Assembly: GCA_017442155.1 (NCBI GenBank)
Contig: JAFSAU010000008.1
Location: 1 to 64,000, forward strand
Direction of reading: 5' to 3'
Length of the DNA stretch: 64,000 nt
Source of the DNA: Clostridia bacterium
Lineage (GTDB): Bacteria; Bacillota; Clostridia; UMGS1883; UMGS1540
The notes under the pieces are model-generated. The model did not search any database. It had not been told where the DNA came from and saw only the letters and a program-made list of their open reading frames with translations. Made by a program: the position numbers and the translations under genes. Below are positions 1 to 64,000 of this stretch, one piece after another; positions within the stretch are counted from its first letter, which is position 1; each line of letters starts with the position of its first letter.

Positions 1-1
1 A

Positions 2-2149
2 TCTATTATTATACTTGTACTCCTTGCATTAGATTGGCTTTATTTTTATGAAGGTGTGTATCTTGATTTAGGTAAAGAAAAGCCCATAGAATATTTTATG
101 AAGGTAGACGGAGAAGAAATATATATGAAAAAGGGCGACAGTTTTGAACCCTTTGAAATTCGCGGTGTCAACCTGGGTTCGGGACTTCCGAGTGAGTGGG
201 CAACTTCTTTTGCCATTGACGAAGAGACTTATTTAAGATGGTTTAAATATATCCAGGATATGGGTGCAAACACTATCCGAATTTATACAATTCAGAATGA
301 CACCTTCTATAATGCATTTTATAAATATAATAAGGACAATAAAAATCCGCTTTATATGATTCATGGAGTGTGGGTGAATGACTATGTTCTAAACTCTCAC
401 AGAGATGCATACAGCAAGGACTTTTATGATACATTTTTAGAACACAGTAAAATAATGGTTGATGTTATTCACGGAAACAGAAAACTCAATTTAGGCAGAG
501 TTGCAAGTGCAGGTCATGGAACATATAAAAAAGATATATCAGATTGGGTAATCGGATATATTTTAGGCGTTGAGTGGGACGACTCAACGGCCAGCTATAC
601 CGACGATTTATATAAAGACAAAGAGGGCCTTTCATCTTATAGTGGGAAGTATATGTATACTTCCCCTGAGGCTACTCCTTTTGAAACAATGCTTACTATG
701 GTGGGCGATAAAACCATTGAATATGAAACTAAGCGATATGGCGAGCAAAGACTTTTGGCGTTTTCCAACTGGCCTACAACTGACCCTTTTCGTTATCCCG
801 AAATCATCACCAATTTCTTTATGAAATGTGCACAGGTTGATGTGGAGCATATAAAGACTACGGATGCATTTTTATCCGGTCAGTTTGTGTCCTATCACGT
901 TTACCCCTACTATCCGTATTACTTGAGTTTTGCCGAGGATTGGTCTGTGTTTGGAATTGAATCAAAAGACTCGTTCCGTGACGAACAAGGCAGAGTAAAT
1001 GCATACAAAGCTTATCTGACAATGCTTAATAACCATCACACAATGCCTGTAGTAATATCTGAGTTTGGTGTGTCTACCGGCAGAGGTATGGCTCAGGTTG
1101 ATAAAGACACCGGCAGAAATCAGGGAAACACTTCGGAGCAGGCACAAGGACAGGCTCTTGTTGATTGTTGGGAAGATATTAAAACATCCGGTTGCAACGG
1201 CGGTTGTGTATTTACCTGGCAGGATGAATGGTTCAAGAGAACCTGGAACACTATGCACGCAGTAAACTTAACTCGTACAGCATATTGGTCAGACTACCAG
1301 ACAAATGAACAATATTTCGGACTTTTATCCTTTGACCCGGGAAAAGAAAAATCTGTATGTTATGTGGATGGCGATGTGAGTGAATGGACAGAAAAAGATA
1401 TGGTTCAAGATGGAAATACAGAGCTTTCGGTGAAATATGACGAGAAGTTTATGTATTTTCTCGTAAAGAAGGACGGACTTGATTTTGAAAACGAGGTTTT
1501 ATATATTCCTCTTGATGTTACCCCGAAAACAGGCAGTAATTACTGCAAAAACTTTGATGTAAAATTCGATAGAGATGCGGATTTTGTGATTATACTTGAC
1601 GGAAAAGATAACAGCCGTATTATGGTGCAAGAGCGTTATGATGCACTTCGCTCCACATATTCAAAGGATATTTATAAGTTTGACACTTACATTAAAAATA
1701 ATATCCCAGAAAAAAATTCGCCAAAGTTTGTAACGATTGAACTGATACTTCGTACCGCGATAGCACTTTCTCCTGAAACAAAAGAAACGGTTGCCGAAGG
1801 CTACGAAACAGGCAAGCTTTTATATGGTAATGCAAATCCTGAAAGCCAGGAATTTAATTCTTTAGCAGACTTTTGTTCGAGCGGAGATTATATTGAAATC
1901 AAGCTTCCGTGGCAGCTTATGAATTTTGCAGATCCGTCAAAGATGGAAATTCACGATGACTACTATGACGGGAACTATGGAATTGAATATATAGACATTG
2001 ACAAAATGTATGCAGGAATTGGTATGGGAGACAAAAGAATTGAACTTGACGAGATTAAGCTTCAAGGTTGGGGCAACAAGGTAACATATCACGAAAGACT
2101 CAAACAATCATATTTTATAATGCAAGGGTTATGGAAAGGGTGTGAGTGA
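2..2149 (+). CDS. Membrane-anchored glycoside-hydrolase-like protein, 5' end outside window
   Basis: The reading frame is open from base 2, and the first in-frame codons give a hydrophobic stretch (SIIILVLLALDWLYFY), so this is the tail of an N-terminal membrane anchor and the true start lies upstream. The GTG at 56 is not needed as a start. The first two thirds reads as a TIM-barrel glycoside hydrolase: RGVNLGSGLPSEW near the start, DMGANTIRIYTIQ as an early strand, and VISEFGVSTGRG (bases about 1048-1083), where the Glu would be the nucleophile of a clan GH-A enzyme. The last ~250 residues resemble a beta-sandwich carbohydrate-binding domain. It is the first visible gene of a four-gene operon with a polysaccharide glycosyltransferase and a c-di-GMP phosphodiesterase, so trimming or modifying the exported polymer outside the cell is the likely job. 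Substrate and exact GH family are not resolved. Confidence 0.7.
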   Translation, partial: SIIILVLLALDWLYFYEGVYLDLGKEKPIEYFMKVDGEEIYMKKGDSFEPFEIRGVNLGSGLPSEWATSFAIDEETYLRWFKYIQDMGANTIRIYTIQNDTFYNAFYKYNKDNKNPLYMIHGVWVNDYVLNSHRDAYSKDFYDTFLEHSKIMVDVIHGNRKLNLGRVASAGHGTYKKDISDWVIGYILGVEWDDSTASYTDDLYKDKEGLSSYSGKYMYTSPEATPFETMLTMVGDKTIEYETKRYGEQRLLAFSNWPTTDPFRYPEIITNFFMKCAQVDVEHIKTTDAFLSGQFVSYHVYPYYPYYLSFAEDWSVFGIESKDSFRDEQGRVNAYKAYLTMLNNHHTMPVVISEFGVSTGRGMAQVDKDTGRNQGNTSEQAQGQALVDCWEDIKTSGCNGGCVFTWQDEWFKRTWNTMHAVNLTRTAYWSDYQTNEQYFGLLSFDPGKEKSVCYVDGDVSEWTEKDMVQDGNTELSVKYDEKFMYFLVKKDGLDFENEVLYIPLDVTPKTGSNYCKNFDVKFDRDADFVIILDGKDNSRIMVQERYDALRSTYSKDIYKFDTYIKNNIPEKNSPKFVTIELILRTAIALSPETKETVAEGYETGKLLYGNANPESQEFNSLADFCSSGDYIEIKLPWQLMNFADPSKMEIHDDYYDGNYGIEYIDIDKMYAGIGMGDKRIELDEIKLQGWGNKVTYHERLKQSYFIMQGLWKGCE

Positions 2150-3255
2150 AAATGAAAATAGAGATTATGATTTATGTTTATATCGCAATATGTATCAGCA
2201 TGATAGCATTTAACATAGTCTATGTTTTTGTTTTGCGTCACCGTGAAAAAGCACTCAGCAATAATTCTCAAAAACTCAATAAAATCATTTGCGAACAGAT
2301 AGAAGTTATCAAAACCGGCAAAGAAATCTCAGAAAAACATATAAAATATCTTTGTAAAAAGCTTGACAGAACCGCCGGAATTACGGCATTTGACAGAGCA
2401 CTTGAAAGTGTTTCCCGAAAAGAGCCTGATATGGCACAGAAATATCTTATTGAAACATTTTATGTGTTTGAATATCTTACGCATCGTTACATAAGCAAGG
2501 ATACCATAAAAATTGCATATTTTCCTTACATACTTCACAAATACAACATACTAAAGCATTATGATAGTGGAAAGGTGCTTGATGCTCTTTTGGATCTTTT
2601 GAGGTCTGTAAATGTATATTGCAGAGAAAATACCTTGAAAGCACTTTACAGTATGCAAAGACCTGATGTTGTTGTGGCGTCTTTGAAAATCATAGACAAA
2701 AACTTATCCTTTCACCACGCAAAGCTTATTTGCGATGGACTTTTGAATTACAATGGGGATAAAGAAAGATTAAAAGATATGCTTTTTGAAAGCTTTAATG
2801 CATATTCCACCGGAATGCAGCTTAATATTTTGAATTACTTCCGTTTTGGCAATATCCGCTGTGATAAAGAAATGTTAGAAATTTTATCAAACGAAAAGGC
2901 GGATAATGAGCTTCGTTTTGCAGCTATCAGATACTTTGAAAAATTCCCGATTAAGGAAGCTGAAAGCAGTATTTGGGCGATAGCGGAAAATTTGGAAGGA
3001 CGCACATGGGAATATCAGGCGATTGCTTCATCTGCACTGAAATCATATCCCGGCGATGTTACTTTCAGAATATTGGTCGAAAACCTTTCAAACTCTAATT
3101 GGCACATAAGGCAGAATAGCGCAATAAGCCTTGAAAAACTTGGATATACATATCACGATTTGATAAATGTTTTTGACGGAAATGACAGATACGCAAGAGA
3201 AATTATGCGCTACCGTCTTGATAAGAGAAATGCAGAGGAGGCGGTGAAAGCATAA
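2146..3255 (+). CDS. Membrane-anchored HEAT-repeat protein
   Basis: One N-terminal transmembrane helix (about residues 5-28) is followed by ~330 residues of alpha-helical repeats of HEAT/ARM type, with recurring segments such as NVYCRENTLKALYSM and NSNWHIRQNSAISLEKLGY. Repeats of this kind usually form scaffolds for protein contacts; no catalytic motif is visible. The GTG start at 2146 overlaps the upstream stop by four bases (GTGA), and an ATG two codons on is an alternative. The stop overlaps the glycosyltransferase ATG by one base, so translation is probably coupled. Position suggests an assembly or adaptor subunit for the neighbouring polysaccharide synthase. That role is inferred from context only. 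Confidence 0.7.
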   Translation: MKMKIEIMIYVYIAICISMIAFNIVYVFVLRHREKALSNNSQKLNKIICEQIEVIKTGKEISEKHIKYLCKKLDRTAGITAFDRALESVSRKEPDMAQKYLIETFYVFEYLTHRYISKDTIKIAYFPYILHKYNILKHYDSGKVLDALLDLLRSVNVYCRENTLKALYSMQRPDVVVASLKIIDKNLSFHHAKLICDGLLNYNGDKERLKDMLFESFNAYSTGMQLNILNYFRFGNIRCDKEMLEILSNEKADNELRFAAIRYFEKFPIKEAESSIWAIAENLEGRTWEYQAIASSALKSYPGDVTFRILVENLSNSNWHIRQNSAISLEKLGYTYHDLINVFDGNDRYAREIMRYRLDKRNAEEAVKA

Positions 3256-4658
3256 TGGAAATGGAAACAATAAAAAATATTTTTGACATTATTAGCGTTT
3301 GCTTTGTTGTATATCTCATCGGCTACTCTACATTTTTGTTTTTATCGGTGGCCATAGGTGCATCAACTCTTTACAGAAAAAAGATGCAGGACAGACTGAT
3401 GAATAAGTTTACAGATAATTATTTTGTGCCAATAACAATAGTGGTTCCCGCATATAACGAGGAAGTAACGGTTGTGCAGACGGTCAAATCCTTACTTTCG
3501 CTGGATTATAAACTTTATGAGATTATCGTTGTGGATGACGGTTCAAAGGATGAAACATCACGCGTTTTAATTGATGCATATAATATGCATCCTGTAAGAC
3601 GACCGCTCCACAGAAGTATAGCATGTCAGCCGGAGGAATTTATTTATGAATCTTATGAGCAGAAAGTTCCTCTTACTCTCATTCGCAAGAAAAACGGCGG
3701 TAAAGCAGATGCGCTGAATATGGGTATCAACGCTGCGCAGTATCCGTACTTTATCTGTATGGATGCAGACTCCGTTCTGCAGTATGATTCCCTAAAAAAG
3801 ATTGTAATTCCCGTTTTGGAAGAAGAAAATGTGGTTGCAGTAGGCGGAACGGTAAGACCTTGTAATGATGTAACACTTAAAGAGGGCAGAGTTATAAAAT
3901 ACAGACTGCCTAAGAATATTTTAGCTTGTATGCAGCTCTTGGAATATGACCGTTCTTTCTTGGCATCAAGAATTTTATTTGACCATTTTAACGGCTCACT
4001 GATTATATCGGGAGCGTTTGGAATGTTCAAAAAAGAAACGGTTATCGCAGCAGGCGGCTATGACCACGGCACAATGGGCGAAGATATGGAACTTGTGGTA
4101 AAACTTCATTCCTACTGCCTTACAAATCAGATTCCATACTCCATCAAATATGCAACCGATGCAGTATGTTGGACGCAGGTGCCTGAAAAATTAGGAGACT
4201 TGAAAAAACAGCGTAAACGTTGGCATCTTGGACTTTTCCAGACTATGTGGAAGCATAAAAAGATGATGGGAAATCCTAAATTCGGTGCAGTTGGATTTAT
4301 TTCGTATATGTACTTCTTGCTCTATGAACTGCTTTCGCCGTTTATAGAAGTATTCGGTGTGTTTACTATGATTGTGGCATATTGCATTGATTTACTGAAT
4401 TTGCCGTTTATGCTCCTTTTTATGCTGATTTATGCCGCATATAATTCAATTCTGACACTGACGGCGTTCTTTTCAAGAATACAGACCATTGATTTGACAG
4501 TTACTTTCAAAGACTGTATGAAAGCCATCATGCTTTGCTTTTTTGAGGTTACAACGTTAAGGTTTATCATGGCATTTGTAAGACTTACGGCGTTTCGTGG
4601 CTATAAAAAGAAAAAACTTGATTGGGGACGTATTGAACGAATGAAGATGAATATTTAA
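3255..4658 (+). CDS. Membrane family 2 processive glycosyltransferase
   Basis: This is a GT2 enzyme that polymerises sugars at the membrane. All motifs of processive synthases are visible: VVDDGS (DDG at residues 94-96), MDAD (DxD at 170-172), GED (catalytic Asp near 277) and QRKRW (QxxRW at 319-323). A transmembrane helix precedes the catalytic domain (about 12-35) and several follow it (about 345-450), as in PgaC, HasA and BcsA relatives. No PilZ domain is present, so any c-di-GMP control must work through another protein. It sits between the HEAT-repeat protein and the EAL protein. The polymer (cellulose-like, poly-GlcNAc or other) cannot be predicted from these motifs. Confidence 0.88.
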   Translation: MEMETIKNIFDIISVCFVVYLIGYSTFLFLSVAIGASTLYRKKMQDRLMNKFTDNYFVPITIVVPAYNEEVTVVQTVKSLLSLDYKLYEIIVVDDGSKDETSRVLIDAYNMHPVRRPLHRSIACQPEEFIYESYEQKVPLTLIRKKNGGKADALNMGINAAQYPYFICMDADSVLQYDSLKKIVIPVLEEENVVAVGGTVRPCNDVTLKEGRVIKYRLPKNILACMQLLEYDRSFLASRILFDHFNGSLIISGAFGMFKKETVIAAGGYDHGTMGEDMELVVKLHSYCLTNQIPYSIKYATDAVCWTQVPEKLGDLKKQRKRWHLGLFQTMWKHKKMMGNPKFGAVGFISYMYFLLYELLSPFIEVFGVFTMIVAYCIDLLNLPFMLLFMLIYAAYNSILTLTAFFSRIQTIDLTVTFKDCMKAIMLCFFEVTTLRFIMAFVRLTAFRGYKKKKLDWGRIERMKMNI

Positions 4659-4680
4659 AAGAGGCGAGGTGATTTGATAA

Positions 4681-6570
4681 ATGAGAAAATGTATGATTGC
4701 AATGCTCCTGCTGATTATTTTCTGTGCTCAGCCGGTTTTTGCTGAGGTTTATACTACCGAAAAAACCGAGGGGTTGGGAGATTGTATCTATGTAGCGGGA
4801 AGCCCTGATCATTATCCGGTTGAATTTTATGATGAGGAAAGTAACGCATACTGTGGTATTATTCCTGATATGCTGGGGATTATCTCTGAACGCTCAGGGG
4901 TGGATTTTGTTTATATCAATGGCAATAAAGCTGATAAAAATACAATGGGAGAAAATTTGCAGGTAGAGATGGTTTCTTCTTCCGAAAATATCAACACCCT
5001 GCCTTATTATAAGGATTATTTAGAACTCGTATCCTTTGAAAAAAACGGTAAAACAGTGAAATCGGGTCTTGTTTTCACAAGCCTTATAGATGATGTACTG
5101 ATTTCAAAAACCAAAGCTGCAGCAAGTGAGATTCCGGAAGATGTCAAAAGCGGAATATATCTATCTTATGCAACCGAAAATGCAAAGATAAATTACATTT
5201 GGGTTGTAATAGCACTTGTTTTTTGCTTGAGCTTGCTTGCAACTGTAATTCTGCTGATTTTTCGCATCAAACGCATCCGCAAAGAAAATGAGGCGGATAA
5301 GATGACAGACGCTGAGACCGGAATGGGAAATCTGCAATTTTTCAAATATCATTTCAGATACACGATAAGCGATATCTCAAGAAGCCTTTATTATATTGCA
5401 TATATTATTTTAGACAGCAGCTATCTTCGTTCTTATCACGGCGACAGTTCTTTTGACGATGTACTCAAATACACAGCATTCGTTCTTTCAGAGCATACGG
5501 GCGACAGAGAAATCTCTGCACGAATTACCGAAAACGGCTTTGCCTTTGCGTTACAATCCACAAATGATGATGACGCAAAAAAAAGACTCACCGAAGTTAT
5601 GAATAAGCTCAACAGTTTTGAAGCTGTGAAGGAGAAAAACAACAAGCTTGTGTTTCACTCTGCCGTCTATCATCTTGGAAGTTCTGACAGAAATTGTGAA
5701 ATTCTTCTATTTAATCTCAGAAAGAACTGTAACAGAATTTTTGGTACGGAAAAGCAAATTGTTTTCTGCGATATTCATTCTATGAATATGATTCAAGAAG
5801 AAAAGAAAATCACCGAAAGCATCTTAAAGGGGTTCGAAAAAAACGAATTTAAGATGTATCTACAGTTTATTGTTGATAACAAAACCAAGAAAATTGTTTC
5901 AGCAGAAGCTCTTTCCAGGTGGGATAGTCCCGAGAAAGGACTTGTCGGTCCCGGTAAATATATCGGGAACATGGAAATGGCGGGGCTTATAAGTAGGCAC
6001 GACTTTTATATGTTTGAGCTTGCCTGTCGTCAGCTTGAAAAATGGAAGGGTACGGCCTTTGAAAATATCGCTCTTTCCTGTAACTTTACAAGAATAACCC
6101 TTTCGGAAGAAAATTTTATTGATAAACTCAAGATGATTTCAAATAGTTATTCTTTTGATAAATCAAAGATTGCTATTGAAATTACCGAAGATGCTATGGA
6201 AAAAGACAGAGAAACTGCAACGAATAATGTAAAGTTGTGTAAGGAAATTGGGTTCAGAGTGTATCTTGACGACTTGGGAAGCGGGTACACATCCCTTGCG
6301 AATTTGTGCGATTATCCCATTGATGTTGTAAAAATTGACCGTGATATTTTACTCAAAACCGAAAATGAAAAAGGCAAAGACCTGTTTACAGGCATTATCG
6401 CTCTTGCGCACAGCTTAAATATTAAGGTTATTTGCGAGGGCGTAGAAACAGAAGTTCAAAACACACTTGTATCTTCATCTGCTTGCGACTTCGTTCAGGG
6501 ATGGTATTATTCCAAAGCACTTCCTTTAGAGGAATGTGAGTCATTTATAGATAAATATGAAAATCGGTGA
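4681..6570 (+). CDS. Membrane sensor with degenerate GGDEF and EAL phosphodiesterase domain
   Basis: A signal peptide and a short extracytoplasmic region resembling part of a periplasmic solute-binding domain (LGDCIYVAGSPDHYPVEFYD) are followed by a transmembrane helix near residues 170-195. A GGDEF-like domain then has the active-site loop replaced by ENGFAF, so cyclase activity is unlikely. The C-terminal EAL domain keeps its key residues: AEALSRW, SCNFTR, IAIEITED, LDDLGSGYTS, VKIDRD, ICEGVE and QGWYYSKALP. It should therefore hydrolyse c-di-GMP to pGpG, perhaps in response to an extracellular ligand, and so adjust polysaccharide synthesis by the upstream synthase. It is the last gene of the operon. 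Confidence 0.88.
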   Translation: MRKCMIAMLLLIIFCAQPVFAEVYTTEKTEGLGDCIYVAGSPDHYPVEFYDEESNAYCGIIPDMLGIISERSGVDFVYINGNKADKNTMGENLQVEMVSSSENINTLPYYKDYLELVSFEKNGKTVKSGLVFTSLIDDVLISKTKAAASEIPEDVKSGIYLSYATENAKINYIWVVIALVFCLSLLATVILLIFRIKRIRKENEADKMTDAETGMGNLQFFKYHFRYTISDISRSLYYIAYIILDSSYLRSYHGDSSFDDVLKYTAFVLSEHTGDREISARITENGFAFALQSTNDDDAKKRLTEVMNKLNSFEAVKEKNNKLVFHSAVYHLGSSDRNCEILLFNLRKNCNRIFGTEKQIVFCDIHSMNMIQEEKKITESILKGFEKNEFKMYLQFIVDNKTKKIVSAEALSRWDSPEKGLVGPGKYIGNMEMAGLISRHDFYMFELACRQLEKWKGTAFENIALSCNFTRITLSEENFIDKLKMISNSYSFDKSKIAIEITEDAMEKDRETATNNVKLCKEIGFRVYLDDLGSGYTSLANLCDYPIDVVKIDRDILLKTENEKGKDLFTGIIALAHSLNIKVICEGVETEVQNTLVSSSACDFVQGWYYSKALPLEECESFIDKYENR

Positions 6571-6741
6571 TCATTTAGCATAACAAAAAAATATGTATAT
6601 CCAAGCGATATACGCTTCATAAAATATTTCATGTACTACACCGAAGGGGCTGTCTCACTAAAGTGAGGCAGTCCTAAATTTTTGCACGCAAAAAGCCGCA
6701 GAAGTATGGAAACTTCGCAGCTTTTGTGGTATAATTGAAGT

Positions 6742-6927
6742 ATGCCAAAACAACAAAAAATACAAGTAGATTATTCAACAAAATATTTTCAACTGTTTTT
6801 ACCAATTAATTTTGAAATGAATATTCCGGCAGATGATTCGGTGCGCTTGCTAAGCAATGTATTGGAGGAGTTAGATTACACAGAGCTGTATAGAGCGTAT
6901 TCTCGAAAAGAGAAAAATGTGCAGTGA
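6742..6927 (+). pseudogene. IS1182-family transposase, N-terminal fragment
   Basis: The 61-codon frame (MPKQQKIQVDYSTKYF, then LDYTELYRAYSRK) matches the characteristic first ~55 residues of IS1182-type transposases. After RAYSRK the family normally continues into the DDE catalytic domain; here the frame runs into foreign sequence and stops. A -10-like TATAAT lies just upstream at 6730-6735. It is non-functional as a transposase. Confidence 0.7.
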
Positions 6928-6929
6928 TA

Positions 6930-7096
6930 ACAGTATCATCGTCAATTTTAACCTCGGAATAAAGCTTTACCCATTTAGATAAGACACTTAAAGACACTCC
7001 GTATTCATTGTGAATTTGTGCATAATTTTTACCGGAATGATAAAGATTGACGACAGTTTTTTTAAATTCTGATGTGTACTTGTTTTTTGTGGACAT
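6930..7096 (-). pseudogene. IS3-family OrfA, truncated after the HTH
   Basis: The first ~55 codons (MSTKNKYTSEFKKTVVNLY, then YGVSLSVLSKWVKLY) are an IS3-family OrfA helix-turn-helix. They follow a good ribosome binding site (GGAG, eight bases upstream). The similarity ends at about DDDTVITA, where intact OrfA proteins continue into a leucine zipper. Here the frame continues into IS1182-like DNA to 6806 as a chimeric tail. OrfB is absent, so the copy is dead. Confidence 0.7.
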
Positions 7097-7293
7097 TGTA
7101 ATTCTCCTTTCGTGTCTACAATTTTACATCATTTCCAATTTGCTGTCCACTTTTTTAGTATACACCTGATTTTATAGTGATAGATTTCCACTTATATTAC
7201 GTTAAAATACGCATGAATCCGTCACAGGATTCAAACCAATCTGCTACATAACGGGATAGCAAGAAAAAAAGACAAAATCCGCATGGATGTGTC

Positions 7294-7323
7294 TTGACAA
7301 GCGTCAGCGGGATGTGGTATAAT
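7294..7323 (+). promoter_or_regulatory. Sigma-A type promoter for prfA
   Basis: TTGACA at 7294-7299 and TATAAT at 7318-7323 are separated by 18 bases and lie about 50 bases upstream of the prfA ATG. Both hexamers match consensus exactly. Confidence 0.8.
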
Positions 7324-7373
7324 AATACGAATATAAAAAATAGGAAAACCAAAATGGAAGATTGGAGAATTCG

Positions 7374-8444
7374 ATGTTTGACAAGTTATCCTTTATTGAG
7401 ACAAGGCACGAAGAGTTAAGTGAAAAAATCAGTGACCCGGCTGTGATTGCAGACCAGGAAACCTGGCGTAAGCTTTGTAAGGAACATTCGGATATCACGC
7501 CCATTGTAGAAAAATACCGGGCTTACAAAAAAGCAAAAGAAACAATAGAAGAAGCCGAAATGCTTATGGAGACAGAAAACGATAAGGACTTTAAGGAGAT
7601 GCTGCAGTCGGAAATCGAAGATTCCAAGGCGGAAATTGAAACGCTCTCGGAGGAGCTGAAAATCCTTCTTCTTCCCAAGGACCCCAATGATGAAAAAAAC
7701 GTTATCGTTGAAATCCGCGGTGGAGCGGGTGGGGACGAGGCGGCTTTGTTTGCGGCAGATTTGTACCGCATGTATACGATGTACGCCGAGGCCAGACGAT
7801 GGAAAATTGAAGTTTTAAGCTCCAACATCACAGATATCGGCGGTATAAAGGAAATTTCCTTTATGATTGAGGGACAGGGAGCCTATAGCCGCTTGAAATT
7901 TGAAAGCGGCGTGCATAGGGTCCAGCGCGTACCGGCCACAGAATCCGGTGGCAGAATTCATACCTCTACGGTTACAGTGGCAGTGCTCCCTGAGGTGGAA
8001 GAGGTTGAGGTGGAAATCAACCCCAACGACCTGAAAATTGACGTGTTCCGTGCTGGCGGCCCCGGTGGACAGTGTGTAAATACCACTGACTCTGCTGTGC
8101 GTATCACCCACATTCCAACGGGTATTGTAGTCTCCTGCCAGGATGAAAAGAGCCAGCATAAAAATAAGGACAAGGGTATGAAAATCCTGCGTTCCCGAAT
8201 TTATGACCTGATGCAGCAACAACAGCACGATTCCATTGCACAAGAACGGAAAAGCCAGGTAGGAACGGGGGACAGAAGTGAAAGAATCCGTACCTATAAC
8301 TTCCCACAGGGAAGAATCAGTGACCATCGCATTGGTCTTACCATTTATAAGATTGATGCATTTTTGAACGGTGATATGGATGAAGTAATTGATGCGTTGA
8401 TTACGAGTGCCCAGAGCGAAAAACTGAAGGGCGAAGAAATGTAG
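7374..8444 (+). CDS. prfA: Peptide chain release factor 1
   Basis: RF1 reads UAA and UAG stop codons on the ribosome and triggers peptide release. The 356-residue protein has the stop-codon-reading PAT tripeptide (187-189, in [10 protein letters not shown]) and the GGQ motif (231-233, in GGPGGQCVN) that enters the peptidyl-transferase centre. The start is placed at ATG 7374, giving [15 protein letters not shown], because GGAG at 7364-7367 is correctly spaced from it. The TTG at 7362 would itself overlap that ribosome binding site. The gene has its own promoter. The usual partner prmC, which methylates the GGQ glutamine, is not in this window. Confidence 0.97.
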
Positions 8445-8596
8445 CATATACCCTCATAAAGCGGATGACACCGGCTGTGATTCTGAGTGGAGAAAATGAG
8501 TTTTTTTCCGCAATACGCCGCAGAATGGCAGCTTGATGTATGCAAAAGAAGAGGTGTATATAGATTTTTTTGTAGTATGGAAGGACGGTAGAAAAA

Positions 8597-10093
8597 ATGA
8601 CAGATTTAGGACACGTTCAACTTGTCACAGGTGTGGCACTGGTACTGTTTGCGGCTTTGATGGTGGCAATCGGTATCTACAGTACAAAGCGGGCAACCTC
8701 CATGGAGGGCTTTCTGCTTGGCGGGCGTAAAATCGGCCCGTTTCTTACGGCGTTTTCTTACGGCACAAGCTATTTTTCGGCGGTAATTTTTATCGGTTAC
8801 GCCGGACAAAACGGATGGAATGTAGGCTTTTCTGGCATGTGGATCGGCGTATTCAATGCACTTATCGGCTGTCTTCTCTCCTGGTTGCTTTTAGCGAAGC
8901 GTACGAGAAACATGACCCATGAGCTGGGGGCAAAAACAATGCCTGAGTTTTTTGAAAAAAGATTCGGCAGTACGGCGATGAAAATTTATGCGGCATTAGT
9001 AATCTTCGTATTTCTGGTACCTTATTCGGCGGCGGTATATAAGGGCCTCGGCTCAATGTTCAACGTAATTTTCCCCGGTGCAGACGTCTGGGTAATCATG
9101 CTTGTGATTGCAGTTTTATCCAGTATTTATTTGGTACTGGGCGGCTATGTGGCTTCTTCACGCACCGACTTTGTACAGGGTCTCATTATGATTTTCGGCG
9201 TTGTTTGCATGATTGTGATTCTCATAAACCATGATATGGTCGGCGGTATTTCCGGTGCGGCCGCAAAGCTTCGTGAATTCGGACAGCAGGAAGGCCTGGA
9301 CCTTCTGGATCCCTTCGGCGGCAGTCGCTGGAAAGGACTTCTTTTCAATATTCTTCTGACAAGCTTTGGCACACTGGGCCTTCCCCAGATGGTCAGCAAA
9401 TACTATGCCATTAAGGACGAACGCTCCATTAAGACTGCCACCGTGGTGGCAACGGCGTTTTGTCTTTTAATCGGTGTCGGTGCGTACTTTACCGGTTCCC
9501 TCGGCAGAATCTTCCTGAACAATCAGCTGCCCGAAGGCGGATATGACTATGTTGTACCGAACACCCTTTTGACAGCCCTTGGTGATACAAATCTTTTTAC
9601 AACAATCATTCTTGCGGTTATGCTGCTGCTCCTTTTATCGGCATCTATGTCTACTTTGTCGGCAATTGTTCTCAGCAGTTCCTCCGCAATCAGCGTAGAC
9701 CTTCTCCCGGTTATTAAACCGGATTACGATAAGAAAAAGCAGATGGTACTGACAAGAGCACTCTGCCTTTTGTTCATCCTTCTTTCGTTCCTGTTCGCAA
9801 TCGGCAACATCTCCATCATTGTAAACATCATGTCGTTTTCCTGGGGTGTTGTTGCAGGCTGCTTTATCGGGCCCTTCATCTGGGGTCTCTGTGCGAAGTG
9901 GATCACAAAGGCGGGCGCATGGTGCGGACTTCTTTCCGGTACGGTTGTTGTTGGTGCACTGACGCTCTATACTACACTTACAAACAGCTTTACGGCGGCA
10001 ATCGGTAATGCAGCTATCTATGGCGTATCTGCTATGGCGGTTTCCATTGTGATTACACCGCTGGTAAGCTTACTTACTAAAAAGAAAGCATAA
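8597..10093 (+). CDS. Sodium:solute symporter (SSS family)
   Basis: This is a very hydrophobic protein of 498 residues with about 13 predicted membrane helices, starting GHVQLVTGVALVLFAALMV. It carries SSS-family hallmarks: GGRKIGPFLTAFSYGTSYFS after helix 1 and the LGGYVASSRTDFVQG segment. It should import an organic solute coupled to Na+. The ATG follows GGAAGGACGG. It lies 14 bases ahead of the iorAB pair, so an organic acid or amino-acid-derived substrate would fit, but that is only inferred. A weak TTGATG-18-TATATA pair at 8533-8562 might be its promoter. Confidence 0.88.
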   Translation: MTDLGHVQLVTGVALVLFAALMVAIGIYSTKRATSMEGFLLGGRKIGPFLTAFSYGTSYFSAVIFIGYAGQNGWNVGFSGMWIGVFNALIGCLLSWLLLAKRTRNMTHELGAKTMPEFFEKRFGSTAMKIYAALVIFVFLVPYSAAVYKGLGSMFNVIFPGADVWVIMLVIAVLSSIYLVLGGYVASSRTDFVQGLIMIFGVVCMIVILINHDMVGGISGAAAKLREFGQQEGLDLLDPFGGSRWKGLLFNILLTSFGTLGLPQMVSKYYAIKDERSIKTATVVATAFCLLIGVGAYFTGSLGRIFLNNQLPEGGYDYVVPNTLLTALGDTNLFTTIILAVMLLLLLSASMSTLSAIVLSSSSAISVDLLPVIKPDYDKKKQMVLTRALCLLFILLSFLFAIGNISIIVNIMSFSWGVVAGCFIGPFIWGLCAKWITKAGAWCGLLSGTVVVGALTLYTTLTNSFTAAIGNAAIYGVSAMAVSIVITPLVSLLTKKKA

Positions 10094-10113
10094 TAGATAA
10101 GGAGTGAATGAGC

Positions 10114-11844
10114 ATGAAAGAGTTATTGCTCGGAAATGCGGCAATTGCCCGTGGTGCATATGAAGCGGGAGCCAAGGTGTTTTCCTCTTACCCGGGGACA
10201 CCGAGTACGGAAATTACTGAAAATGCCGCGAAGTATGAAGAAATCTATGCAGAGTGGGCACCCAATGAGAAGGTGGCACTGGAGGTGGCTATCGGGGCCT
10301 CCGTGGCCGGAGTGCGTAGCTGTGCGTGCATGAAGCATGTGGGGCTGAATGTGGCGGCAGACCCGCTTTTTACGGTTGGATACACAGGGGTCGGCGGTGG
10401 ACTTGTGGTCTGCGTGGCAGATGACCCCGGTATGCACAGTTCGCAGAATGAGCAGGATAGCCGGCATTATGCAGAAGCCGCAAAGGTATTGATGCTGGAG
10501 CCGTCTGACAGCGCAGAATGTAAAGATTTCATGAAGAAAGCTTTCGCTTTGAGTGAAGAATTTGATTCCCCTGTACTTCTCCGGCTTTCTACCAGGATCG
10601 CCCATTCCCAGAGCCTTGTGGAACTGGAAGAACGGGAAAATGTACCGGATAAGGCTTATGCCAAGGATGCTATGAAGTACGTCATGATGCCGGCTATGGC
10701 CAGGGGCAGACATGTGGCGGTAGAGGACAGGCTGGAAAAGGCCGCTGCCTTTGCCGAAACCACAGAGCTCAACACCGTGGAATACGGCGATAAAAAAATT
10801 GGTATTATTACCGCTGGTACAGGATATTTCTACGCAAAAGAGGCTTTGCCGGATGCCAGCTTCTTGAAGCTGGGAATGGTGTTCCCGTTGCCGGAGAAGC
10901 TGATTCGTGATTTTGCCGCAAATGTGGAAAAGCTGTACGTCATTGAGGAGCTGGACCCCTTTATTGAAAACCATGTAAAGAAACTGGGGATTGCAGTTGA
11001 AGGCAAGAACGTAATGCCCATAAAAGGAGAAATTACGGCAGCCATGATCCGGGAGAAAATTCTTGGTACTGCCGCGCCCGAAACGGTAAAGGCTGATGAG
11101 CCGATTCCCGTCCGTCCTCCGGTGCTTTGTCCGGGATGTCCGCACCGTGGAATGCATTATGTGCTGAAAAAGCTGGGACTCAGAGTGACCGGCGACATCG
11201 GTTGCTATACGCTCGGTGCCCTTGCTCCTCTGGAGAGCATTGACACTTGCGTGTGCATGGGTGCGGGCATTGGTATGGCCCACGGTATGGAAATGGCAAC
11301 GGGCCGTGATCCTAAAACCGTGGCGATTATCGGAGATAGCACGTTTATGCACTCCGGTATTACGGGACTGATTAACGTTGTATATAACAAGGGAACGTCC
11401 ACAACGATTATACTTGATAATTCCATTACCGGTATGACCGGACACCAGCAAAACCCAACCACCGGCCTGACGCTTCAGGGTGAGCCTACAAAACAGGTGG
11501 ATCTGGAAGCACTTTGTCATGCCATCGGCATTGAACGCGTAAGGATTGCCGACCCCTTTGATGTGGACGGCTTTGAAAAGGTTGTGAAGGAGGAAGTGGC
11601 GGCAGAAGAGCCCTCCGTCATCATCGCCCAGCGTCCCTGTGCCCTGCTGAAATCCGTAAAATTTACAGGCAGAGCGGCAGTTGACAGAGAAAAGTGCAAA
11701 AATTGTAAAATGTGCATGAAGATAGGATGCCCGGCAATCAGCTTCAAGGATGGAATTGTGATTGATTCCACGCTTTGCAACGGCTGCGGCCTCTGCATGA
11801 ATGTGTGTAAGTTCGGTGCACTTGTGAAGGAGGAAACGAAATGA
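10114..11844 (+). CDS. iorA: Indolepyruvate:ferredoxin oxidoreductase, alpha subunit
   Basis: IorA carries the thiamine diphosphate site and Fe-S clusters of the enzyme that converts aryl pyruvates (from Trp, Phe, Tyr) plus CoA to aryl-acetyl-CoA while reducing ferredoxin. Visible features are a pyrimidine-binding domain at the N-terminus (SSYPGTPSTEI), CPGCPHRGMHY, the TPP-binding GDSTFMHSGI region, and two C-terminal 4Fe-4S motifs (CKNCKMCMKIGCP and CNGCGLCMNVCK). ATG 10114 is preferred over ATG 10108 because AAGGAG at 10099-10104 is nine bases from it and only three from the other. The gene overlaps iorB by four bases. Confidence 0.95.
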   Translation: MKELLLGNAAIARGAYEAGAKVFSSYPGTPSTEITENAAKYEEIYAEWAPNEKVALEVAIGASVAGVRSCACMKHVGLNVAADPLFTVGYTGVGGGLVVCVADDPGMHSSQNEQDSRHYAEAAKVLMLEPSDSAECKDFMKKAFALSEEFDSPVLLRLSTRIAHSQSLVELEERENVPDKAYAKDAMKYVMMPAMARGRHVAVEDRLEKAAAFAETTELNTVEYGDKKIGIITAGTGYFYAKEALPDASFLKLGMVFPLPEKLIRDFAANVEKLYVIEELDPFIENHVKKLGIAVEGKNVMPIKGEITAAMIREKILGTAAPETVKADEPIPVRPPVLCPGCPHRGMHYVLKKLGLRVTGDIGCYTLGALAPLESIDTCVCMGAGIGMAHGMEMATGRDPKTVAIIGDSTFMHSGITGLINVVYNKGTSTTIILDNSITGMTGHQQNPTTGLTLQGEPTKQVDLEALCHAIGIERVRIADPFDVDGFEKVVKEEVAAEEPSVIIAQRPCALLKSVKFTGRAAVDREKCKNCKMCMKIGCPAISFKDGIVIDSTLCNGCGLCMNVCKFGALVKEETK

Positions 11845-12416
11845 ATATACTGATAGCCGGTGTCGGCGGACAGGGAACGCTCCTTGCAAGCAGAATCCTC
11901 GGCCGAGTAGCTATGGACGGTGGATATGATGTGAAGGTGTCTGAGGTCCACGGAATGGCCCAGCGGGGAGGCAGTGTAGTCACATATGTGAAATACGGAG
12001 AGAAGATTTATTCTCCGATTATTGAAGAGGGAGAGGCCGATATTGTACTGGCCTTTGAGGAACTGGAGGCATACCGGTATTTGCCCTATCTCAGAAAGGG
12101 CGGGAAGCTGCTTCTGAACACCCAGTGCATGGACCCCATGCCCGTTATTACCGGGAAAATGGCTTATCCTGCCGATATTACCGGAAGAATTGAAGCTATG
12201 GGTGTGGACATGACGGCGGTAGATGCCCTCCGGCTTGCCCGGGAAGCTGGCAGTGAAAAGGCGGTTAATGTGGTGCTTATCGGCGTGCTGGCGGCCCATA
12301 CAGACATAGCGGAGGCCGAGTGGCTTTCTGCAATTGAACGAACTGTTCCTCCGAAATTTCTGGAAATCAATAAAAAAGCGTTTGCTCTCGGATTCGGGGC
12401 TAAAACCACTGCATAA
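11841..12416 (+). CDS. iorB: Indolepyruvate:ferredoxin oxidoreductase, beta subunit
   Basis: The 191-residue protein is the gamma-type domain partner of IorA. It opens with NILIAGVGGQGTLLASRIL, the glycine-rich motif of the pyruvate/ketoisovalerate oxidoreductase catalytic domain, and has EVHGMAQRGGSVVTYVKYG, also typical of IorB. Its ATG overlaps the iorA stop as ATGA (11841-11844), so the subunits are translationally coupled. Together they support fermentation of aromatic amino acids with reduced ferredoxin as the product. Confidence 0.94.
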   Translation: MNILIAGVGGQGTLLASRILGRVAMDGGYDVKVSEVHGMAQRGGSVVTYVKYGEKIYSPIIEEGEADIVLAFEELEAYRYLPYLRKGGKLLLNTQCMDPMPVITGKMAYPADITGRIEAMGVDMTAVDALRLAREAGSEKAVNVVLIGVLAAHTDIAEAEWLSAIERTVPPKFLEINKKAFALGFGAKTTA

Positions 12417-12459
12417 TACTTTGGCAAAATAGATGAAAGTCTTTAAAAAGGTGTAGAAA

Positions 12460-13707
12460 TTGAACGAAATCGAATTTGGAATTGATTCCTGCGTTTTAGC
12501 GGCGGGAAGGGAAGCGGAGGCAGAAATCAGCCCGCTTTTCAAAAAAATTGAAAAAACGGAGGCCGAAAACCAGATGAAGGTGCTTTCGGCCTTTCGCAGG
12601 CATAAAATCAGCAGTGCCCATTTTAATCCGACTACCGGATACGGCTATGATGACCTCGGGAGGGATACGCTGGATAAAGTCTATGCAGATGTGTTCGGAA
12701 CGGAAGCGGCCCTGGTCCGTCCGCATTTTATTTCCGGTACACATACGCTTACGGTAATGCTATTCGCGGTTCTGCGTCCCGGAGATGTGCTCTTGTCTGT
12801 TACCGGTGACCCCTATGATACGCTCACGGACGTTATCTGCGGAGACGGGGGAGGCTCTCTGAAAGAGTTTGGGATTGGCTATGATAAAGTGGATTTGAAG
12901 GATGATACCTTTGATTTTCCGGCCATTGCGAAAGCACTGGAAAACAGAAGTGTCCGTGCAGTTTTTGTCACCCGTTCCAAAGGATATGCTTGGCGCGAAA
13001 GTCTTTCTGTTCCGGAAATGGAAAAGCTGGCCGCCTTTGTCCGGGAAAAACGAAAGGATGTACTGATTCTGGTGGATAACTGCTACGGTGAGTTTGTGGG
13101 GACTGCAGAGCCGGCGTTTGCTGACCTTTTTGCAGGTTCGCTTATTAAAAATCCCGGCGGCGGCATTGCGCCATCCGGCGGCTATATTGCAGGAAAATCT
13201 GAATATGTCCGGCTTGCGGCAGACCGCCTGACTGCTCCTGGCTTGGGTCTTGAAGGCGGCGCGAACTTTGGTGTAATGAAGGACCTGTATCTTGGGTTTT
13301 TCATGGCACCTCATGTGGTGGCGCAGGCAATAAAATGCGCGGTGTTCTGCGGCGCACTTATGGAAAAGCTGGGGTACGAAGTGTGTCCCCGCCCGGCAGA
13401 TGCACGAAACGACATTATCCAGGCTATACGCTTTGGAACGCCGGAGCGCGTGATAGCATTCTGTCGTGGTTTGCAGGCTGCTTCGCCGATTGATTCTTTT
13501 GTCAGTCCGGAGCCATGGGCCATGCCCGGCTACCAGAATGAGGTGATTATGGCAGCCGGAGCATTTACGCAGGGTTCTTCCATTGAGATTAGTGCTGATG
13601 GCCCGATCCGCCCGCCATATGTGGCTTATATGCAGGGCGGGCTGACCTATGAAAGCGGAAAGCTTGCGGTTTTGAATGCCGCCTCGGCAGTACAGAATGT
13701 ACAATAA
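12460..13707 (+). CDS. PLP-dependent enzyme of the methionine gamma-lyase / aluminium-resistance family
   Basis: The 415 residues match the family annotated as 'methionine gamma-lyase family' or 'aluminium resistance protein': FNPTTGYGYDDLGRDTLDKV, then VRPHFISGTHTL, DNCYGEF, and SLIKNPGGGIAPSGGYIAGK, whose Lys is the probable PLP Schiff-base residue. The fold is that of type I PLP enzymes acting on sulphur amino acids; the true substrate of this subgroup is poorly settled. Translation starts at TTG 12460, seven bases after AAAGGTG. It follows iorB by 43 bases and is probably the last gene of the operon, ahead of a terminator. Confidence 0.88.
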   Translation: MNEIEFGIDSCVLAAGREAEAEISPLFKKIEKTEAENQMKVLSAFRRHKISSAHFNPTTGYGYDDLGRDTLDKVYADVFGTEAALVRPHFISGTHTLTVMLFAVLRPGDVLLSVTGDPYDTLTDVICGDGGGSLKEFGIGYDKVDLKDDTFDFPAIAKALENRSVRAVFVTRSKGYAWRESLSVPEMEKLAAFVREKRKDVLILVDNCYGEFVGTAEPAFADLFAGSLIKNPGGGIAPSGGYIAGKSEYVRLAADRLTAPGLGLEGGANFGVMKDLYLGFFMAPHVVAQAIKCAVFCGALMEKLGYEVCPRPADARNDIIQAIRFGTPERVIAFCRGLQAASPIDSFVSPEPWAMPGYQNEVIMAAGAFTQGSSIEISADGPIRPPYVAYMQGGLTYESGKLAVLNAASAVQNVQ

Positions 13708-13716
13708 AAGTCAAAG

Positions 13717-13746
13717 AAAAGGACACCTGCTGCGTGTCCTTTTTTC
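13717..13746 (+). terminator. Rho-independent terminator after the iorAB operon
   Basis: A stem AAGGACAC/GTGTCCTT with a seven-base loop is followed by a run of T. Confidence 0.88.
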
Positions 13747-13818
13747 TATAGTTTTTAGGTGTATTTGTTGAAATTTATACCATTAAATCTATAAAAATAA
13801 AAAAATTTAAAAAAATTC

Positions 13819-13847
13819 TTGCAATTCACAAAAATATGTAGTATAAT
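13819..13847 (+). promoter_or_regulatory. Promoter of rpsB-tsf
   Basis: TTGCAA (13819-13824) and a perfect TATAAT (13842-13847) have a 17-base spacer and sit in an A/T-rich block just after the preceding terminator. A transcript from about 13854 would carry a ~100-base leader. Confidence 0.82.
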
Positions 13848-13866
13848 GTTTCAGATAAAATACGCA

Positions 13867-13920
13867 CGCCATGCTGAGACGGTGCAGTTCCGCAAGGTGC
13901 AGCGCTCTTAGAGGCTGGCG
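13867..13920 (+). promoter_or_regulatory. Structured 5' leader of rpsB, possible autoregulatory site
   Basis: The leader can fold into a two-part stem: CGCCA (13867-13871) pairs with TGGCG (13916-13920), and CTGAGA (13874-13879) pairs with TCTTAG (13906-13911, one G-U). Between the arms lies CCGCAAGG, a possible small GCAA-capped hairpin. The structure ends 19 bases ahead of the GGAGGTG site. Many ribosomal protein operons are repressed by their product binding such leaders; that S2 does so here is inference. Confidence 0.45.
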
Positions 13921-13952
13921 GAGGTATAAAACATTTTTTGGAGGTGCTGATT

Positions 13953-14684
13953 ATGTCAGTAGTCGCAATGAAACAATTATTGGAAGCGGGTGTTCACTTC
14001 GGTCACCAGACAAGAAGATGGAACCCCAAGATGGCCGAGTATATTTTTACCGAAAGAAACGGTATCTATATCATCGACCTGCAGAAGACCGTCAAGAAGA
14101 TTGAAGAAGCCTATGCCTTCGTTCGTGAAATCGCAGCCGACGGCGGCGAAATTCTGTTCGTAGGAACAAAGAAGCAGGCACAGGAATCCATCAAGGAAGA
14201 AGCTGAGCGCGTCGGTATGCATTATGTAAATGCAAGATGGCTCGGCGGTATGATGACAAACTTCAAGACCATCAAGAAGAGAATTGAACGTCTTTATCAG
14301 CTGCAGAAGATGGAAGAGGACGGCACATTTGATCTCCTTACCAAGAAGGAAGTTATGAAGCTGAGAGGCGAAATGGAGAAGCTGGAAAAATACCTGGGCG
14401 GTATTAAAGAAATGAAGAAGCTGCCCGGTGCTCTTTTCGTAGTTGACCCCAAGAAGGAAAAGATTGCTATTGCAGAAGCAAAGAAGCTGAACATTCCCGT
14501 TGTTGCAATTGTTGACACAAACTGTGACCCGGAAGAAGTTGATTATGCAATTCCCGGCAACGATGATGCAATCCGTGCAGTTAAACTGATTGCTTCCGTA
14601 ATTTCCAACGCTGTGCTGGAAGGCAAGCAGGGCGAACAGATGGCTCCCGCTGTGGCTGAAGAAGAAGCCGCTGACGAGGAATAG
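13953..14684 (+). CDS. rpsB: 30S ribosomal protein S2
   Basis: S2 is a small-subunit ribosomal protein. The 243-residue sequence is standard from its start ([20 protein letters not shown]) through [14 protein letters not shown] and [17 protein letters not shown] to [17 protein letters not shown]-type positions, with an acidic tail. The start is ATG 13953, correctly spaced from GGAGGTG (13940-13946). An upstream in-frame TTG at 13938 would overlap that ribosome binding site. It is cotranscribed with tsf 23 bases downstream, the usual bacterial arrangement. Confidence 0.97.
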
Positions 14685-14707
14685 GCAGAAAGGATAGAAA
14701 TAGAATT

Positions 14708-15595
14708 ATGATTAGTGCAAGTACTGTAAAAGAGTTAAGAGAAAGAACAGGCTGCGGTATGATGGACTGCAAAAAGGCACTGACCGAAACAAATGGCGAT
14801 ATGGATAAAGCCATTGAGTTTCTGCGTGAAAAGGGCCTTGCCGCTGCTGTTAAAAAGGCTGGCCGTATTGCTTCTGAAGGTCTTGTAGACATTCTGGTAG
14901 ACGGCAATGTGGGTGCCATGGTGGAAGTGAATTCCGAAACCGACTTTGTTGCTAAGAATGCAGAATTCCAGCAGTTTGTAAAGGATGTTGCAAAGCAGGT
15001 TATTGCAACGAATCCTGCAGATGTGGAAGCACTTCTGGATTCCAAGTTTGTTGACGGTGACAATACAATTCGTGAAATGCTCACAGAAAAGATTGCAACT
15101 ATCGGCGAAAACATGAATGTAAGACGTTTTGAACGCTTTGAAGGTAACGTTGTGGGCTATGTTCACGGCGGCGGCCGTATCGGCGTTATGGTTCTGGCCG
15201 AAGGTGCACTGGATGATGCCGGTCATGAAGCTGCACGTGATGCTGCAATGCAGATTGCTGCAATCAATCCGCTCTACCTCGATAAGGACGTTGTTCCTGC
15301 GGAGGATATTGAAAAGGAAAAGGCCATCATCATTGCCCAGATTAAGGAAGATCCGAAGAATGCGAATAAGCCGGACAACATCATCGAAAAGATGGTTGGC
15401 GGTAAAATCAATAAGTTCTTTGAACAGAACTGCTTAAACCAGCAGGCATTCGTTAAGGATGACAGCATGAGCGTAAGCAAGTACCTGGAATCCAAGGGCG
15501 TGAAGCTGACAAAGTATGCACGCTTTGAAAAGGGCGAAGGCCTTGAAAAGAAGGTTGACGATTTTGCGGCTGAAGTTGCCAGCATGACGAAGTAA
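14708..15595 (+). CDS. tsf: Elongation factor Ts
   Basis: EF-Ts recycles EF-Tu by exchanging GDP for GTP. The 295-residue protein has the N-terminal UBA-like domain (VKELRERTGCGMMDCKKAL) that contacts EF-Tu, followed by the core (VEVNSETDFVAKN is the family signature). Length is normal for the family. A perfect terminator follows 22 bases after the stop. Confidence 0.97.
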   Translation: MISASTVKELRERTGCGMMDCKKALTETNGDMDKAIEFLREKGLAAAVKKAGRIASEGLVDILVDGNVGAMVEVNSETDFVAKNAEFQQFVKDVAKQVIATNPADVEALLDSKFVDGDNTIREMLTEKIATIGENMNVRRFERFEGNVVGYVHGGGRIGVMVLAEGALDDAGHEAARDAAMQIAAINPLYLDKDVVPAEDIEKEKAIIIAQIKEDPKNANKPDNIIEKMVGGKINKFFEQNCLNQQAFVKDDSMSVSKYLESKGVKLTKYARFEKGEGLEKKVDDFAAEVASMTK

Positions 15596-15617
15596 TAAAA
15601 CCTGAATACTAAAAATT

Positions 15618-15662
15618 AACCTCCGGAAATCTGAAATAAATTCAGACTTCCGGAGGTTTTTG
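15618..15662 (+). terminator. Terminator after rpsB-tsf
   Basis: An 11-bp stem AACCTCCGGAA/TTCCGGAGGTT, extended inside by TCTGAA/TTCAGA, is followed by a run of T. It ends ten bases before the convergent AraC-type gene and may serve both directions. Confidence 0.9.
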
Positions 15663-15671
15663 TATCTGCGG

Positions 15672-16559
15672 CTAAAGACCGAGAAGCATCTGTCTGTATT
15701 CTGTGGATGTCATTCCAACATATTTCTTGAAAAGACGGTTTAAGTGAACTTCATTTTCAATCCCGACCTGCATTCCGGCCTCACGAAGAGAAATATAGTG
15801 CGTAGATATCAGTTCTTTAACGGTTTCAATTTTCACCCGGTTGATATAGGAAATCAGTGTCTGTCCCGTCTCGTTTTTAAATAGGCGGCACAGATACTCG
15901 TTACTGATACCAATGAAGGCGGCGATATCCGAAACAGTAATTTTCTCTTTTAAATGCTGTGCGATGTATTCCGTTGCACGGCGGGAATACAAAGCATTCG
16001 AGTACATACCGCCGGTGTTGCTCTCCTGGAAGGCCTGCATAATGGCTGTTTCCGTAAGTTCAGCCAAAAGCTGAAAAAGACAGCTGAACATACGAAGGTC
16101 TTTCCCTCCGTTTCCAAAGATAAACAGAGTGCTCATCTTGCGCATAATACCTTCGGCTTTCATGGGCGTTTGCAAAACGATTTCCGGCAAAGTAAAGACA
16201 GTGGGCACTGTGCTTTTAGACGGGAGACCCTTCTGATAAATTTGTATAACCTCTTCGGCGTCGATTTCCTGGATGGTTTGATAGCCGGTAAAAATCATTG
16301 TGCTTGACCGAAGTGGTCCTTTATCATAAATCCGTTTGAATTTTTCCCAGGGCATACGGACATTCATTTCCCCTGGACGGATTATTTTTTCTCTGTCGGC
16401 AAAATACATATGCATATCGCCTTCCTGCATAAATGTAACCTCAATTTCGGGCTTATTCCCTTCAAAGATAAAAATGTCTTTGGTATCGCGCCAAACCTTG
16501 GTAAAAGCGGAAAGAAGCACTCTTGGAATACCTTCCATTTCAATTTTATAATACCTCAT
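15672..16559 (-). CDS. AraC-family transcriptional regulator
   Basis: The C-terminal ~100 residues form the double helix-turn-helix of AraC regulators (KITVSDIAAFIGISNEYLCR, then FKKYVGMTSTEYRQ). The N-terminal ~150 residues look like a cupin-type sensor domain, as in regulators of sugar utilisation. It is divergent from the secreted carbohydrate-active genes starting at 16722, with a 162-base shared upstream region, so it probably activates them when their sugar product is present. The start ATG lies about 10 bases after GGGGG. Confidence 0.9.
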   Translation of the reverse strand: MRYYKIEMEGIPRVLLSAFTKVWRDTKDIFIFEGNKPEIEVTFMQEGDMHMYFADREKIIRPGEMNVRMPWEKFKRIYDKGPLRSSTMIFTGYQTIQEIDAEEVIQIYQKGLPSKSTVPTVFTLPEIVLQTPMKAEGIMRKMSTLFIFGNGGKDLRMFSCLFQLLAELTETAIMQAFQESNTGGMYSNALYSRRATEYIAQHLKEKITVSDIAAFIGISNEYLCRLFKNETGQTLISYINRVKIETVKELISTHYISLREAGMQVGIENEVHLNRLFKKYVGMTSTEYRQMLLGL

Positions 16560-16577
16560 AAAAACACCCCCTTATAT

Positions 16578-16606
16578 ATTATATCAAAATAGTATAAAGT
16601 TGTCAA
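16578..16606 (-). promoter_or_regulatory. Promoter of the AraC-type gene
   Basis: On the minus strand, TTGACA (16601-16606) and TATAAT (16578-16583) are separated by 17 bases; both are perfect consensus. The start codon at 16559 is only about 19 bases beyond the -10, so the leader is very short. Confidence 0.8.
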
Positions 16607-16721
16607 GATGGTATATTTACAATGGATAGATGTTTTGCTATGATTAAAACAAACAAATGCCGCAAGGCTATGGAAAATATAGTCAAAATCATATAAGCGG
16701 CCTAAGAAAGGAATGGTTTGG

Positions 16722-18110
16722 ATGAAAAGAAAGTATCGTATTAGTGCGATGTTGATGATGGGTTTACTCTTCTTTGCACACATCGTACCGGCAACGGCAA
16801 CGGAGGCGACAACCGGTGTTGTCAATGGCAGCTTTGAGACTGTGGAGAACGGTGCTGCAGCGGGATGGGAGCTGGTGGATACCACCTGGGAGGAAATTCT
16901 GAAAACAGACGGTGCTTCCGGAAAAGGAGGTAACTATATTCTCCTTTCGGCCGCAGATACCTCAAAGAATTTTGGTGTAAAGCAGAATGTGAAAATAGAA
17001 AAAGGACAGACAGTGCTTTTGTCGTTTTTCTATAAGTCCACAGTGAAAGCTGCACTTACGCTGAATCTTACTTTTTATGACAGTGCTGCACCGGTTGGCA
17101 CAGCGATTGATTCGCAAAAAGTAGAGCTTCTTTCCACGGAGGGCGAATGGAAAAAATATACTTTGGTTTTTGCACCGGTGGAAAGCCAGTTGGAAACTGC
17201 CGACGGCATATATTATGCAGTAGCCGATTCTGTGTCAATTATGTTCCGTAATATCTCAAAGGCACTGGGAACTGTGGTTGAGAATGTGGGCATAGATGCC
17301 GTATCGTTTTCTCCGTATGATGATTTGATTCGGGATGGCGGCTTTGATGATGCAGATGCAGACTGGACGCCCACGGAAAAGAATGGCGGCGATGTAACGT
17401 TTGAAAACGGATATGTAAAAATAACGGGTGCGGCCAGTAATGCTTATGTGGGGCAGTCCACCTCTGTAGCAACCTCTGATATGCCGTATGGGCTCCCGCT
17501 TACACGGTTCCGTCTGTCCTTAAAGTTTAAGGCAGATAACGAAGCAGCGGTGCCATTCATTAAGATCTACGAAGGGCATGCAGACAACACTGAAAAGGAA
17601 CTGACACCGAATCAAATGCGGATAATGTATACAGAAGATTGTGATGACGGCTGGAAAAGATATGTTTATTTTTCGACAGTAAGCACTACGGCAGCTTCAA
17701 AAATTGGTGTAATGCTTCGCGGACAATCGGCAGACTATGCAGTGTATTATGATGATGTGGAGCTTGTGCCTGCGGACTATTGGGTCTACAATTACAACAG
17801 TAGCGAATTCAAGGATCTCGTCACACTGACTAATGGCAAGCTGACTGTAAGCGCAATCGTTGCAAACCGCACGGATGCAGCTATAGATGCTAAAGTTATT
17901 GTTGCATTCTATGAAGTGAAAAATGGTACAAAGACCCTTCTGAGCGTGACGATGAAGTCACAGGATGGTGTGGCGGCACAGACTCCTGCGGAATGCAAAG
18001 TGGAGAATGTGGCAGTACCGGCCACGCAAAATGGCGGCACTTTGGAAATGCGAAGCTTCGTACTAAACGGAATGCAACCTATAAGCACAGCAAAGGTGTT
18101 GACACAGTAA
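16722..18110 (+). CDS. Secreted protein with carbohydrate-binding-like domains
   Basis: A clear signal peptide (MKRKYRISAMLMMGLLFFAH, cleavage near ATA-TEA) is followed by at least two jelly-roll modules resembling CBM4/9-type domains: VVNGSFETVENGAAAGWEL and LIRDGGFDDADADWTPTEK mark their starts. The C-terminal ~100 residues look like an Ig-like or FN3-like domain. No catalytic residues or cell-wall anchor are visible, so it may act as a soluble binding protein. ATG 16722 is chosen over ATG 16713 because AGGA directly abuts the latter and is correctly spaced from the former. It is 11 bases upstream of the SLH-anchored enzyme and clearly cotranscribed with it. Confidence 0.75.
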   Translation: MKRKYRISAMLMMGLLFFAHIVPATATEATTGVVNGSFETVENGAAAGWELVDTTWEEILKTDGASGKGGNYILLSAADTSKNFGVKQNVKIEKGQTVLLSFFYKSTVKAALTLNLTFYDSAAPVGTAIDSQKVELLSTEGEWKKYTLVFAPVESQLETADGIYYAVADSVSIMFRNISKALGTVVENVGIDAVSFSPYDDLIRDGGFDDADADWTPTEKNGGDVTFENGYVKITGAASNAYVGQSTSVATSDMPYGLPLTRFRLSLKFKADNEAAVPFIKIYEGHADNTEKELTPNQMRIMYTEDCDDGWKRYVYFSTVSTTAASKIGVMLRGQSADYAVYYDDVELVPADYWVYNYNSSEFKDLVTLTNGKLTVSAIVANRTDAAIDAKVIVAFYEVKNGTKTLLSVTMKSQDGVAAQTPAECKVENVAVPATQNGGTLEMRSFVLNGMQPISTAKVLTQ

Positions 18111-18121
18111 GGAGAAATGAC

Positions 18122-21100
18122 ATGAAACATATAACGAAACGCATCATTTCTGTATTGTTTGTGCTTTGTATGCTCTGTCCCATGGGGATTTATGCGGCAC
18201 AGGCAGAAAAGGCCGACGGATTTTTAAACGGTGATTTTGAAGAACTCGGTGCAGACGGTGTACCTGCAGACTGGGGATATTCCGGGATTGTGTTCGGAGA
18301 AAATGCGGAATTTGAAAAAAATCCGTACAGCGGCGAGCGTGCAATCCGGCTTTTCGGCGATGGGAATATGCATCTTTCCCAGACGGTGTACGGTCTGATT
18401 CCCGGAAATGAATATACATTTTCCGCATTTGTGAAAGTAAACCGCGCAGGCGAGCCGGGTGCCATGATTAAGCTGGAAATGTATTCCGATCCTGCAGAAG
18501 GAAAACGGGAATTTGTCGGCGATAAAACGCAGAACGTATCGGGGAAGGGCGCGTGGAAGGAACAAAGCTTCACCTTCACGGCACCGGAAAAGGCGTATTC
18601 CGCGTCAATCCTTTTGCGAGTAGTGGGTGGCGGAGATGTATGCTATGACAAGGCTTCTCTGACGGGCGTTTTTGACGAGGCAGAGCTTGCAAAATCAAAA
18701 GCACCGAAGCAGGATTTAATACAAAACGGAAGCTTTGAAGAGGAAAATGAAGATAAAGATGGTATAAAGGGCTGGGGGCTGAGCGGCACAACCTGGGATG
18801 CGGAAGCATCGTGGACAAACGAGGCCAGAACCGGGAAAAAGGCAGTGCGGTTTACAAGCGATAAAACAAACATGTTTGTATCCCAGACCCTTTACGGCCT
18901 TGTACCCGGTGCACGATATTCACTTAGCGGCTGGATGAAAAGCTATAAAAGCGGACAGCCCGGCGGCATGATAAAGCTGGAGTTTTATTCCGACCCTTCG
19001 GGCATGAAGAGACTGACGGGAGATGCGACGACGGAGATTAAAAAACCGGCGGAGGGCGTATGGCAGAAATTCGGCGTAAGCGGCACGGTGCCTGAGGACT
19101 CCTTCTATGTATCGGTGCTGTTTCGTCTTGTAGGCGGCGGCGATATCATCTGGGATGATACATCTTTTGTGTCGGAATTTGATGCCTCCAAGGTGCCAAG
19201 CTCAGACTATCCCGTGATCATTCCCGACCCGCCGTATGCGATGCTTCCGGCGGCAGGCGGTGAACTTGTGAAGAACGGCAGCTTCGAGGAAGAGGATGCA
19301 GAGTGGACGTTTTATAATCCTGCATACTGCTCCATTACGGATACCGATGCCGTAAGCGGAACGAGAGCATTGAAAATTTCCACGAAGGACGGGAAAAATC
19401 CTTGGGCACGACAGATGATAACGGACGTAGAACCGGGGGCGCAGTATCAGATCAGTGCATACATTAAAGCCAAAGACAACAATGCCGTAGGCTTTAAGGT
19501 GGAGTATTATAAAGGTGACGGTTCTGTTACAACAGAAAACGCCAATGGCTCAACAAATTCTGAAAAATACGGATACACAGGAGATAACTGGCGGCTTTTG
19601 GGTCATACCTTCTATGTACCCAAAGAAACAGTTTCCATGGTTATATATGCGCGTCTTTTTGCCTCCAAAGGAACTATGATTTGCGATGATGTTTCCGTTT
19701 ATAAAGTCGGCAATGCCAAAAAGTACACCATGGAAACGAATGATGTATTCTATTATACGGATGACGACGGCTTCGGAAGGGCAAGCGTTTATGCAAACAC
19801 GGAGGAATATCCCGAGCTTTCCGAGGTGGGCACGGCACATTTTGCACTGAAAGACGGCGAAACAGTGCTGGACAGTGCCGAGGCCGGGATTAAAAACGGC
19901 GCGGCAAGCTTTTCTTTCGCACTGCCGCTGATGCAGGAGAAGGAAAAGGAATACACCGTGTCCCTTTCCGTTATGGTCGACGGTGTGCTGCAGCAAAAGC
20001 AGGATATATCCGTGTACCGCTATGACAGACCGACCATGATGGATAAAGAAGGAAACTTCTATGTTGACGGTGAAATTTTCCGTCCCGTATTTGCCTATCA
20101 TGTCAATATGGATATGTATGATGACTGTGCGGCGGCAGGGATCAATGTAGTCCAGGGCGAAAACTTTACGGGCCCTGCCGGGTATATAGATCTTCTGGAT
20201 AAAGCACATGCGGCAGGTATTACCATGCTGGTACCGCTGTATAGGAGCATAAAGCCGGCAGGACATCCCGACAATGCAGCAAACACAAAAGAAGTTGTGG
20301 CGGCGATTAAGGACCATCCGGCACTGTTCGGTTATATGGTCATTGACGAACCCTTCTTTAATCTGGAAGAGCCGGAAGAACACTTGGAAAATTCTTATAA
20401 AATCATCCGTGAAATTGATAAGGTACACCCCACGTATATTATGGAAAACCAGAATTTTATCGGCAGTGTGAAATACTGCGATATTCTGGGCGTGGACATT
20501 TATCCCAATGACAAGGAAAAATCTACGACGTATATTGCGGAAATGACGCGGAGTATTATGCATTCCACGGAATACCGCAAGCCTGTATGGGTGCTGTTGC
20601 AGACCTTCCGTCATGTACCGTACTATGATTATTTCCCCACAAGCGATGAACTGCGCAGCGGTATTTATCAATCTTATTTCTGCGGTGCAAAAGCAGTAGG
20701 CTATTACTGCCTCCGGGATGCAGACGGCAAGCTTGACCTTATGGAAACACCGCTTTGGGAAGGGGTAGAAGCCTTCGGCGACGGCGAGGTGGATGCACTG
20801 GCACCTTACTTTGCGGAGTGGAAGTACCCGTCCTTTGCAGAAAAGAAAACGGACGACTATTGGTACAGAAGCTACATAAAAGACGGAATAATATATGTGG
20901 CACTGATAAACAGAAGGGCAACGGCAGAGACAAATGCCACAGTTACCCTTACGGCACAAAATGGGGAACTGTCCGTCGGTGCCTTTACGGCAAAAACCCT
21001 CTTTGGCGGTACGGAAACCTTTAGTGGTAGTGGTGAATTTTTCGTAAAACTTGCTCCGGCGGCGGCACTTACGATTGAGGTAACACCTTCGGAAACGACA

Positions 21101-21733
21101 GATTTCAGTGCGTTGATTACAAGCCCCTTTGTTGACTTTACGTCAAGTGGAATCCGGTGGACAGAGCTGACAAACGGCATGGGAACAAAATGGTCCCGTG
21201 ACATTGTGCTTTTGAACAATGATTACGGCTGGGCGAGAGAGGCGATTGACAGTCTCTATAAAGAAGGCATCGTAAACAGTCAATCTCCCGTTTCCTATGC
21301 ACCCGGTAAAAACATTACCCGTGGTGATTTTGCCATGTTCCTCGTTCGTACCTTAGGTCTTACGGCCGATGCGGTCGATAATTTTGCGGATGTATCTCCC
21401 ACGGCGGAATATGCCGGGGAGCTTGCGGTAGGACGTGCACTCGGCGTATTAAACGGTATCGGTGAAAACCGTTATAATCCGGAAGCACAAATCACACGGC
21501 AGGAAATGATGACGATTATCTCAAGAGCATTGAAGCTGTCCGACGAAGGAACAGACCTTTCCGGCTATCCTGATGCAAATCTCATAGCGGACTATGCCGT
21601 AGAGCATGTAGGGGCCATGATTGCATCCGGCCTTGTAAAAGGAAATGCTGATGGTACAATCAATCCTCTTGGCAACACGACCCGGGCAGAAGCGGCAGTG
21701 GTGATGCAGAGACTTTGCGAGAGACAACAGTGA
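18122..21733 (+). CDS. Large SLH-anchored glycoside-hydrolase-like protein with three binding modules
   Basis: The start is ATG 18122, right after AAGGAG; the frame is open 43 codons further upstream but that part overlaps the previous gene. The 1203-residue protein has a signal peptide, three repeated CBM-like modules that each begin with a phrase such as LNGDFEELGADG, IQNGSFEEENED or VKNGSFEEEDAE, then a short linker domain. A TIM-barrel region has VFAYHVNMDMYDDC, HPALFGYMVIDEPFFNLEEP, ILGVDIYPND and VWVLLQTFRH; the Asp-Glu of IDEP is the best catalytic candidate. Three C-terminal SLH repeats (YAPGKNITRGDFAMFLVRT, YNPEAQITRQEMMTI, INPLGNTTRAEAAVVMQRL) tether it to the cell wall. It likely degrades or captures a glycan at the surface. 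Substrate unknown. Confidence 0.8.
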   Translation: MKHITKRIISVLFVLCMLCPMGIYAAQAEKADGFLNGDFEELGADGVPADWGYSGIVFGENAEFEKNPYSGERAIRLFGDGNMHLSQTVYGLIPGNEYTFSAFVKVNRAGEPGAMIKLEMYSDPAEGKREFVGDKTQNVSGKGAWKEQSFTFTAPEKAYSASILLRVVGGGDVCYDKASLTGVFDEAELAKSKAPKQDLIQNGSFEEENEDKDGIKGWGLSGTTWDAEASWTNEARTGKKAVRFTSDKTNMFVSQTLYGLVPGARYSLSGWMKSYKSGQPGGMIKLEFYSDPSGMKRLTGDATTEIKKPAEGVWQKFGVSGTVPEDSFYVSVLFRLVGGGDIIWDDTSFVSEFDASKVPSSDYPVIIPDPPYAMLPAAGGELVKNGSFEEEDAEWTFYNPAYCSITDTDAVSGTRALKISTKDGKNPWARQMITDVEPGAQYQISAYIKAKDNNAVGFKVEYYKGDGSVTTENANGSTNSEKYGYTGDNWRLLGHTFYVPKETVSMVIYARLFASKGTMICDDVSVYKVGNAKKYTMETNDVFYYTDDDGFGRASVYANTEEYPELSEVGTAHFALKDGETVLDSAEAGIKNGAASFSFALPLMQEKEKEYTVSLSVMVDGVLQQKQDISVYRYDRPTMMDKEGNFYVDGEIFRPVFAYHVNMDMYDDCAAAGINVVQGENFTGPAGYIDLLDKAHAAGITMLVPLYRSIKPAGHPDNAANTKEVVAAIKDHPALFGYMVIDEPFFNLEEPEEHLENSYKIIREIDKVHPTYIMENQNFIGSVKYCDILGVDIYPNDKEKSTTYIAEMTRSIMHSTEYRKPVWVLLQTFRHVPYYDYFPTSDELRSGIYQSYFCGAKAVGYYCLRDADGKLDLMETPLWEGVEAFGDGEVDALAPYFAEWKYPSFAEKKTDDYWYRSYIKDGIIYVALINRRATAETNATVTLTAQNGELSVGAFTAKTLFGGTETFSGSGEFFVKLAPAAALTIEVTPSETTDFSALITSPFVDFTSSGIRWTELTNGMGTKWSRDIVLLNNDYGWAREAIDSLYKEGIVNSQSPVSYAPGKNITRGDFAMFLVRTLGLTADAVDNFADVSPTAEYAGELAVGRALGVLNGIGENRYNPEAQITRQEMMTIISRALKLSDEGTDLSGYPDANLIADYAVEHVGAMIASGLVKGNADGTINPLGNTTRAEAAVVMQRLCERQQ

Positions 21734-21751
21734 ACATCAAAGGAGTAAAAA

Positions 21752-23686
21752 ATGTATAAAATAACAATACCGGCAAGTCTGGTGTCTATTTTGGAGTTTG
21801 GAGAGGGTGCCACCCTCTCCGAGCTCAGACGCGCGGGAGCAGAAAGGCTGTTCGTGGCGTTTCCGCACATGCTGGGGGATGACTGCGAAAGGCAAGAAAG
21901 ACTCAGAGCATTTTCTGAAAAAATCCTTTTTTTTGAAGAAAACGGTATAGAAACATTTGCCTGGATTCCGCTGCTTGGATTTTCCGGTGACTCTGAAGAA
22001 GGTTGCGAAGGATTTACAAGAGTACATAAATTACATGACGGTAAGCCGTATAAGGGCGTTTTTTGCCCGATGGATGAAGGGTTTGCAAAGGCTGCGGAAA
22101 ATTTAATAGTTGCACTCTCTCAAACGGGCGTAAAGGGTATTATACTGGATGATGAGTTTTGCCTCAGCGGCCGGGGAGACGGCGGAATCGGTTGTTGCTG
22201 CGAAAAACACATGGAGGAATATTGTGCCCGTATAGGCGAAAGCATCACCAGGGAAGAGCTGCGGGACAGAGCCTTTTGCGGAGGCAGAAACAAATATCGG
22301 GATGCCTGGATGGAGCTGCAGGGAGACACAATGCTGCAGTTTGCCCGATGCCTCCGCAAGGCAGCGGACAGCGTGAATCCGGATATTCGTTTTGGTTTTT
22401 GTGCCGGTCGAACCCACTGGGATGTGGAAGGAGTGAGTGCGATTCAGCTTGCTCGCGCACTGGCGGGGAAAACAAAACCGATTATGAGACTTGCCGGTGC
22501 GCCGTACTGGGTAAAAGGCTCCCTTGCATGGCCGGGCGGCCTGCAAGGCATTATCGAAGCGGCAAGACTCCAGGCACACTGGTGCGCCGGCACAGATGTA
22601 GAATTTTTTGCTGAAGGAGATACGAACCCCAGACCACGCTTTGCAGTCCCTGCCGCCTTCCTTGAAGGTTTTGATATGGCACTCAGGGCTGATGGCAGCA
22701 CGGACGGGTGTCTGAAGTATATGCTGGATTATACGGCGAGTCCTACCTATGAAACAGGCTATATCGACAGACATCTCCGGAATCAGCCGCTATATGATGG
22801 TATAGAAGATATGTTTTCGGAAAAGAAAGCGGTTGGAGTTAATATTTTTGAGAACATGTTTTTATTGCGGGACAGAACCTTCCCGGAAAAACCGGAAGAG
22901 TTTCCGGCCAATACGTTTCCGGCAGATAACGATAAGTACAGAGTGATGCCGGCGGCTTCGCAGGTGTTTGCCTGCGAAAATTCGTTGCCTGTACTGTACG
23001 GGAATTTAAGTGTACCGACAATCGTATTCGGTGAAAATGCATACCATGTTCCTCTGGATGCACCGTATCTTATTTTGGACGGACGGGCGGCGTGCATATT
23101 GAAAGACAGGGGAATTGACGTCGGTGCTGACAGTCTGCTTCCGGAAAGCGGTGTATACTATGAAGTGGATGAAAAGGATGGAGAAAGGGAAAGAACGGTA
23201 ATTTCGCAGCTTGTATACCGGGCGGAACTCAAAGACGGAGCAGAATCGCAAAGCCGTTACGAAGGAGAAAAAGGTGGCATGCCTGCAATGTATCGGTATG
23301 AAAATGATGCAGGACAGCGTTTCCTGGTATATACCTTTGATGCATATTCCTGCCGGACGCTGGATAGGGGATGTGGAGGAATGTTTTCGGGCTACAGCCG
23401 TCAGAAACGGCTGTTTTCCGGAATCGAATGGCTGTGCGGAAAACGGGTGGTGGCGTCTTGTACAGGAAATCCCTGGTTATATATGCTTTGCAAGGAAAAG
23501 GAGAATAAGGTGGCGGTCGGTCTGTGGAACTTCTTTGAGGATGCAGTTTTTGCACCGACGGTTAAACTGAACAAAGCATATACTCACATCCGTTTTTTAA
23601 ACTGTAGCGGAACACTTTCAGGAGATACAGTGCAGCTTTCCGATACACTTATCCCATACAGCTTTGCGGCGTTTGAGGTCTGGTAA
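21752..23686 (+). CDS. Cytoplasmic glycoside-hydrolase-like protein of unknown specificity
   Basis: The 644-residue protein has no signal peptide or anchor. The N-terminal ~380 residues look like a TIM barrel (RLFVAFPHMLGDD, TFAWIPLLGFSGD, KGIILDDEFCLSGRGDGG, FGFCAGRTHWDVEG), with LDDEF the best candidate for the catalytic acid pair. A middle domain and a C-terminal beta-sandwich follow. It resembles the poorly characterised GHL-type barrels of gut Clostridia. Its place right after the surface enzyme (18 bases) suggests that it processes oligosaccharides after uptake. A short membrane-protein frame follows. Confidence 0.6.
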   Translation: MYKITIPASLVSILEFGEGATLSELRRAGAERLFVAFPHMLGDDCERQERLRAFSEKILFFEENGIETFAWIPLLGFSGDSEEGCEGFTRVHKLHDGKPYKGVFCPMDEGFAKAAENLIVALSQTGVKGIILDDEFCLSGRGDGGIGCCCEKHMEEYCARIGESITREELRDRAFCGGRNKYRDAWMELQGDTMLQFARCLRKAADSVNPDIRFGFCAGRTHWDVEGVSAIQLARALAGKTKPIMRLAGAPYWVKGSLAWPGGLQGIIEAARLQAHWCAGTDVEFFAEGDTNPRPRFAVPAAFLEGFDMALRADGSTDGCLKYMLDYTASPTYETGYIDRHLRNQPLYDGIEDMFSEKKAVGVNIFENMFLLRDRTFPEKPEEFPANTFPADNDKYRVMPAASQVFACENSLPVLYGNLSVPTIVFGENAYHVPLDAPYLILDGRAACILKDRGIDVGADSLLPESGVYYEVDEKDGERERTVISQLVYRAELKDGAESQSRYEGEKGGMPAMYRYENDAGQRFLVYTFDAYSCRTLDRGCGGMFSGYSRQKRLFSGIEWLCGKRVVASCTGNPWLYMLCKEKENKVAVGLWNFFEDAVFAPTVKLNKAYTHIRFLNCSGTLSGDTVQLSDTLIPYSFAAFEVW

Positions 23687-23706
23687 AGAGGAGAACGCGA
23701 CAGAAA

Positions 23707-23841
23707 ATGGGAGCATTACTTTTGTTTGGAACAGTAATGATCTGTGTTGTCGCCCATAATTTCTTCAAAGAAAGACTCACGCGGAGACAGCTTTTTGGTG
23801 TAGGCATCGGTGCTTTATCCATTATGCTCTTTAATTTTTAG
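23707..23841 (+). CDS. Small hydrophobic protein, 44 residues
   Basis: The frame encodes MGALLLFGTVMICVVAHNFF, a basic stretch (KERLTRRQ) and a second hydrophobic segment (FGVGIGALSIMLFNF), that is two short membrane helices. The layout resembles the last two helices of EamA/DMT-type transporters, so it could be a decayed transporter end or a genuine small membrane protein. AGAGGAG lies 13 bases upstream of the ATG, somewhat far. It follows the 644-residue gene by 20 bases. Confidence 0.4.
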   Translation: MGALLLFGTVMICVVAHNFFKERLTRRQLFGVGIGALSIMLFNF

Positions 23842-23878
23842 TGACGTTTTTGGAATGTATAATAGATTTTGAAGCAAA

Positions 23879-23931
23879 AGCATTGCCGTTGGAAAGAGGA
23901 AGGATGGAGAAACGGCGATGCTTCTGTTTTT
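23879..23931 (+). terminator. Hairpin with T-run ahead of the second glycoside-hydrolase-like gene
   Basis: AGCATTGCCGTT (23879-23890) pairs with AACGGCGATGCT (23911-23922) over 12 positions with one G-U, followed by CTGTTTTT. A TATAAT at 23858-23863 lies just upstream, so the hairpin may be either the terminator of the preceding operon or an attenuator in the leader of the next gene. Confidence 0.6.
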
Positions 23932-23951
23932 AAATCGGGAAGGGAAAGAAA

Positions 23952-26168
23952 GTGAAAAAATTAAGTATACTGCTTGTTTGCCTACTGCTTTTGCCTGTCA
24001 TATCGGTGAAAGGGGTGACGGAAGGCTTTGTAAACGGCGATTTTGCCCAGACAGACGGGCACATGCCTGTGGGCTGGAGTGTGGGATACGGATCTTCCGC
24101 AGTACCCGGAGAAAACATTCAGGTGCTGGAAAATCAGTATAACGGAAAAAACGCACTGCGGCTTTATGATCCGAACAATACCGGGACGGCACATTATAAG
24201 CACATGACAATCATGCAAACAGTTAAAAATCTGATTCCGGGCGCGGAATATGCTGTCACCGGATATTCCAGGATGATAACAAAAGGAACGAGCCAGGGCG
24301 GTGTTATCAAGGTATCTGTCGGAGGTAAGGAATCGGATATTACAGCATATTACAGTGCACCCGGTGTTTGGGAAAAGCAAATGATTCGCTTTGCGGTGCC
24401 TGAAAACGTTACAACAGCTTCTGTTTTGTTGCGGCTTGTGGGCGGCGGGGAGATTCTGTGGGCAGATGTGCAGCTGATATGTCTGAGAAAATATATATCG
24501 GAGTTTGATGCAGATTCGGTTTTCTATTATACGGATATGAAAGAAGGTACCGCAACGGTATTGCTGAATCCGTATTTTTCAGAAACTGTAAACGGTAACA
24601 AGGTATTGTTTGCAATAGAGGATAGCGGAAATATTCTTTGGCAGCAAACCGTATCGCTTACGGCAGGAGCGGCAAAAACAAAATTTCCGCTTTCTGTGCT
24701 TGGTACGGAGAAAAAACCGTATACTTTGCGTGCAACCCTACAGGATGCGGACGGCATTATGCTTGAAAGCCAAACACAATCCGTTTACCGGTATAAAAGA
24801 CCGGAAATGATACTGGAGGATGGGACATGTAAGGTGCAAGGGAAAACATTCAATCCCGTTTTTGCATATCATGTGCGGGAGAGGCACTACAAAGCATGTG
24901 CCGGGGCAGGTATCAACGTTGTGCAAAATGCCATGCACACCACTGTGCAGGGGTATTTGGATATGCTGAACGGGGCACTGGACGAAAACGGAAAACCGAT
25001 TGTCTATATGCTTTTGCCGCTGTATAACGGCATGGTTCCGGCAGGGCATCCGGCGAATCTGTCTCTGACAAGGGAATTGGTGCAAAGCGAAGCAATACGC
25101 AACCACCCCGCCTTGTTTGGGTATATTGTAATGGATGAACCATTTCTCAATATGGAGCATCCGGAAGAGTATCTGGAGCGAGCATATGTGACTATCCGGG
25201 AATATGACGATGTGCATCCTGTGCTGGTAATGGAAAATTATCCTGAGAAATACGGTGTATCTGCAAAATATGCAGATATTTTAGGGGCTGACATCTATGC
25301 AGGAACGGCAGACGAGAACACACCTGTCTCTGAACATGTGACACAAAGATCTGTTCTTGCAAAAGCGGCGGCAGGACAAAAACCTTTGTGGGTGCTTTTG
25401 CAAACGTTTGATTATCTAAATTATTTTCCCACAGCAACGGAGCTACGCGGACAAATTTACCAGGCAATGCTGGCAGGGGCAGATGCGGTCGGATTTTTCA
25501 AAATTGAAAAAGCATCGGAGGGAAAGGACCTTTGCAATATGCCTGTATGGAATCTGATTTCCAACGTATGTACAGGTACAGAATACCGCCTGTTGATTGA
25601 AACGAAAAGCTTCACAACGATAGAGGATACAGAATTTATTGCACGACAGTGGAATGGTCCGGATGGACAATATGTGCAGGTTTTAAACAGGACCATGTGT
25701 GCACAGACTGTGGAAGTCGTACTCGGAACGTTAAAATCTGGCATATATGAAGCATCCATATTATATGGGGATGCCTCCGAAGCGGTGGTGGATTTGAAAC
25801 AGTCTGTATTACGCGTGACACTGCCAGCGGCGTCTGCTGCTACAATAGTACTGAAGTACGATAATGCTGTCTGCTATGCAATAGATACCGAAACCGGGGC
25901 CTATATTTCAGAGGTTTCGGGAGGGGAAACAATAGATCTGATTATCGACACCGGCAGCATACCCGTTGCAGAGAACCGCCTGCAATTTGCAGTTGCGTTT
26001 TATTCAGACAGCAGCGTAAGGGAACTGTGTGATATCCGTATGTATACAAAAGATAAAGAAAGTATAATTCGGGTGAATGAAATAGAAACGCCAGAGAAAT
26101 TCGATATGATACAGGTGTATATCCTATTAGAGGGAGCACGGTTTTATCGGTTGGCAAAGCTTTTATAG
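23952..26168 (+). CDS. Secreted glycoside-hydrolase-like protein, paralogue of the SLH-anchored one
   Basis: The GTG start is followed by a signal peptide (MKKLSILLVCLLLLPVISVK). One CBM-like module (FVNGDFAQTDGHMPVGW) precedes a TIM barrel that closely parallels the protein at 18122-21733: VFAYHVRERHYKACAGAG, HPALFGYIVMDEPFLNMEHP, ILGADIYAG and KPLWVLLQTFDYLNYFPT. The catalytic-candidate DEP motif is kept. It has one binding module instead of three, no SLH repeats, and a short beta domain at the end, so it should be released instead of wall-bound. The pair probably acts on the same glycan. A strong terminator follows. Confidence 0.75.
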   Translation: MKKLSILLVCLLLLPVISVKGVTEGFVNGDFAQTDGHMPVGWSVGYGSSAVPGENIQVLENQYNGKNALRLYDPNNTGTAHYKHMTIMQTVKNLIPGAEYAVTGYSRMITKGTSQGGVIKVSVGGKESDITAYYSAPGVWEKQMIRFAVPENVTTASVLLRLVGGGEILWADVQLICLRKYISEFDADSVFYYTDMKEGTATVLLNPYFSETVNGNKVLFAIEDSGNILWQQTVSLTAGAAKTKFPLSVLGTEKKPYTLRATLQDADGIMLESQTQSVYRYKRPEMILEDGTCKVQGKTFNPVFAYHVRERHYKACAGAGINVVQNAMHTTVQGYLDMLNGALDENGKPIVYMLLPLYNGMVPAGHPANLSLTRELVQSEAIRNHPALFGYIVMDEPFLNMEHPEEYLERAYVTIREYDDVHPVLVMENYPEKYGVSAKYADILGADIYAGTADENTPVSEHVTQRSVLAKAAAGQKPLWVLLQTFDYLNYFPTATELRGQIYQAMLAGADAVGFFKIEKASEGKDLCNMPVWNLISNVCTGTEYRLLIETKSFTTIEDTEFIARQWNGPDGQYVQVLNRTMCAQTVEVVLGTLKSGIYEASILYGDASEAVVDLKQSVLRVTLPAASAATIVLKYDNAVCYAIDTETGAYISEVSGGETIDLIIDTGSIPVAENRLQFAVAFYSDSSVRELCDIRMYTKDKESIIRVNEIETPEKFDMIQVYILLEGARFYRLAKLL

Positions 26169-26186
26169 AAAAGATAACCCGAATTT

Positions 26187-26217
26187 AAAAAGCCGCATCG
26201 GTAGGATGCGGCTTTTT
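26187..26217. terminator. Bidirectional terminator between convergent genes
   Basis: The stem AAAAAGCCGCATC/GATGCGGCTTTTT carries A and T runs on both sides and sits between two converging genes, so it can stop transcription both ways. Confidence 0.92.
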
Positions 26218-26227
26218 GACTGTGTGG

Positions 26228-27223
26228 TTAATAATTGCCCTGCAGGGAGGCTACATACTCCGAATATGTGGGACGTGTGTCGAGAAATTGAGCTTTTACA
26301 TCCTGCATCGTTTCGTTATAGGCACCGTCCGTAATATAAACGGGAACGCCCTTACAGTTTTCCCAGATAAATCGGGCATCCTCTACCGTCAGGCGGATGC
26401 ATCCGTGAGAAGCGGCGTTTCCGAGATTGGCATATGCACTTTGGCTCAGGGTGTTTACACCGCGTTGATTGAAGGTGACACTGTGGAAACAAACGTTTCC
26501 TGTAATCTGGGTGCAGTAGAGAATCCAGCAATTATGCAGGGAGAAGAAATACCAGGGGTCACCGGCCTTGCTGTAGGTGAGCGGACGGGCATAATAGGTG
26601 CCGTTCGGTGTAAGAGAAACGGGGTTACCGGTGCTGCATACCATGTACTTCAGTGCTTTGGTTTCCCCGGCAACATTCGTGCCGTAAACAGTAACCATCT
26701 GCATAGCCTTGTTTACTTCCAGACCACTGATTTTATATTCCTGTGAGGGACGTACCAGTGAGAGTTTTCCGGGCGCATAGTCGGGCGAGGTGGAAAAAGA
26801 GCCGACATACCCAAGGACGGAAGCGTAAGGCTCGGCAGGAATCATAACGTCGCCGCCGACAGAAGATATATACGCCGCAGGATGGGGATAAGCCACCTTG
26901 TCTACAAACAAGACCGGCGTATGCAGACCCTGCCAGATTTCCCGGCCGTTTTCGTTAAGATAAATGGAACAGTCCTCGTACGTGTAGGTAAGATTGCACT
27001 TAAAAATTGCCCTGAAATCATTGACGGAAATGAACAGATTTCCATTTTCGTCCTTTTCAAAGCTGTGCGAAGCTTCAAGCCATTCGCCGTCCAGGATGTA
27101 CCAGGGAGAATCGGCGTGGAGGATAACTGACCAGCCATTCTCACGAATTACAGACGCGGCGGAAGCGGGCACTGCGGAAAAAAGCAGCAGAAGCACCAGA
27201 AGCAGAGACCCAATTCTTTTCAA
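26228..27223 (-). CDS. Secreted L,D-transpeptidase (YkuD family)
   Basis: The enzyme forms 3-3 peptidoglycan cross-links or attaches proteins to the wall outside the membrane. A signal peptide (LLLVLLLLFSAVPASAA) is followed by a region like copper-amine-oxidase/stalk domains, and then the YkuD catalytic domain with the active-site Cys in NAASHGCIRLT near residue 280. TTG 27223 is the preferred start because AGGAG ends eight bases upstream; the GTG at 27232 overlaps that site. A perfect promoter lies upstream and the gene is monocistronic. Confidence 0.88.
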   Translation of the reverse strand: MKRIGSLLLVLLLLFSAVPASAASVIRENGWSVILHADSPWYILDGEWLEASHSFEKDENGNLFISVNDFRAIFKCNLTYTYEDCSIYLNENGREIWQGLHTPVLFVDKVAYPHPAAYISSVGGDVMIPAEPYASVLGYVGSFSTSPDYAPGKLSLVRPSQEYKISGLEVNKAMQMVTVYGTNVAGETKALKYMVCSTGNPVSLTPNGTYYARPLTYSKAGDPWYFFSLHNCWILYCTQITGNVCFHSVTFNQRGVNTLSQSAYANLGNAASHGCIRLTVEDARFIWENCKGVPVYITDGAYNETMQDVKAQFLDTRPTYSEYVASLQGNY

Positions 27224-27265
27224 AAAAACCACTCCTAAAATATAATGTAAAAAATATTCAGACTA

Positions 27266-27294
27266 ATTATACAGGGATTTCCTGTTTCTGTCAA
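27266..27294 (-). promoter_or_regulatory. Promoter of the L,D-transpeptidase gene
   Basis: On the minus strand, TTGACA (27289-27294) and TATAAT (27266-27271) have a 17-base spacer; both are perfect. Confidence 0.85.
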
Positions 27295-27353
27295 TAAAAA
27301 AAGAAAAGAAATGAACTTTTTTAACATTAATGTAATATTTATGGGTAAATCTG

Positions 27354-27382
27354 TTGACAAGCTGTCGTTTCCCATGTATAAT
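27354..27382 (+). promoter_or_regulatory. Promoter of the PP2C-like phosphatase gene
   Basis: TTGACA (27354-27359) and TATAAT (27377-27382) are separated by 17 bases, 35 bases upstream of the TTG start. Confidence 0.85.
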
Positions 27383-27416
27383 ATATAAGAAGAAAGATAA
27401 AAGGCGGTAGATACAT

Positions 27417-28412
27417 TTGTTTAATAAACTTTTCCTTACTGCTACAGCTCTATGCTCCCGCAGAACGGAATATATGACAGATAATTTCTATATAAACAGC
27501 TCCCTTCCCCCGAGTGGTGCTGTTCCGAATAATAAACCGTTTTCTAAAGACCTGCGTTCCCGACTTGGTATTTTTGCTGTAAGCGACGGGTTAGGAAATG
27601 GCGGGGAAGCGGCTGATGCTGCCCATAAGGCGTTATCGGTTTTGAAAAAATACCACGAAAAAATGAGTGCCGTAACGGTTGAAGCTGTTGGTTCCGTGGT
27701 GGAATCTTACGCAGAGGAGGCAAACTCCTTTATGCACTCTCTCGGAGACGGGGCAGGTGCTTCCATTGCTATGCTTGTGATAAATCATGGCGTGGCTACG
27801 GCTATAAATACGGGCAGTGCAAGGGTGTATTCCTTTAAATTCGGGCGTCTTAACCGTCTTAGCGTAGACGATACGGAGACCCAGCATCTTCTCAATATCG
27901 GAGCCATTCGCAGGGAAGAAGCAATGGACCACCCGAGCCGCCGCACGCTTACCAGCGCACTGGGAATGCTGAATCCGGCACAGGGGCAGCGTCTGCATAT
28001 GTCCAGCCCTACACCGGTGGAAAGCGGTGATATTTATTTGCTTTGCTCCAACGGTCTTACGGATTATCTTTCGGATGACCGCATATCCTATATTCTTTCA
28101 CTGCACATGAGTAATGAGCGGCTGGCGCAGCGTCTTGTCAGCGAGGCCATTGCCCGCGGTGCAGATGATAATCTGAGTGTTATTGTGGTACGCAGCGGAA
28201 AGAGCGGCAAGCCCTCTGTGGTGAATAAGGGACTTGTCAAGGGTGCGTTTTTGGCGGTTCTCCTGGCTGTGCTGGCGGCGTTGCTGCTTGCAAGACCGTG
28301 GAAGAAGCCGGCTTCAACACCGATAGAGCCATCACCGTCTCCCGCACCGTCACCTACTGCGGCGTCTATTTTGAGTCAGGAAAGTACGAATGACGGATTT
28401 GAACTGCGATAA
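27417..28412 (+). CDS. PP2C-type Ser/Thr phosphatase with C-terminal membrane anchor
   Basis: The 331-residue protein has PP2C motifs MTDNFYIN, IFAVSDGLGNGG, NTGSARVYSFKFGRL and ARGADDNLSVIVVR, which bind the two metal ions used to hydrolyse phosphoserine and phosphothreonine. A single membrane helix (GAFLAVLLAVLAALLLARPW) near residue 285 is followed by a Pro/Ser-rich tail outside. The motif normally read as SDG near the C-terminal half is SNG here (LLCSNGLTDYL), replacing a metal-ligand Asp by Asn, so activity may be reduced. The start is TTG 27417 after AAAGGCGG. No Ser/Thr kinase gene lies next to it. Confidence 0.8.
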   Translation: MFNKLFLTATALCSRRTEYMTDNFYINSSLPPSGAVPNNKPFSKDLRSRLGIFAVSDGLGNGGEAADAAHKALSVLKKYHEKMSAVTVEAVGSVVESYAEEANSFMHSLGDGAGASIAMLVINHGVATAINTGSARVYSFKFGRLNRLSVDDTETQHLLNIGAIRREEAMDHPSRRTLTSALGMLNPAQGQRLHMSSPTPVESGDIYLLCSNGLTDYLSDDRISYILSLHMSNERLAQRLVSEAIARGADDNLSVIVVRSGKSGKPSVVNKGLVKGAFLAVLLAVLAALLLARPWKKPASTPIEPSPSPAPSPTAASILSQESTNDGFELR

Positions 28413-28420
28413 AGAAACGC

Positions 28421-28728
28421 AAAAAGGGCGTTTTGTAAGCTGGATGTCGGTAAGGAAGATTAGGTTTTGAAGTCAGATTTCACCTTATACTGCATCAAAA
28501 ATCTCCGAAATACGAAAGTATTCCGAAAATTTTGTTCTTTGTCTAAGCTGAAATCTGATTTTTAAAACTGCGCAGCACCTTAGAAACAGAAATTTCAGAT
28601 GGATAATAAGGCAAAAACACGCAGATATCCTGGCGGATTTCAAGTGTTTTAACGCAATTTGGCACTGAAATTGCCTGTTTTAAGGCAATTCTTCTTTAAC
28701 GACATCCAGCTTATTAACGTCCCTTTTT
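28421..28728. repeat. MITE-like structured repeat with ~28-bp terminal inverted repeats
   Basis: The left end (28421-28449) and the reversed right end (28700-28728) share AAAAAGGG and TAAGCTGGATGTCG with only small gaps between. Inside are a further inverted pair (AGTCAGATTTCA with TGAAATCTGATT), a hairpin of CGAAATAC and GTATTCCG around a GAAA loop (28505-28524), and an eight-bp stem AATTGCCT/AGGCAATT (about 28669-28690). No reading frame of note is present. The size, terminal repeats and internal folds suit a non-autonomous mobile or palindromic element. It fills the gap between the phosphatase gene and purN. Confidence 0.65.
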
Positions 28729-28763
28729 CATTGACAGATGAACAATGACAGAGGAGGAAAAAT

Positions 28764-29378
28764 ATGTCAAACAAAATGAAAACGGCCGTTCTTGTTTCCG
28801 GCGGCGGCACCAACCTGCAGGCACTAATTGACAGCATTGACCGCGGCGACGTGCAGTCCGCAGAAATTGTATGTGTCATTGCCAATAAGGAAAACGCCTA
28901 TGCCCTGGAAAGAGCCAGAAAAGCTGGCATTCCTGCAAAGGCTATTACTGCGGATTTTGAGGCCGGGGCACTTGCTTTCATGCAGGAATGCGGCGCAGAG
29001 CTTGTGGTACTTGCTGGCTTTTTGTCCATTATCGGAAAGGGAATTCTTTCTGCCTATAAGAACAGAATTATTAACATTCATCCTTCGCTCATTCCGTCCT
29101 TCTGCGGTAAAGGCTATTATGGGCTTCATGTCCACGAAAAGGTTCTGGAATACGGTGTGAAGCTGACGGGTGCCACAGTTCATTTCGTTTCCGAGGAAGT
29201 GGACGGCGGTGTGATTATCGCACAGAAGGCCGTGGAGGTGCGGCATGATGACACACCTGACGTACTGCAAAAGCGTGTTATGGAAGAAGCAGAGTGGGTA
29301 ATCCTTCCCCGTGCCGTGGAGCTGGTTGCTTCCGGTCGGGTGCAGATACAGGGCCGTATGGCTGTCATTACAGAATAG
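28764..29378 (+). CDS. purN: Phosphoribosylglycinamide formyltransferase
   Basis: PurN transfers a formyl group from 10-formyltetrahydrofolate to GAR, the third step of purine synthesis. The 204-residue protein has ALVSGGGTN-like glycine-rich N-terminus (VLVSGGGTNLQALID), the catalytic Asn/His stretch IINIHPSLIPSF and HFVSEEVDGG with the essential Asp. It opens the purine operon, with GAGGAGG upstream. No purine riboswitch was recognised ahead of it. Confidence 0.95.
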   Translation: MSNKMKTAVLVSGGGTNLQALIDSIDRGDVQSAEIVCVIANKENAYALERARKAGIPAKAITADFEAGALAFMQECGAELVVLAGFLSIIGKGILSAYKNRIINIHPSLIPSFCGKGYYGLHVHEKVLEYGVKLTGATVHFVSEEVDGGVIIAQKAVEVRHDDTPDVLQKRVMEEAEWVILPRAVELVASGRVQIQGRMAVITE

Positions 29379-29396
29379 AAGAAAGGAATGGAAAAG

Positions 29397-30071
29397 ATGA
29401 AAGAGTATTTAAGCAAAAACCCCTATCCGGGTCGCGGTATCGTTCTCGGTAAGGCCGGTGGAAAGGCAGTGATTGCCTACTTTATTATGGGGAGAAGTGA
29501 AAACAGCCGGAATCGTGTTTTCGTAGAGGATGCAGAGGGAGTCCGTACAAAAGCATTTGACGAGAGCAAGATGCAGGACCCGTCTCTGATTATTTACTAT
29601 CCTTATCGCCGGGTGGGTGATACGCATATCATCACGAACGGTGACCAGACCGATACAATTTATACCTATTTAAAAGATGGAAAGGGCATGACAGAAGCGC
29701 TCCGCACGCGGACCTATGAGCCGGACGGACCGAACTTTACGCCCCGCATTTCCGGTATAATTGAAGGTGACAGGGCAATTTTATCTATTTTAAAGAAAGA
29801 CGGAGAGGGAACGAATCGTAGCTTCTTTGAGTATGAATTGCAGGAAGGTCAATGCCGTATTATTCATACATATCAGGAGAATAGGGAGCCGTTGCCTTCT
29901 TTTGAAGGGGAGCCGCGTCTCTTTGCTATCTCCGGCACGGCAGAAGAAATTGCCGCGGAAATCTGGGCAAGCCTGAATGAAGAAAATAAAGTTTCCCTGC
30001 TTGTAAAAACCATTGCGGCAGACGGTACGGTGGAAACAAAAATTATAAATAAAAACGGAGGCGCAGCATGA
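29397..30071 (+). CDS. IMP cyclohydrolase, PurO-like
   Basis: The ~224-residue protein matches the stand-alone IMP cyclohydrolase family (PurO-like): YPGRGIVLG, YFIMGRSENSRNRVF, DPSLIIYYPYR, HIITNGDQTDTI and YEPDGPNFTPRISG. It closes the purine ring, turning FAICAR into IMP. In most bacteria this is done by the N-terminal domain of PurH, which is missing here. ATG 29397 is chosen because AAGGA abuts ATG 29388 and is nine bases from 29397. Its stop overlaps the next gene's start by four bases (ATGA), linking the two halves of the step. Confidence 0.85.
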   Translation: MKEYLSKNPYPGRGIVLGKAGGKAVIAYFIMGRSENSRNRVFVEDAEGVRTKAFDESKMQDPSLIIYYPYRRVGDTHIITNGDQTDTIYTYLKDGKGMTEALRTRTYEPDGPNFTPRISGIIEGDRAILSILKKDGEGTNRSFFEYELQEGQCRIIHTYQENREPLPSFEGEPRLFAISGTAEEIAAEIWASLNEENKVSLLVKTIAADGTVETKIINKNGGAA

Positions 30072-31243
30072 ACGAGTTGTTATTAAAATACGGCTGTAAC
30101 CCGAATCAGGTTCCGGCCAAAATTTTCATGGAGGATGGTAGCGATTTGCCCGTAGAGGTATTAAACGGCCGTCCGGGGTATATTAATTTTCTGGATGCTC
30201 TCAATGCGTATCAGCTTGTGAAGGAGCTGAAGGAAGCTACAGGACTTCCGGCAGCGGCATCCTTTAAGCATGTCAGTCCCGCCGGCGCGGCGGTGGCTTC
30301 GGAGCTTTCTGATACGCTGAAAAAAGTGTTTTTCGTGGATGACCTGGAGCTGACACCTATTGCCAGTGCCTATGCGGCTGCCCGCGGTGCAGACCGCATG
30401 TCCTCCTATGGGGATTTCGCGGCACTGTCCGACACCTGCGACGAAGCTACAGCAAGAATATTGTCGCGCGAGGTTTCCGATGGTGTAATTGCCCCGGATT
30501 ATACACCCGAAGCACTGGCTATTCTGCAAAAAAAGCGCAAAGGCGGTTATACCGTTCTGAAAATGGACCCGGCGTATATTCCGGCTCCTGTTGAACGTAA
30601 AAATGTGTACGGTATCACGTTTGAGCAGGGGAGAAATGCACTGAAAATCGACAAAGCCTGCCTTGAAAATATCGTAACAGACAATAAAACTCTGACGGAA
30701 GATGCAAAAATCGACCTTCTGATTGCCTTAATTACCTTAAAATATACCCAGTCAAATTCTGTCTGCTATGTGAAGGACAAAATGGCGATCGGCATCGGAG
30801 CCGGCCAGCAGTCCCGGATTCATTGTACCCGTCTGGCGGGCAACAAGGCAGATATCTGGCATCTCCGTGCCCACGATAAAGTGCTTTCCCTGCCTTTTAA
30901 GGACACCTTGAGCCGTGCGGAGAGAGATAACACGATTGACGTATATATTGGCGAGGAATGTGATGATGTTCTGCGTGACGGTGCCTGGGAACAGTATTTC
31001 ACAGAAAAGCCGGCTCCCTTAACCAGAGAAGAAAAAGCAGAGTTTTTAAAGACTGTCACCGGCGTTTCGGTGGGGTCCGATGCGTTCTTCCCCTTCGGAG
31101 ACAACATTGAGCGTGTACGCAAGAGCGGTGTGTCCTTCGTGGCCCAGCCCGGCGGCTCTATCCGTGATGACCATGTGATTGAAACGTGTAACCGGTACGG
31201 CATTGCTATGGCCTTCACCGGCATCCGTTTGTTCCATCACTAA
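30068..31243 (+). CDS. AICAR transformylase, stand-alone form of the PurH C-terminal domain
   Basis: At 391 residues it carries only the AICAR formyltransferase part of PurH: KYGCNPNQ at the start, ASFKHVSPAGAA, YTQSNSVCYVKDKMAIGIG, GAGQQSRIHCTRLAG and the C-terminal SDAFFPFGDNIE. The N-terminal IMP cyclohydrolase (MGS-like) domain of normal PurH (~510 residues in all) is absent. It formylates AICAR with 10-formyl-THF, and the upstream PurO-like protein does the closing step. Confidence 0.92.
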   Translation: MNELLLKYGCNPNQVPAKIFMEDGSDLPVEVLNGRPGYINFLDALNAYQLVKELKEATGLPAAASFKHVSPAGAAVASELSDTLKKVFFVDDLELTPIASAYAAARGADRMSSYGDFAALSDTCDEATARILSREVSDGVIAPDYTPEALAILQKKRKGGYTVLKMDPAYIPAPVERKNVYGITFEQGRNALKIDKACLENIVTDNKTLTEDAKIDLLIALITLKYTQSNSVCYVKDKMAIGIGAGQQSRIHCTRLAGNKADIWHLRAHDKVLSLPFKDTLSRAERDNTIDVYIGEECDDVLRDGAWEQYFTEKPAPLTREEKAEFLKTVTGVSVGSDAFFPFGDNIERVRKSGVSFVAQPGGSIRDDHVIETCNRYGIAMAFTGIRLFHH

Positions 31244-31267
31244 GACCGGGAGAAAGGAAGAATTGAT

Positions 31268-32527
31268 ATGAAAATACTGATTGTCGGCGGCGGCGGCCGT
31301 GAGCACGCCATCGCCTGGAAGCTTTCGCAAAGCCCGGCCCAGCCGGAACTGTACTGTGCACCGGGAAACGGCGGCATCGGTGAAATTGCAAAGCTTGTAG
31401 CGATAAAGGCTACGGATATTGACGGCGTATGCACCTTTGCCGTAGAAAATAAAATTGACCTTGTTGTTGTGGCACCGGATGACCCGCTGGTGGCGGGGAT
31501 GGTGGATGCACTGGAAGCAAAAGGCATCCGCGCTTTCGGACCGAGTGCCGCCGCCGCCCGTATTGAAGGAAGCAAGGTTTTTTCCAAGGAATTGATGAAA
31601 AAGTACGGCATTCCTACGGCGAAGTACGAAACCTTTTCCGATCCCGGTGCGGCCATTGCGTATCTTGAAAAAAGCAGTTACCCCACGGTTATCAAGGCCG
31701 AGGGATTAGCTCTCGGGAAAGGTGTTATCATTCCCCAAAGCTTTGAGGAAGCCAAGCAGGCTGTGCAGGATATCATGGAAGATAAGCAGTTTGGCGATGC
31801 AGGCAACCGTATTGTTATCGAAGAATTTTTGACCGGCCGTGAAATTTCTGTTCTGGCCTTTACGGACGGGAAAACGCTTCTGCCCATGTGTAGTGCCCAG
31901 GACCATAAGCGTGCTCTGGATAATGACGAGGGCCTGAACACCGGCGGTATGGGTGCCTATTCGCCGTCACCAATTTATGACGCGGCCATGGAAAGGGAAT
32001 GTATGGAAAATATTTTCCTGCCCACTGTGGAAGCCATGCGAAAAGAGGGCTGTCCCTTCAAAGGCGTGTTGTATTTTGGCCTGATGGCAACAAAGGACGG
32101 CGTGAAGGTTATTGAATACAATGCCCGTTTCGGCGATCCGGAAACCCAGGCGGTACTTCCCCGGCTTGAAAATGACCTCCTGGAAATCATGGACGCTATT
32201 ATTGACGAACGGCTTGCAGAGACAAAGCTTTCTTTTAAAACAGACGCGGCGGCATGTATTATTGCAGCTTCCGGCGGGTATCCTAAAGACTACAAAAAGG
32301 GATATCCGATTTCCGGTCTGGAAAACGTGGAAGGTGCTATTGTTTTCCATAGCGGAACGGCAAAAGAGGATGGCACATTCAAAACAAACGGCGGCCGTGT
32401 ACTGGGCGTAACGGCCATGGGTCCCACCCTCCGGGAAGCGGTGGACAAGGCCTATGAAAACGTGAAAAAGATTTCCTTTACGGACATGCATTACAGAACA
32501 GACATCGGAAAGCATGGTGTAGTGTAA
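31268..32527 (+). CDS. purD: Phosphoribosylamine--glycine ligase
   Basis: PurD joins phosphoribosylamine and glycine using ATP. The 419-residue protein has ILIVGGGGREHAIAWKL at the N-terminus, an ATP-grasp domain (TVIKAEGLALGKGVII, VIEEFLTGREISVLAF) and the family signature EYNARFGDPETQAVLPRL. The operon order purN, PurO-like, AICAR transformylase, purD is compact, with 24 bases before this gene. Confidence 0.96.
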   Translation: MKILIVGGGGREHAIAWKLSQSPAQPELYCAPGNGGIGEIAKLVAIKATDIDGVCTFAVENKIDLVVVAPDDPLVAGMVDALEAKGIRAFGPSAAAARIEGSKVFSKELMKKYGIPTAKYETFSDPGAAIAYLEKSSYPTVIKAEGLALGKGVIIPQSFEEAKQAVQDIMEDKQFGDAGNRIVIEEFLTGREISVLAFTDGKTLLPMCSAQDHKRALDNDEGLNTGGMGAYSPSPIYDAAMERECMENIFLPTVEAMRKEGCPFKGVLYFGLMATKDGVKVIEYNARFGDPETQAVLPRLENDLLEIMDAIIDERLAETKLSFKTDAAACIIAASGGYPKDYKKGYPISGLENVEGAIVFHSGTAKEDGTFKTNGGRVLGVTAMGPTLREAVDKAYENVKKISFTDMHYRTDIGKHGVV

Positions 32528-32528
32528 A

Positions 32529-33242
32529 ATGAAGCTGAAAATCTTGTCTATGTATCCGGACCTTCTGAATATGTACGGAGACATCGGAAACGTAAAGATT
32601 TTGAAAAGACGTGCAGAAAAAAGAGGCATTGAGACGGAACTTTGTACTCTTTCCGCCGGACAGCCTTTTCCTGTGGATGCCGATATTGTTATGCTTGGTG
32701 CCGGACAGGATTTTGAAATGCACATTGTCCTGGAGGACATGCGAGGGGAGAAAAAGGAAGCCCTTCGGGCGTATATAGAGGATGGCGGCGTATTTCTGGC
32801 TGTTGGTACAGGCTTTCAGCTACTTGGTACAGCATTTGTGTCCGGCGAAGGAGAAGCGAGAGAGGGCCTTGGTATTCTGCCGGTTGTTACAGAGCCTTCG
32901 GACGTTCGTTTTGTCGGAAATATCGCCGCAGAAATTGACGGCGTTCGCGCCGTGGGTTTTGAAAATCATGCAGGGTGTACCCGCATCGGGAATCTGAAGC
33001 CCTTGGGACATGTGCTTTCCGGCCACGGAAATAACGGGGAGGATGGCAATGAGGGCGCACGGTATAAAAATACAGTGTGCACCTTCTTTCATGGCCCTTT
33101 TCTTTCTAAAAACCCGGAGCAGGCAGATAAGCTTCTGCTTTCGGCTTTGCAAAGAAAGTATGAGATTGACGCTTTGGAATCACTCGACGATACGTATGAA
33201 TACCGGGCCAAAGAAACGATTTTGTCAAAGCTCGGACTTTAA
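32529..33242 (+). CDS. GatD-like class I glutamine amidotransferase lacking the nucleophile Cys
   Basis: The 237-residue protein has the CobB/CobQ-type fold of GatD: MKLKILSMYPDLLNMYGDIGN-type start, MLGAGQDFE, GFENHAGCTRIG and FHGPFLSKNPE, whose His is the expected catalytic base. GatD normally works with MurT to amidate lipid II. The nucleophile elbow, usually close to LAVCGGYQLLG, reads LAVGTGFQLLG (residues 90-100), with Gly (GGT) at position 93 instead of Cys (TGT). No MurT gene is in the window. It is one base after purD and therefore in the purine operon. It is either inactive as a glutaminase, altered in function, or a sequencing variant. Confidence 0.75.
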   Translation: MKLKILSMYPDLLNMYGDIGNVKILKRRAEKRGIETELCTLSAGQPFPVDADIVMLGAGQDFEMHIVLEDMRGEKKEALRAYIEDGGVFLAVGTGFQLLGTAFVSGEGEAREGLGILPVVTEPSDVRFVGNIAAEIDGVRAVGFENHAGCTRIGNLKPLGHVLSGHGNNGEDGNEGARYKNTVCTFFHGPFLSKNPEQADKLLLSALQRKYEIDALESLDDTYEYRAKETILSKLGL

Positions 33243-33333
33243 CTTTAGATGAATAAAGCAGAATGCGTATAAAGAAGCCACCGGTACTTGTATTTATCAG
33301 GTAAAGGCAGACACTGAAAACTATAAATTATCC

Positions 33334-33370
33334 AAACCCTTGTTCGATTCGATATGGAACAGGGGTTTTG
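33334..33370 (+). terminator. Terminator of the purine operon
   Basis: A 12-bp stem (33334-33345 with 33357-33368, one G-U) is followed by T-rich sequence, about 90 bases after the last stop. Confidence 0.75.
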
Positions 33371-33412
33371 TAATTTGTTTTGTAGGATAATCTTCATTAT
33401 CAAAGGGATACC

Positions 33413-33486
33413 TCACTTCTTCACTATTACATATTACTTATCACTTCAAATCAACAAGCACGATTTCAGGGAATAGTGAAGAGTGA
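33413..33486. repeat. Inverted repeat element around TTCACTATT
   Basis: TCACTTCTTCACTATT (33413-33428) faces AATAGTGAAGAGTGA (33472-33486), a 15-bp inverted repeat with one bulged base around a 43-base loop. It lies between the purine operon terminator and the tRNA terminator and contains no gene. It looks like a small dispersed intergenic repeat, but no second copy is in the window. Confidence 0.45.
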
Positions 33487-33498
33487 ATGGGTAAAAGG

Positions 33499-33534
33499 AA
33501 AAATCGACAAGACTCTGTCGAATCTTGTCGATTT
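33499..33534 (-). terminator. Terminator of tRNA-Pro
   Basis: On the minus strand, AAAATCGACAAGA pairs with TCTTGTCGATTTTT directly after the tRNA CCA end. Confidence 0.88.
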
Positions 33535-33611
<77 letters not shown>

Positions 33612-33626
33612 TTACACAGCTTATAT

Positions 33627-33655
33627 ATTATACTGCATTATCAAAAAAATGTCAA
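33627..33655 (-). promoter_or_regulatory. Promoter of tRNA-Pro
   Basis: On the minus strand, TTGACA (33650-33655) and TATAAT (33627-33632) have a 17-base spacer, 15 bases ahead of the mature tRNA 5' end. Confidence 0.88.
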
Positions 33656-33792
33656 GCTTTTTTTTGAAAAAAGTAATATTTTTTATAAAAAGAGGGAACG
33701 GCAGGGATGAAGTCTGCCGTTCCCCGGAGGGAGAGATAGGGGATTGTATTTTTTTCGGATGGATATATCTCTTTTTTGAATAGAGTGTCGGT

Positions 33793-34965
33793 TTATTTCA
33801 AACGTTTCTGCACGAATCGGCTGATACGGGTCAGTGCCTCCGTGATATTTTTCACAGAATATGCGTAAGAGCAACGGATAAAGCCCTCTCCGCTGGATCC
33901 AAAAGCATTGCCGGGGACCACGGCCACATTTTCTTCCTCCAGAAGCGTTTCGGCGAAGGCTTCGGAAGAAAGACCCGTTTCCCGGATGGAGGGGAAAACA
34001 TAAAATGCACCTCGAGGTTCGAAGCAGGAAAGCCCCATTTTCCGGAAGCCGTTTACCATTAGTCGGCGCCGGTGGTTATATTCCTCACGCATGGCAGCAA
34101 TGTCATCATCACCATTTTCCAGGGCCTCTATGGCCGCATATTGGCTCGTGGTGGGGGTGGACATAATAGCATACTGGTGGATTTTTGTCATCAGCTTTAT
34201 AAGCGGTACAGGCCCGCAGGCGTATCCAAGACGCCAGCCTGTCATGGCATATGCCTTGGAAAAACCGCTGACGAGAACAGTGCGTTCCTGCATACCTTCT
34301 ATAGAAGCAATAGAGGTATGGTGCGCTCCATAAGTCAGCTCGCCATATATTTCATCGCTGAGCACCAGAATGTTCGTTTCGCGCAATACGTCTGCAATTT
34401 CTTCTAAGTCCGCCTTTTCCATTATACCGCCGGTGGGATTATTGGGGAAGGGGAAAATGAGAAGCTTCGTACGGGGTGTTATGGCCGCACGGAGTTGTTT
34501 TGCAGTGAGGCGAAAGTCATCCTCCTCACGGGTTACGACGGGAACAGCTGTTCCTCCTGCAAGCGTTACACAGGGCGTGTAACAGACAAAACTTGGCTCC
34601 GGTACCAGCACCTCGTCGCCCGGGCCGATAAGGCTGCGTACAGCAAGGTCGATGGCTTCGCTGCCGCCAACGGTAATCAGCACTTCCGTTTTGGGGTCAT
34701 ATGTGACAGAGAAGCGGCGGGAAAGATAGCGGCATACTGCCTCCCGCAGGGGCATCATACCTGCATTGGACGTATAGTATGTATGTCCCTTCTCCAGTGA
34801 ATATATTCCGGCATCCCGGATGTGCCACGGTGTTACAAAGTCCGGCTCGCCTACGCCAAGGGAAATGGCATCCTTCCGCTCTGCCACAATGTCAAAAAAC
34901 TTACGAATGCCGGAGGGAGGGATGGCAGCTGCCGTAGGATTGAGCATGTTTTGTATATCTATCAT
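33793..34965 (-). CDS. PLP-dependent class I/II aminotransferase
   Basis: The 390-residue protein is a fold-type I aminotransferase: SLGVGEPDFVTP near the N-terminus, FPNNPTGGIM (cofactor-side Asn), LSDEIYGELTY (Asp and Tyr contacting PLP) and VSGFSKAYAMTGWRLGY, whose Lys binds PLP. Substrate range is not resolved; aspartate or aromatic amino acids are typical for this subgroup. Its ATG shares one base with the stop of the Lrp-type regulator (TGATG), so the two are cotranscribed and the regulator probably senses an amino acid handled by this enzyme. Confidence 0.92.
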   Translation of the reverse strand: MIDIQNMLNPTAAAIPPSGIRKFFDIVAERKDAISLGVGEPDFVTPWHIRDAGIYSLEKGHTYYTSNAGMMPLREAVCRYLSRRFSVTYDPKTEVLITVGGSEAIDLAVRSLIGPGDEVLVPEPSFVCYTPCVTLAGGTAVPVVTREEDDFRLTAKQLRAAITPRTKLLIFPFPNNPTGGIMEKADLEEIADVLRETNILVLSDEIYGELTYGAHHTSIASIEGMQERTVLVSGFSKAYAMTGWRLGYACGPVPLIKLMTKIHQYAIMSTPTTSQYAAIEALENGDDDIAAMREEYNHRRRLMVNGFRKMGLSCFEPRGAFYVFPSIRETGLSSEAFAETLLEEENVAVVPGNAFGSSGEGFIRCSYAYSVKNITEALTRISRFVQKRLK

Positions 34966-35441
34966 CAGGAAATCACGCTTCTTTCATCTACGGCGGGCTT
35001 ATCGTATATTACGCCGGAATCTTTATAGGTTTTCAGTACGAAGTGGGTACCTGTGCTGACAACTGCCGGCATAGGTGCAAGCTTTTCTGCGACGAAAAGT
35101 GCCACTTCCTTCATGGTTTTTCCCTCACAGATAAGTCCGATGTCGAAGCTGCCGGACATGAGCCAGACGGTTTTTACCTGGTCATACTGATAAATACGCT
35201 CAGCAATTTTATCGAAGCCTTCGCCCCGTTGGGGGGTGACACGAAGCTCAATAAAAGCTGTCACCCGGTTGGATTCGGTTTTATCCCAGTCTACCAGAGT
35301 TTTGTAGCCCACGATGATGCCTTCCTCTTCCAGGGCGGCAATTTCGGATTTCACTTCGCTGACATCCCGCCCCAGCATCACAGCAATCTGCTCCGGTGTG
35401 ATATGGCTGTTTTTTTCTAAAATTTCCAAAATCTGATTCAT
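34965..35441 (-). CDS. Lrp/AsnC-family transcriptional regulator
   Basis: An N-terminal winged helix (ITPEQIAVMLGRDVSEVKSE) is followed by the RAM ligand-binding domain (VTAFIELRVTPQRGEGFDKI, KTVWLMSGSFDIGLICEG). Length (158) is normal. Proteins of this family form octamers that bind amino acids and control metabolism genes. It leads a two-gene operon with an aminotransferase and probably regulates it and itself. Confidence 0.92.
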   Translation of the reverse strand: MNQILEILEKNSHITPEQIAVMLGRDVSEVKSEIAALEEEGIIVGYKTLVDWDKTESNRVTAFIELRVTPQRGEGFDKIAERIYQYDQVKTVWLMSGSFDIGLICEGKTMKEVALFVAEKLAPMPAVVSTGTHFVLKTYKDSGVIYDKPAVDERSVIS

Positions 35442-35471
35442 TGCGTTTCTCCTTTTAAAAAACTATAATAT

Positions 35472-35500
35472 AGTATACCCTAAAAACGGAAGAAATGCAA
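35472..35500 (-). promoter_or_regulatory. Promoter of the Lrp-aminotransferase operon
   Basis: On the minus strand, TTGCAT (35495-35500) and TATACT (35472-35477) are 17 bases apart, upstream of the regulator start at 35441. Confidence 0.65.
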
Positions 35501-35533
35501 CAAAAATTTTTCTGAAAAAAGGCATTAAAATAA

Positions 35534-35583
35534 AAATATTTTCTGATTTGTTCGTTCAAAACGCACAAAAACAGAAAATATTT
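35534..35583. repeat. 12-bp perfect inverted repeat between two operons
   Basis: AAATATTTTCTG (35534-35545) faces CAGAAAATATTT (35572-35583) with 26 bases between. On the minus strand the second arm runs into TTTTTATTTT, so it may terminate the glmM operon. It also lies just upstream of the Lrp promoter and could be a regulator site. Confidence 0.5.
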
Positions 35584-35652
35584 CTAAAAAACCGACATAG
35601 AACAGAAAAATAAATTATAAAACATATAAAACGCGGAAAGAAAAATGTTTTT

Positions 35653-36363
35653 TTACAGACAGATTTCTGTGGGCCGGGGAAGGGGATTTGTGTTGGAGGT
35701 CAGCAGATCATCCGGCAGATGGTCTGTTGCAAAAAGCCGGGCAGAAACGAGTTGGCCTGCCGTGTCCGTTTCAATGCAGGAAAGGTTGCAGTTCAGATTT
35801 CTGGTAGCCTGAAAATCTCCGAGTGCCTGCAAATCTTCGGGGAGACCAAGACCGAATTTTTTGTTCATATAGGCCATGGAGCCGAACACGGAGGCACCGT
35901 GGCCCACCATAAGGACTTCATCCACACCGGAAGCCAGAACGCCGTCCCAGAACACCGCAAGGCGTGCAATGAGGTCGGGTCGGGTGTCTGCCTGTGTCGT
36001 CCACCAGGGGTGGGGAAGCTCCGCATCCGGGGCCACATGGGGGAAAAGAGTGCGAAGCGTGTCAAGGTCCATGCCGATAAAAGCCTCGCCGGCTTCGTCG
36101 GAAAAAAACATTTCGCGAAGTGCCCCGTCTGGATAAATCGGTGCGTCGCAGCCATCAGCGGCGAGATTTGCTGTCATCATCGTACGACGATAGGGTGAAG
36201 ACAGTATTTTACCGGAAAACCCACGTTTTTTCAGTTCTTTCCCGAGACAAACAGCCTGGGATTGACCAAGTTCAGTCAGCGGAATGTCTCCGGTAGGATA
36301 GTCCACACTTCCTACAAAAAGCTTTGGTGCGACCTGTCCGTGGCGTGTGATATAAATTTTCAT
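35653..36363 (-). CDS. Histidine phosphatase family protein (phosphoglycerate-mutase-like)
   Basis: The 236-residue protein opens with MKIYITRHGQVAP; the His of RHG is the phosphorylated catalytic residue. LSSPYRRTMMTANL carries the supporting Arg, and EVLMVGHGASVFG the second His. These proteins dephosphorylate small phosphoesters or act as mutases; the substrate cannot be told. It has AGGAGG upstream and a four-base overlap (ATGA) with the metallophosphoesterase ahead of it. It is the last gene of the operon. Confidence 0.88.
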   Translation of the reverse strand: MKIYITRHGQVAPKLFVGSVDYPTGDIPLTELGQSQAVCLGKELKKRGFSGKILSSPYRRTMMTANLAADGCDAPIYPDGALREMFFSDEAGEAFIGMDLDTLRTLFPHVAPDAELPHPWWTTQADTRPDLIARLAVFWDGVLASGVDEVLMVGHGASVFGSMAYMNKKFGLGLPEDLQALGDFQATRNLNCNLSCIETDTAGQLVSARLFATDHLPDDLLTSNTNPLPRPTEICL

Positions 36364-36962
36364 TTTTTAAAGTTCCTCCTTTTAAAACCAGCTAACTGTA
36401 TCATTTCTTCGCTGTCCGGAAACAAGACGGCAGGTGCAAAGAATACATTAGAATAATATTTTCCGTTTTCGGAAAATGAATGTGTATCACCGGTGGGACC
36501 GTGCCCGTAAAAATAAAACTTGGCTTCGCCGTCAATATCCAACACCCGGTGGCAGAGCAGACAAGGGAGACCACGGATTTCTATGCATGTATTTGCGGGA
36601 ATAATCCGGGTTTTTGTTACACTTTCGGCAAGAAAATCTTCCAGATCATTGTTGCCGGGAACAATGTATGTTTCAGTAGCGTATTTTTCTATATGTTTAA
36701 TCAGTTTTTTTGCATACTTCTTGTATGCTGGTACCTCCTCCGGCTTACGGCTGACCTTCAGGTTATCCACCATATCTCCGGTGTGGACCAGAATTTCCGG
36801 TCTGATTTTTTTTATTAACCGCATCATACGCGGAAAATCCCAAATGGGAATATCCCCTACATGAAGCAAAATCTCACCATTTCGGTTTAGAATGCGATTG
36901 GGAAGGCGGATGGGGTGGAGCACGGAAGCAAGAGCAAATAGTCGCTTGCGGATATTACGCAT
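36360..36962 (-). CDS. Calcineurin-like metallophosphoesterase
   Basis: The 200-residue protein has the metal-binding motifs HVGDI, VHTGDMVD, VPGNNDLE and the C-terminal FYGHGPTGDTHS. These make up the two-metal site of the family that hydrolyses phosphomono- and diesters. The protein resembles YfcE-type small phosphodiesterases. It overlaps the PHP gene stop by eight bases and the next gene by four, so it belongs to a coupled series of hydrolases. Confidence 0.85.
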   Translation of the reverse strand: MRNIRKRLFALASVLHPIRLPNRILNRNGEILLHVGDIPIWDFPRMMRLIKKIRPEILVHTGDMVDNLKVSRKPEEVPAYKKYAKKLIKHIEKYATETYIVPGNNDLEDFLAESVTKTRIIPANTCIEIRGLPCLLCHRVLDIDGEAKFYFYGHGPTGDTHSFSENGKYYSNVFFAPAVLFPDSEEMIQLAGFKRRNFKK

Positions 36963-38610
36963 GGGTGCACCGCCTTTCCCGGGGAATGCATACGGAGGGA
37001 TCTGCAGTGTGATAAAGAGGATTTGTCAGAAGAAAACAGCGTCCGTCTTTATACAGTGCCGCCCGTACGAAATTCACTTTTTCATCATGAGGAAGAGCCA
37101 CCCGGCCGCTGTAGCTGCCGGCGCAGGCTTCTTCTTTTACGGTTTTGCCGTTTACGGTCCAGACAACATTAGAGCCTTCCGGTACATTCGTGAGGGTCAG
37201 AACGGCATCAGTGGCAGTGGCGGATGTGGAAACCTGCCCCATCTGTTGTCCGTTGCTTCCCACAAAAGTGACCTCAACATTCTGAAGGTATACCGGGTCG
37301 CCGGTATACACATCACCAGAGAGCAGCGCGGCCATAAAAGCTTCTTCGCCGGGGGTGCTTTCCGGCTCGTAAACGGAAAGATAGGCAACAAAATTATTGC
37401 CGCTGAACCAATAAACATCGTTGTTGTGATTATCGCTGTCCCCGTAACCGGTGATAAAAACTCCGGCCGCGGACAAGGCATCCCAAAGGCGAAGGTGTTC
37501 GTCAAGGCCGATAGTCTCGCGCTTTTGGGGATAACCAACTTCAATGGCTGCGGCAGCCCAGGCTCGATGCGTTACAACGTCTTCAATTACTTTATCTATA
37601 AGGGCTTCCTGTTCTTCTTTTGAATCAGAGAAGCGGTGTGCATCCTTAATGTATTCAAAAGGGTGATTACGGGAGTAAATACCACCGTAGGCCCGGACAT
37701 GGGCCATAGCCTCCTCGTCGGTTACAGAGTATCCGCGGGCCTCGTAATCAATAATCGGTACTTTGGTGGAAAAGCAGATTTTGTGCGGACCGGCGGCAGT
37801 GAATTCGGTGGTGACAATAGGTGTAATGCCGTATTTTTTCCCGATTTCTGTTGCCAGACGCTGCTGCTCCCGACGACCTTCTTCCCAAGAAAGACCATAG
37901 GAAAAGGTCATTTTGTTTACGGAAAGGGAGGCACTTTTACCATTGCGGGCAGAAACAGAGAAAGTAACTGTCCGGAAAACATTATCACCTCCGCCGACCG
38001 ATTCAGCATCCTGCAGAAGGGACAGAATACATTCCGTGAATTCCGTGACATCCTTCATGGGCTTTATGGCTGCATAGGCGGAAGCAAGCCCTTCGGTCGT
38101 GCCAAAAACATAAAGAATATGTCCGAACTGAAACTCCGGAGGACGCTGTGAAAGCTCAACGTCTATCACAATCTGCGTGTCCGTGTCCGTTTCGGATGTT
38201 TTGAGACCGAGACAAAGCTGCACATCTCCTAAAAGGGCCCATTCGTGACGCTTCTGGGACGTATCAAATGTTGTGGAAACAGTGGTCCATTCTGCATTGT
38301 CAGAACAGGCAGAAAGCGTCAGTGCGCCGTTTTCAACAACAGCAGACGTTCCTTCGTCCGCACGGTTTACCGTAAAGCCGTGCCAGATGGGGCGAATGGG
38401 GTCTGTTGACGGTTCCTCAATACGAAGCTGTCCCTTTGAAAAATCAAAGTGGTCAATATGGTTTTTCCGCCGACCCATTCGGATGTCATGATCCGTTAGG
38501 TACATGTGACGTATGCCCAGCTTCTGTGCATTATAAAAATGACCTTCCATGCTGGCGTTTCGCTCCCAGACAGAGTGAATGTGTAGTGGGACTGGATAAT
38601 AGGTTTTCAA
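36955..38610 (-). CDS. PHP-domain phosphoesterase with an inserted beta domain
   Basis: The protein (551 residues) begins with the PHP metal-binding HIHSVWE and the YLTDHDIRMG motif, and the PHP barrel resumes at YSRNHPFEY, AAIEVGYPQ and GYGDSDNHNN. Between the early motifs and the rest (about residues 60-230) lies a beta-rich insert resembling a carbohydrate-binding module (SQKRHEWALLGDVQLCLGL). A further C-terminal domain of ~80 residues looks Ig-like. There is no signal peptide, so it is probably cytoplasmic. It starts at TTG 38610 after AAAGGA. Substrate unknown; phosphosugars are plausible given the insert. Confidence 0.75.
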   Translation of the reverse strand: MKTYYPVPLHIHSVWERNASMEGHFYNAQKLGIRHMYLTDHDIRMGRRKNHIDHFDFSKGQLRIEEPSTDPIRPIWHGFTVNRADEGTSAVVENGALTLSACSDNAEWTTVSTTFDTSQKRHEWALLGDVQLCLGLKTSETDTDTQIVIDVELSQRPPEFQFGHILYVFGTTEGLASAYAAIKPMKDVTEFTECILSLLQDAESVGGGDNVFRTVTFSVSARNGKSASLSVNKMTFSYGLSWEEGRREQQRLATEIGKKYGITPIVTTEFTAAGPHKICFSTKVPIIDYEARGYSVTDEEAMAHVRAYGGIYSRNHPFEYIKDAHRFSDSKEEQEALIDKVIEDVVTHRAWAAAAIEVGYPQKRETIGLDEHLRLWDALSAAGVFITGYGDSDNHNNDVYWFSGNNFVAYLSVYEPESTPGEEAFMAALLSGDVYTGDPVYLQNVEVTFVGSNGQQMGQVSTSATATDAVLTLTNVPEGSNVVWTVNGKTVKEEACAGSYSGRVALPHDEKVNFVRAALYKDGRCFLLTNPLYHTADPSVCIPRERRCTHA

Positions 38611-38630
38611 GCGTATACGTTCCTTTCTTT

Positions 38631-39680
38631 TTATAGAATTTCAAGTAGTGTTTTCGGTGTTTTTGTCAGGACGGCATAACCGTCCGGCGTGGCATACAGC
38701 ATATCCTCGATACGGACGCCGCCAAAATCCGGCACATAAATACCGGGCTCTACCGTAAAGACGTCTCCGGCCGCAACTTCGTGGGGCGAGCGTGGGGAAA
38801 CGGTGGGATATTCATGAATTTCAAGGCCTACGCCGTGGCCGAGAGCATGGCCGAAGTAATCCCCGTACCCAAACCCTTCGATACTACGTCGGGCCACACT
38901 GTCAAGTTCAGCTGCTTTTATGCCGCCTCTGGCCGCATTTTCCGCAAGGCTTTGGGCGTAGAGTACAATATTATAAATCTCTTTCTGCCGGTCACTGGCC
39001 GGGCCAATACAGACAGTACGCGTTATATCAGAACAGTAACCGTTTAGCAGACAGCCAAAATCCATTGTAAGAAAGTCACCACGCTGGAGAGCCTTATCAC
39101 TGGCGGCCCCGTGCGGAAGCGCACTTCGCCAGCCGCTGGCACAGATGGTTTCAAAGGAGGGCGTTGCCCCGGCCTCGGAGCGCATATATCCCTCTAAAAG
39201 TGCGGCCACCTCAAATTCCCGCATACCGGGGCGAATCCGCCCGACGGTATATGCGAAAGCATCATCCGCAAGCTTTACAGCTTCCGTAATGGCTGAAAGT
39301 TCACCGAAATCCTTGGATTTCCGAAGCATGAGGAGCGTATCGCCAAGGTCCGTCCATTCCTTGCCCGGCACTGATTCCTTCAGACGGGAAAATGCACTGA
39401 CGGAAAGATGGTTCCCCTCATATGCCACTGTAGAAGCCGTCTCCAGAATTTCAGACAAGGGCGTATCGTGAGGTAGAATTTCAAATTCCGGGGACTCCGC
39501 CTTTGCCTGCAGTGTATAACGGGAATCGACTAAAAGACATCGTCTTTTAGCAGAGAGTACCGCCGTTCCCTCGCCGCCGGTAAATCCGCTGATGTAGAGA
39601 AGCGACGCGGGCTTACGGAGCAGGGCACTGTCGGCACCAAGTTCGTTCAGTTTTTGAAGGAATGCATCTGTGCGGGTCAT
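38631..39680 (-). CDS. M24-family metallopeptidase (Xaa-Pro aminopeptidase type)
   Basis: The 349-residue protein has a creatinase-like N-terminal domain and a pita-bread peptidase domain with all five metal ligands: MDFGCLLNGYCSDITRTV (two Asp), HALGHGVGLEIHEYP (His), FTVEPGIYVP (Glu) and GGVRIEDMLY (Glu). It should remove N-terminal residues ahead of proline in peptides. AAGGAG precedes the ATG. It lies 16 bases downstream of glmM in the same operon. Confidence 0.93.
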   Translation of the reverse strand: MTRTDAFLQKLNELGADSALLRKPASLLYISGFTGGEGTAVLSAKRRCLLVDSRYTLQAKAESPEFEILPHDTPLSEILETASTVAYEGNHLSVSAFSRLKESVPGKEWTDLGDTLLMLRKSKDFGELSAITEAVKLADDAFAYTVGRIRPGMREFEVAALLEGYMRSEAGATPSFETICASGWRSALPHGAASDKALQRGDFLTMDFGCLLNGYCSDITRTVCIGPASDRQKEIYNIVLYAQSLAENAARGGIKAAELDSVARRSIEGFGYGDYFGHALGHGVGLEIHEYPTVSPRSPHEVAAGDVFTVEPGIYVPDFGGVRIEDMLYATPDGYAVLTKTPKTLLEIL

Positions 39681-39696
39681 GGATAATCTCCTTCTT

Positions 39697-41043
39697 CTAT
39701 TCTTTCTGCGCCTCGGCAGTGATCAGTGCGGCAAGGGCATCCGCTTCGGACTCCAGCACAGAAAGCTCGTCGCCCTCCAACATGATGCGGAGACGCGGCT
39801 CTGTTCCGGATGGGCGAATCAGCACCCGTCCACGACCGGAAAATGCCGCTTCAATGCGGGCGATTTCCCGGGCAATCCCAGCCCGTTCGGTCAGGGAGTT
39901 TTTTAGTTGATTCGGCACCTTTACATTTCTCAGGACTTGTGGCATAAGCGTCATGCAGTCGGCAAGCTCTGCGGCTGTTTTCCCTTTTTTCTGCATTATT
40001 TCCAAAAATTGCAGCGCGGAAATCAGGCCGTCGCCGGTGGTGGCGTGTTCGCCGAAAATAATATGCCCCGACTGTTCACCGCCCAAAACGTAACCGCCTT
40101 TCTGCATTTCTTCTAAAACATAGCGGTCCCCTACTGCAGTGCGGAGAAGCGTGATGCCATGCTCTTTGCAGGCAATTTCAAGACCCAGGTTACTCATCAC
40201 GGTAGCGACCAGTGTATGGTGCGAAAGCCGGTTTTCCTTTTCCAGGGAAATAGCCGCCGCAGCCATAATGCGGTCGCCGTCAATAATGTGGCCATCCCCA
40301 TCCGTCAGAAGTACCCGGTCACCATCTCCGTCAAAAGCGATGCCGATATCAAACCGACCGTTTTTGACAAAATCCGACAAAGCATCCATGTGGGTGGAGC
40401 CGCATCCGGCATTGATATTCAGTCCGTCAGGATTTGCAGAAATGGTTTCCACATGGGCACCGAGACTGCGAAGAACCCCGGGTGCAACCGCTGAGGTGGC
40501 ACCATTGGCGCAGTCCATTGCAATGCGGAGGCCTGTAAGGTCTGTATGTATGGTACTTTTAGCGTAGGAGGCATAAGCCGCGGCTGCATCTGTGTCACAA
40601 AAGACACGGCCGATGTCTTCGCCCGTAAAAACAGGCACGGTGTCTCCTTCGATAGTAGCCTGGATTGCATCTTCCACCGCGTCCGGTAGCTTGCAGCCAT
40701 CCCGGCTGAAAAATTTGATGCCGTTATATTTGGCCGGGTTGTGCGAAGCTGAAATGACCACCCCGGCCGCCGCGCCCTGGCTTCGTGTGATATGCGCCAC
40801 TGCCGGGGTGGGGAGTACGCCGAGACGCACAGCTTCTGCCCCTGCCGATAAGATACCGGCAATGAGGGCATTTTCCAGCATATCACAGGAGCGGCGTGTG
40901 TCACAACCCACTAAAATGCGGGGGTGTTTTGTTTTTTGCGCAAGGACATGTGCGCCTGCCCGGCCCAGCTGAAACGCCAGAATTGGCGTAAGCTCACTGC
41001 CGGCGATGCCTCGAACACCGTCTGTTCCGAAAAGTCTGTTCAT
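39697..41043 (-). CDS. glmM: Phosphoglucosamine mutase
   Basis: GlmM turns glucosamine-6-phosphate into glucosamine-1-phosphate for UDP-GlcNAc and peptidoglycan synthesis. The 448-residue protein has MNRLFGTDGVRGIAGSEL, the phosphoserine loop VVISASHNPAKYNGI, the Mg-binding DGDGDRVL and the C-terminal phosphate-binding RPSGTEPRLRIM. The start is ATG 41043 because AAGGTGAT pairs well with 16S rRNA; the GTG at 41055 lies inside that site. It leads an operon of five hydrolase-rich genes running to 35653. Confidence 0.96.
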   Translation of the reverse strand: MNRLFGTDGVRGIAGSELTPILAFQLGRAGAHVLAQKTKHPRILVGCDTRRSCDMLENALIAGILSAGAEAVRLGVLPTPAVAHITRSQGAAAGVVISASHNPAKYNGIKFFSRDGCKLPDAVEDAIQATIEGDTVPVFTGEDIGRVFCDTDAAAAYASYAKSTIHTDLTGLRIAMDCANGATSAVAPGVLRSLGAHVETISANPDGLNINAGCGSTHMDALSDFVKNGRFDIGIAFDGDGDRVLLTDGDGHIIDGDRIMAAAAISLEKENRLSHHTLVATVMSNLGLEIACKEHGITLLRTAVGDRYVLEEMQKGGYVLGGEQSGHIIFGEHATTGDGLISALQFLEIMQKKGKTAAELADCMTLMPQVLRNVKVPNQLKNSLTERAGIAREIARIEAAFSGRGRVLIRPSGTEPRLRIMLEGDELSVLESEADALAALITAEAQKE

Positions 41044-41070
41044 TTTTATTATCACCTTTTTTTATATTTA

Positions 41071-41102
41071 AAGAAGACCGAAATCCGCATAACGGTCTTC
41101 CT
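41071..41102 (-). terminator. Hairpin between htpG and glmM
   Basis: GAAGACCG (41073-41080) pairs with CGGTCTTC (41093-41100). On the minus strand it is followed by TTTAAATAT, a weak T-run, so it likely ends the htpG transcript. Confidence 0.65.
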
Positions 41103-41112
41103 TATTGCTGAT

Positions 41113-42942
41113 TTATGCGTTTTTATCTAATGCCTGCTCTATAATATGGGCACCGCGCGCAATAAATGCCGAAAGGGCCTCGCGGTCCAGAGGACGCTGA
41201 GCAAGTCTCGCCATGTCGTAAATCTGCAGACACATTGGTTTGGCTGTTTCGCCGTCCATTTCCGCTGTCAGCTTCCGAATTACCGGGCTTGCCAGATTGA
41301 TAACCAGCGTTTCTTCTACGGGGAACATTTCCGGCGACATACCGCCGTACATTCTTGTCATTTCCTGCATTCTGCGTGACTGTTCACTCACCGTGAGCAC
41401 TGCAGGCATATCCTCCGCGCGAAGAGACGCAGCTTCAATTTTCAGCTTTTCATCACCGATGGCGGTTTTAAAGCGTGTCACAATTGTATCGCCGTCCGCA
41501 TCAGCCGAATCCTTCAGTGCATCGGTTACGGCGGCGTCAATCCGCATAAATTTCACGCCCTCGTTCTTTGCCTCTACCATGGAAATAAAAGCACTGTCAA
41601 TTACAGCGGGCAAAAGTACGGGCTGGATGCCGCGGCTCTGGAACATGGAAATATACTGGCCCTGACTTTCCGCATCTGTGGCATAATACACTTCGTTTTC
41701 GTGGCCGTGCGCCTTTGCGTCGTCCAGGTATTCGGAAAGGGAAACAAAGCGTTCGTCTGCCGTTTTGTAAATCAGAACGTCCTTCACCCGGTCATAGAAT
41801 TTTTCGTCCCGGAGACAACCGTATTTAATGAATGGATTGATATCTTCCCAGTAGCTGTTGAAGTTTTCGCGTTCCGTGTTGTACAGAGAGGTCAGCTTGT
41901 CGGCAACCTTCTTCGTAATGTGTGCCGATACCTTTTTTACGTATCCGTCATTCTGCAGAAAACTGCGGGAGACGTTGAGCGGCAGGTCCGGACAGTCAAT
42001 ACAGCCTTTGAGAAGGAGAAGAAATTCGGGAATTACTTCTTTAATGTTGTCGGCAATAAAGACCTGGTTATTGTACAGTTTAATCTGCCCTTCCATTGGC
42101 TCGTAGGCGTTTGTGCGTCTGGGAAAGTACAAAATACCCTGCAGACGGAAGGGATATTCCACATTTAAATGAATATAGAAAAGCGGGTCGTTAAAGTCCA
42201 GAAAAACCTTTTTGTAAAAAGCCTTGTATTCCTCGTCCGTGCAGTCTGCCGGATTTTTCAGCCACAGCGGATTTATGTCGTTAATGCTTTCACTGGGCTT
42301 ATCATCCCCTTTTTTCGAGAAATAGATTGGATAAGGAAGAAAAGCGCAGTATTTACCCAGGATTTCGCGGATGCGCGCTTCCTCTAAAAATTCAGCGTGT
42401 TCGTCGCCGATATGGAGAACGATGTCCGTACCGCGTACTGCTTTCGGGTCATCAGAAATCTCGTAGTTCATACCGCCGTCACAGCTCCAGAATACGGCAG
42501 GGGCGTCGGCTTTAAAGGATTTTGTGTGAATGTCTACTCTGTCCGACACCATAAAGGCAGAATAAAAGCCGAGGCCGAAATGACCGATAATGCCGGCATC
42601 TCCTTCGTTTTTCTCCTTGTACTGCCGGATGAATTCTTCGGCACCGGAAAAAGCAATCTGCGTAATGTATTTCACAACCTCTTCTTCCGTCATACCGATA
42701 CCGTTATCGGAAACAGTCAGGGTTTTGGCATCTTTGTCCAAAACGATATCAATAGAAAAAGCTTCGCCGTCTGCTATCGCTGCTTCGCCCACGGCGGCCA
42801 GCTTTTTCAATTTTGTTACGGCATCACAGCCGTTAGAAACCAGCTCGCGCAGAAAAATATCACAATCTGAATAGAGCCATTTTTTGATAATTGGAAAAAT
42901 GTTTTCGGTGCTGATGGAAATATCACCGGTACGCATATGCAT
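41113..42942 (-). CDS. htpG: Molecular chaperone HtpG (Hsp90)
   Basis: HtpG is a cytoplasmic ATP-dependent chaperone. The 609-residue protein shows the GHKL ATPase motifs: FLRELVSNGCDAVTKLKKL (Mg-binding Asn), SDNGIGMTEEE and GIIGHFGLGFYSAFM. The middle and dimerisation domains are of ordinary length. Two in-frame ATGs (42942 and 42936) are four and ten bases from AGGAG, so either may be used. A TTGACC-17-TATACT promoter lies upstream. No CIRCE operator was seen, so HrcA control is not supported here. Confidence 0.95.
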   Translation of the reverse strand: MHMRTGDISISTENIFPIIKKWLYSDCDIFLRELVSNGCDAVTKLKKLAAVGEAAIADGEAFSIDIVLDKDAKTLTVSDNGIGMTEEEVVKYITQIAFSGAEEFIRQYKEKNEGDAGIIGHFGLGFYSAFMVSDRVDIHTKSFKADAPAVFWSCDGGMNYEISDDPKAVRGTDIVLHIGDEHAEFLEEARIREILGKYCAFLPYPIYFSKKGDDKPSESINDINPLWLKNPADCTDEEYKAFYKKVFLDFNDPLFYIHLNVEYPFRLQGILYFPRRTNAYEPMEGQIKLYNNQVFIADNIKEVIPEFLLLLKGCIDCPDLPLNVSRSFLQNDGYVKKVSAHITKKVADKLTSLYNTERENFNSYWEDINPFIKYGCLRDEKFYDRVKDVLIYKTADERFVSLSEYLDDAKAHGHENEVYYATDAESQGQYISMFQSRGIQPVLLPAVIDSAFISMVEAKNEGVKFMRIDAAVTDALKDSADADGDTIVTRFKTAIGDEKLKIEAASLRAEDMPAVLTVSEQSRRMQEMTRMYGGMSPEMFPVEETLVINLASPVIRKLTAEMDGETAKPMCLQIYDMARLAQRPLDREALSAFIARGAHIIEQALDKNA

Positions 42943-42970
42943 GCATCTCCTCTTTTTACTTTATTTAATT

Positions 42971-42999
42971 AGTATACCACATTCTGCCGCTGGGGTCAA
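42971..42999 (-). promoter_or_regulatory. Promoter of htpG
   Basis: On the minus strand, TTGACC (42994-42999) and TATACT (42971-42976) have a 17-base spacer, 29 bases from the start codon. Confidence 0.7.
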
Positions 43000-43078
43000 G
43001 GGGAAAATGCGAGTGTTGAACGGAATTGGCGAAAAATATAAATTTTATGGAGGAAAATAAAAACTTCCGGAGTGCCGC

Positions 43079-43107
43079 TTGAAAATTGGGGATGAGTGTG
43101 GTATAAT
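43079..43107 (+). promoter_or_regulatory. Promoter ahead of the mini-hairpin leader
   Basis: TTGAAA (43079-43084) and TATAAT (43102-43107) are 17 bases apart. Initiation a few bases on would transcribe most of the hairpin array as the 5' leader of the gene at 43279. Confidence 0.7.
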
Positions 43108-43220
43108 GAGTTTGCAAAGCAAACTCAATGAATTGCCTTCGGCATGAATTGAAATCTACGATTTCATGAATTGAGCCTTGCGGCTCATGAATTGCACTTC
43201 GTGCATTGAAAGGCAATTCA
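43108..43220 (+). repeat. Array of mini-hairpins separated by ATGAATT
   Basis: Five short palindromes follow one another: GAGTTTGC-AAA-GCAAACTC (43108-43126), GCC-TTC-GGC (43135-43143), GAAATC-TAC-GATTTC (43151-43165), GAGCC-TTGC-GGCTC (43173-43186) and GCAC-TTC-GTGC (43194-43204). The four gaps between them are all (A)ATGAATT. TGAATTGCC (43129-43137) also pairs with GGCAATTCA (43212-43220), which would enclose hairpins two to five. The spacers are nearly constant while the stems differ, the opposite of random decay. The array lies in the leader of the downstream gene. It contains no reading frame of note. Confidence 0.8.
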
Positions 43221-43278
43221 ATTCATGGAGCAAAGTGAGAATTCATGGCTTTAGTCAATTCATTTAATGGAGAAAACT

Positions 43279-43953
43279 ATGAATGATACGATAAGAAAAT
43301 TTTTAGAAGAGAGGTTTGTTTCGGAGGTGGGATTTGCATCCTGCACGGATTCGCCGTTTTTGGGGCTGGAAAAGGCGGTGTCAATGGTGTTTCGTTTATC
43401 GGATGCGGTGGTGGAGCAGATCGGAGAAACACCCACCCATACCTATTTTCAGCATTACCGCACGATGAATGCCTATATTGATTCAGTTTCTTTACAGTTG
43501 GTGATGCTTCTGCAGAAACAGGGGTACCGAGCGGCGGCGGTGCCGGCGAGCCAGTCCACGGAAGGACTGGCGGGGATTTTCTCGCATAAAAAAGCGGCTG
43601 TCCGGGCCGGACTCGGCTATATCGGCAAAAGCGGGCTGTTTTTGTCCCGGATTTTTGGACCGCGGGTACGGCTGGGTACGGTGTTTACTGACGCACCGCT
43701 GGAGACGGTCTGCTTTTCACAGAAGTCGGAATGCGGAAGCTGCGACCTTTGTAGCCGGGCCTGCGGAGCGATGGCTATCCGGAATGTGGAATATTGCGAG
43801 GGCATGGAAAGGGAAGATATTCTGGATGCACGCGCTTGTAGTGTTTATATGAAGGAAAAGTTCCGTAATATTGGCCGTGGCGCAGTCTGCGGCGTATGTA
43901 TGCGTGTTTGTCCGAAGGGTAGTGCAGTAAGACCCGAACACAATATGCCATAA
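43279..43953 (+). CDS. Fe-S protein related to epoxyqueuosine reductase
   Basis: The ~224-residue protein has the QueG-like region AAVRAGLGYIGKSGLFLS and GPRVRLGTVFTD, followed by two 4Fe-4S motifs (CGSCDLCSRACGAMAI and CGVCMRVCPKGSAV). QueG performs the last step of queuosine synthesis in tRNA. The protein is shorter than QueG (~350-390), lacks part of the N-terminal domain and the C-terminal HEAT-like repeats, and may have another redox role. ATG 43279 is chosen because TGGAG at 43268-43272 is well placed; ATG 43267 overlaps it. Confidence 0.75.
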   Translation: MNDTIRKFLEERFVSEVGFASCTDSPFLGLEKAVSMVFRLSDAVVEQIGETPTHTYFQHYRTMNAYIDSVSLQLVMLLQKQGYRAAAVPASQSTEGLAGIFSHKKAAVRAGLGYIGKSGLFLSRIFGPRVRLGTVFTDAPLETVCFSQKSECGSCDLCSRACGAMAIRNVEYCEGMEREDILDARACSVYMKEKFRNIGRGAVCGVCMRVCPKGSAVRPEHNMP

Positions 43954-44124
43954 AATTGCTAAACTATATTGGGTTCAAGGAGATGTAAAAAAACTCAGTT
44001 TTTACACCCCCTTCTTCAGCAGAATTTTGTACTGCTATGGAAGTTTTAGGAGCTGCAATTTGTTATGGAACAATTCTACGCTGTAACCGAGTAAAAAAGC
44101 GTAGAAATAATTTTTTTAAGATGT

Positions 44125-44158
44125 AGAGCCTCCGAAGATTTTCCACAGAGGCTCGTTC
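44125..44158 (+). terminator. Terminator upstream of the convergent MerR gene
   Basis: GAGCCTC (44126-44132) pairs with GAGGCTC (44148-44154) and is followed by GTTCTTTTATT, about 170 bases after the Fe-S gene. The 207-base gap also holds a weak hairpin GTAAAAA/TTTTTAC (43985-44006). Confidence 0.65.
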
Positions 44159-44160
44159 TT

Positions 44161-44925
44161 TTATTCAACTATCGCAATTATCTGCGTAATAAATCTGCTT
44201 TTGTCCTTGTGCTGTGGAGGTCCCTCAAGAAAGAGGTTTCGGAACACGCCGGACAGCTTTATATTATTTTCTTTCGCATAAGAAAAAAGTCTCTTTCGCA
44301 CTTCGGGAATGTCCTCGTAAGCTCCGTGATGAAAGAAGGAAAGAGCCACAAGCGGAGGGATGTTTTTAATATGTTCCCCCTTGCTTTCAGCAGGTACGGC
44401 AACACAGTACGAAACTTCATCGGGAGCATTTGCTGAAATCTCGGTAAAATACATGCGTCTTGTTGTATCGGTTCCGTGCGTTCTCATGGCTTCAAGTGCT
44501 GTATCCCTTAAAAGGGTAGTCTTATCGGCAATAGAAGTGGTGTTATATGTACGGCAGTATATGGTCTGAGGTTCAATAATGATTTCCTTAATGGTATCGC
44601 ACTTCTTATGGGTTCTTTCTTTCAGCTTTTCTATGGTAAGATTAAGCTCATCCCTCATTTTTTCAAGTCGCTCTATCATCGGCTCTAAATCAGAAGAATC
44701 GTTGAAGTATTCTCTGATTTCATCAAGGGAAAGGCCTAAATTCTGAAAAACACGGATTGTACGAATTTGTGTAAAGGTATCAATAGTGTAATATCTGTTA
44801 CCTGAAGCACCGTCCTTCTGATCGGGTTTTATAAGACCTTTTATCTCATAACCCAGTATTGCTTTTCTTGTAATTCCAACGGCTTTTGCGATTTCGCCTA
44901 TGGAAAATAAATTGTTTTTATTCAT
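44161..44925 (-). CDS. MerR-family regulator with GyrI-like effector domain
   Basis: The N-terminal ~75 residues are a MerR winged helix (LFSIGEIAKAVGITRKAILG, YEIKGLIKPDQKDGASGNRY), followed by a coiled-coil dimer helix and a ~150-residue GyrI/effector-binding domain (IIIEPQTIYCRTYN, SFFHHGAYEDIPEVRKRLF). Proteins of this build (BmrR and BltR relatives) bind lipophilic drug-like molecules and twist a promoter with an over-long spacer. Just such a promoter lies upstream, facing the divergent SLH operon. No efflux pump is adjacent, which is unusual. Confidence 0.9.
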   Translation of the reverse strand: MNKNNLFSIGEIAKAVGITRKAILGYEIKGLIKPDQKDGASGNRYYTIDTFTQIRTIRVFQNLGLSLDEIREYFNDSSDLEPMIERLEKMRDELNLTIEKLKERTHKKCDTIKEIIIEPQTIYCRTYNTTSIADKTTLLRDTALEAMRTHGTDTTRRMYFTEISANAPDEVSYCVAVPAESKGEHIKNIPPLVALSFFHHGAYEDIPEVRKRLFSYAKENNIKLSGVFRNLFLEGPPQHKDKSRFITQIIAIVE

Positions 44926-44980
44926 ACAAATATCCTCATTTCGAGCATGAAATAAAAATTAAAAAAAAACAAAAAAACTA

Positions 44981-45011
44981 TTGCATCGTACCTTGGGGTA
45001 CGGATTATAAT
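44981..45011 (+). promoter_or_regulatory. MerR-type promoter with palindromic operator in a 19-bp spacer
   Basis: TTGCAT (44981-44986) and TATAAT (45006-45011) are 19 bases apart, the hallmark of MerR-activated promoters. The spacer holds the palindrome CGTACC-TTGG-GGTACG (44987-45002). It reads toward the SLH gene at 45114 and lies between that gene and the divergent MerR gene. Confidence 0.82.
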
Positions 45012-45113
45012 TATTTTAACATATACTATCTGATTTTTCAAGTAAAAGGTACTAAATTTGAAACTGAAAGATTATTACATTAAAAAAGGAATATCAATAG
45101 GGGGAATTATGTT

Positions 45114-48100
45114 ATGAAAAAAAGAATTTTCAGTATGCTTTTATGTGTATGTATGCTAATCGGTATGATGAGCGTGCCGGCCTTTGCCGCAGGTGCGGTT
45201 AAAGCAGGCGAAAAGGCAACTGTCGTTACAAACTGGCAGGTGTTTGAAAAGCCGGACTCAAGCAGTAAGGTTACCGGCTATCTCAGCGCCGGCAACGAGG
45301 TTGACGTGCTTGAAGCGTACATAAGCGGAAAAGGCGGTATTGACGGAAGATGGCATAAGATAAGCTATACAAATAAGATGCTGAATCTTTCCGGTACCGG
45401 GTATGTTGAGGCGATGTTTTCATCCAGTAAGGAAGCTTTCAAAACAGAACATACCGCTAAAATGGAATCAGTTTATGTCTCTGTTTTTGTTGACGATCCC
45501 GTTGCAGGCGAAAAGCCTTACGATGACATAGAGCTTGTGAATACAAACGATATGGAAGTGGATGATTATGAATGGTCGGGAGAGCTTGATGGCGATGGTT
45601 GTTTTAAAGAAGGTGTAAAATACACTTTAATTGTGACTGTCAGCTTAAAAAACAGTGCCGAGAACAAAGTGTTCAGTTCAAGATCGGCTGACCATATGGT
45701 AAACAGATTTCCGCCCACAATCAAGCTTTCAAACGGCAACCGTACGGTTGCATTGACGTATACATTTACCGAAACCAAGGCACCAAAAGAATCTACCGCA
45801 CCCAAAAAAGAAAATTCTGAAGGTATACCATCTGTACAGGTTGACAAATTTGAAGTGGGCGATTTTGGTACAATGCAGCTTGTAAGCGGCGGATATTCCA
45901 TGTATCACGAGCCCGACACAAGAACGATGTACGGCGCAAGCCAGAACACCGAAGCGACCATAACTGTTCTGGAGGCAGGGGTTGACGGCGTTGACACAGA
46001 TGCTGTATATTATGCCATCTGGAACGAGCATCTCGAGGAAGTAGATTATGTAAATATGAATGATGCAAGGGCCACATTCGGAAACTTTGTAAAGGAAGGC
46101 AACGACCCGAAAAGACCTTACAACGAAGAGTTTGCAGCAAAGAGAGCGCAGGACAGAGGCAAATTCAATGCAATAACCGAGGTTGATGTTGATTTTCTCT
46201 ATGCAACTGCGTGGCATAAGCCATATATGGCAGATTACAGCACGGAAGAGCCGCTCACCTCATATGTAAATACAGATGAATATGCCTGCACAGGCGTTAC
46301 CTACAGCACGACAGAGATTCCGAAGCTCTATTCAATGGTAACTGCAACTGCGACCTACGTTGCAAAAGACCCCTACCATTTTTCAGAGGATGTAAAGTCA
46401 TCCCGGGATAAAAAAACCAAAGCAGTTTTTTTCAATGACAAGAGCTCATTAATAACCAATACCTTCAGTATCAACTATATAGACGAAAAAAATATAGAGC
46501 TTGTTTACCACGAATATATAGAACGTGTAGACCATGCAGTTTTTTCCAACGCCCCAACACAGGCTATGAAGGACTATAATGAAAGGCATCAGTATCAGAG
46601 AGGCAATGCCATGCCGGTTATAGGAACATCAAAGCTAAACAACCATATACTGCCCGTAGGTGCGTACCTTTGGCATTATCCTATTGACTACACAAAGGCA
46701 TTTGAAATACAGCCCGGTCAGATTATTGAGATTATCGACTGGGATCTCACCGATGAAATTCCCGACATCACCGGCGATTGGTGCAGAGTTAAGATTGGAA
46801 GCGGTATGGGATTTGTACCCCAAGCATACCTCACGGAGGTTGTAATGACCGATTACTGGCAGGGTGCTCCGGCAACAAATCACGACAGTCCCTATGTATT
46901 TGCAGGGGGAAGCGGAACGAAGGAAGATCCTTACTTAATTGAAACTGCAGAGCAGCTCGATGCAATACGCAAGAATTCCGCCAAATATTTCAAGCTGATA
47001 AAAGATATCGACCTTTCAAACTGGGGCAACTGGATTCCCATCGGCGGAACACCTGCCTACGGCGGTAACGGCGATGATGTTAATAATAAAGCACAATTTG
47101 GTGCAAACGCTTTCAGAGGTCAGCTTGACGGAAACGGTCACGTTATCTCGGGTATGACTATAAAGATTAACGAAGAAAAGCCCTTTATGCAGGAAAAAAG
47201 CAATGACCGTTACTTCGGTCTTATGGGATATATGTCAAACGGTCTCGGAAACAGTGATGCAGGCATACGCAACCTCGGGCTTATAAACTTCAATATCGAC
47301 GTAACCTATTCGGCATATTCCGAAAGTCTCTACATCTGGGCAGGTGCGTTTGCAACACACATGCTTGATTCCACTATCACAAACTGCTATACGGCAAACG
47401 GAAAAATCAATTTTAATATCAACAAAGCACCTGAAGTTGATATGAATACTATAAATACGCAGTTTATGTTCGGCGGTCTGGCTTCGGAAATTGCCGGATG
47501 TACAATAACAAAATGCTTTAATGATGCGGATATTACTGTAAAATCAAACGATAAAGATAACTTTTACCTTATAGCAGGCGGCCTTGCTGCTGATATTCAG
47601 AAGGCAAAAATAAGCGAGTGTTACAATTCGGGAGATATTACCCTTCCCTTAACGGACTGGGCTAACGGTTACAATTCGGTTGCCTGCGGTTTGTTCGTCT
47701 ATGCAGAGAAATACGGCGATATCAAGGCGGTAGAACATTCAACCGTTACCGACTGCTACAATGCAGGTAATCTGACGGCAAATGTCGTTGCAGGGTTTGC
47801 CAACTACGGCAGAACAAACTGTAATTGTGCATTTACAAATTGCTATAATGTTGGTAAGCTCACCATAGATGAGGGAATTAACGTTATGGGGTTACCCGGA
47901 AAGGCAGACCTTATATATCTTCCTGATGCTACCTTTACCACAAGCAATTGCTATGCAAACGGAACTTCCGTTTCTGGAAGTGCGTGGAGACATTCCGATA
48001 AACTTGGCAGAAAGGTCCTTGCTTCCATTCCCGAAGATAGCTTTGTGCTTCCGAATGTGGATGCAGTAGCAATCGCCCCGAAAGCAGAAGTCGTGGGTAA

Positions 48101-48611
48101 CTTTACGGATGTTCCCGTAAGTGCATGGTATGCAGAGCCTGTAAAATGGGCGGTAGATAAAAAAATTACAACAGGTACTTCTGCTACAACCTTTTCTCCC
48201 GATACCACCTGCACAAAGGCACAGATTATTACATTTATCTGGAGAGCTATGGGAGAGCCGAATTACACCACTTCTTACAACCCGTTTACCGATGTAAACT
48301 ACAAGGACTACTACTTCGTACCCTCCTGGTGGGCGTACGAAAAGGGTATGGTTGAAAAAGGCAAATTTGAAGCCGACAAGTTTGTAACCCGTGCAGATAC
48401 TGTTGTTTATCTCTGGAAAATGTCAGGCTCGCCTGATGTTGGTGTTACAAATACATTCACAGATGTTCCTGCCGATGCACCTTATGCAAAGGCAGTTGCC
48501 TGGGCAGTTAAAAACGGCATTACATCAGGCACTTCGGAAACAACCTTCTCGCCAAATGACACCTGCACAAGAGCGCATATAGTGACATTCCTGCAAAGAG
48601 CAGTTCAGTAA
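45114..48611 (+). CDS. Large SLH surface protein with SH3-like domains and GLUG-like repeats
   Basis: The signal peptide (MLLCVCMLIGMMSVPAFA) precedes an SH3-like domain (TVVTNWQVFEKPDSSSKVT). A second SH3-like module occurs near residues 510-580 (LWHYPIDYTKAFEIQPGQI). Between them is a large unassigned region. Residues ~590-960 contain a beta-helix-like series of GLUG-type repeats (GSGTKEDPYLIETAEQLDAI, then CYNAGNLTANVVAGFANYG). Three SLH repeats end the protein (FTDVPVSAWYAEPVKWAVD, FTDVNYKDYYFVPSWW, FTDVPADAPYAKAVAWAV) and should bind pyruvylated wall polymer. It probably works as an adhesin or structural surface layer protein. The ATG is nine bases after GGGGG. Confidence 0.82.
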   Translation: MKKRIFSMLLCVCMLIGMMSVPAFAAGAVKAGEKATVVTNWQVFEKPDSSSKVTGYLSAGNEVDVLEAYISGKGGIDGRWHKISYTNKMLNLSGTGYVEAMFSSSKEAFKTEHTAKMESVYVSVFVDDPVAGEKPYDDIELVNTNDMEVDDYEWSGELDGDGCFKEGVKYTLIVTVSLKNSAENKVFSSRSADHMVNRFPPTIKLSNGNRTVALTYTFTETKAPKESTAPKKENSEGIPSVQVDKFEVGDFGTMQLVSGGYSMYHEPDTRTMYGASQNTEATITVLEAGVDGVDTDAVYYAIWNEHLEEVDYVNMNDARATFGNFVKEGNDPKRPYNEEFAAKRAQDRGKFNAITEVDVDFLYATAWHKPYMADYSTEEPLTSYVNTDEYACTGVTYSTTEIPKLYSMVTATATYVAKDPYHFSEDVKSSRDKKTKAVFFNDKSSLITNTFSINYIDEKNIELVYHEYIERVDHAVFSNAPTQAMKDYNERHQYQRGNAMPVIGTSKLNNHILPVGAYLWHYPIDYTKAFEIQPGQIIEIIDWDLTDEIPDITGDWCRVKIGSGMGFVPQAYLTEVVMTDYWQGAPATNHDSPYVFAGGSGTKEDPYLIETAEQLDAIRKNSAKYFKLIKDIDLSNWGNWIPIGGTPAYGGNGDDVNNKAQFGANAFRGQLDGNGHVISGMTIKINEEKPFMQEKSNDRYFGLMGYMSNGLGNSDAGIRNLGLINFNIDVTYSAYSESLYIWAGAFATHMLDSTITNCYTANGKINFNINKAPEVDMNTINTQFMFGGLASEIAGCTITKCFNDADITVKSNDKDNFYLIAGGLAADIQKAKISECYNSGDITLPLTDWANGYNSVACGLFVYAEKYGDIKAVEHSTVTDCYNAGNLTANVVAGFANYGRTNCNCAFTNCYNVGKLTIDEGINVMGLPGKADLIYLPDATFTTSNCYANGTSVSGSAWRHSDKLGRKVLASIPEDSFVLPNVDAVAIAPKAEVVGNFTDVPVSAWYAEPVKWAVDKKITTGTSATTFSPDTTCTKAQIITFIWRAMGEPNYTTSYNPFTDVNYKDYYFVPSWWAYEKGMVEKGKFEADKFVTRADTVVYLWKMSGSPDVGVTNTFTDVPADAPYAKAVAWAVKNGITSGTSETTFSPNDTCTRAHIVTFLQRAVQ

Positions 48612-48623
48612 GGAGGTTAGAGT

Positions 48624-49865
48624 ATGAAAAGAATTTTCAGCACACTTATATGCACATGTATGCTTATGGGTATAGTGAGCATTCCGGCTATGGCAGCCTC
48701 AAAAAGCCTGCCTGACGAAATAAAAGCTATTGCGGTGGAGTATGAATGGGAAGTTTTAAAACTGATTAATATCGAACGTGCAAACGTCGGCCTTCAGTCA
48801 TTATCTATGGTGTCTGACCTTCAGGCATCGTGCGATGTTCGTGCAGTTGAACTGGAAACATCATTTTCACACACCAGACCTGACGGATCCGGTTGTTATA
48901 CAACAATACCGAAATCATTCCCGCATAAAGGTACGGGCGAAAATGCGGCAAAAGGGCAGACCAGTCCCGAACAGGTAGTAGAATCGTGGATGAATAGCTC
49001 CGGTCACCGTGCAAATATTTTAAACTTTGCAGCCGGATATATGGGAGTCGGATATGCCGAGAAAGAAAACACATGGATACAGCAGTTTGCAGCCCGTGAT
49101 ACGATTGTAGACTGTAAGGTGAGCACCGACCAAAGAAGCTTAAATGCAAGAGAAATTTTAGAAGTTTATCTCATTCTGACAACAGCAAACGGCTATATTT
49201 CATATATGCCCCTTTCCTTTGAGGCGATGAAGGAAGAAAATGGTAACTACACACCGAGAATCAACGCACCCAATCTTCCTGTATTTACATACAGATATGG
49301 TCCTGCAACACAAAGCCCCACACCTCCGGTACAGGACGAAGACGCCGAAGAGATTTCCTTTATTGATGTAAGACCCGATGCCTACTACGCTTCGGCAGTA
49401 AACTGGGCGGTAGAAAAAAAGATTACCTCGGGAACATCCGACACCACTTTCTCGCCGGATGACACCTGTACCAGAGCGCAAATTCTGACTTTTCTGTGGC
49501 GCGCGGTAGGCGCACCCAAAGCGGAAGGTACGAATCCGTTTACGGATGTCAGCAGCGGCCACTATTATTATGATGCCGCTTTGTGGGCATATCAGAAGGG
49601 TATGGTAAACAGAGGTAAGTTTAGTGCGGCTGCACCCTGTACACGAGCGTCAACGGTTATGTATCTTTGGAAGAACGCAGGCTCGCCTGATGTGGGTACT
49701 GTGGGCACTTTTACAGACGTGACTGCTGATGCTGATTACGCAAAGGCGGTTAGCTGGGCGGTACAAAACGGTGTTACCTCCGGTACAAGTGATTCAATCT
49801 TCTCCCCCGATATGACTTGCACAAGAGGACAAATTGTAACTTTTTTAAACAGAGCGATAAAATAA
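48624..49865 (+). CDS. SLH-anchored CAP/SCP domain protein
   Basis: A signal peptide (LICTCMLMGIVSIPAMAAS) is followed by a CAP (SCP/PR1) domain: LKLINIERANVGLQ, then FSHTRPDGSGCYTTI, GENAAKG, VESWMNSSGHRANIL and YMGVGYA. The His of FSHTRP, Glu of GENA and His of GHRANI match the family's conserved tetrad. Three SLH repeats nearly identical in build to those of the neighbouring proteins follow. CAP proteins outside bacteria bind lipids or act in defence; the bacterial function is not well settled. It is 12 bases after the preceding gene in the same operon. Confidence 0.88.
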   Translation: MKRIFSTLICTCMLMGIVSIPAMAASKSLPDEIKAIAVEYEWEVLKLINIERANVGLQSLSMVSDLQASCDVRAVELETSFSHTRPDGSGCYTTIPKSFPHKGTGENAAKGQTSPEQVVESWMNSSGHRANILNFAAGYMGVGYAEKENTWIQQFAARDTIVDCKVSTDQRSLNAREILEVYLILTTANGYISYMPLSFEAMKEENGNYTPRINAPNLPVFTYRYGPATQSPTPPVQDEDAEEISFIDVRPDAYYASAVNWAVEKKITSGTSDTTFSPDDTCTRAQILTFLWRAVGAPKAEGTNPFTDVSSGHYYYDAALWAYQKGMVNRGKFSAAAPCTRASTVMYLWKNAGSPDVGTVGTFTDVTADADYAKAVSWAVQNGVTSGTSDSIFSPDMTCTRGQIVTFLNRAIK

Positions 49866-49901
49866 ATTATAAAAAATTATGAAATAAAGGAGAACATCAA
49901 T

Positions 49902-51050
49902 ATGAAAAAAATAATAGGTTTAATTCTTACGGCGGTTTTACTTCTTTCAACAGCGATTACATCATATGCAGTGGTAGATTATCTGGACGAGGCAATTGAT
50001 GCTGTAAAAGCAAAGAAGGACACAATAACGGTATATAACGATATGAGCGAGGATGATTTTAAAGCTGCAGTGCAGGCGCTTATTCCGGAAGAGTATAACA
50101 TTACGTTAGACTATGACTACACCTCTAATTTTAAGGTTTATAACGCAACAACAGAAAAAGACGGCTCTGTTTCTGCAAATTTTCTTTTCACACAGAAGAC
50201 CGGAGAAAAATATGATTTTACAAGGCATTATTTAGTGCGCATTGTAATTCCGAAGGCAGGTGTGGATGTTGATGCAGCGGTCGTGCTCGAAGAGGATGTA
50301 AATAATGTACTGAGCGCATTGGATGTTATGAATATGAGCAACATGACGGGCTACATAACTGTACGTGAAGTTGCGCAAGCTGCGTGCAAAAACGGAACTG
50401 TTCTCGGATGGAAGGACGGTGCTGTAGATATCGAAAAGGCAACAACAGAAAAGGCCGGTTACTTTAAAGGCACATTACGTGCAGTAAACGGCGTGGCAGA
50501 AACCGATATAGATGTAAGGTTGACCATTCCGCAGCTTTGTAGCTGTAACGATGTCAGCAAAAACGATTATTTTGCAGAAGCTGTTGAATGGGCATTGCAA
50601 AGAAATATAACAACAGGCACATCTGCAACACATTTTTCACCGCATGACACTTGCACAAGAGCGCAGATTCTCACATTTTTGTGGAGAGCTGTAAAGCCGC
50701 CTGTATCGACGATAGAAAATCCGTTCACAGATGTAAGCGGCAGTCACTATTATTACTATCCTGCCATGTGGGCATATGAGAAGGGCATGGTAAGCGGAAA
50801 TGCATTTTCGGCAGATACACCTTGTACCCGTGCATCAACTGTTATGTATCTCTGGAAGAATGCAGGCTCACCCGATGTGGATGCTGTCGGCACATTTATC
50901 GATGTACCTAAAAATGCCGATTATGCAAAAGCAGTCGCCTGGGCGGTACAAAATGGTATTACCGCAGGTACAAGTGCGAATACATTTTCACCTGATGACA
51001 CCTGTACAAGAGGTCAAATAGTAACATTCCTGCAAAGAGCAGTTAAGTAA
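49902..51050 (+). CDS. SLH surface protein with short unknown N-terminal domain
   Basis: A signal peptide (IIGLILTAVLLLSTAITSYA) precedes a ~170-residue domain that I cannot assign, built of KDTITVYNDMSEDDFKAA and TTEKDGSVSANFLFTQK-type segments. Three SLH repeats follow (FAEAVEWALQRNITTGTS, FTDVSGSHYYYYPAMWAYEK, ADYAKAVAWAVQNGITAGTS). The SLH part is a close paralogue of the ones in the two preceding genes, so the three share the same wall anchor. It ends the MerR-promoted operon. Confidence 0.8.
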   Translation: MKKIIGLILTAVLLLSTAITSYAVVDYLDEAIDAVKAKKDTITVYNDMSEDDFKAAVQALIPEEYNITLDYDYTSNFKVYNATTEKDGSVSANFLFTQKTGEKYDFTRHYLVRIVIPKAGVDVDAAVVLEEDVNNVLSALDVMNMSNMTGYITVREVAQAACKNGTVLGWKDGAVDIEKATTEKAGYFKGTLRAVNGVAETDIDVRLTIPQLCSCNDVSKNDYFAEAVEWALQRNITTGTSATHFSPHDTCTRAQILTFLWRAVKPPVSTIENPFTDVSGSHYYYYPAMWAYEKGMVSGNAFSADTPCTRASTVMYLWKNAGSPDVDAVGTFIDVPKNADYAKAVAWAVQNGITAGTSANTFSPDDTCTRGQIVTFLQRAVK

Positions 51051-51081
51051 TCATATAATAATGAACAGATAAAAAAATAAC

Positions 51082-51115
51082 TGCCAAGGGCACTCCGGCC
51101 GGAGTGCCCTTGGCA
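51082..51115. terminator. Perfect 34-base palindrome, terminator between convergent genes
   Basis: TGCCAAGGGCACTCCGG pairs with its exact complement with no loop gap (51082-51115). On the minus strand it runs into GTTATTTTTTT, a good terminator for the RpiR gene. It may also stop the SLH operon. Confidence 0.85.
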
Positions 51116-51201
51116 TATCAAAATGTATGTTGATTATAATAAAATTTTATAATTCAATCTGATGTTAAATAATAAAAAATCACGTAAATTTGGTTTTATG
51201 G

Positions 51202-52038
51202 TCAGTATTTTTTAGTTTTGAGCGAGCTTTCCGTATCCTCAATAGAAGAGAGCGTTTTGGGGGATTGCTGATATACAATATGAAAATATAGGGCATCAAT
51301 AATAGAAAGTTGGGCAATTCTTGAATTGAGTGCCAAAATATTATACTGGGTTTCTTCGGAGGAAGTGTAAAGAACTAAGTCGCTATGCTTTTGAATCGGG
51401 GACTTTCCTTTATTTGTGATACAAATTGTTGTTGCACCATGCTCCCGTGCCGTCTGCATTGCTTCAATTACATCCTTGGAAGAGCCGGAATGGGATATGC
51501 CGATGGCCACATCACCGGGGGAAAGATGCGCCGCGGCAATCATCTGCATATGGTTATCCGTGTACGCAAATGCGGTGTATCCTGCACGCAGCAACTTATG
51601 TCCCGCGTCAATTGCCACTGAAGCAGAGTTTCCGAGACCGATTACAATAATTTTGCCGGCGGCCATAATGGCATCTGCCGCGGACTGCAGTACATCTGCA
51701 TCCAGCACTTTTTTCGTGCGCTCCAGAGAGCAATATATATCATTGCAGACCTTTTCGTATATTTCAAATGCGCTATCCTCTGCGGTCATGTGTGCGTTTA
51801 CAATGGTACTTTTGGTTTCGCGGGCAAGCGCGATTTTTAATTCCTGGTAACCGGTGAATCCTAAATGCTGAGAGAAACGAACGATGGTTGCTTCACTGCA
51901 GATGGCTTTTTCCGCAAGTTCCACAATAGAAAGGGGGAGAATTTCTCCCGGATGCTCTAAAATCCAGTGGGCAACTTTTTTTTCCGCCTTTCCCATTTCG
52001 TCTAATAAAACTTTGATTTTTAAAGTGACTTTATTCAT
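51202..52038 (-). CDS. RpiR/MurR-family transcriptional regulator with SIS domain
   Basis: The N-terminal ~75 residues are the RpiR helix-turn-helix (KKVAHWILEHPGEILPLSI, then ATIVRFSQHLGFTGYQEL). A C-terminal SIS domain binds phosphosugars (VIGLGNSASVAIDAGHKLL, GDVAIGISHSGSSKDVIEAM). Such proteins usually repress sugar catabolism until a sugar phosphate binds. It lies just downstream of the catabolic operon on the same strand with its own promoter, and is the likely regulator of that operon. ATG 52038 is six bases from GGGAG; ATG 52044 directly abuts it. Confidence 0.93.
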   Translation of the reverse strand: MNKVTLKIKVLLDEMGKAEKKVAHWILEHPGEILPLSIVELAEKAICSEATIVRFSQHLGFTGYQELKIALARETKSTIVNAHMTAEDSAFEIYEKVCNDIYCSLERTKKVLDADVLQSAADAIMAAGKIIVIGLGNSASVAIDAGHKLLRAGYTAFAYTDNHMQMIAAAHLSPGDVAIGISHSGSSKDVIEAMQTAREHGATTICITNKGKSPIQKHSDLVLYTSSEETQYNILALNSRIAQLSIIDALYFHIVYQQSPKTLSSIEDTESSLKTKKY

Positions 52039-52058
52039 ACGCATCTCCCGGTGTAGAC

Positions 52059-52158
52059 TTTGAAATTATTTGTTTCTGCTGTATATTTTGAAATTATATG
52101 CAAAATTATGAAAAAATTTTTCACTTATATTGTATCATATCGTGCACTGTTTTGTCAA
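52059..52158 (-). promoter_or_regulatory. Promoter of the RpiR gene, with repeats in the leader
   Basis: On the minus strand, TTGACA (52153-52158) and TACAAT (52129-52134) are 18 bases apart. Between promoter and gene are two direct repeats TTTGAAATTAT (+ strand, 52059-52069 and 52087-52097), spaced 28 bases start to start. They could be self-binding sites of the regulator. The rest of the 270-base gap up to 52308 shows no gene. Confidence 0.6.
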
Positions 52159-52308
52159 TCTTTTTTTCTTCCAGGATCCGAGGCTGTTTTAAAGAATTTT
52201 TTCAGATGCATGTTATGACCACGAGAGGAATGGGGCGTCGTGTTACACTCCTATAAATTTATTCATATTCATAAAAGAAATTCGATTACACGCCGTTTTT
52301 TTATTGCA

Positions 52309-53319
52309 TTATTTTTTCAGTTCCGCTACAAATTTATCTACATAAAAATCTTCTTTAATATATTCGTGCTTGCCTTCAAAAACCGTAAAGTCCGTCCGGC
52401 TTTTGTCCGGCAAGGAAGCAGAAAGCTTATCAAATTGCATTTGCACATTTCCGGGTTCAAATGTGCGGTCTGCATCACCGACAGCAAGACACAGATACCG
52501 GGGATACACAAGCTGTGCAACTTCATTATCCAAAAAGGTCTTCCCTGAATTTTGCCAAGTCCAATCGGGTCTTGCATAGGTAAAACGATCGTTGTACTGA
52601 GAGCAGGAAAGTGCACTACGGATTCGCGTGTCGGCAGCGGCAGTAAATAAGGTGTAAAATCCACCGTAGGAAAGACCTGTCATACCTATTCTGTATGTAT
52701 CAATATTCTCTTTGGCAACAAAGTAGTCGATGGCTTTACGTATACCATACACTTCAATAGCCGTAATGGAAGAGCCAAGCTGTTTTAGCTTGCAATCCAT
52801 GTTCTCCCGGTTATACTCCGGTTTGGTTCCCGCAGGGCTCCACAAAAGAAGTTGCGGGGCAAAAACATTGATACCATGGTTAAATATTCGCATGACCATA
52901 TCGTTATAGTTTCCGCTTCCACTTTTGAAAAAGCCGGAAGCAACCTCAGGCGTACCCGAACCACCGTGCTGTACAATGGAAAACGGAAGCTTTTCGGATG
53001 TGTTGTGTTCAAAATATATGCCGTAAAACCGGATGCCGATAGGCAGGGTAAACAGCATACGGTAAATTTTGCCTTCATCTTCTTCGTGAATAAGGGTCTT
53101 CTCAACTGTGGGAAGACCATCATCCGGCTCTGTAAGCGGCCAACCGAGCATTTTCAAAAATTCCTTGCGATAGATTTCGGGATTCGACAGAATGTCTTTG
53201 CCCCTTGCCTCGCGCAAAACTGTAGACTCTGCTTGTTTTTTAGAAAGCAGAGTCTCAAGGGAATTTAAATAGGCTTCTCGAAAGGAAAAGCATTGTTCAT
53301 GTTCTTCAATATAGCGCAT
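52309..53319 (-). CDS. Alpha/beta hydrolase of acetyl-xylan-esterase type
   Basis: The 336-residue protein has the alpha/beta hydrolase layout: oxyanion-side QHGGSGTP, the nucleophile elbow MTGLSYGGFY (Ser), an Asp late in VGDADRTFEPGN and a His in FEGKHEYIKED. It lacks a signal peptide, so it works on substrates already in the cell. The family includes esterases that remove acetyl or other acyl groups from sugars. It is the last gene of the catabolic operon, 15 bases after the preceding hydrolase. Confidence 0.82.
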   Translation of the reverse strand: MRYIEEHEQCFSFREAYLNSLETLLSKKQAESTVLREARGKDILSNPEIYRKEFLKMLGWPLTEPDDGLPTVEKTLIHEEDEGKIYRMLFTLPIGIRFYGIYFEHNTSEKLPFSIVQHGGSGTPEVASGFFKSGSGNYNDMVMRIFNHGINVFAPQLLLWSPAGTKPEYNRENMDCKLKQLGSSITAIEVYGIRKAIDYFVAKENIDTYRIGMTGLSYGGFYTLFTAAADTRIRSALSCSQYNDRFTYARPDWTWQNSGKTFLDNEVAQLVYPRYLCLAVGDADRTFEPGNVQMQFDKLSASLPDKSRTDFTVFEGKHEYIKEDFYVDKFVAELKK

Positions 53320-53334
53320 CTCGTGCGTTCCTTT

Positions 53335-54087
53335 CTATTTACTGTACTTTTCAATAAACTCAATAATCGGTGTGTTATCCGTCAGACCATGGGGGTGGTG
53401 GTCCTTGCCGGGGCAAATGTATGTTTCCAGGATATTGCCTGCTTTTTCATAGGCTTCTTTGAGAAGCATGCCGTTTTCTTCGTATGGGACAACAGTGTCG
53501 CTGTCACCTACAACCATAATGGTGGGAATCTTGTTTTTTACAAGCTGAGGAAGATAATCCAGAGGATGGTGACGGAAAGAAAGCATGGCAATTTTATCCA
53601 TTTTTCTATGTTGTATAAATTCATCCACCATGCTTGGGGTGGTTTTGTTTCCGAGACCGAAGGGACAGGAAAGAAGGTTTATAACCGGCGCGTCTATGTA
53701 CATGCAGGAAACGGTTTCCGGGTGCTTTGCAGCAAGGAAAATTGCTTGCATACCGCCACAACTCATGCCAACAGGCACACACTTTTCGCAAAGTCCGTAT
53801 GTTTTATGAATATGATCCACAAAGGCCACCTGTGTTTCCGTAACCTCATCGGGACACCAGCGGGAAACATTGTTAATATGTGCAACATGCCAACCTTTGT
53901 TTAAAAGGGAAATTTCCACTTCCGGAAAAGCATTAAAATATTCGGTTTTTAAAATCCACTTTCCGTTTGCAGTACCTTCTTTGGGAAGAACAAGGACATA
54001 ATTCCTGCCCATAAAATTACCTTCAATAAACGAAAAACCTTTCCAGGTTTTTCCCCCTTCATCCACACAATAGTCAATCATGCTCAT
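53335..54087 (-). CDS. Alpha/beta hydrolase, first of a tandem pair
   Basis: The protein (250 residues) is a cytoplasmic alpha/beta hydrolase with the Ser elbow VPVGMSCGGMQAIF, Asp in VGDSDTVVPYEENG and His in CPGKDHHPHGL. It is a close paralogue of the next gene upstream (54154-54909), sharing VSRWCPDEVTETQ, ILSFRHHPLDYLPQL-type and EENG.LLKEAYEKAGNILET segments. The start is ATG 54087, correctly spaced from AAGGAGG; the longer frame to 54141 lacks a binding site. It probably removes an acyl group from a sugar, but the substrate is unknown. Confidence 0.82.
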   Translation of the reverse strand: MSMIDYCVDEGGKTWKGFSFIEGNFMGRNYVLVLPKEGTANGKWILKTEYFNAFPEVEISLLNKGWHVAHINNVSRWCPDEVTETQVAFVDHIHKTYGLCEKCVPVGMSCGGMQAIFLAAKHPETVSCMYIDAPVINLLSCPFGLGNKTTPSMVDEFIQHRKMDKIAMLSFRHHPLDYLPQLVKNKIPTIMVVGDSDTVVPYEENGMLLKEAYEKAGNILETYICPGKDHHPHGLTDNTPIIEFIEKYSK

Positions 54088-54153
54088 CGTATAAAATCCT
54101 CCTTGCATCTTTTCCGATGTTATAAATCTTTGGGTATACAAAAAGATTCTTTT

Positions 54154-54909
54154 CTATTTGCTGTATCGCTCAATAAAGGATACAATGGGTGTGTTGTCTT
54201 CAAGTCCGTGGGGATGATGTCCTCTGCCGGGACACACATATGTTTCAAGAATATTGCCGGCTTTTTCGTAAGCCTCTTTGAGAAGAAGACCGTTTTCTTC
54301 GTAGGGAAGGGCGGTGTCGCACGCACCGACTACCATAATAGTAGGAATTTTGTTTTCAACAAGTTGGGGAAGATAATCCAAGGGGTGGTGTCGGAAGGAA
54401 AGAATCGCAATCTCATCAATATTTCTATGTGCAATAAATTCTTTTGTTAACGCTACCGTATCGTTCGGATTTTTCTTGCCAAAACCAAAGGGCGAGGAAA
54501 GAAAGTTTAAAGCCGGCGAGTCTATGAACATACAAGAAACGGTTTCCGGGTACTTTGCCGCAAGAAATATAGCCTGCATACCGCCGCAGCTCATGCCTAT
54601 GGGCACACAAGTTTCCGAGAGATTAAATTGACTATGTACGAAATGGACAAAAGCGGCCTGTGTTTCGGTGACTTCGTCGGGACACCAACGGGATACGTTG
54701 TGAATGTGTGCTACGTGATAGCCACGTTCTAAAAGGGCAAATTCTGTTTCGGGAAATGCGCCGAAATATTCTGTTTTCAGCACCCATTTTCCGTTTGCAG
54801 GGACATCTTTGGGACAAACAAGGATATAAGGCTGCCCCATGAATTCACCTTCATGGTAAGGATATTTATGCCATTCGCTCGGAAATTCTCTATTATTCCA
54901 TTTCTTCAT
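54154..54909 (-). CDS. Alpha/beta hydrolase, second of a tandem pair
   Basis: The 251-residue paralogue of the neighbouring hydrolase has the same triad: Ser in IGMSCGGMQAIF, Asp in VGACDTALPYEENG and His in CPGRGHHPHGL. Most differences lie in the N-terminal part and the cap region (LNFLSSPFGFGKKNPNDT), which usually shapes the substrate pocket, so the two may act on different acyl positions of one compound. No signal peptide is present. It follows the Etf gene by 24 bases. Confidence 0.82.
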   Translation of the reverse strand: MKKWNNREFPSEWHKYPYHEGEFMGQPYILVCPKDVPANGKWVLKTEYFGAFPETEFALLERGYHVAHIHNVSRWCPDEVTETQAAFVHFVHSQFNLSETCVPIGMSCGGMQAIFLAAKYPETVSCMFIDSPALNFLSSPFGFGKKNPNDTVALTKEFIAHRNIDEIAILSFRHHPLDYLPQLVENKIPTIMVVGACDTALPYEENGLLLKEAYEKAGNILETYVCPGRGHHPHGLEDNTPIVSFIERYSK

Positions 54910-54932
54910 ATCTATCTACTCCTTTTTATGAA

Positions 54933-56285
54933 TTAAAATGCATCGACAATGCCGTAATCGGCATATTCGAATATACGGGCATTTTTATCGGGATTGATGG
55001 CGATTACAGTATCGGCGTTTTCGATGGCACAGGTGTGATGCACTGCCCCCGAAATACCAATTGCAATATAAATTTTAGGGCTTACACTTTTTCCTGTTAG
55101 TCCCACCTGCAAATCGTAAGGCATTTTCCCAGTATCTACGAGTCCTCTGGAGGCTGCCAGCTCTGCTCCGATTTCATTGGCGAAGGCATAAAGTGTATCT
55201 ATTCTGTCAGCAATTCCACGACCGCCGGACACGATAATATCAGAGCTTGCCGTTTTTGTGCGGACAGTTGCCATTTGCGGTTTTGTAAGGCATTTGATTT
55301 TGGCATATACATTCCCGCCCCGGGCAGGACGATACATAATAAGGGTATCTTCTTCAGCCGCAAGCTGTGTACAGTCTGCACAAAGTCCCGTCTGCAGCAA
55401 GGCAGCGGCAATAGGTGCATTTCTTCTGCCCCAAAGATCTCCGTTCCATAGGACAACGCCGGGTTTTTCCTCCTGCACTTTTTTTACGATAGAATAAACA
55501 TCGGTTTTTTCTATCAGTACTACATTTTCTGCAATCTCGCAGGCTTTTTCAAACACTTCTTTACCGATTGCCCAGGCACAGGGTAACATTTTTTGCTTTG
55601 TGTGCACATTTTTTTTAATCACTTTTTGCTGTTGCAGGATGGTCAGAAGTGGCTTTAGCGCATCCATGGAAATAAAGCGGCAACGGCGTTTCCCTTTTTC
55701 ATTTTCAAAAGTTTCCAGAACCCGTGTTGGGGAGCCCGCAAGGCCGCACCGCTTTATATCGCAATTCAGCTCTTTGTTTGTGAGAAGACAGACTTCTCCA
55801 AGCTTAGAAAAGATGCTGGGAAAGCGTAAGGTATAGCTGCGTTCAACGGTTACAAGAGCCGGAAAAGTTGTGGATTCAGTACCAAGCCGGGTTTTTGCTG
55901 TTATGCCGTTCTCGTTTTTTTCCACCTGCAGTGCATTTGTTATAAGCGAAATGCCAAGCATGGCGGAAAGCATTGGTCCCACCTGTGCCGTATCACCATC
56001 CACACTTTGCCTGCCACAGAGAATCAAATCCGGATGGAGCGTTTGGATTGCTTTTGACAAAATGTAGGCAGTGGCCAGTGTATCGGAGCCTACAAAGAGG
56101 GAATCCGTTATAAGGATAACACGAACCCCTAATCTTGTCAGCGGGAGGAGCACGGTTTCCGTTGAGGATGGCCCCATGGATACAACGGTGACATCATCGG
56201 ATAATTGCAGTGCACACTCTATTGCTGACGCATCAAAGGGATTTATTTCTCCTTTAATGACCTTTACACATACAACTATTTTCAT
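54933..56285 (-). CDS. Fused electron transfer flavoprotein, EtfB-EtfA in one chain
   Basis: The 450-residue protein joins a beta-like half and an alpha-like half. Residues 1-215 are EtfB-like: GEINPFDASAIECAL and the signature GRQSVDGDTAQVGPMLS (91-107). Residues 230-450 are EtfA-like: an AMP/FAD-side domain, SGGRGI (353-358), LAASRGLVDTGKMPYDLQVG and the FAD-binding GLTGKSVSPKIYIAIGISGA (395-414), ending ADYGIVDAF. Separate subunits usually total about 580 residues, so the fusion is compact. It should carry electrons to or from a flavin dehydrogenase. The operon contains a GlcD-like FAD oxidase and a GlcF-like Fe-S protein, its natural partners. It overlaps the NagB-like gene by four bases. 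Confidence 0.88.
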   Translation of the reverse strand: MKIVVCVKVIKGEINPFDASAIECALQLSDDVTVVSMGPSSTETVLLPLTRLGVRVILITDSLFVGSDTLATAYILSKAIQTLHPDLILCGRQSVDGDTAQVGPMLSAMLGISLITNALQVEKNENGITAKTRLGTESTTFPALVTVERSYTLRFPSIFSKLGEVCLLTNKELNCDIKRCGLAGSPTRVLETFENEKGKRRCRFISMDALKPLLTILQQQKVIKKNVHTKQKMLPCAWAIGKEVFEKACEIAENVVLIEKTDVYSIVKKVQEEKPGVVLWNGDLWGRRNAPIAAALLQTGLCADCTQLAAEEDTLIMYRPARGGNVYAKIKCLTKPQMATVRTKTASSDIIVSGGRGIADRIDTLYAFANEIGAELAASRGLVDTGKMPYDLQVGLTGKSVSPKIYIAIGISGAVHHTCAIENADTVIAINPDKNARIFEYADYGIVDAF

Positions 56286-57094
56286 TGTTCGTTTTCAAAC
56301 AAACCTTCTGCGACTGTGTCAATCGCACAGAAGGTTACCGAAGGATGATTTTGGAGCAGGCTTGCAGGAACCTGCGGCTGGATTTTACCGAAAAGAGCAT
56401 GCTTCACAATACCGTGCTGCCATGGTCTGTTCAAAGCTACATATATAGAACGGGAGGCGAGAATCTGCTGCATGCCGATGGTAATGCACCATTCGGGCAT
56501 TCCTCTAAGGTCGCCGCGCTGATACCCGTAGGCATTAATGGTTCTTGTCTCTCTGGATATGGGGAGAACCCTGGTGCCAAGATTTCCAAAGGCTTCTGCT
56601 GTAATGGGGTCATCCTCTTCGGCAGCCTCGTTAAATGCAAGATGCCCATTTATCCCCAGTCCGCCGAGGCATAAATCTACGCCGCCCAAGGCCGCAATCA
56701 GATCATCGTATTCCTTTTCTTTACTGGGCGCAGGAAAATGGCGCTGGCTTTCCGGCATGACAAGTTCCGGGGAAACCTGCGAATAAAATTCCGTGTTCAT
56801 ACGGCGACGGAAGCTCATGGGATGGTCGGCCCCGATGCATTCCGTGGGTGTGATCATATATTCGTCCATGTTGAAAAAATGAACGTTTTTGAGAGATACA
56901 CCAAGTTGATTTACGAGCCTCGCAAAAATCGGATACTGGTCTGTAGGACCTACCGGCACAATCATCACGGTTGTTTTACCGGCGGCGTTGTTTTTCATAA
57001 CCGTGTCCAGCATGGCGAGTGCCATGTCAAAATACACATCCCATTCCTGCGGTACAGTTTTAAAGAGAATATTTTCACGAATTTTTCTTTCCAT
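56282..57094 (-). CDS. NagB-fold sugar phosphate isomerase/deaminase with altered catalytic residues
   Basis: The 270-residue protein resembles glucosamine-6-phosphate deaminase: VPVGPTDQYPIF, FFNMDEYM (Asp77, matching the proton-transfer Asp72 of E. coli NagB) and GHLAFNEAAEED (His151, Glu156). The residue matching E. coli Asp141 is Asn149 (LGINGH), and the lysine region near position 208 reads ALNRPWQHGIV, without an evident Lys. It may therefore isomerise a different sugar phosphate. ATG 57094 is chosen for its AAGGAG site; the frame runs on to 57151 but overlaps nagA. The gene sits between nagA and the Etf gene. Confidence 0.8.
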   Translation of the reverse strand: MERKIRENILFKTVPQEWDVYFDMALAMLDTVMKNNAAGKTTVMIVPVGPTDQYPIFARLVNQLGVSLKNVHFFNMDEYMITPTECIGADHPMSFRRRMNTEFYSQVSPELVMPESQRHFPAPSKEKEYDDLIAALGGVDLCLGGLGINGHLAFNEAAEEDDPITAEAFGNLGTRVLPISRETRTINAYGYQRGDLRGMPEWCITIGMQQILASRSIYVALNRPWQHGIVKHALFGKIQPQVPASLLQNHPSVTFCAIDTVAEGLFENEQ

Positions 57095-57113
57095 TGCAAT
57101 GTCTCCTTTTTCT

Positions 57114-58301
57114 TTATTGTGTGCGTAAAGTGTCATATATAATCTTTCCATCTGTAATTGTCATTTTTACGTTGAGGTCGTGGTCTAAAATACAAATGTC
57201 TGCAAGCTTTCCGACTTCTATGGAACCTATACGACCGTCCTCGCCAATGATTTTTGCCGGGGTAAGCGATGCCATAGTAACTGCATCATGCAAAGGCACG
57301 CCGGCATCTACCACAAGGTTTCGGATCATTTGAGAAAGAGGCTGAATACTGCCTGCCAATCGGCTGCCGTCCGGCAGACGGGCAACCCCGTCCGAAACTA
57401 AGAATCTCTGCGCTTCTGCATCCTGCTTTCTGCCGAGAATGTAAAGTGTGTCACTGACGGGCATTCCTCCGGCACGTAGACAGTCGGAAACAATGCAGAG
57501 CTTATCTGCACTTTTGCATTTGCAAATCAGCTTTACCATGTCAGGTGTAATGTGATGGTTATCGGCAATGAATTCTACCGTGAGTCTGTCATCGGTAAGC
57601 CCCAGTTCACAAAGACCTACATTCCTGACACCGTCGCGCATGGATACGGTGGACATCGTGCACCAAAGATGTGTACAATGGGATAAGCCTGCTTCAATAA
57701 CAGGCATAATGCTGGGCTTATCGCCATCATCATGCCCGCCGCAAACCACAATACCTGCTTTTGTCAGTGCAGCGGTCATTTCGGCTGCACCGTCCAGTTC
57801 GGGTGCGATGGTTACGGTTTTGATGCAATCCCGGTTATCCAGAATAAATTGATAGGAATCTCGGGCAGGTACCCGAAGAAATTGTTCGGGTTGTGCCCCT
57901 TTATGCTTCAGCGAGATATATGGTCCCTCGATATGCGCACCCAGAATACGGCAGGGAAGAGATGGGCAAGCCTTGTATTGGCGCACTATGGAAAGCATTT
58001 TTGTGATTTGTTCCACCGGAGCCGTTACAGAGGTGGCCACGAGGGATGTGGTCCCACTTTGGCTGTGAAATCGGATTGCGTTATCAAATGCATCTGCCTC
58101 CGCATCCATAAAATCCCCGCTGCCTCCGCCGTGTGTATGTATATCGACAAAGCCGGGGCAAACGTATAAATCACTTGCATCGATAACGGTTTCATCTTGA
58201 AGGACAGTGCCCGGGGCAACAAACCTGTTTCCGTTTATCAGGACGTCGGCTTTTTCTATAACACCGGTATTTGTTACAATATTTCCGTTTTTTATAATCA
58301 T
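57114..58301 (-). CDS. nagA: N-acetylglucosamine-6-phosphate deacetylase
   Basis: NagA removes acetate from GlcNAc-6-phosphate in the cytoplasm. The 395-residue amidohydrolase has the metal-binding FVDIHTHGGGSGDFMD, catalytic-side GAHIEGPYIS (Glu metal ligand), CGGHDDGD and LSHCTHLWCTMS (His ligands) and IVSDCLRAGGMP with the catalytic Asp. The HLFNAM motif usual in NagA reads HLWCTM. It is followed by the NagB-like gene, the ordinary GlcNAc order, but that partner is diverged, so the substrate may be a related N-acyl sugar phosphate. Confidence 0.88.
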   Translation of the reverse strand: MIIKNGNIVTNTGVIEKADVLINGNRFVAPGTVLQDETVIDASDLYVCPGFVDIHTHGGGSGDFMDAEADAFDNAIRFHSQSGTTSLVATSVTAPVEQITKMLSIVRQYKACPSLPCRILGAHIEGPYISLKHKGAQPEQFLRVPARDSYQFILDNRDCIKTVTIAPELDGAAEMTAALTKAGIVVCGGHDDGDKPSIMPVIEAGLSHCTHLWCTMSTVSMRDGVRNVGLCELGLTDDRLTVEFIADNHHITPDMVKLICKCKSADKLCIVSDCLRAGGMPVSDTLYILGRKQDAEAQRFLVSDGVARLPDGSRLAGSIQPLSQMIRNLVVDAGVPLHDAVTMASLTPAKIIGEDGRIGSIEVGKLADICILDHDLNVKMTITDGKIIYDTLRTQ

Positions 58302-58331
58302 AAAACCCTCTCCTTGTTTGTTTTATAAGGC

Positions 58332-59804
58332 CTATAGTTGGGAATTATATATGGGCTCTAAAGCTTCCTGAATCTTTTTATATTTGTTGTAAAGCTTCCG
58401 GTATTTCTCTGTGTTTTCGGGATTAGGATTTGTTTCGGTTACAGCAGAATTACATTTTTGCAGTGCATCTTTAAAATCTGAAAAAATATGCACTGCAACA
58501 CCTGCCAGCATAGCACTCCCGAAGGAAGAATCGGAATACTTCATTTCAACAAGCTTTATCCCAAGGGCATCGGAAATCATCTGCCGCCAAAGGGGACTTT
58601 TTCCGCCGCCGCCGATAATAACGGCACTATCTGCGTGTGAAATATTTAATTTTTCAAGAGTAAGCTTACAGTCAAGCATACTCATGGCAACGCCTTCCAA
58701 AACTGCTCTTGCAAAATGTGCCTTTGTATGGTGGGAGCGAATGCCTACAAAATCCGCACACAAATTGGGGTTTGCGTATGGCGTCAGTTCACCGTTTAAG
58801 TATGGATGGAATACAAGTCCGTCGCAACCAATGCCGATTTTTTCTGCCATTTCATCCAGTTTTGCATACGCCTCACCAAAGGTATCACGAAACCACCTGT
58901 AGGAGGCGGCACAGGATTTAGTGCCGGTGCCGGGATAGAAAAGACCGTCAATCACGTGGGAGTAATTGACAAGATGTCTGCAAGGGTAGGGGGTATCGGT
59001 GACAACACATGTCCTACCGGCGGTGGCAAGTTTGATTGTCATATCGCCCCTGGAAACTGCGCCCGAAGCAAATACTTCCATGACCGTGTCTGTTGTGCCG
59101 CAAAGCACCGGTGTGCCTTCTGAAAGCCCCGTAAGTCCGGCTGCTTCTTTCGTGACAGTTCCAGCAATATCCGTGGGCTTTACCACACGGGGAAGGAGCT
59201 TAGGGTCCATGTCCAGAATGCCGCAAAGCTCCTGGCTCCAAGCCATGGTATTTACATCAAAAAGCATGGAACCCTCTGCCTCGATAAAGTCGGTTACATA
59301 ATCCCCCGTCAGAAAATGCCGCACATAGTCTTTGGAAAACATAATTTTCCGGACCTTCTTCCAGTTTTCCGGCTCGTTATTTTTAATCCATAAAAGTGCC
59401 GGGAGAGACCAAATTGTATCCGGGCTGTGCAGAACCTGCTTTTCTATACACGATGCATAATTTTCCTTCAGGTAGGCCACTTCTTGAACGCTTCTTGTAT
59501 CTGTCCAATATATAGCGGGACGAATCACATGAAAATCCCCGTCGAGAATTACGGCGGTGTGTGTTGCCGCATCCAGAGAAATGGCGGCAATTTCCTGGGG
59601 TCGGATACCGCTCTTCTTTAAAACCGCCGAAATATTTTCGATGGTTACCTGCACCCAGTCCTGCGGATTTTGTTCTGAGAATCCGGCTTTCGGATACAGT
59701 GTAGGATATTCACGGGTGCTGGTGGCACAGATTTCTCCGGTTTCACTAAGCAGCGTGGCTTTAGACGCACCGCCACCAAAATCAATTCCGAGTAAATACT
59801 TCAT
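58332..59804 (-). CDS. FGGY-family carbohydrate kinase, xylulokinase-like
   Basis: The 490-residue protein has the FGGY fold: LLGIDFGGGASKATLL (phosphate loop 1), GTTDTVMEVFASGA (phosphate loop 2) and VIIGGGGKSPLWRQMISDAL near the C-terminus. The catalytic Asp region reads ISLDAATHTAVIL where xylulokinases have SGQMHG, so a sugar other than xylulose is possible. It phosphorylates a sugar or polyol with ATP. It follows the IolB-like gene by 12 bases in the operon. Confidence 0.88.
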   Translation of the reverse strand: MKYLLGIDFGGGASKATLLSETGEICATSTREYPTLYPKAGFSEQNPQDWVQVTIENISAVLKKSGIRPQEIAAISLDAATHTAVILDGDFHVIRPAIYWTDTRSVQEVAYLKENYASCIEKQVLHSPDTIWSLPALLWIKNNEPENWKKVRKIMFSKDYVRHFLTGDYVTDFIEAEGSMLFDVNTMAWSQELCGILDMDPKLLPRVVKPTDIAGTVTKEAAGLTGLSEGTPVLCGTTDTVMEVFASGAVSRGDMTIKLATAGRTCVVTDTPYPCRHLVNYSHVIDGLFYPGTGTKSCAASYRWFRDTFGEAYAKLDEMAEKIGIGCDGLVFHPYLNGELTPYANPNLCADFVGIRSHHTKAHFARAVLEGVAMSMLDCKLTLEKLNISHADSAVIIGGGGKSPLWRQMISDALGIKLVEMKYSDSSFGSAMLAGVAVHIFSDFKDALQKCNSAVTETNPNPENTEKYRKLYNKYKKIQEALEPIYNSQL

Positions 59805-59816
59805 ACCTATAATCCT

Positions 59817-60611
59817 TTATTTGGTGTTAAGCCATTCATGGTTTGGGTCTGTGGTCATGAAGAAGCCACGGTCCCTGCCGGCCATAATCCACAGATAGTA
59901 GTTCGTATATCCGGGAGCAACGTGGAAGGGATGGTATCCGCGCGGGATTTCCACAAAGTCGCCGGTTTTTACGGTGTATGTTTCATCAATATCACCTTCA
60001 AGGGTATACACCTTTTGAATGCCGAAGCCCTGCGGCTTATCGAATTCATAATAATATATTTCCTCCGTCGCAGCTTCTGTTGGCATATTATCGTCATCGT
60101 GTTTGTGCGGCGGATAGCTGGACCATTGTCCGCCTTTTACAAAGGCTTCGCCGATATAAAGCATTTCTGCGTCCACTCTTTCATCCAGAACGAAATGAGC
60201 TTCCCGTTCCCATCCGGGCTTGCCTAAATTTTTGATAATCACGTCCTCGGGCTTGACGAGAGTCGGTGTACCTACCTTTGTGGAGGGGGATTTCGCTACG
60301 GCAATTACGGCTTCGCCTATAGCAGTGACAGTAAACGGGATGTTAGCCGGAATATAAACACAGGTGGCAGGTCCGTCAAATACGGTTTTGCGTTTGCCGA
60401 CATTTTCAAAGGCAAAGCCATCGCCCGTTACGGTGCAGCTTCCGCCTAAAATAACAAGTGCATATTCCTTGTTTTCCTCTCTGTAGGACTTGGTATCTCC
60501 GTCCGCAAGGCGTAGCATGTCCATTTCTACTTTTTTACAGGTACTGTTTTCTTTCGTGATAATCTCACTTTTCCCCCGGTTTTTAGTCCATGTTTTCTTC
60601 AAATTCATCAT
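59817..60611 (-). CDS. iolB: IolB-family 5-deoxy-glucuronate isomerase
   Basis: IolB interconverts 5-deoxy-glucuronate and 2-deoxy-5-keto-gluconate in inositol catabolism. The 264-residue protein is a double cupin with the metal ligands in SSYPPHKHDDDN, EEIYYYEFDKPQGFG and GDFVEIPRGYHPFHVAPGY, all standard for IolB. ATG 60611 is chosen (AAAGGAG seven bases upstream); GTG 60617 directly follows that site. It overlaps the PfkB gene by about 29 bases. The usual inositol genes for the upper pathway (iolG, iolE, iolD) are not in the window, so the isomerase may have another sugar acid. Confidence 0.9.
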   Translation of the reverse strand: MMNLKKTWTKNRGKSEIITKENSTCKKVEMDMLRLADGDTKSYREENKEYALVILGGSCTVTGDGFAFENVGKRKTVFDGPATCVYIPANIPFTVTAIGEAVIAVAKSPSTKVGTPTLVKPEDVIIKNLGKPGWEREAHFVLDERVDAEMLYIGEAFVKGGQWSSYPPHKHDDDNMPTEAATEEIYYYEFDKPQGFGIQKVYTLEGDIDETYTVKTGDFVEIPRGYHPFHVAPGYTNYYLWIMAGRDRGFFMTTDPNHEWLNTK

Positions 60612-61512
60612 ATCCACGCTCCTTTAAAAATTGTATAACTTCTTTTCGGGTGGGCACGGCGGCCCGGGCGCCGATTTTCGTACATTTAATTGCAGAAACG
60701 GCACTGGAGAACACAGCGGCTTCGAAAAAGTCCAGACCTGCAGTGATTGCATAGGCAAAAGCACCGTGGAACACATCTCCGGAGCCGTTTGTATCCATTG
60801 CGGTAACCGGAAAGGCAGGGTATGCTACAACATCTTTCCCGTCATAAAGAATGCCGCCCTTTTTTCCTTGCGTAATGACAACAATATCGGGAGAAAATGA
60901 AGCAAATAGCTTTTTTGCTGCAGTTTCCGCAGTCTTTTCACCGGAAAAACCAAGGGCGAATTCCTCGGAGGGAATCAGAATATCCACGTAAGGAAGAAGG
61001 TCACCGACGCCCTCGTAAAGCCCACCTGCATCATATAAAACCCGTGTGCCACTATCTTTTGCAAGCTTTGCAGCTTCAAGTGCCGCAGGGAGCTCGTTCC
61101 CGTCTATCATAAGAATGTCAGAATGTCGGACGGCTTCCTTTTGTTTCTCTGAAAGCTGCAAAGGGGGGAGAGTACCGCGGTGATAGACACACGTCCTGGT
61201 AGCAGTTTCCTCCGAAAGGCATATATATGAAGAAAACGAAGTATACCCCGGCTGAAATTCTACCAGCGATGTTTCTACTTCGTATTTCTTTAAATCTTCC
61301 ATTAAAAATATACCGGCACTGTCGTCCGTAAGTACGCCTATATAGGCGCAGTTTGCCCCAAGCCTTGCAGCAGTTGCAAGGCTTGTAGCACAAGGACCGC
61401 CGCCACACCGTGAAATGGCGGTGGCTCCAATTTTAGTATCCTCTTTCGGATAGTGTGGTATTGTTAAAAGAATGTCGCAAACATTTGCGCCGATTCCTAC
61501 GATACGTTTCAT
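60583..61512 (-). CDS. PfkB-family carbohydrate kinase
   Basis: The 309-residue protein belongs to the ribokinase/PfkB family. It has SRCGGGPCATSLATAARLGA in the sugar site, VVITQGKKGG, and the anion-hole and catalytic-base motif DTNGSGDVFHGAF, with catalytic Asp246. Beside IolB and a class II aldolase it is in the position of IolC, which phosphorylates 2-deoxy-5-keto-gluconate, but it is shorter than typical IolC. It overlaps the aldolase stop by four bases and the IolB gene as well, so the three are translationally coupled. Confidence 0.88.
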   Translation of the reverse strand: MKRIVGIGANVCDILLTIPHYPKEDTKIGATAISRCGGGPCATSLATAARLGANCAYIGVLTDDSAGIFLMEDLKKYEVETSLVEFQPGYTSFSSYICLSEETATRTCVYHRGTLPPLQLSEKQKEAVRHSDILMIDGNELPAALEAAKLAKDSGTRVLYDAGGLYEGVGDLLPYVDILIPSEEFALGFSGEKTAETAAKKLFASFSPDIVVITQGKKGGILYDGKDVVAYPAFPVTAMDTNGSGDVFHGAFAYAITAGLDFFEAAVFSSAVSAIKCTKIGARAAVPTRKEVIQFLKERGYDEFEENMD

Positions 61513-62336
61513 GCTTTGTTCTCCGCTCCTAAAAGCTTTATTTTATCCTTTGCAAATGCTGCTACGTTTTTCACAGCATCCTTCATAAACATATCAATTG
61601 CATAGATGTCACGTGAGGTTTCAAACACCTTATCGAGGAAGGCGTAACAAAGATCGGTTCCGAAGTTGACTTTGCGGATACCGGCGGCGATAGAGGCACG
61701 GATTTCCTCGTCGGGAACGCCACTGCCACCGTGAAGAACAAGAGGAATTCTTACGGCTTCCTTTATATCACGAATTCTTTTAATATCCAGCTTCGGTGCT
61801 TTTTTATATCTGCCGTGTGCTGTACCGACCATAACGGCCAGTGCCACAACACTGGTTTCGTTTACAAACTGTATAGCCTCGTCTACTTTTGTATATTCGC
61901 CCATTTCGGCGTCATTAACGCTTCCCACGTGTCCCAGTTCGCCTTCCACGGGAATATCCATAGGCTGACAAAGGTCAGTTACAGTTTTAGTGATGGCAAT
62001 ATTTTGCTCCAGCGGATAGGCGGAGGCATCAATCATAACGCCTGTACAGCCGTAGCGCACAGCCTTTGCCACTTCCGGATAGCCTGCACCGTGGTCCAGA
62101 TGGAAGCACACGGGTACTTTTGCCTTTTTTGCCGCGGCCAATACAATGGGAGCAACGTAATATGCTTCGCCGTTTGTGAAAAGTCTTGAATAATTTTGTA
62201 AAATTACGGGAGCATGCAACGCTTCTGCCGCCTCTATAATGCCCATGACCGTCTCCATGTTGTATACGTTAAAGGCAGGGATGGCGAAAGAGCCTTTTTC
62301 GGCAATGTCCAAAATTTCTTTCAGATTTACAAGCAT
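61509..62336 (-). CDS. Class II fructose-bisphosphate-aldolase-family enzyme
   Basis: The 275-residue protein has the zinc-aldolase motifs: catalytic Asp and His in CFHLDHGAGYPEV, VEGELGHVGS, Zn-His in VGTAHGRYK and LVLHGGSGVPDEE, and the phosphate-binding GIRKVNFGTDL. Members include FbaA, GatY and IolJ. Next to an IolC-like kinase and IolB, an IolJ-type cleavage giving DHAP plus a small aldehyde fits best, but this is inferred from context. It overlaps the Fe-S gene by ten bases. Confidence 0.93.
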   Translation of the reverse strand: MLVNLKEILDIAEKGSFAIPAFNVYNMETVMGIIEAAEALHAPVILQNYSRLFTNGEAYYVAPIVLAAAKKAKVPVCFHLDHGAGYPEVAKAVRYGCTGVMIDASAYPLEQNIAITKTVTDLCQPMDIPVEGELGHVGSVNDAEMGEYTKVDEAIQFVNETSVVALAVMVGTAHGRYKKAPKLDIKRIRDIKEAVRIPLVLHGGSGVPDEEIRASIAAGIRKVNFGTDLCYAFLDKVFETSRDIYAIDMFMKDAVKNVAAFAKDKIKLLGAENKA

Positions 62337-63397
62337 TTTAATATAACCTCCTCAATCTTCATAAGTTCGATGCCTGCCGGGCGGGTTTTGGATAACAGTA
62401 CGTATTCTGCGGGACAGGCGGTAACCATAATTTTGGCGTCAATATTTTTGGCATTCAGCCATCGGTTTTCTGCCACCTTTTCCATAACGTGCGGCATATA
62501 CTGATGCATGATAAGATTCCCCGCAAGCATGGTTTCCTTGCCGTGTAAAAACATTTCACGCACCTCACCACAGGCAGATAAAATGGAACGAATCGGCTCG
62601 ATTTCTTCTAAGTCCCGGGCCAAAAGGGGACTGTCTTGAGGCGTGAAAACCAGATCCTGCGCGCGGACCGGAAGTTTTCCGCTTTGGATTAAATCGGCTA
62701 ACAATTCTGTGAAGGTCAGGACCTCGGGCGCAAGTGTAATACCCCATTCCTTATATTCACGCTTCATAACCTTTGCATCTGCCGGGTCGTAGCAGATAAC
62801 CTTTTTATACTTTGCAAGTGTAGCAGCACATTTTTCCATTACAGTCTTAGTCTCTGCGGCGGCACCGATTAAGAATGACATAGAATAGCCGCTGCTTGGT
62901 TCATCCTGTAGCACCGTGAAGTCTACACCGGCCTTCTGCAGAAGCTGTACGGCCATCTTGGCACAACCCATTGCCCGGGTATCCTCACCGATAAAAAAGA
63001 GCGTGTCGCTATCTGCAAAGTCGGGGATTTTATTTTCATTTTTGAGTCTGTAAACGTTGCCCGTTTCCTGAAAATTTGCAAGCATCTTCAGGACATAGGG
63101 CGGGAGCTTTCCGTCAAGTGCCGCTCCAAGTCTTGCTTCCTTTGTAAACATAACGGGATCCCAACCGGTGGTGCAGTCCGCAACGCAGCCGCCGCAAAGG
63201 GCACATTCGTAAACGTTTGCAACAATATCTTCCGAAAATTCAACGGCTTCCCGTGCTACGAGGGAAAGCCCCAGTGCTCTGGCTCTGGCCGTATGCCGTT
63301 CCAGACCTGTAGCATTCCCAATCGGGCAGATGTGGTGACACATCCAGCAAAACCGGCAGGATTCAATATGTTCTCTTGATTTCTGTGTAAATTGCAT
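62327..63397 (-). CDS. Fe-S oxidoreductase subunit, GlcF/GlpC-like
   Basis: The ~356-residue protein has two N-terminal 4Fe-4S motifs (CRFCWMCHHICP and CALCGGCVADC) and a C-terminal region with Cys in GCAKMAVQL and ITACPAEY-type stretches, like the CCG domains of GlcF, GlpC and LldE-type proteins. It should pass electrons from the FAD oxidase encoded next to it to a further acceptor, here plausibly the fused Etf. The start is ATG 63397 because GGGAGGT lies six bases upstream; ATG 63412 overlaps that site and the preceding stop. Confidence 0.85.
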   Translation of the reverse strand: MQFTQKSREHIESCRFCWMCHHICPIGNATGLERHTARARALGLSLVAREAVEFSEDIVANVYECALCGGCVADCTTGWDPVMFTKEARLGAALDGKLPPYVLKMLANFQETGNVYRLKNENKIPDFADSDTLFFIGEDTRAMGCAKMAVQLLQKAGVDFTVLQDEPSSGYSMSFLIGAAAETKTVMEKCAATLAKYKKVICYDPADAKVMKREYKEWGITLAPEVLTFTELLADLIQSGKLPVRAQDLVFTPQDSPLLARDLEEIEPIRSILSACGEVREMFLHGKETMLAGNLIMHQYMPHVMEKVAENRWLNAKNIDAKIMVTACPAEYVLLSKTRPAGIELMKIEEVILKCL

Positions 63398-63411
63398 TTG
63401 TCTACCTCCCA

Positions 63412-64000
63412 TTAAAGCCCAAGCTTGAACGGATTCATAATTCCGTTGGGGTCAAGCTGTTTTTTGATTCCTTCAAAAACCTGCATGGCGGGACCATACT
63501 GCTCCTTCATAAGTCTGCCGAGCTTGATACCCACGCCGTGGTGGTCATTGACAACGCCGCCGTTTTTAAGGGCAGCCCGTACGCCGCAATTCCAGATTTC
63601 CTGATGCAGACGGAATGCCTCATGCGGATCCTGTGGCACGTCCTTGCCGTCTACAATAAATCTGTCATAAATCATGCAACCCCACTCATACCAATGGGAG
63701 AAATGTGCAATAAATTGTGCCTGCGGGAAGTTGGTCTCAATGGCTTCCTTCATTGCCCAGTAAATTTTTTCAATTTTATCATAAGGAGCGATGGTATCCA
63801 TTGTACCGTAGCACTGGGGGATATCCATCATGTGGCCGGGATAGAAGAAGGTGATCTTTTCTTTCCACCATTTTTCGCCGTATTCCGAACCCAGGTCTTC
63901 TGCACCATATTTTTTAAAGGTAGAGAGAAGCAGCTTTTCCTCTAAGGCTACCATTTCGCTAACGCCCTCAATGGCAAGGTTCATAAAGGCACCCGGCTTT
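63412..64000 (-). CDS. FAD-linked oxidase, GlcD-like, C-terminal part
   Basis: The frame stays open to the window edge (five more in-frame codons past ATG 63984), so the N-terminal FAD-binding domain lies outside. The visible ~195 residues are the substrate/cap domain of FAD-linked oxidases (glycolate oxidase GlcD, D-lactate and alkyl-DHAP synthase relatives): AHFSHWYEWGCMIYDRF, NGGVVNDHHGVGIKLGRLM and the typical ending GIKKQLDPNGIMNPFKL. VNDHHGVG holds the conserved His pair near the active site. It likely oxidises a hydroxy acid or a sugar-derived alcohol and hands electrons to the Fe-S protein and the fused Etf. The substrate is unknown. Confidence 0.88.
   Translation of the reverse strand, partial: KPGAFMNLAIEGVSEMVALEEKLLLSTFKKYGAEDLGSEYGEKWWKEKITFFYPGHMMDIPQCYGTMDTIAPYDKIEKIYWAMKEAIETNFPQAQFIAHFSHWYEWGCMIYDRFIVDGKDVPQDPHEAFRLHQEIWNCGVRAALKNGGVVNDHHGVGIKLGRLMKEQYGPAMQVFEGIKKQLDPNGIMNPFKLGL

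Follow-up and report, generated by a model that had tools for sequence, protein, structure and literature searches.

The 64,000-nucleotide stretch of DNA analysed here (the window; contig JAFSAU010000008.1 of a Clostridia bacterium) ends in a dense set of genes in which a flavin and iron-sulphur oxidation module stands beside sugar kinases, an aldolase, isomerases and three alpha/beta hydrolases. The question is whether these genes form one pathway and, if so, what they would degrade.

The locus and its conservation

Between positions 52,309 and 64,000 we find eleven complete genes and the 3' end of GlcD, all on the minus strand (Table 1), where an earlier, sequence-only reading had counted ten and a partial eleventh. 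The whole GlcD gene starts at about contig position 64,836, beyond the window edge. The gene families named in that reading are all present in their place and on the minus strand, and the assignments hold by profile scores or motifs. The overlaps of 4-10 bases that it described are confirmed for EtfBA/NagB-like (4 bp), PfkB/aldolase (4 bp) and aldolase/GlcF (10 bp); GlcF and GlcD overlap by 1 bp, and two further overlaps of about 35-38 bp hinge on choosing the longest open reading frame start. Upstream of GlcD, where a transporter was to be sought, the contig instead carries a divergent unit of AmpT-like, Gfo/Idh and xylose-isomerase-like genes.

Table 1. Features of the operon and its regulator, in window positions
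Feature	Position	Strand	Remarks
GlcD-like FAD flavoprotein, C-terminal part	63412..64000	-	FAD-oxidase_C; alkyl-DHAP-synthase-type active-site residues
GlcF-like protein	62327..63412	-	two CxxCxxCxxxC 4Fe-4S motifs
Class II ketose-phosphate aldolase	61509..62336	-	best solved match YdjI (6ofu); conserved core gene
PfkB-family sugar kinase	60583..61512	-	nearest solved relative sulfofructose kinase (7ag6); conserved core gene
IolB-type cupin isomerase	59817..60617	-	family model and invariant putative metal ligands; conserved core gene
FGGY sugar kinase, xylulokinase type	58332..59804	-	XylB model; conserved core gene
NagA-type N-acetyl sugar deacetylase	57114..58301	-	accessory, minority of loci
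NagB-like isomerising deaminase (predicted)	56282..57151	-	Glucosamine_iso-like; accessory
Fused shortened EtfB-EtfA, 450 aa, bifurcating type	54933..56285	-	both domains in one chain
Alpha/beta hydrolase 1	54154..54909	-	lineage-specific; elsewhere only in sister species (L034/L045)
Alpha/beta hydrolase 2	53335..54141	-	lineage-specific; elsewhere only in sister species
Alpha/beta hydrolase 3	52309..53319	-	window only; no match in any fetched locus
RpiR-family regulator	51202..52044	-	orthologue usually divergent from operon, shared operator between

The operon is a real, conserved system. A neighbourhood search, proposed in the sequence-only reading, showed seven core genes recurring together (GlcD, GlcF, class II aldolase, PfkB, IolB, FGGY and the fused EtfBA), with at least six of the seven in 60 of 87 related loci, and this co-recurrence in dozens of genomes is far beyond chance. 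The carriers are mostly uncultured gut Clostridia, and the host is a ruminant wherever record titles name one. The GlcD of the operon occurs in 25 of 391 sampled genomes of the window's class (about 6% of species), spread over about ten families. Viral carriage was rejected, viral contigs having given no match. The open literature that was searched contained no description of the gene combination, and the claim of a conserved but previously undescribed union of FAD/Fe-S/Etf oxidation with an isomerase, kinases and an aldolase is supported. The three hydrolases, put forward as esterases belonging to the system, are limited to the window's genus; their confinement to the window and its sister species among the fetched loci rules them out as core genes.

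Control of the operon by its RpiR regulator is probable. An operator-like palindrome, TGAAAATnATTTTCA, is shared before the operon, with 0-1 mismatch, by 36 of 79 loci against 0.1 expected. Sites elsewhere in ten carrier genomes were few, about as many as with a control pattern, and named no transporter.

The oxidation module

No other protein of the operon is nearly as constrained as GlcD. Its median protein identity is 88%, compared with 53-67% for the neighbouring proteins, and among the 80 matches listed it is 83-94% identical to the window protein. The four-fold synonymous sites of GlcD are as saturated as those of its neighbours, which rules out recent spread as the cause of the high identity and, taken with that identity, indicates exceptional constraint on the protein.

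The FAD_binding_4 and FAD-oxidase_C domains of GlcD score above their cut-offs (119 and 82 bits), whereas the glcD models give 194 bits against a cut-off of 568. D-2-hydroxyacid dehydrogenases bind their metal through the motifs GHxGDGNxH and EHG. In their place GlcD carries HFSHWYEWG and NDHHG, invariant in 17 sequences, so that the Glu of EHG has become His and the first motif lacks its terminal His. The best solved relative is alkyl-DHAP synthase (2uuu, 4bby), of which GlcD retains Arg419, Tyr578, His616 and His617; the first His of the His615-617 triplet (HHH) is replaced by Asp or Glu. The name "GlcD-like" can therefore not be taken as a statement of mechanism, and the site matches no dehydrogenase with which it was compared. 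The AlphaFold model of GlcD (mean pLDDT 43) was not used. Alkyl-DHAP synthase is a single, redox-neutral enzyme of lipid synthesis, while GlcD is partnered in a sugar operon with Etf and with GlcF, which adjoins it in nearly every locus.

EtfBA is a complete, compact Etf, and lies inside the operon in all 11 full-length relatives whose neighbourhood was read. Its top matches are the bifurcating Etfs CarE, those of C. difficile and A. fermentans, and LctBC, and it shares the motif CGRQxxDGDTAQVGP with the A. fermentans protein (4kpu_B); its predicted-structure model has a pLDDT of 86. By these matches and this motif EtfBA is of the bifurcating type, which by type can couple NAD+ to ferredoxin, and the bifurcating electron flow raised as a possibility in the sequence-only reading is supported as far as the type of the Etf goes. 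The nearest known arrangement is LctBCD of Acetobacterium woodii (lactate dehydrogenase, NAD+ and ferredoxin; 7qh2), where a FAD_binding_4/FAD-oxidase_C flavoprotein is likewise combined with a bifurcating Etf, LctB and LctC aligning with EtfBA. The operon differs in having a single shortened Etf chain, an Fe-S GlcF-like protein that is always added, and an alkyl-DHAP-synthase-like site in place of the metal site.

Kinases, aldolase and alternative entry modules

IolB lies above its family cut-off (251 against 205 bits), and H171, H173, E186 and H229, which presumably are the metal ligands of the cupin, are invariant in 16 sequences; linking the IolB type to other genes across loci gave no clear rule. 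FGGY is barely above the cut-off of the XylB model TIGR01312 (382.0 against 380.25 bits), and a separate true XylB (574 bits) is encoded elsewhere in the window genome. PfkB, the aldolase, Isom (described below) and the NagB-like protein are only remote family matches, far below equivalog cut-offs, and the position of phosphorylation and the products of cleavage may therefore differ. PfkB reaches 103 bits against an IolC cut-off of 300; after sulfofructose kinase its nearest solved relatives are ribokinase and ketohexokinase, and E. coli YdjH (3h49) also matches. With YdjI as the best aldolase match, the E. coli YdjH/YdjI pair is a further likeness. The YdjH/YdjI cluster is not known to include the GlcD/GlcF/EtfBA module, IolB or FGGY.

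NagA is above its cut-off (258 against 226 bits), whereas the NagB-like protein gives 89 bits against the NagB equivalog cut-off of 237, and a true NagB (275 bits) is found elsewhere in the window genome. In the NagB-like protein the GGTP loop and the phosphate-contacting lysine are replaced, i.e. the phosphate site is changed, and the catalytic Asp, His and Glu are largely kept, with one Asp turned to Asn. It is present in only 9 of the 60 near-complete loci. Most loci carry in place of the NagA/NagB-like pair a sulfoquinovose-isomerase-like protein (Isom), which the window operon does not have and which, in another locus, scores 114 bits on the SftI model against a cut-off of 700. Several alternative entry modules exist, of which NagA/NagB-like is one, and the N-acylated sugar proposed earlier as substrate fits this pair in the window's genus.

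Comparison with described clusters places the operon among partial likenesses. The IolB-IolC-IolJ lower pathway of Anaerostipes (PMC8355322) has the same succession of isomerase, PfkB kinase and class II aldolase leading to DHAP, but the operon has no IolD, its PfkB is not IolC by score, and FGGY and GlcD/GlcF/EtfBA are additional. The sulfo-SFT and sulfo-EMP2 clusters (PMC11968277) share DUF4867, an SftI-like isomerase, a sulfofructose-kinase-like PfkB and a class II aldolase; in the operon family, by contrast, the scores are remote, no sulfosugar-specific glycosidase or C3-sulfonate handling was recognised, and the oxidation module and the NagA/NagB alternatives are present. The same paper describes FucI-like/FGGY/DUF4867 "aldose/ketose" clusters which bring together the Isom, FGGY and DUF4867 families, and the present operon probably belongs among these in the DUF4867 network. 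The network gives Pfam co-occurrence, and the passages on it that were consulted mention no GlcD/GlcF/EtfBA core and propose no pathway for the FucI-like/FGGY cluster.

The proposed route and its alternatives

We infer a substrate and an order of steps from gene families and neighbourhoods, and give about even odds (0.5) to the reading that the conserved, probably RpiR-controlled operon lets anaerobic gut Clostridia use a sugar derivative in the following way. The substrate is probably a sugar that is acidic or carries some other modification at C6, in the window's genus an N-acylated 2-amino form. NagA would deacylate it and the NagB-like protein would deaminate and isomerise it to a ketose, a step for which most other lineages would use Isom. 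PfkB would then phosphorylate the ketose beside the keto group (C1), and the aldolase would split the product into an aldehyde and DHAP, the latter entering glycolysis. The IolB-type cupin would isomerise, and the xylulokinase-like FGGY phosphorylate, a second aldose or aldehyde. GlcD-GlcF would withdraw two electrons from an intermediate that all versions share and hand them to the one-chain EtfBA; the position of this oxidation in the route is the least certain element. One linear route would not need as many enzymes as the two kinases and the two or three isomerases present.

Some individual loci bear on this scheme. One carrier (G138), the only one whose otherwise complete operon lacks PfkB and aldolase, has Isom, aldolase and PfkB as a separate three-gene unit, which supports the steps from isomerisation to cleavage as one module. 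In an outgroup locus (L133), NagA, Gfo/Idh, NagB-like and xylose-isomerase-like genes are joined with the core in one operon, and this ties the divergent unit beside the window operon to the system. Most loci have no transporter inside the operon; a TRAP transporter is present in L134, where PfkB and EtfBA are absent from the stretch read. This transporter and the hexuronate-type genes recognised by eye near L083 point to an acid substrate.

A more specific form of the proposed route, which we regard as unlikely but worth keeping in mind, is a hexuronate or amino-hexuronate pathway. NagA and the NagB-like protein would convert an N-acetylated amino-uronate (or Isom or IolB an ordinary uronate) to a keto-uronate, PfkB would form the C1 phosphate, the aldolase would yield DHAP and tartronate semialdehyde, and GlcD/GlcF/EtfBA would oxidise a downstream hydroxy acid. 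The TRAP transporter agrees with this, as do the action of the IolB family on 5-deoxyglucuronate, the NagB-like protein with its phosphate contacts lost and most catalytic residues kept, a KDPG-aldolase-like gene near the operon in three loci and, judged by eye, UxaC- and KdgK-like genes near L083/L147. However, the operon has no tartronate semialdehyde reductase, a conventional uronate route is already present alongside, the NagA family normally requires a 6-phosphate, and the metal site of hydroxyacid dehydrogenases is missing from GlcD. This last point, together with the retained alkyl-DHAP-synthase residues, the low glcD score and a conservation that would be odd for a generic lactate dehydrogenase, also makes it rather improbable that the module is an ordinary Etf-linked D-2-hydroxyacid dehydrogenase (lactate or glycerate type) acting on the three-carbon product, even though its domains are those expected and it combines its partners as the Ldh-EtfAB complex of A. 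woodii does, itself one of the top Etf matches.

Sulfosugar catabolism, i.e. a sulfo-EMP variant (isomerase, sulfofructose kinase, class II aldolase) extended by an oxidation branch, would account for the best solved PfkB match, for the match of Isom to SftI and for DUF4867, which in PMC11968277 is SftX of sulfo-SFT and occurs in other sulfoglycolytic clusters. We consider it improbable, since the Isom score is far below cut-off, the core contains no recognised sulfoquinovosidase, sulfolactaldehyde enzyme or sulfonate exporter, versions with NagA/NagB would be senseless for sulfoquinovose, and the largest DUF4867 cluster lies, according to the same paper, in FucI-like/FGGY neighbourhoods unassigned to sulfosugars. 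The sequence-only reading had named a known inositol or GlcNAc locus with an accidental oxidase, or genes not conserved together, as outcomes that would count against it, and none of these was found. A myo-inositol locus (IolB, IolC, IolJ) is very improbable: IolB exceeds its equivalog cut-off and the adjacent genes include an IolG-like Gfo/Idh and a xylose-isomerase-like fold, but IolD is above cut-off in none of ten carriers and missing altogether from the window genome, PfkB falls far short of IolC, and a conserved oxidation module is not accidental. As far as sequence allows this locus type is rejected, and "inositol-type lower pathway" does not stand as a literal label. Hardly credible is a GlcNAc locus (NagA, NagB, phosphofructokinase, aldolase) with additions, for which speak the NagA score above cut-off and a possible reading of the NagB-like protein, PfkB and the aldolase as a route from hexosamine to triose; it is ruled out by the separate true NagB and by a core kept without NagA/NagB in most loci, and the changed phosphate site of the rare NagB-like protein argues in the same direction. 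Salvage of MurNAc or anhydro-MurNAc, suggested by a MurQ-like SIS protein in L095, a similar-looking one in L057 and a levoglucosan-dehydrogenase-like Gfo/Idh, was rejected, the loci being too few.

We tentatively suggest, at somewhat less than even odds, that GlcD-GlcF-EtfBA is a new electron-bifurcating or confurcating sugar dehydrogenase. An alkyl-DHAP-synthase-type flavoprotein would, together with a one-chain Etf and an Fe-S protein, oxidise a carbohydrate intermediate shared by many different sugars in a reaction linked to NAD+ and ferredoxin, and would thereby open a fermentative sugar pathway in herbivore guts that was not known before. If true, carbohydrate oxidation would join the reactions served by electron bifurcation, here through an unusual active site, and the DUF4867 and FGGY/FucI-like gene clusters would gain a context. 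The extreme constraint on GlcD marks it as the clear first enzyme for biochemists. With the operon's GlcD in about 6% of the sampled species of the class and about ten families, a widespread share of the carbon flow in herbivore guts may use an undescribed pathway.

The operon, its surroundings and its distribution

The operon lies on the minus strand at the end of the window, which stops inside it, on a 210 kb contig of a 2.43 Mb assembly (51 contigs, 92% complete). From 5' to 3' it reads GlcD (FAD flavoprotein), GlcF (two 4Fe-4S motifs), class II aldolase, PfkB, IolB, FGGY, NagA, NagB-like protein, an electron-transfer flavoprotein fused in one chain (EtfBA), three alpha/beta hydrolases and, behind these, the regulator RpiR; it holds eleven complete genes and a partial GlcD, the rest of which lies beyond the window. 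Every gene family was confirmed by family scans. Divergent genes upstream of GlcD encode a protein without Pfam match, which we take to be AmpT-like, a Gfo/Idh dehydrogenase (its best-scoring model is that of levoglucosan dehydrogenase, far under the cut-off) and a xylose-isomerase-like protein. These are followed by large secreted proteins, and the two scanned contained S-layer and carbohydrate-binding domains; those of about 1000 residues are possibly undescribed cell-wall glycoside hydrolases. No transporter gene lies next to the operon.

Full-length relatives of the 450-residue EtfBA (identity 48-77%) were present in 12 of 147 sampled genomes, that of the window included, and all 11 neighbourhoods read contained the same genes, up to contig ends. 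A GlcD profile scan over 84,980 species genomes gave 276 relatives; the 80 loci returned are nearly all from gut Clostridia assembled from metagenomes, and many of the record titles name goat, sheep, yak, buffalo, deer or rumen. The core consists of seven genes (GlcD, GlcF, aldolase, PfkB, IolB, FGGY, EtfBA), and six or more of them were found in 60 of 87 distinct loci, many of the remainder being interrupted by contig ends. One genome (G138) lacks aldolase and PfkB in the operon and carries both elsewhere, in a unit ordered Isom-aldolase-PfkB, in which Isom is a sulfoquinovose-isomerase-like protein. This GlcD occurs in 25 of 391 sampled genomes of the class and is absent from G002 of the same genus and from G003 and G005 of the same family; the distribution is therefore patchy. 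The operon of the Planctomycetia-labelled L109 was either transferred horizontally or placed in that genome by misbinning of its contig.

In L133, from another class of the phylum, a single operon holds NagA, Gfo/Idh, NagB-like, xylose-isomerase-like, GlcD (71%), GlcF, aldolase, PfkB, IolB and FGGY, an arrangement that links the genes divergent from the window operon with this system. L134 (GlcD 58%) has RpiR, GlcD, GlcF, aldolase, iron alcohol dehydrogenase, a TRAP transporter, xylose-isomerase-like, IolB and FGGY, with EtfBA and PfkB absent from the stretch read; TRAP transporters usually carry organic acids. L146, a short contig, has a further relative (54%). Beyond these three, identity to GlcD falls to about 35% in the next relatives, which stand in other contexts; the arrangement in L138 suggests a wider link of this flavoprotein type with FGGY kinases.

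Features in the window and in compared loci
Locus	Position	Feature
Window	45114-51050	Three secreted proteins in a row, repeated C-terminal segments resembling S-layer homology repeats; one with CAP-like N-terminal half (translations, by eye)
L002	6161-18365	Beyond the window: row of ~1000-aa secreted proteins; S-layer and CBM_4_9 in two scanned, no catalytic domain by Pfam
L109	10010 onward	Whole operon in MAG labelled Planctomycetia, identity at Clostridia-like level
L138	10215-14479	Alkyl-DHAP-synthase-like GlcD (35% identity) and Fe-S-like protein beside GlpA-like FAD protein and FGGY kinase
L135	397-9650	Alkyl-DHAP-synthase-like GlcD and GlcF pair near fatty-acid synthesis-like genes (by eye)
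L099	6898-8931	Protein of 671-677 aa, no Pfam match, inside or beside operon
L094	13334-15349	As L099
L050	6702-8506	Paired DMT-type-carrier-like membrane protein and serine-hydrolase-like protein, inside or beside operon
L080	18116-19939	As L050
L114	6688-8529	As L050
L089	10771-11892	Malate/lactate/sulfolactate-dehydrogenase-family protein immediately after EtfBA (several loci)
L083	18898-20019	As L089
L098	15075-16196	As L089

GlcD and EtfBA

Over 18 loci the median protein identity was 88% for GlcD; for seven neighbours, RpiR among them, it was 53-67%. At four-fold degenerate sites GlcD and all seven neighbours alike showed 31-34% identity, which rules out recent exchange as the reason for the high GlcD identity. 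Purifying selection on GlcD is exceptionally strong. Among solved structures, alkyl-DHAP synthases match it best, followed by D-lactate dehydrogenase. Synthase active-site residues Arg419, Tyr578, His616 and His617 (4bby numbering) align with R278, Y400, H449 and H450 of the window's GlcD, invariant in 17 diverse loci; the position of synthase His615 is Asp or Glu. Unlike D-2-hydroxyacid dehydrogenases, GlcD lacks their metal-binding motif.

In EtfBA both Etf halves are present, each shortened, and the AlphaFold model is a confident single-chain Etf (pLDDT 86, pTM 0.84). The closest solved relatives are bifurcating Etfs, and EtfBA retains a motif, CGRQxxDGDTAQVGP, that the beta subunit of A. 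fermentans also has. EtfBA is a putative bifurcating Etf.

Variable entry modules and regulation

Isom occurs in 40 of the 60 near-complete loci, mostly immediately before GlcD; DUF4867 is found in 27, an aldose-1-epimerase-like protein in 14, and NagA and NagB-like in 9 each, six of the NagB-bearing loci being without Isom and three having both. Further genes in L095 encode a MurQ-like SIS protein (L057 has one that looks similar), an N-acylglucosamine 2-epimerase-type protein (likewise L054) and a mannose-6-phosphate-isomerase-type cupin (relatives in L076 and L077). Since the accessory genes differ while the core is kept, the entry into the pathway changes and the core is constant. The alpha/beta hydrolases are limited to the window's genus among the loci compared. 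In L050 the carrier-like and hydrolase-like genes stand between operator and Isom, and the carrier is therefore a transporter candidate.

When up to one mismatch is allowed, the palindrome TGAAAATnATTTTCA was found ahead of the operon in 36 of 79 loci, against 0.1 by first-order Markov controls, which cover chance and not motif choice, as it was discovered in the same regions as counted. The commonest dyad occurred 28 times in real regions, versus 2 for the commonest in shuffled regions. Its usual place is the gap separating RpiR from the operon's first gene, often in two copies, and we infer that RpiR binds it. In the window genome, a site with two mismatches lies beyond the window, flanked by GlcD and the AmpT-like gene.

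Proposed pathway and standing

PfkB most resembles sulfofructose kinase, ribokinase and ketohexokinase, and the aldolase most resembles YdjI. IolB scores above its cut-off and retains the metal ligands; IolD was not found above its cut-off in ten carrier genomes. The NagB-like protein retains catalytic Asp, His, Glu and Arg, with one Asp replaced by Asn and the phosphate loop and lysine lost; other parts of the genome encode an ordinary NagB and a better-scoring XylB. Judged from these families, a sugar would be converted to a ketose, phosphorylated by the kinase and cleaved by the aldolase to DHAP and an aldehyde, and a shared intermediate would be oxidised by the flavin/Fe-S/Etf proteins; substrate, step order and electron acceptor are all putative. 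The Anaerostipes inositol pathway served as comparison (PMC8355322).

Searches of the open literature found no published description of the operon; they did turn up the DUF4867 network paper, which describes FucI-like/FGGY neighbourhoods and names no pathway for these (PMC11968277). Overall, this is a real, widespread catabolic operon, apparently undescribed; every single family is known, and the gene combination and the active-site type of GlcD are, to our knowledge, new.
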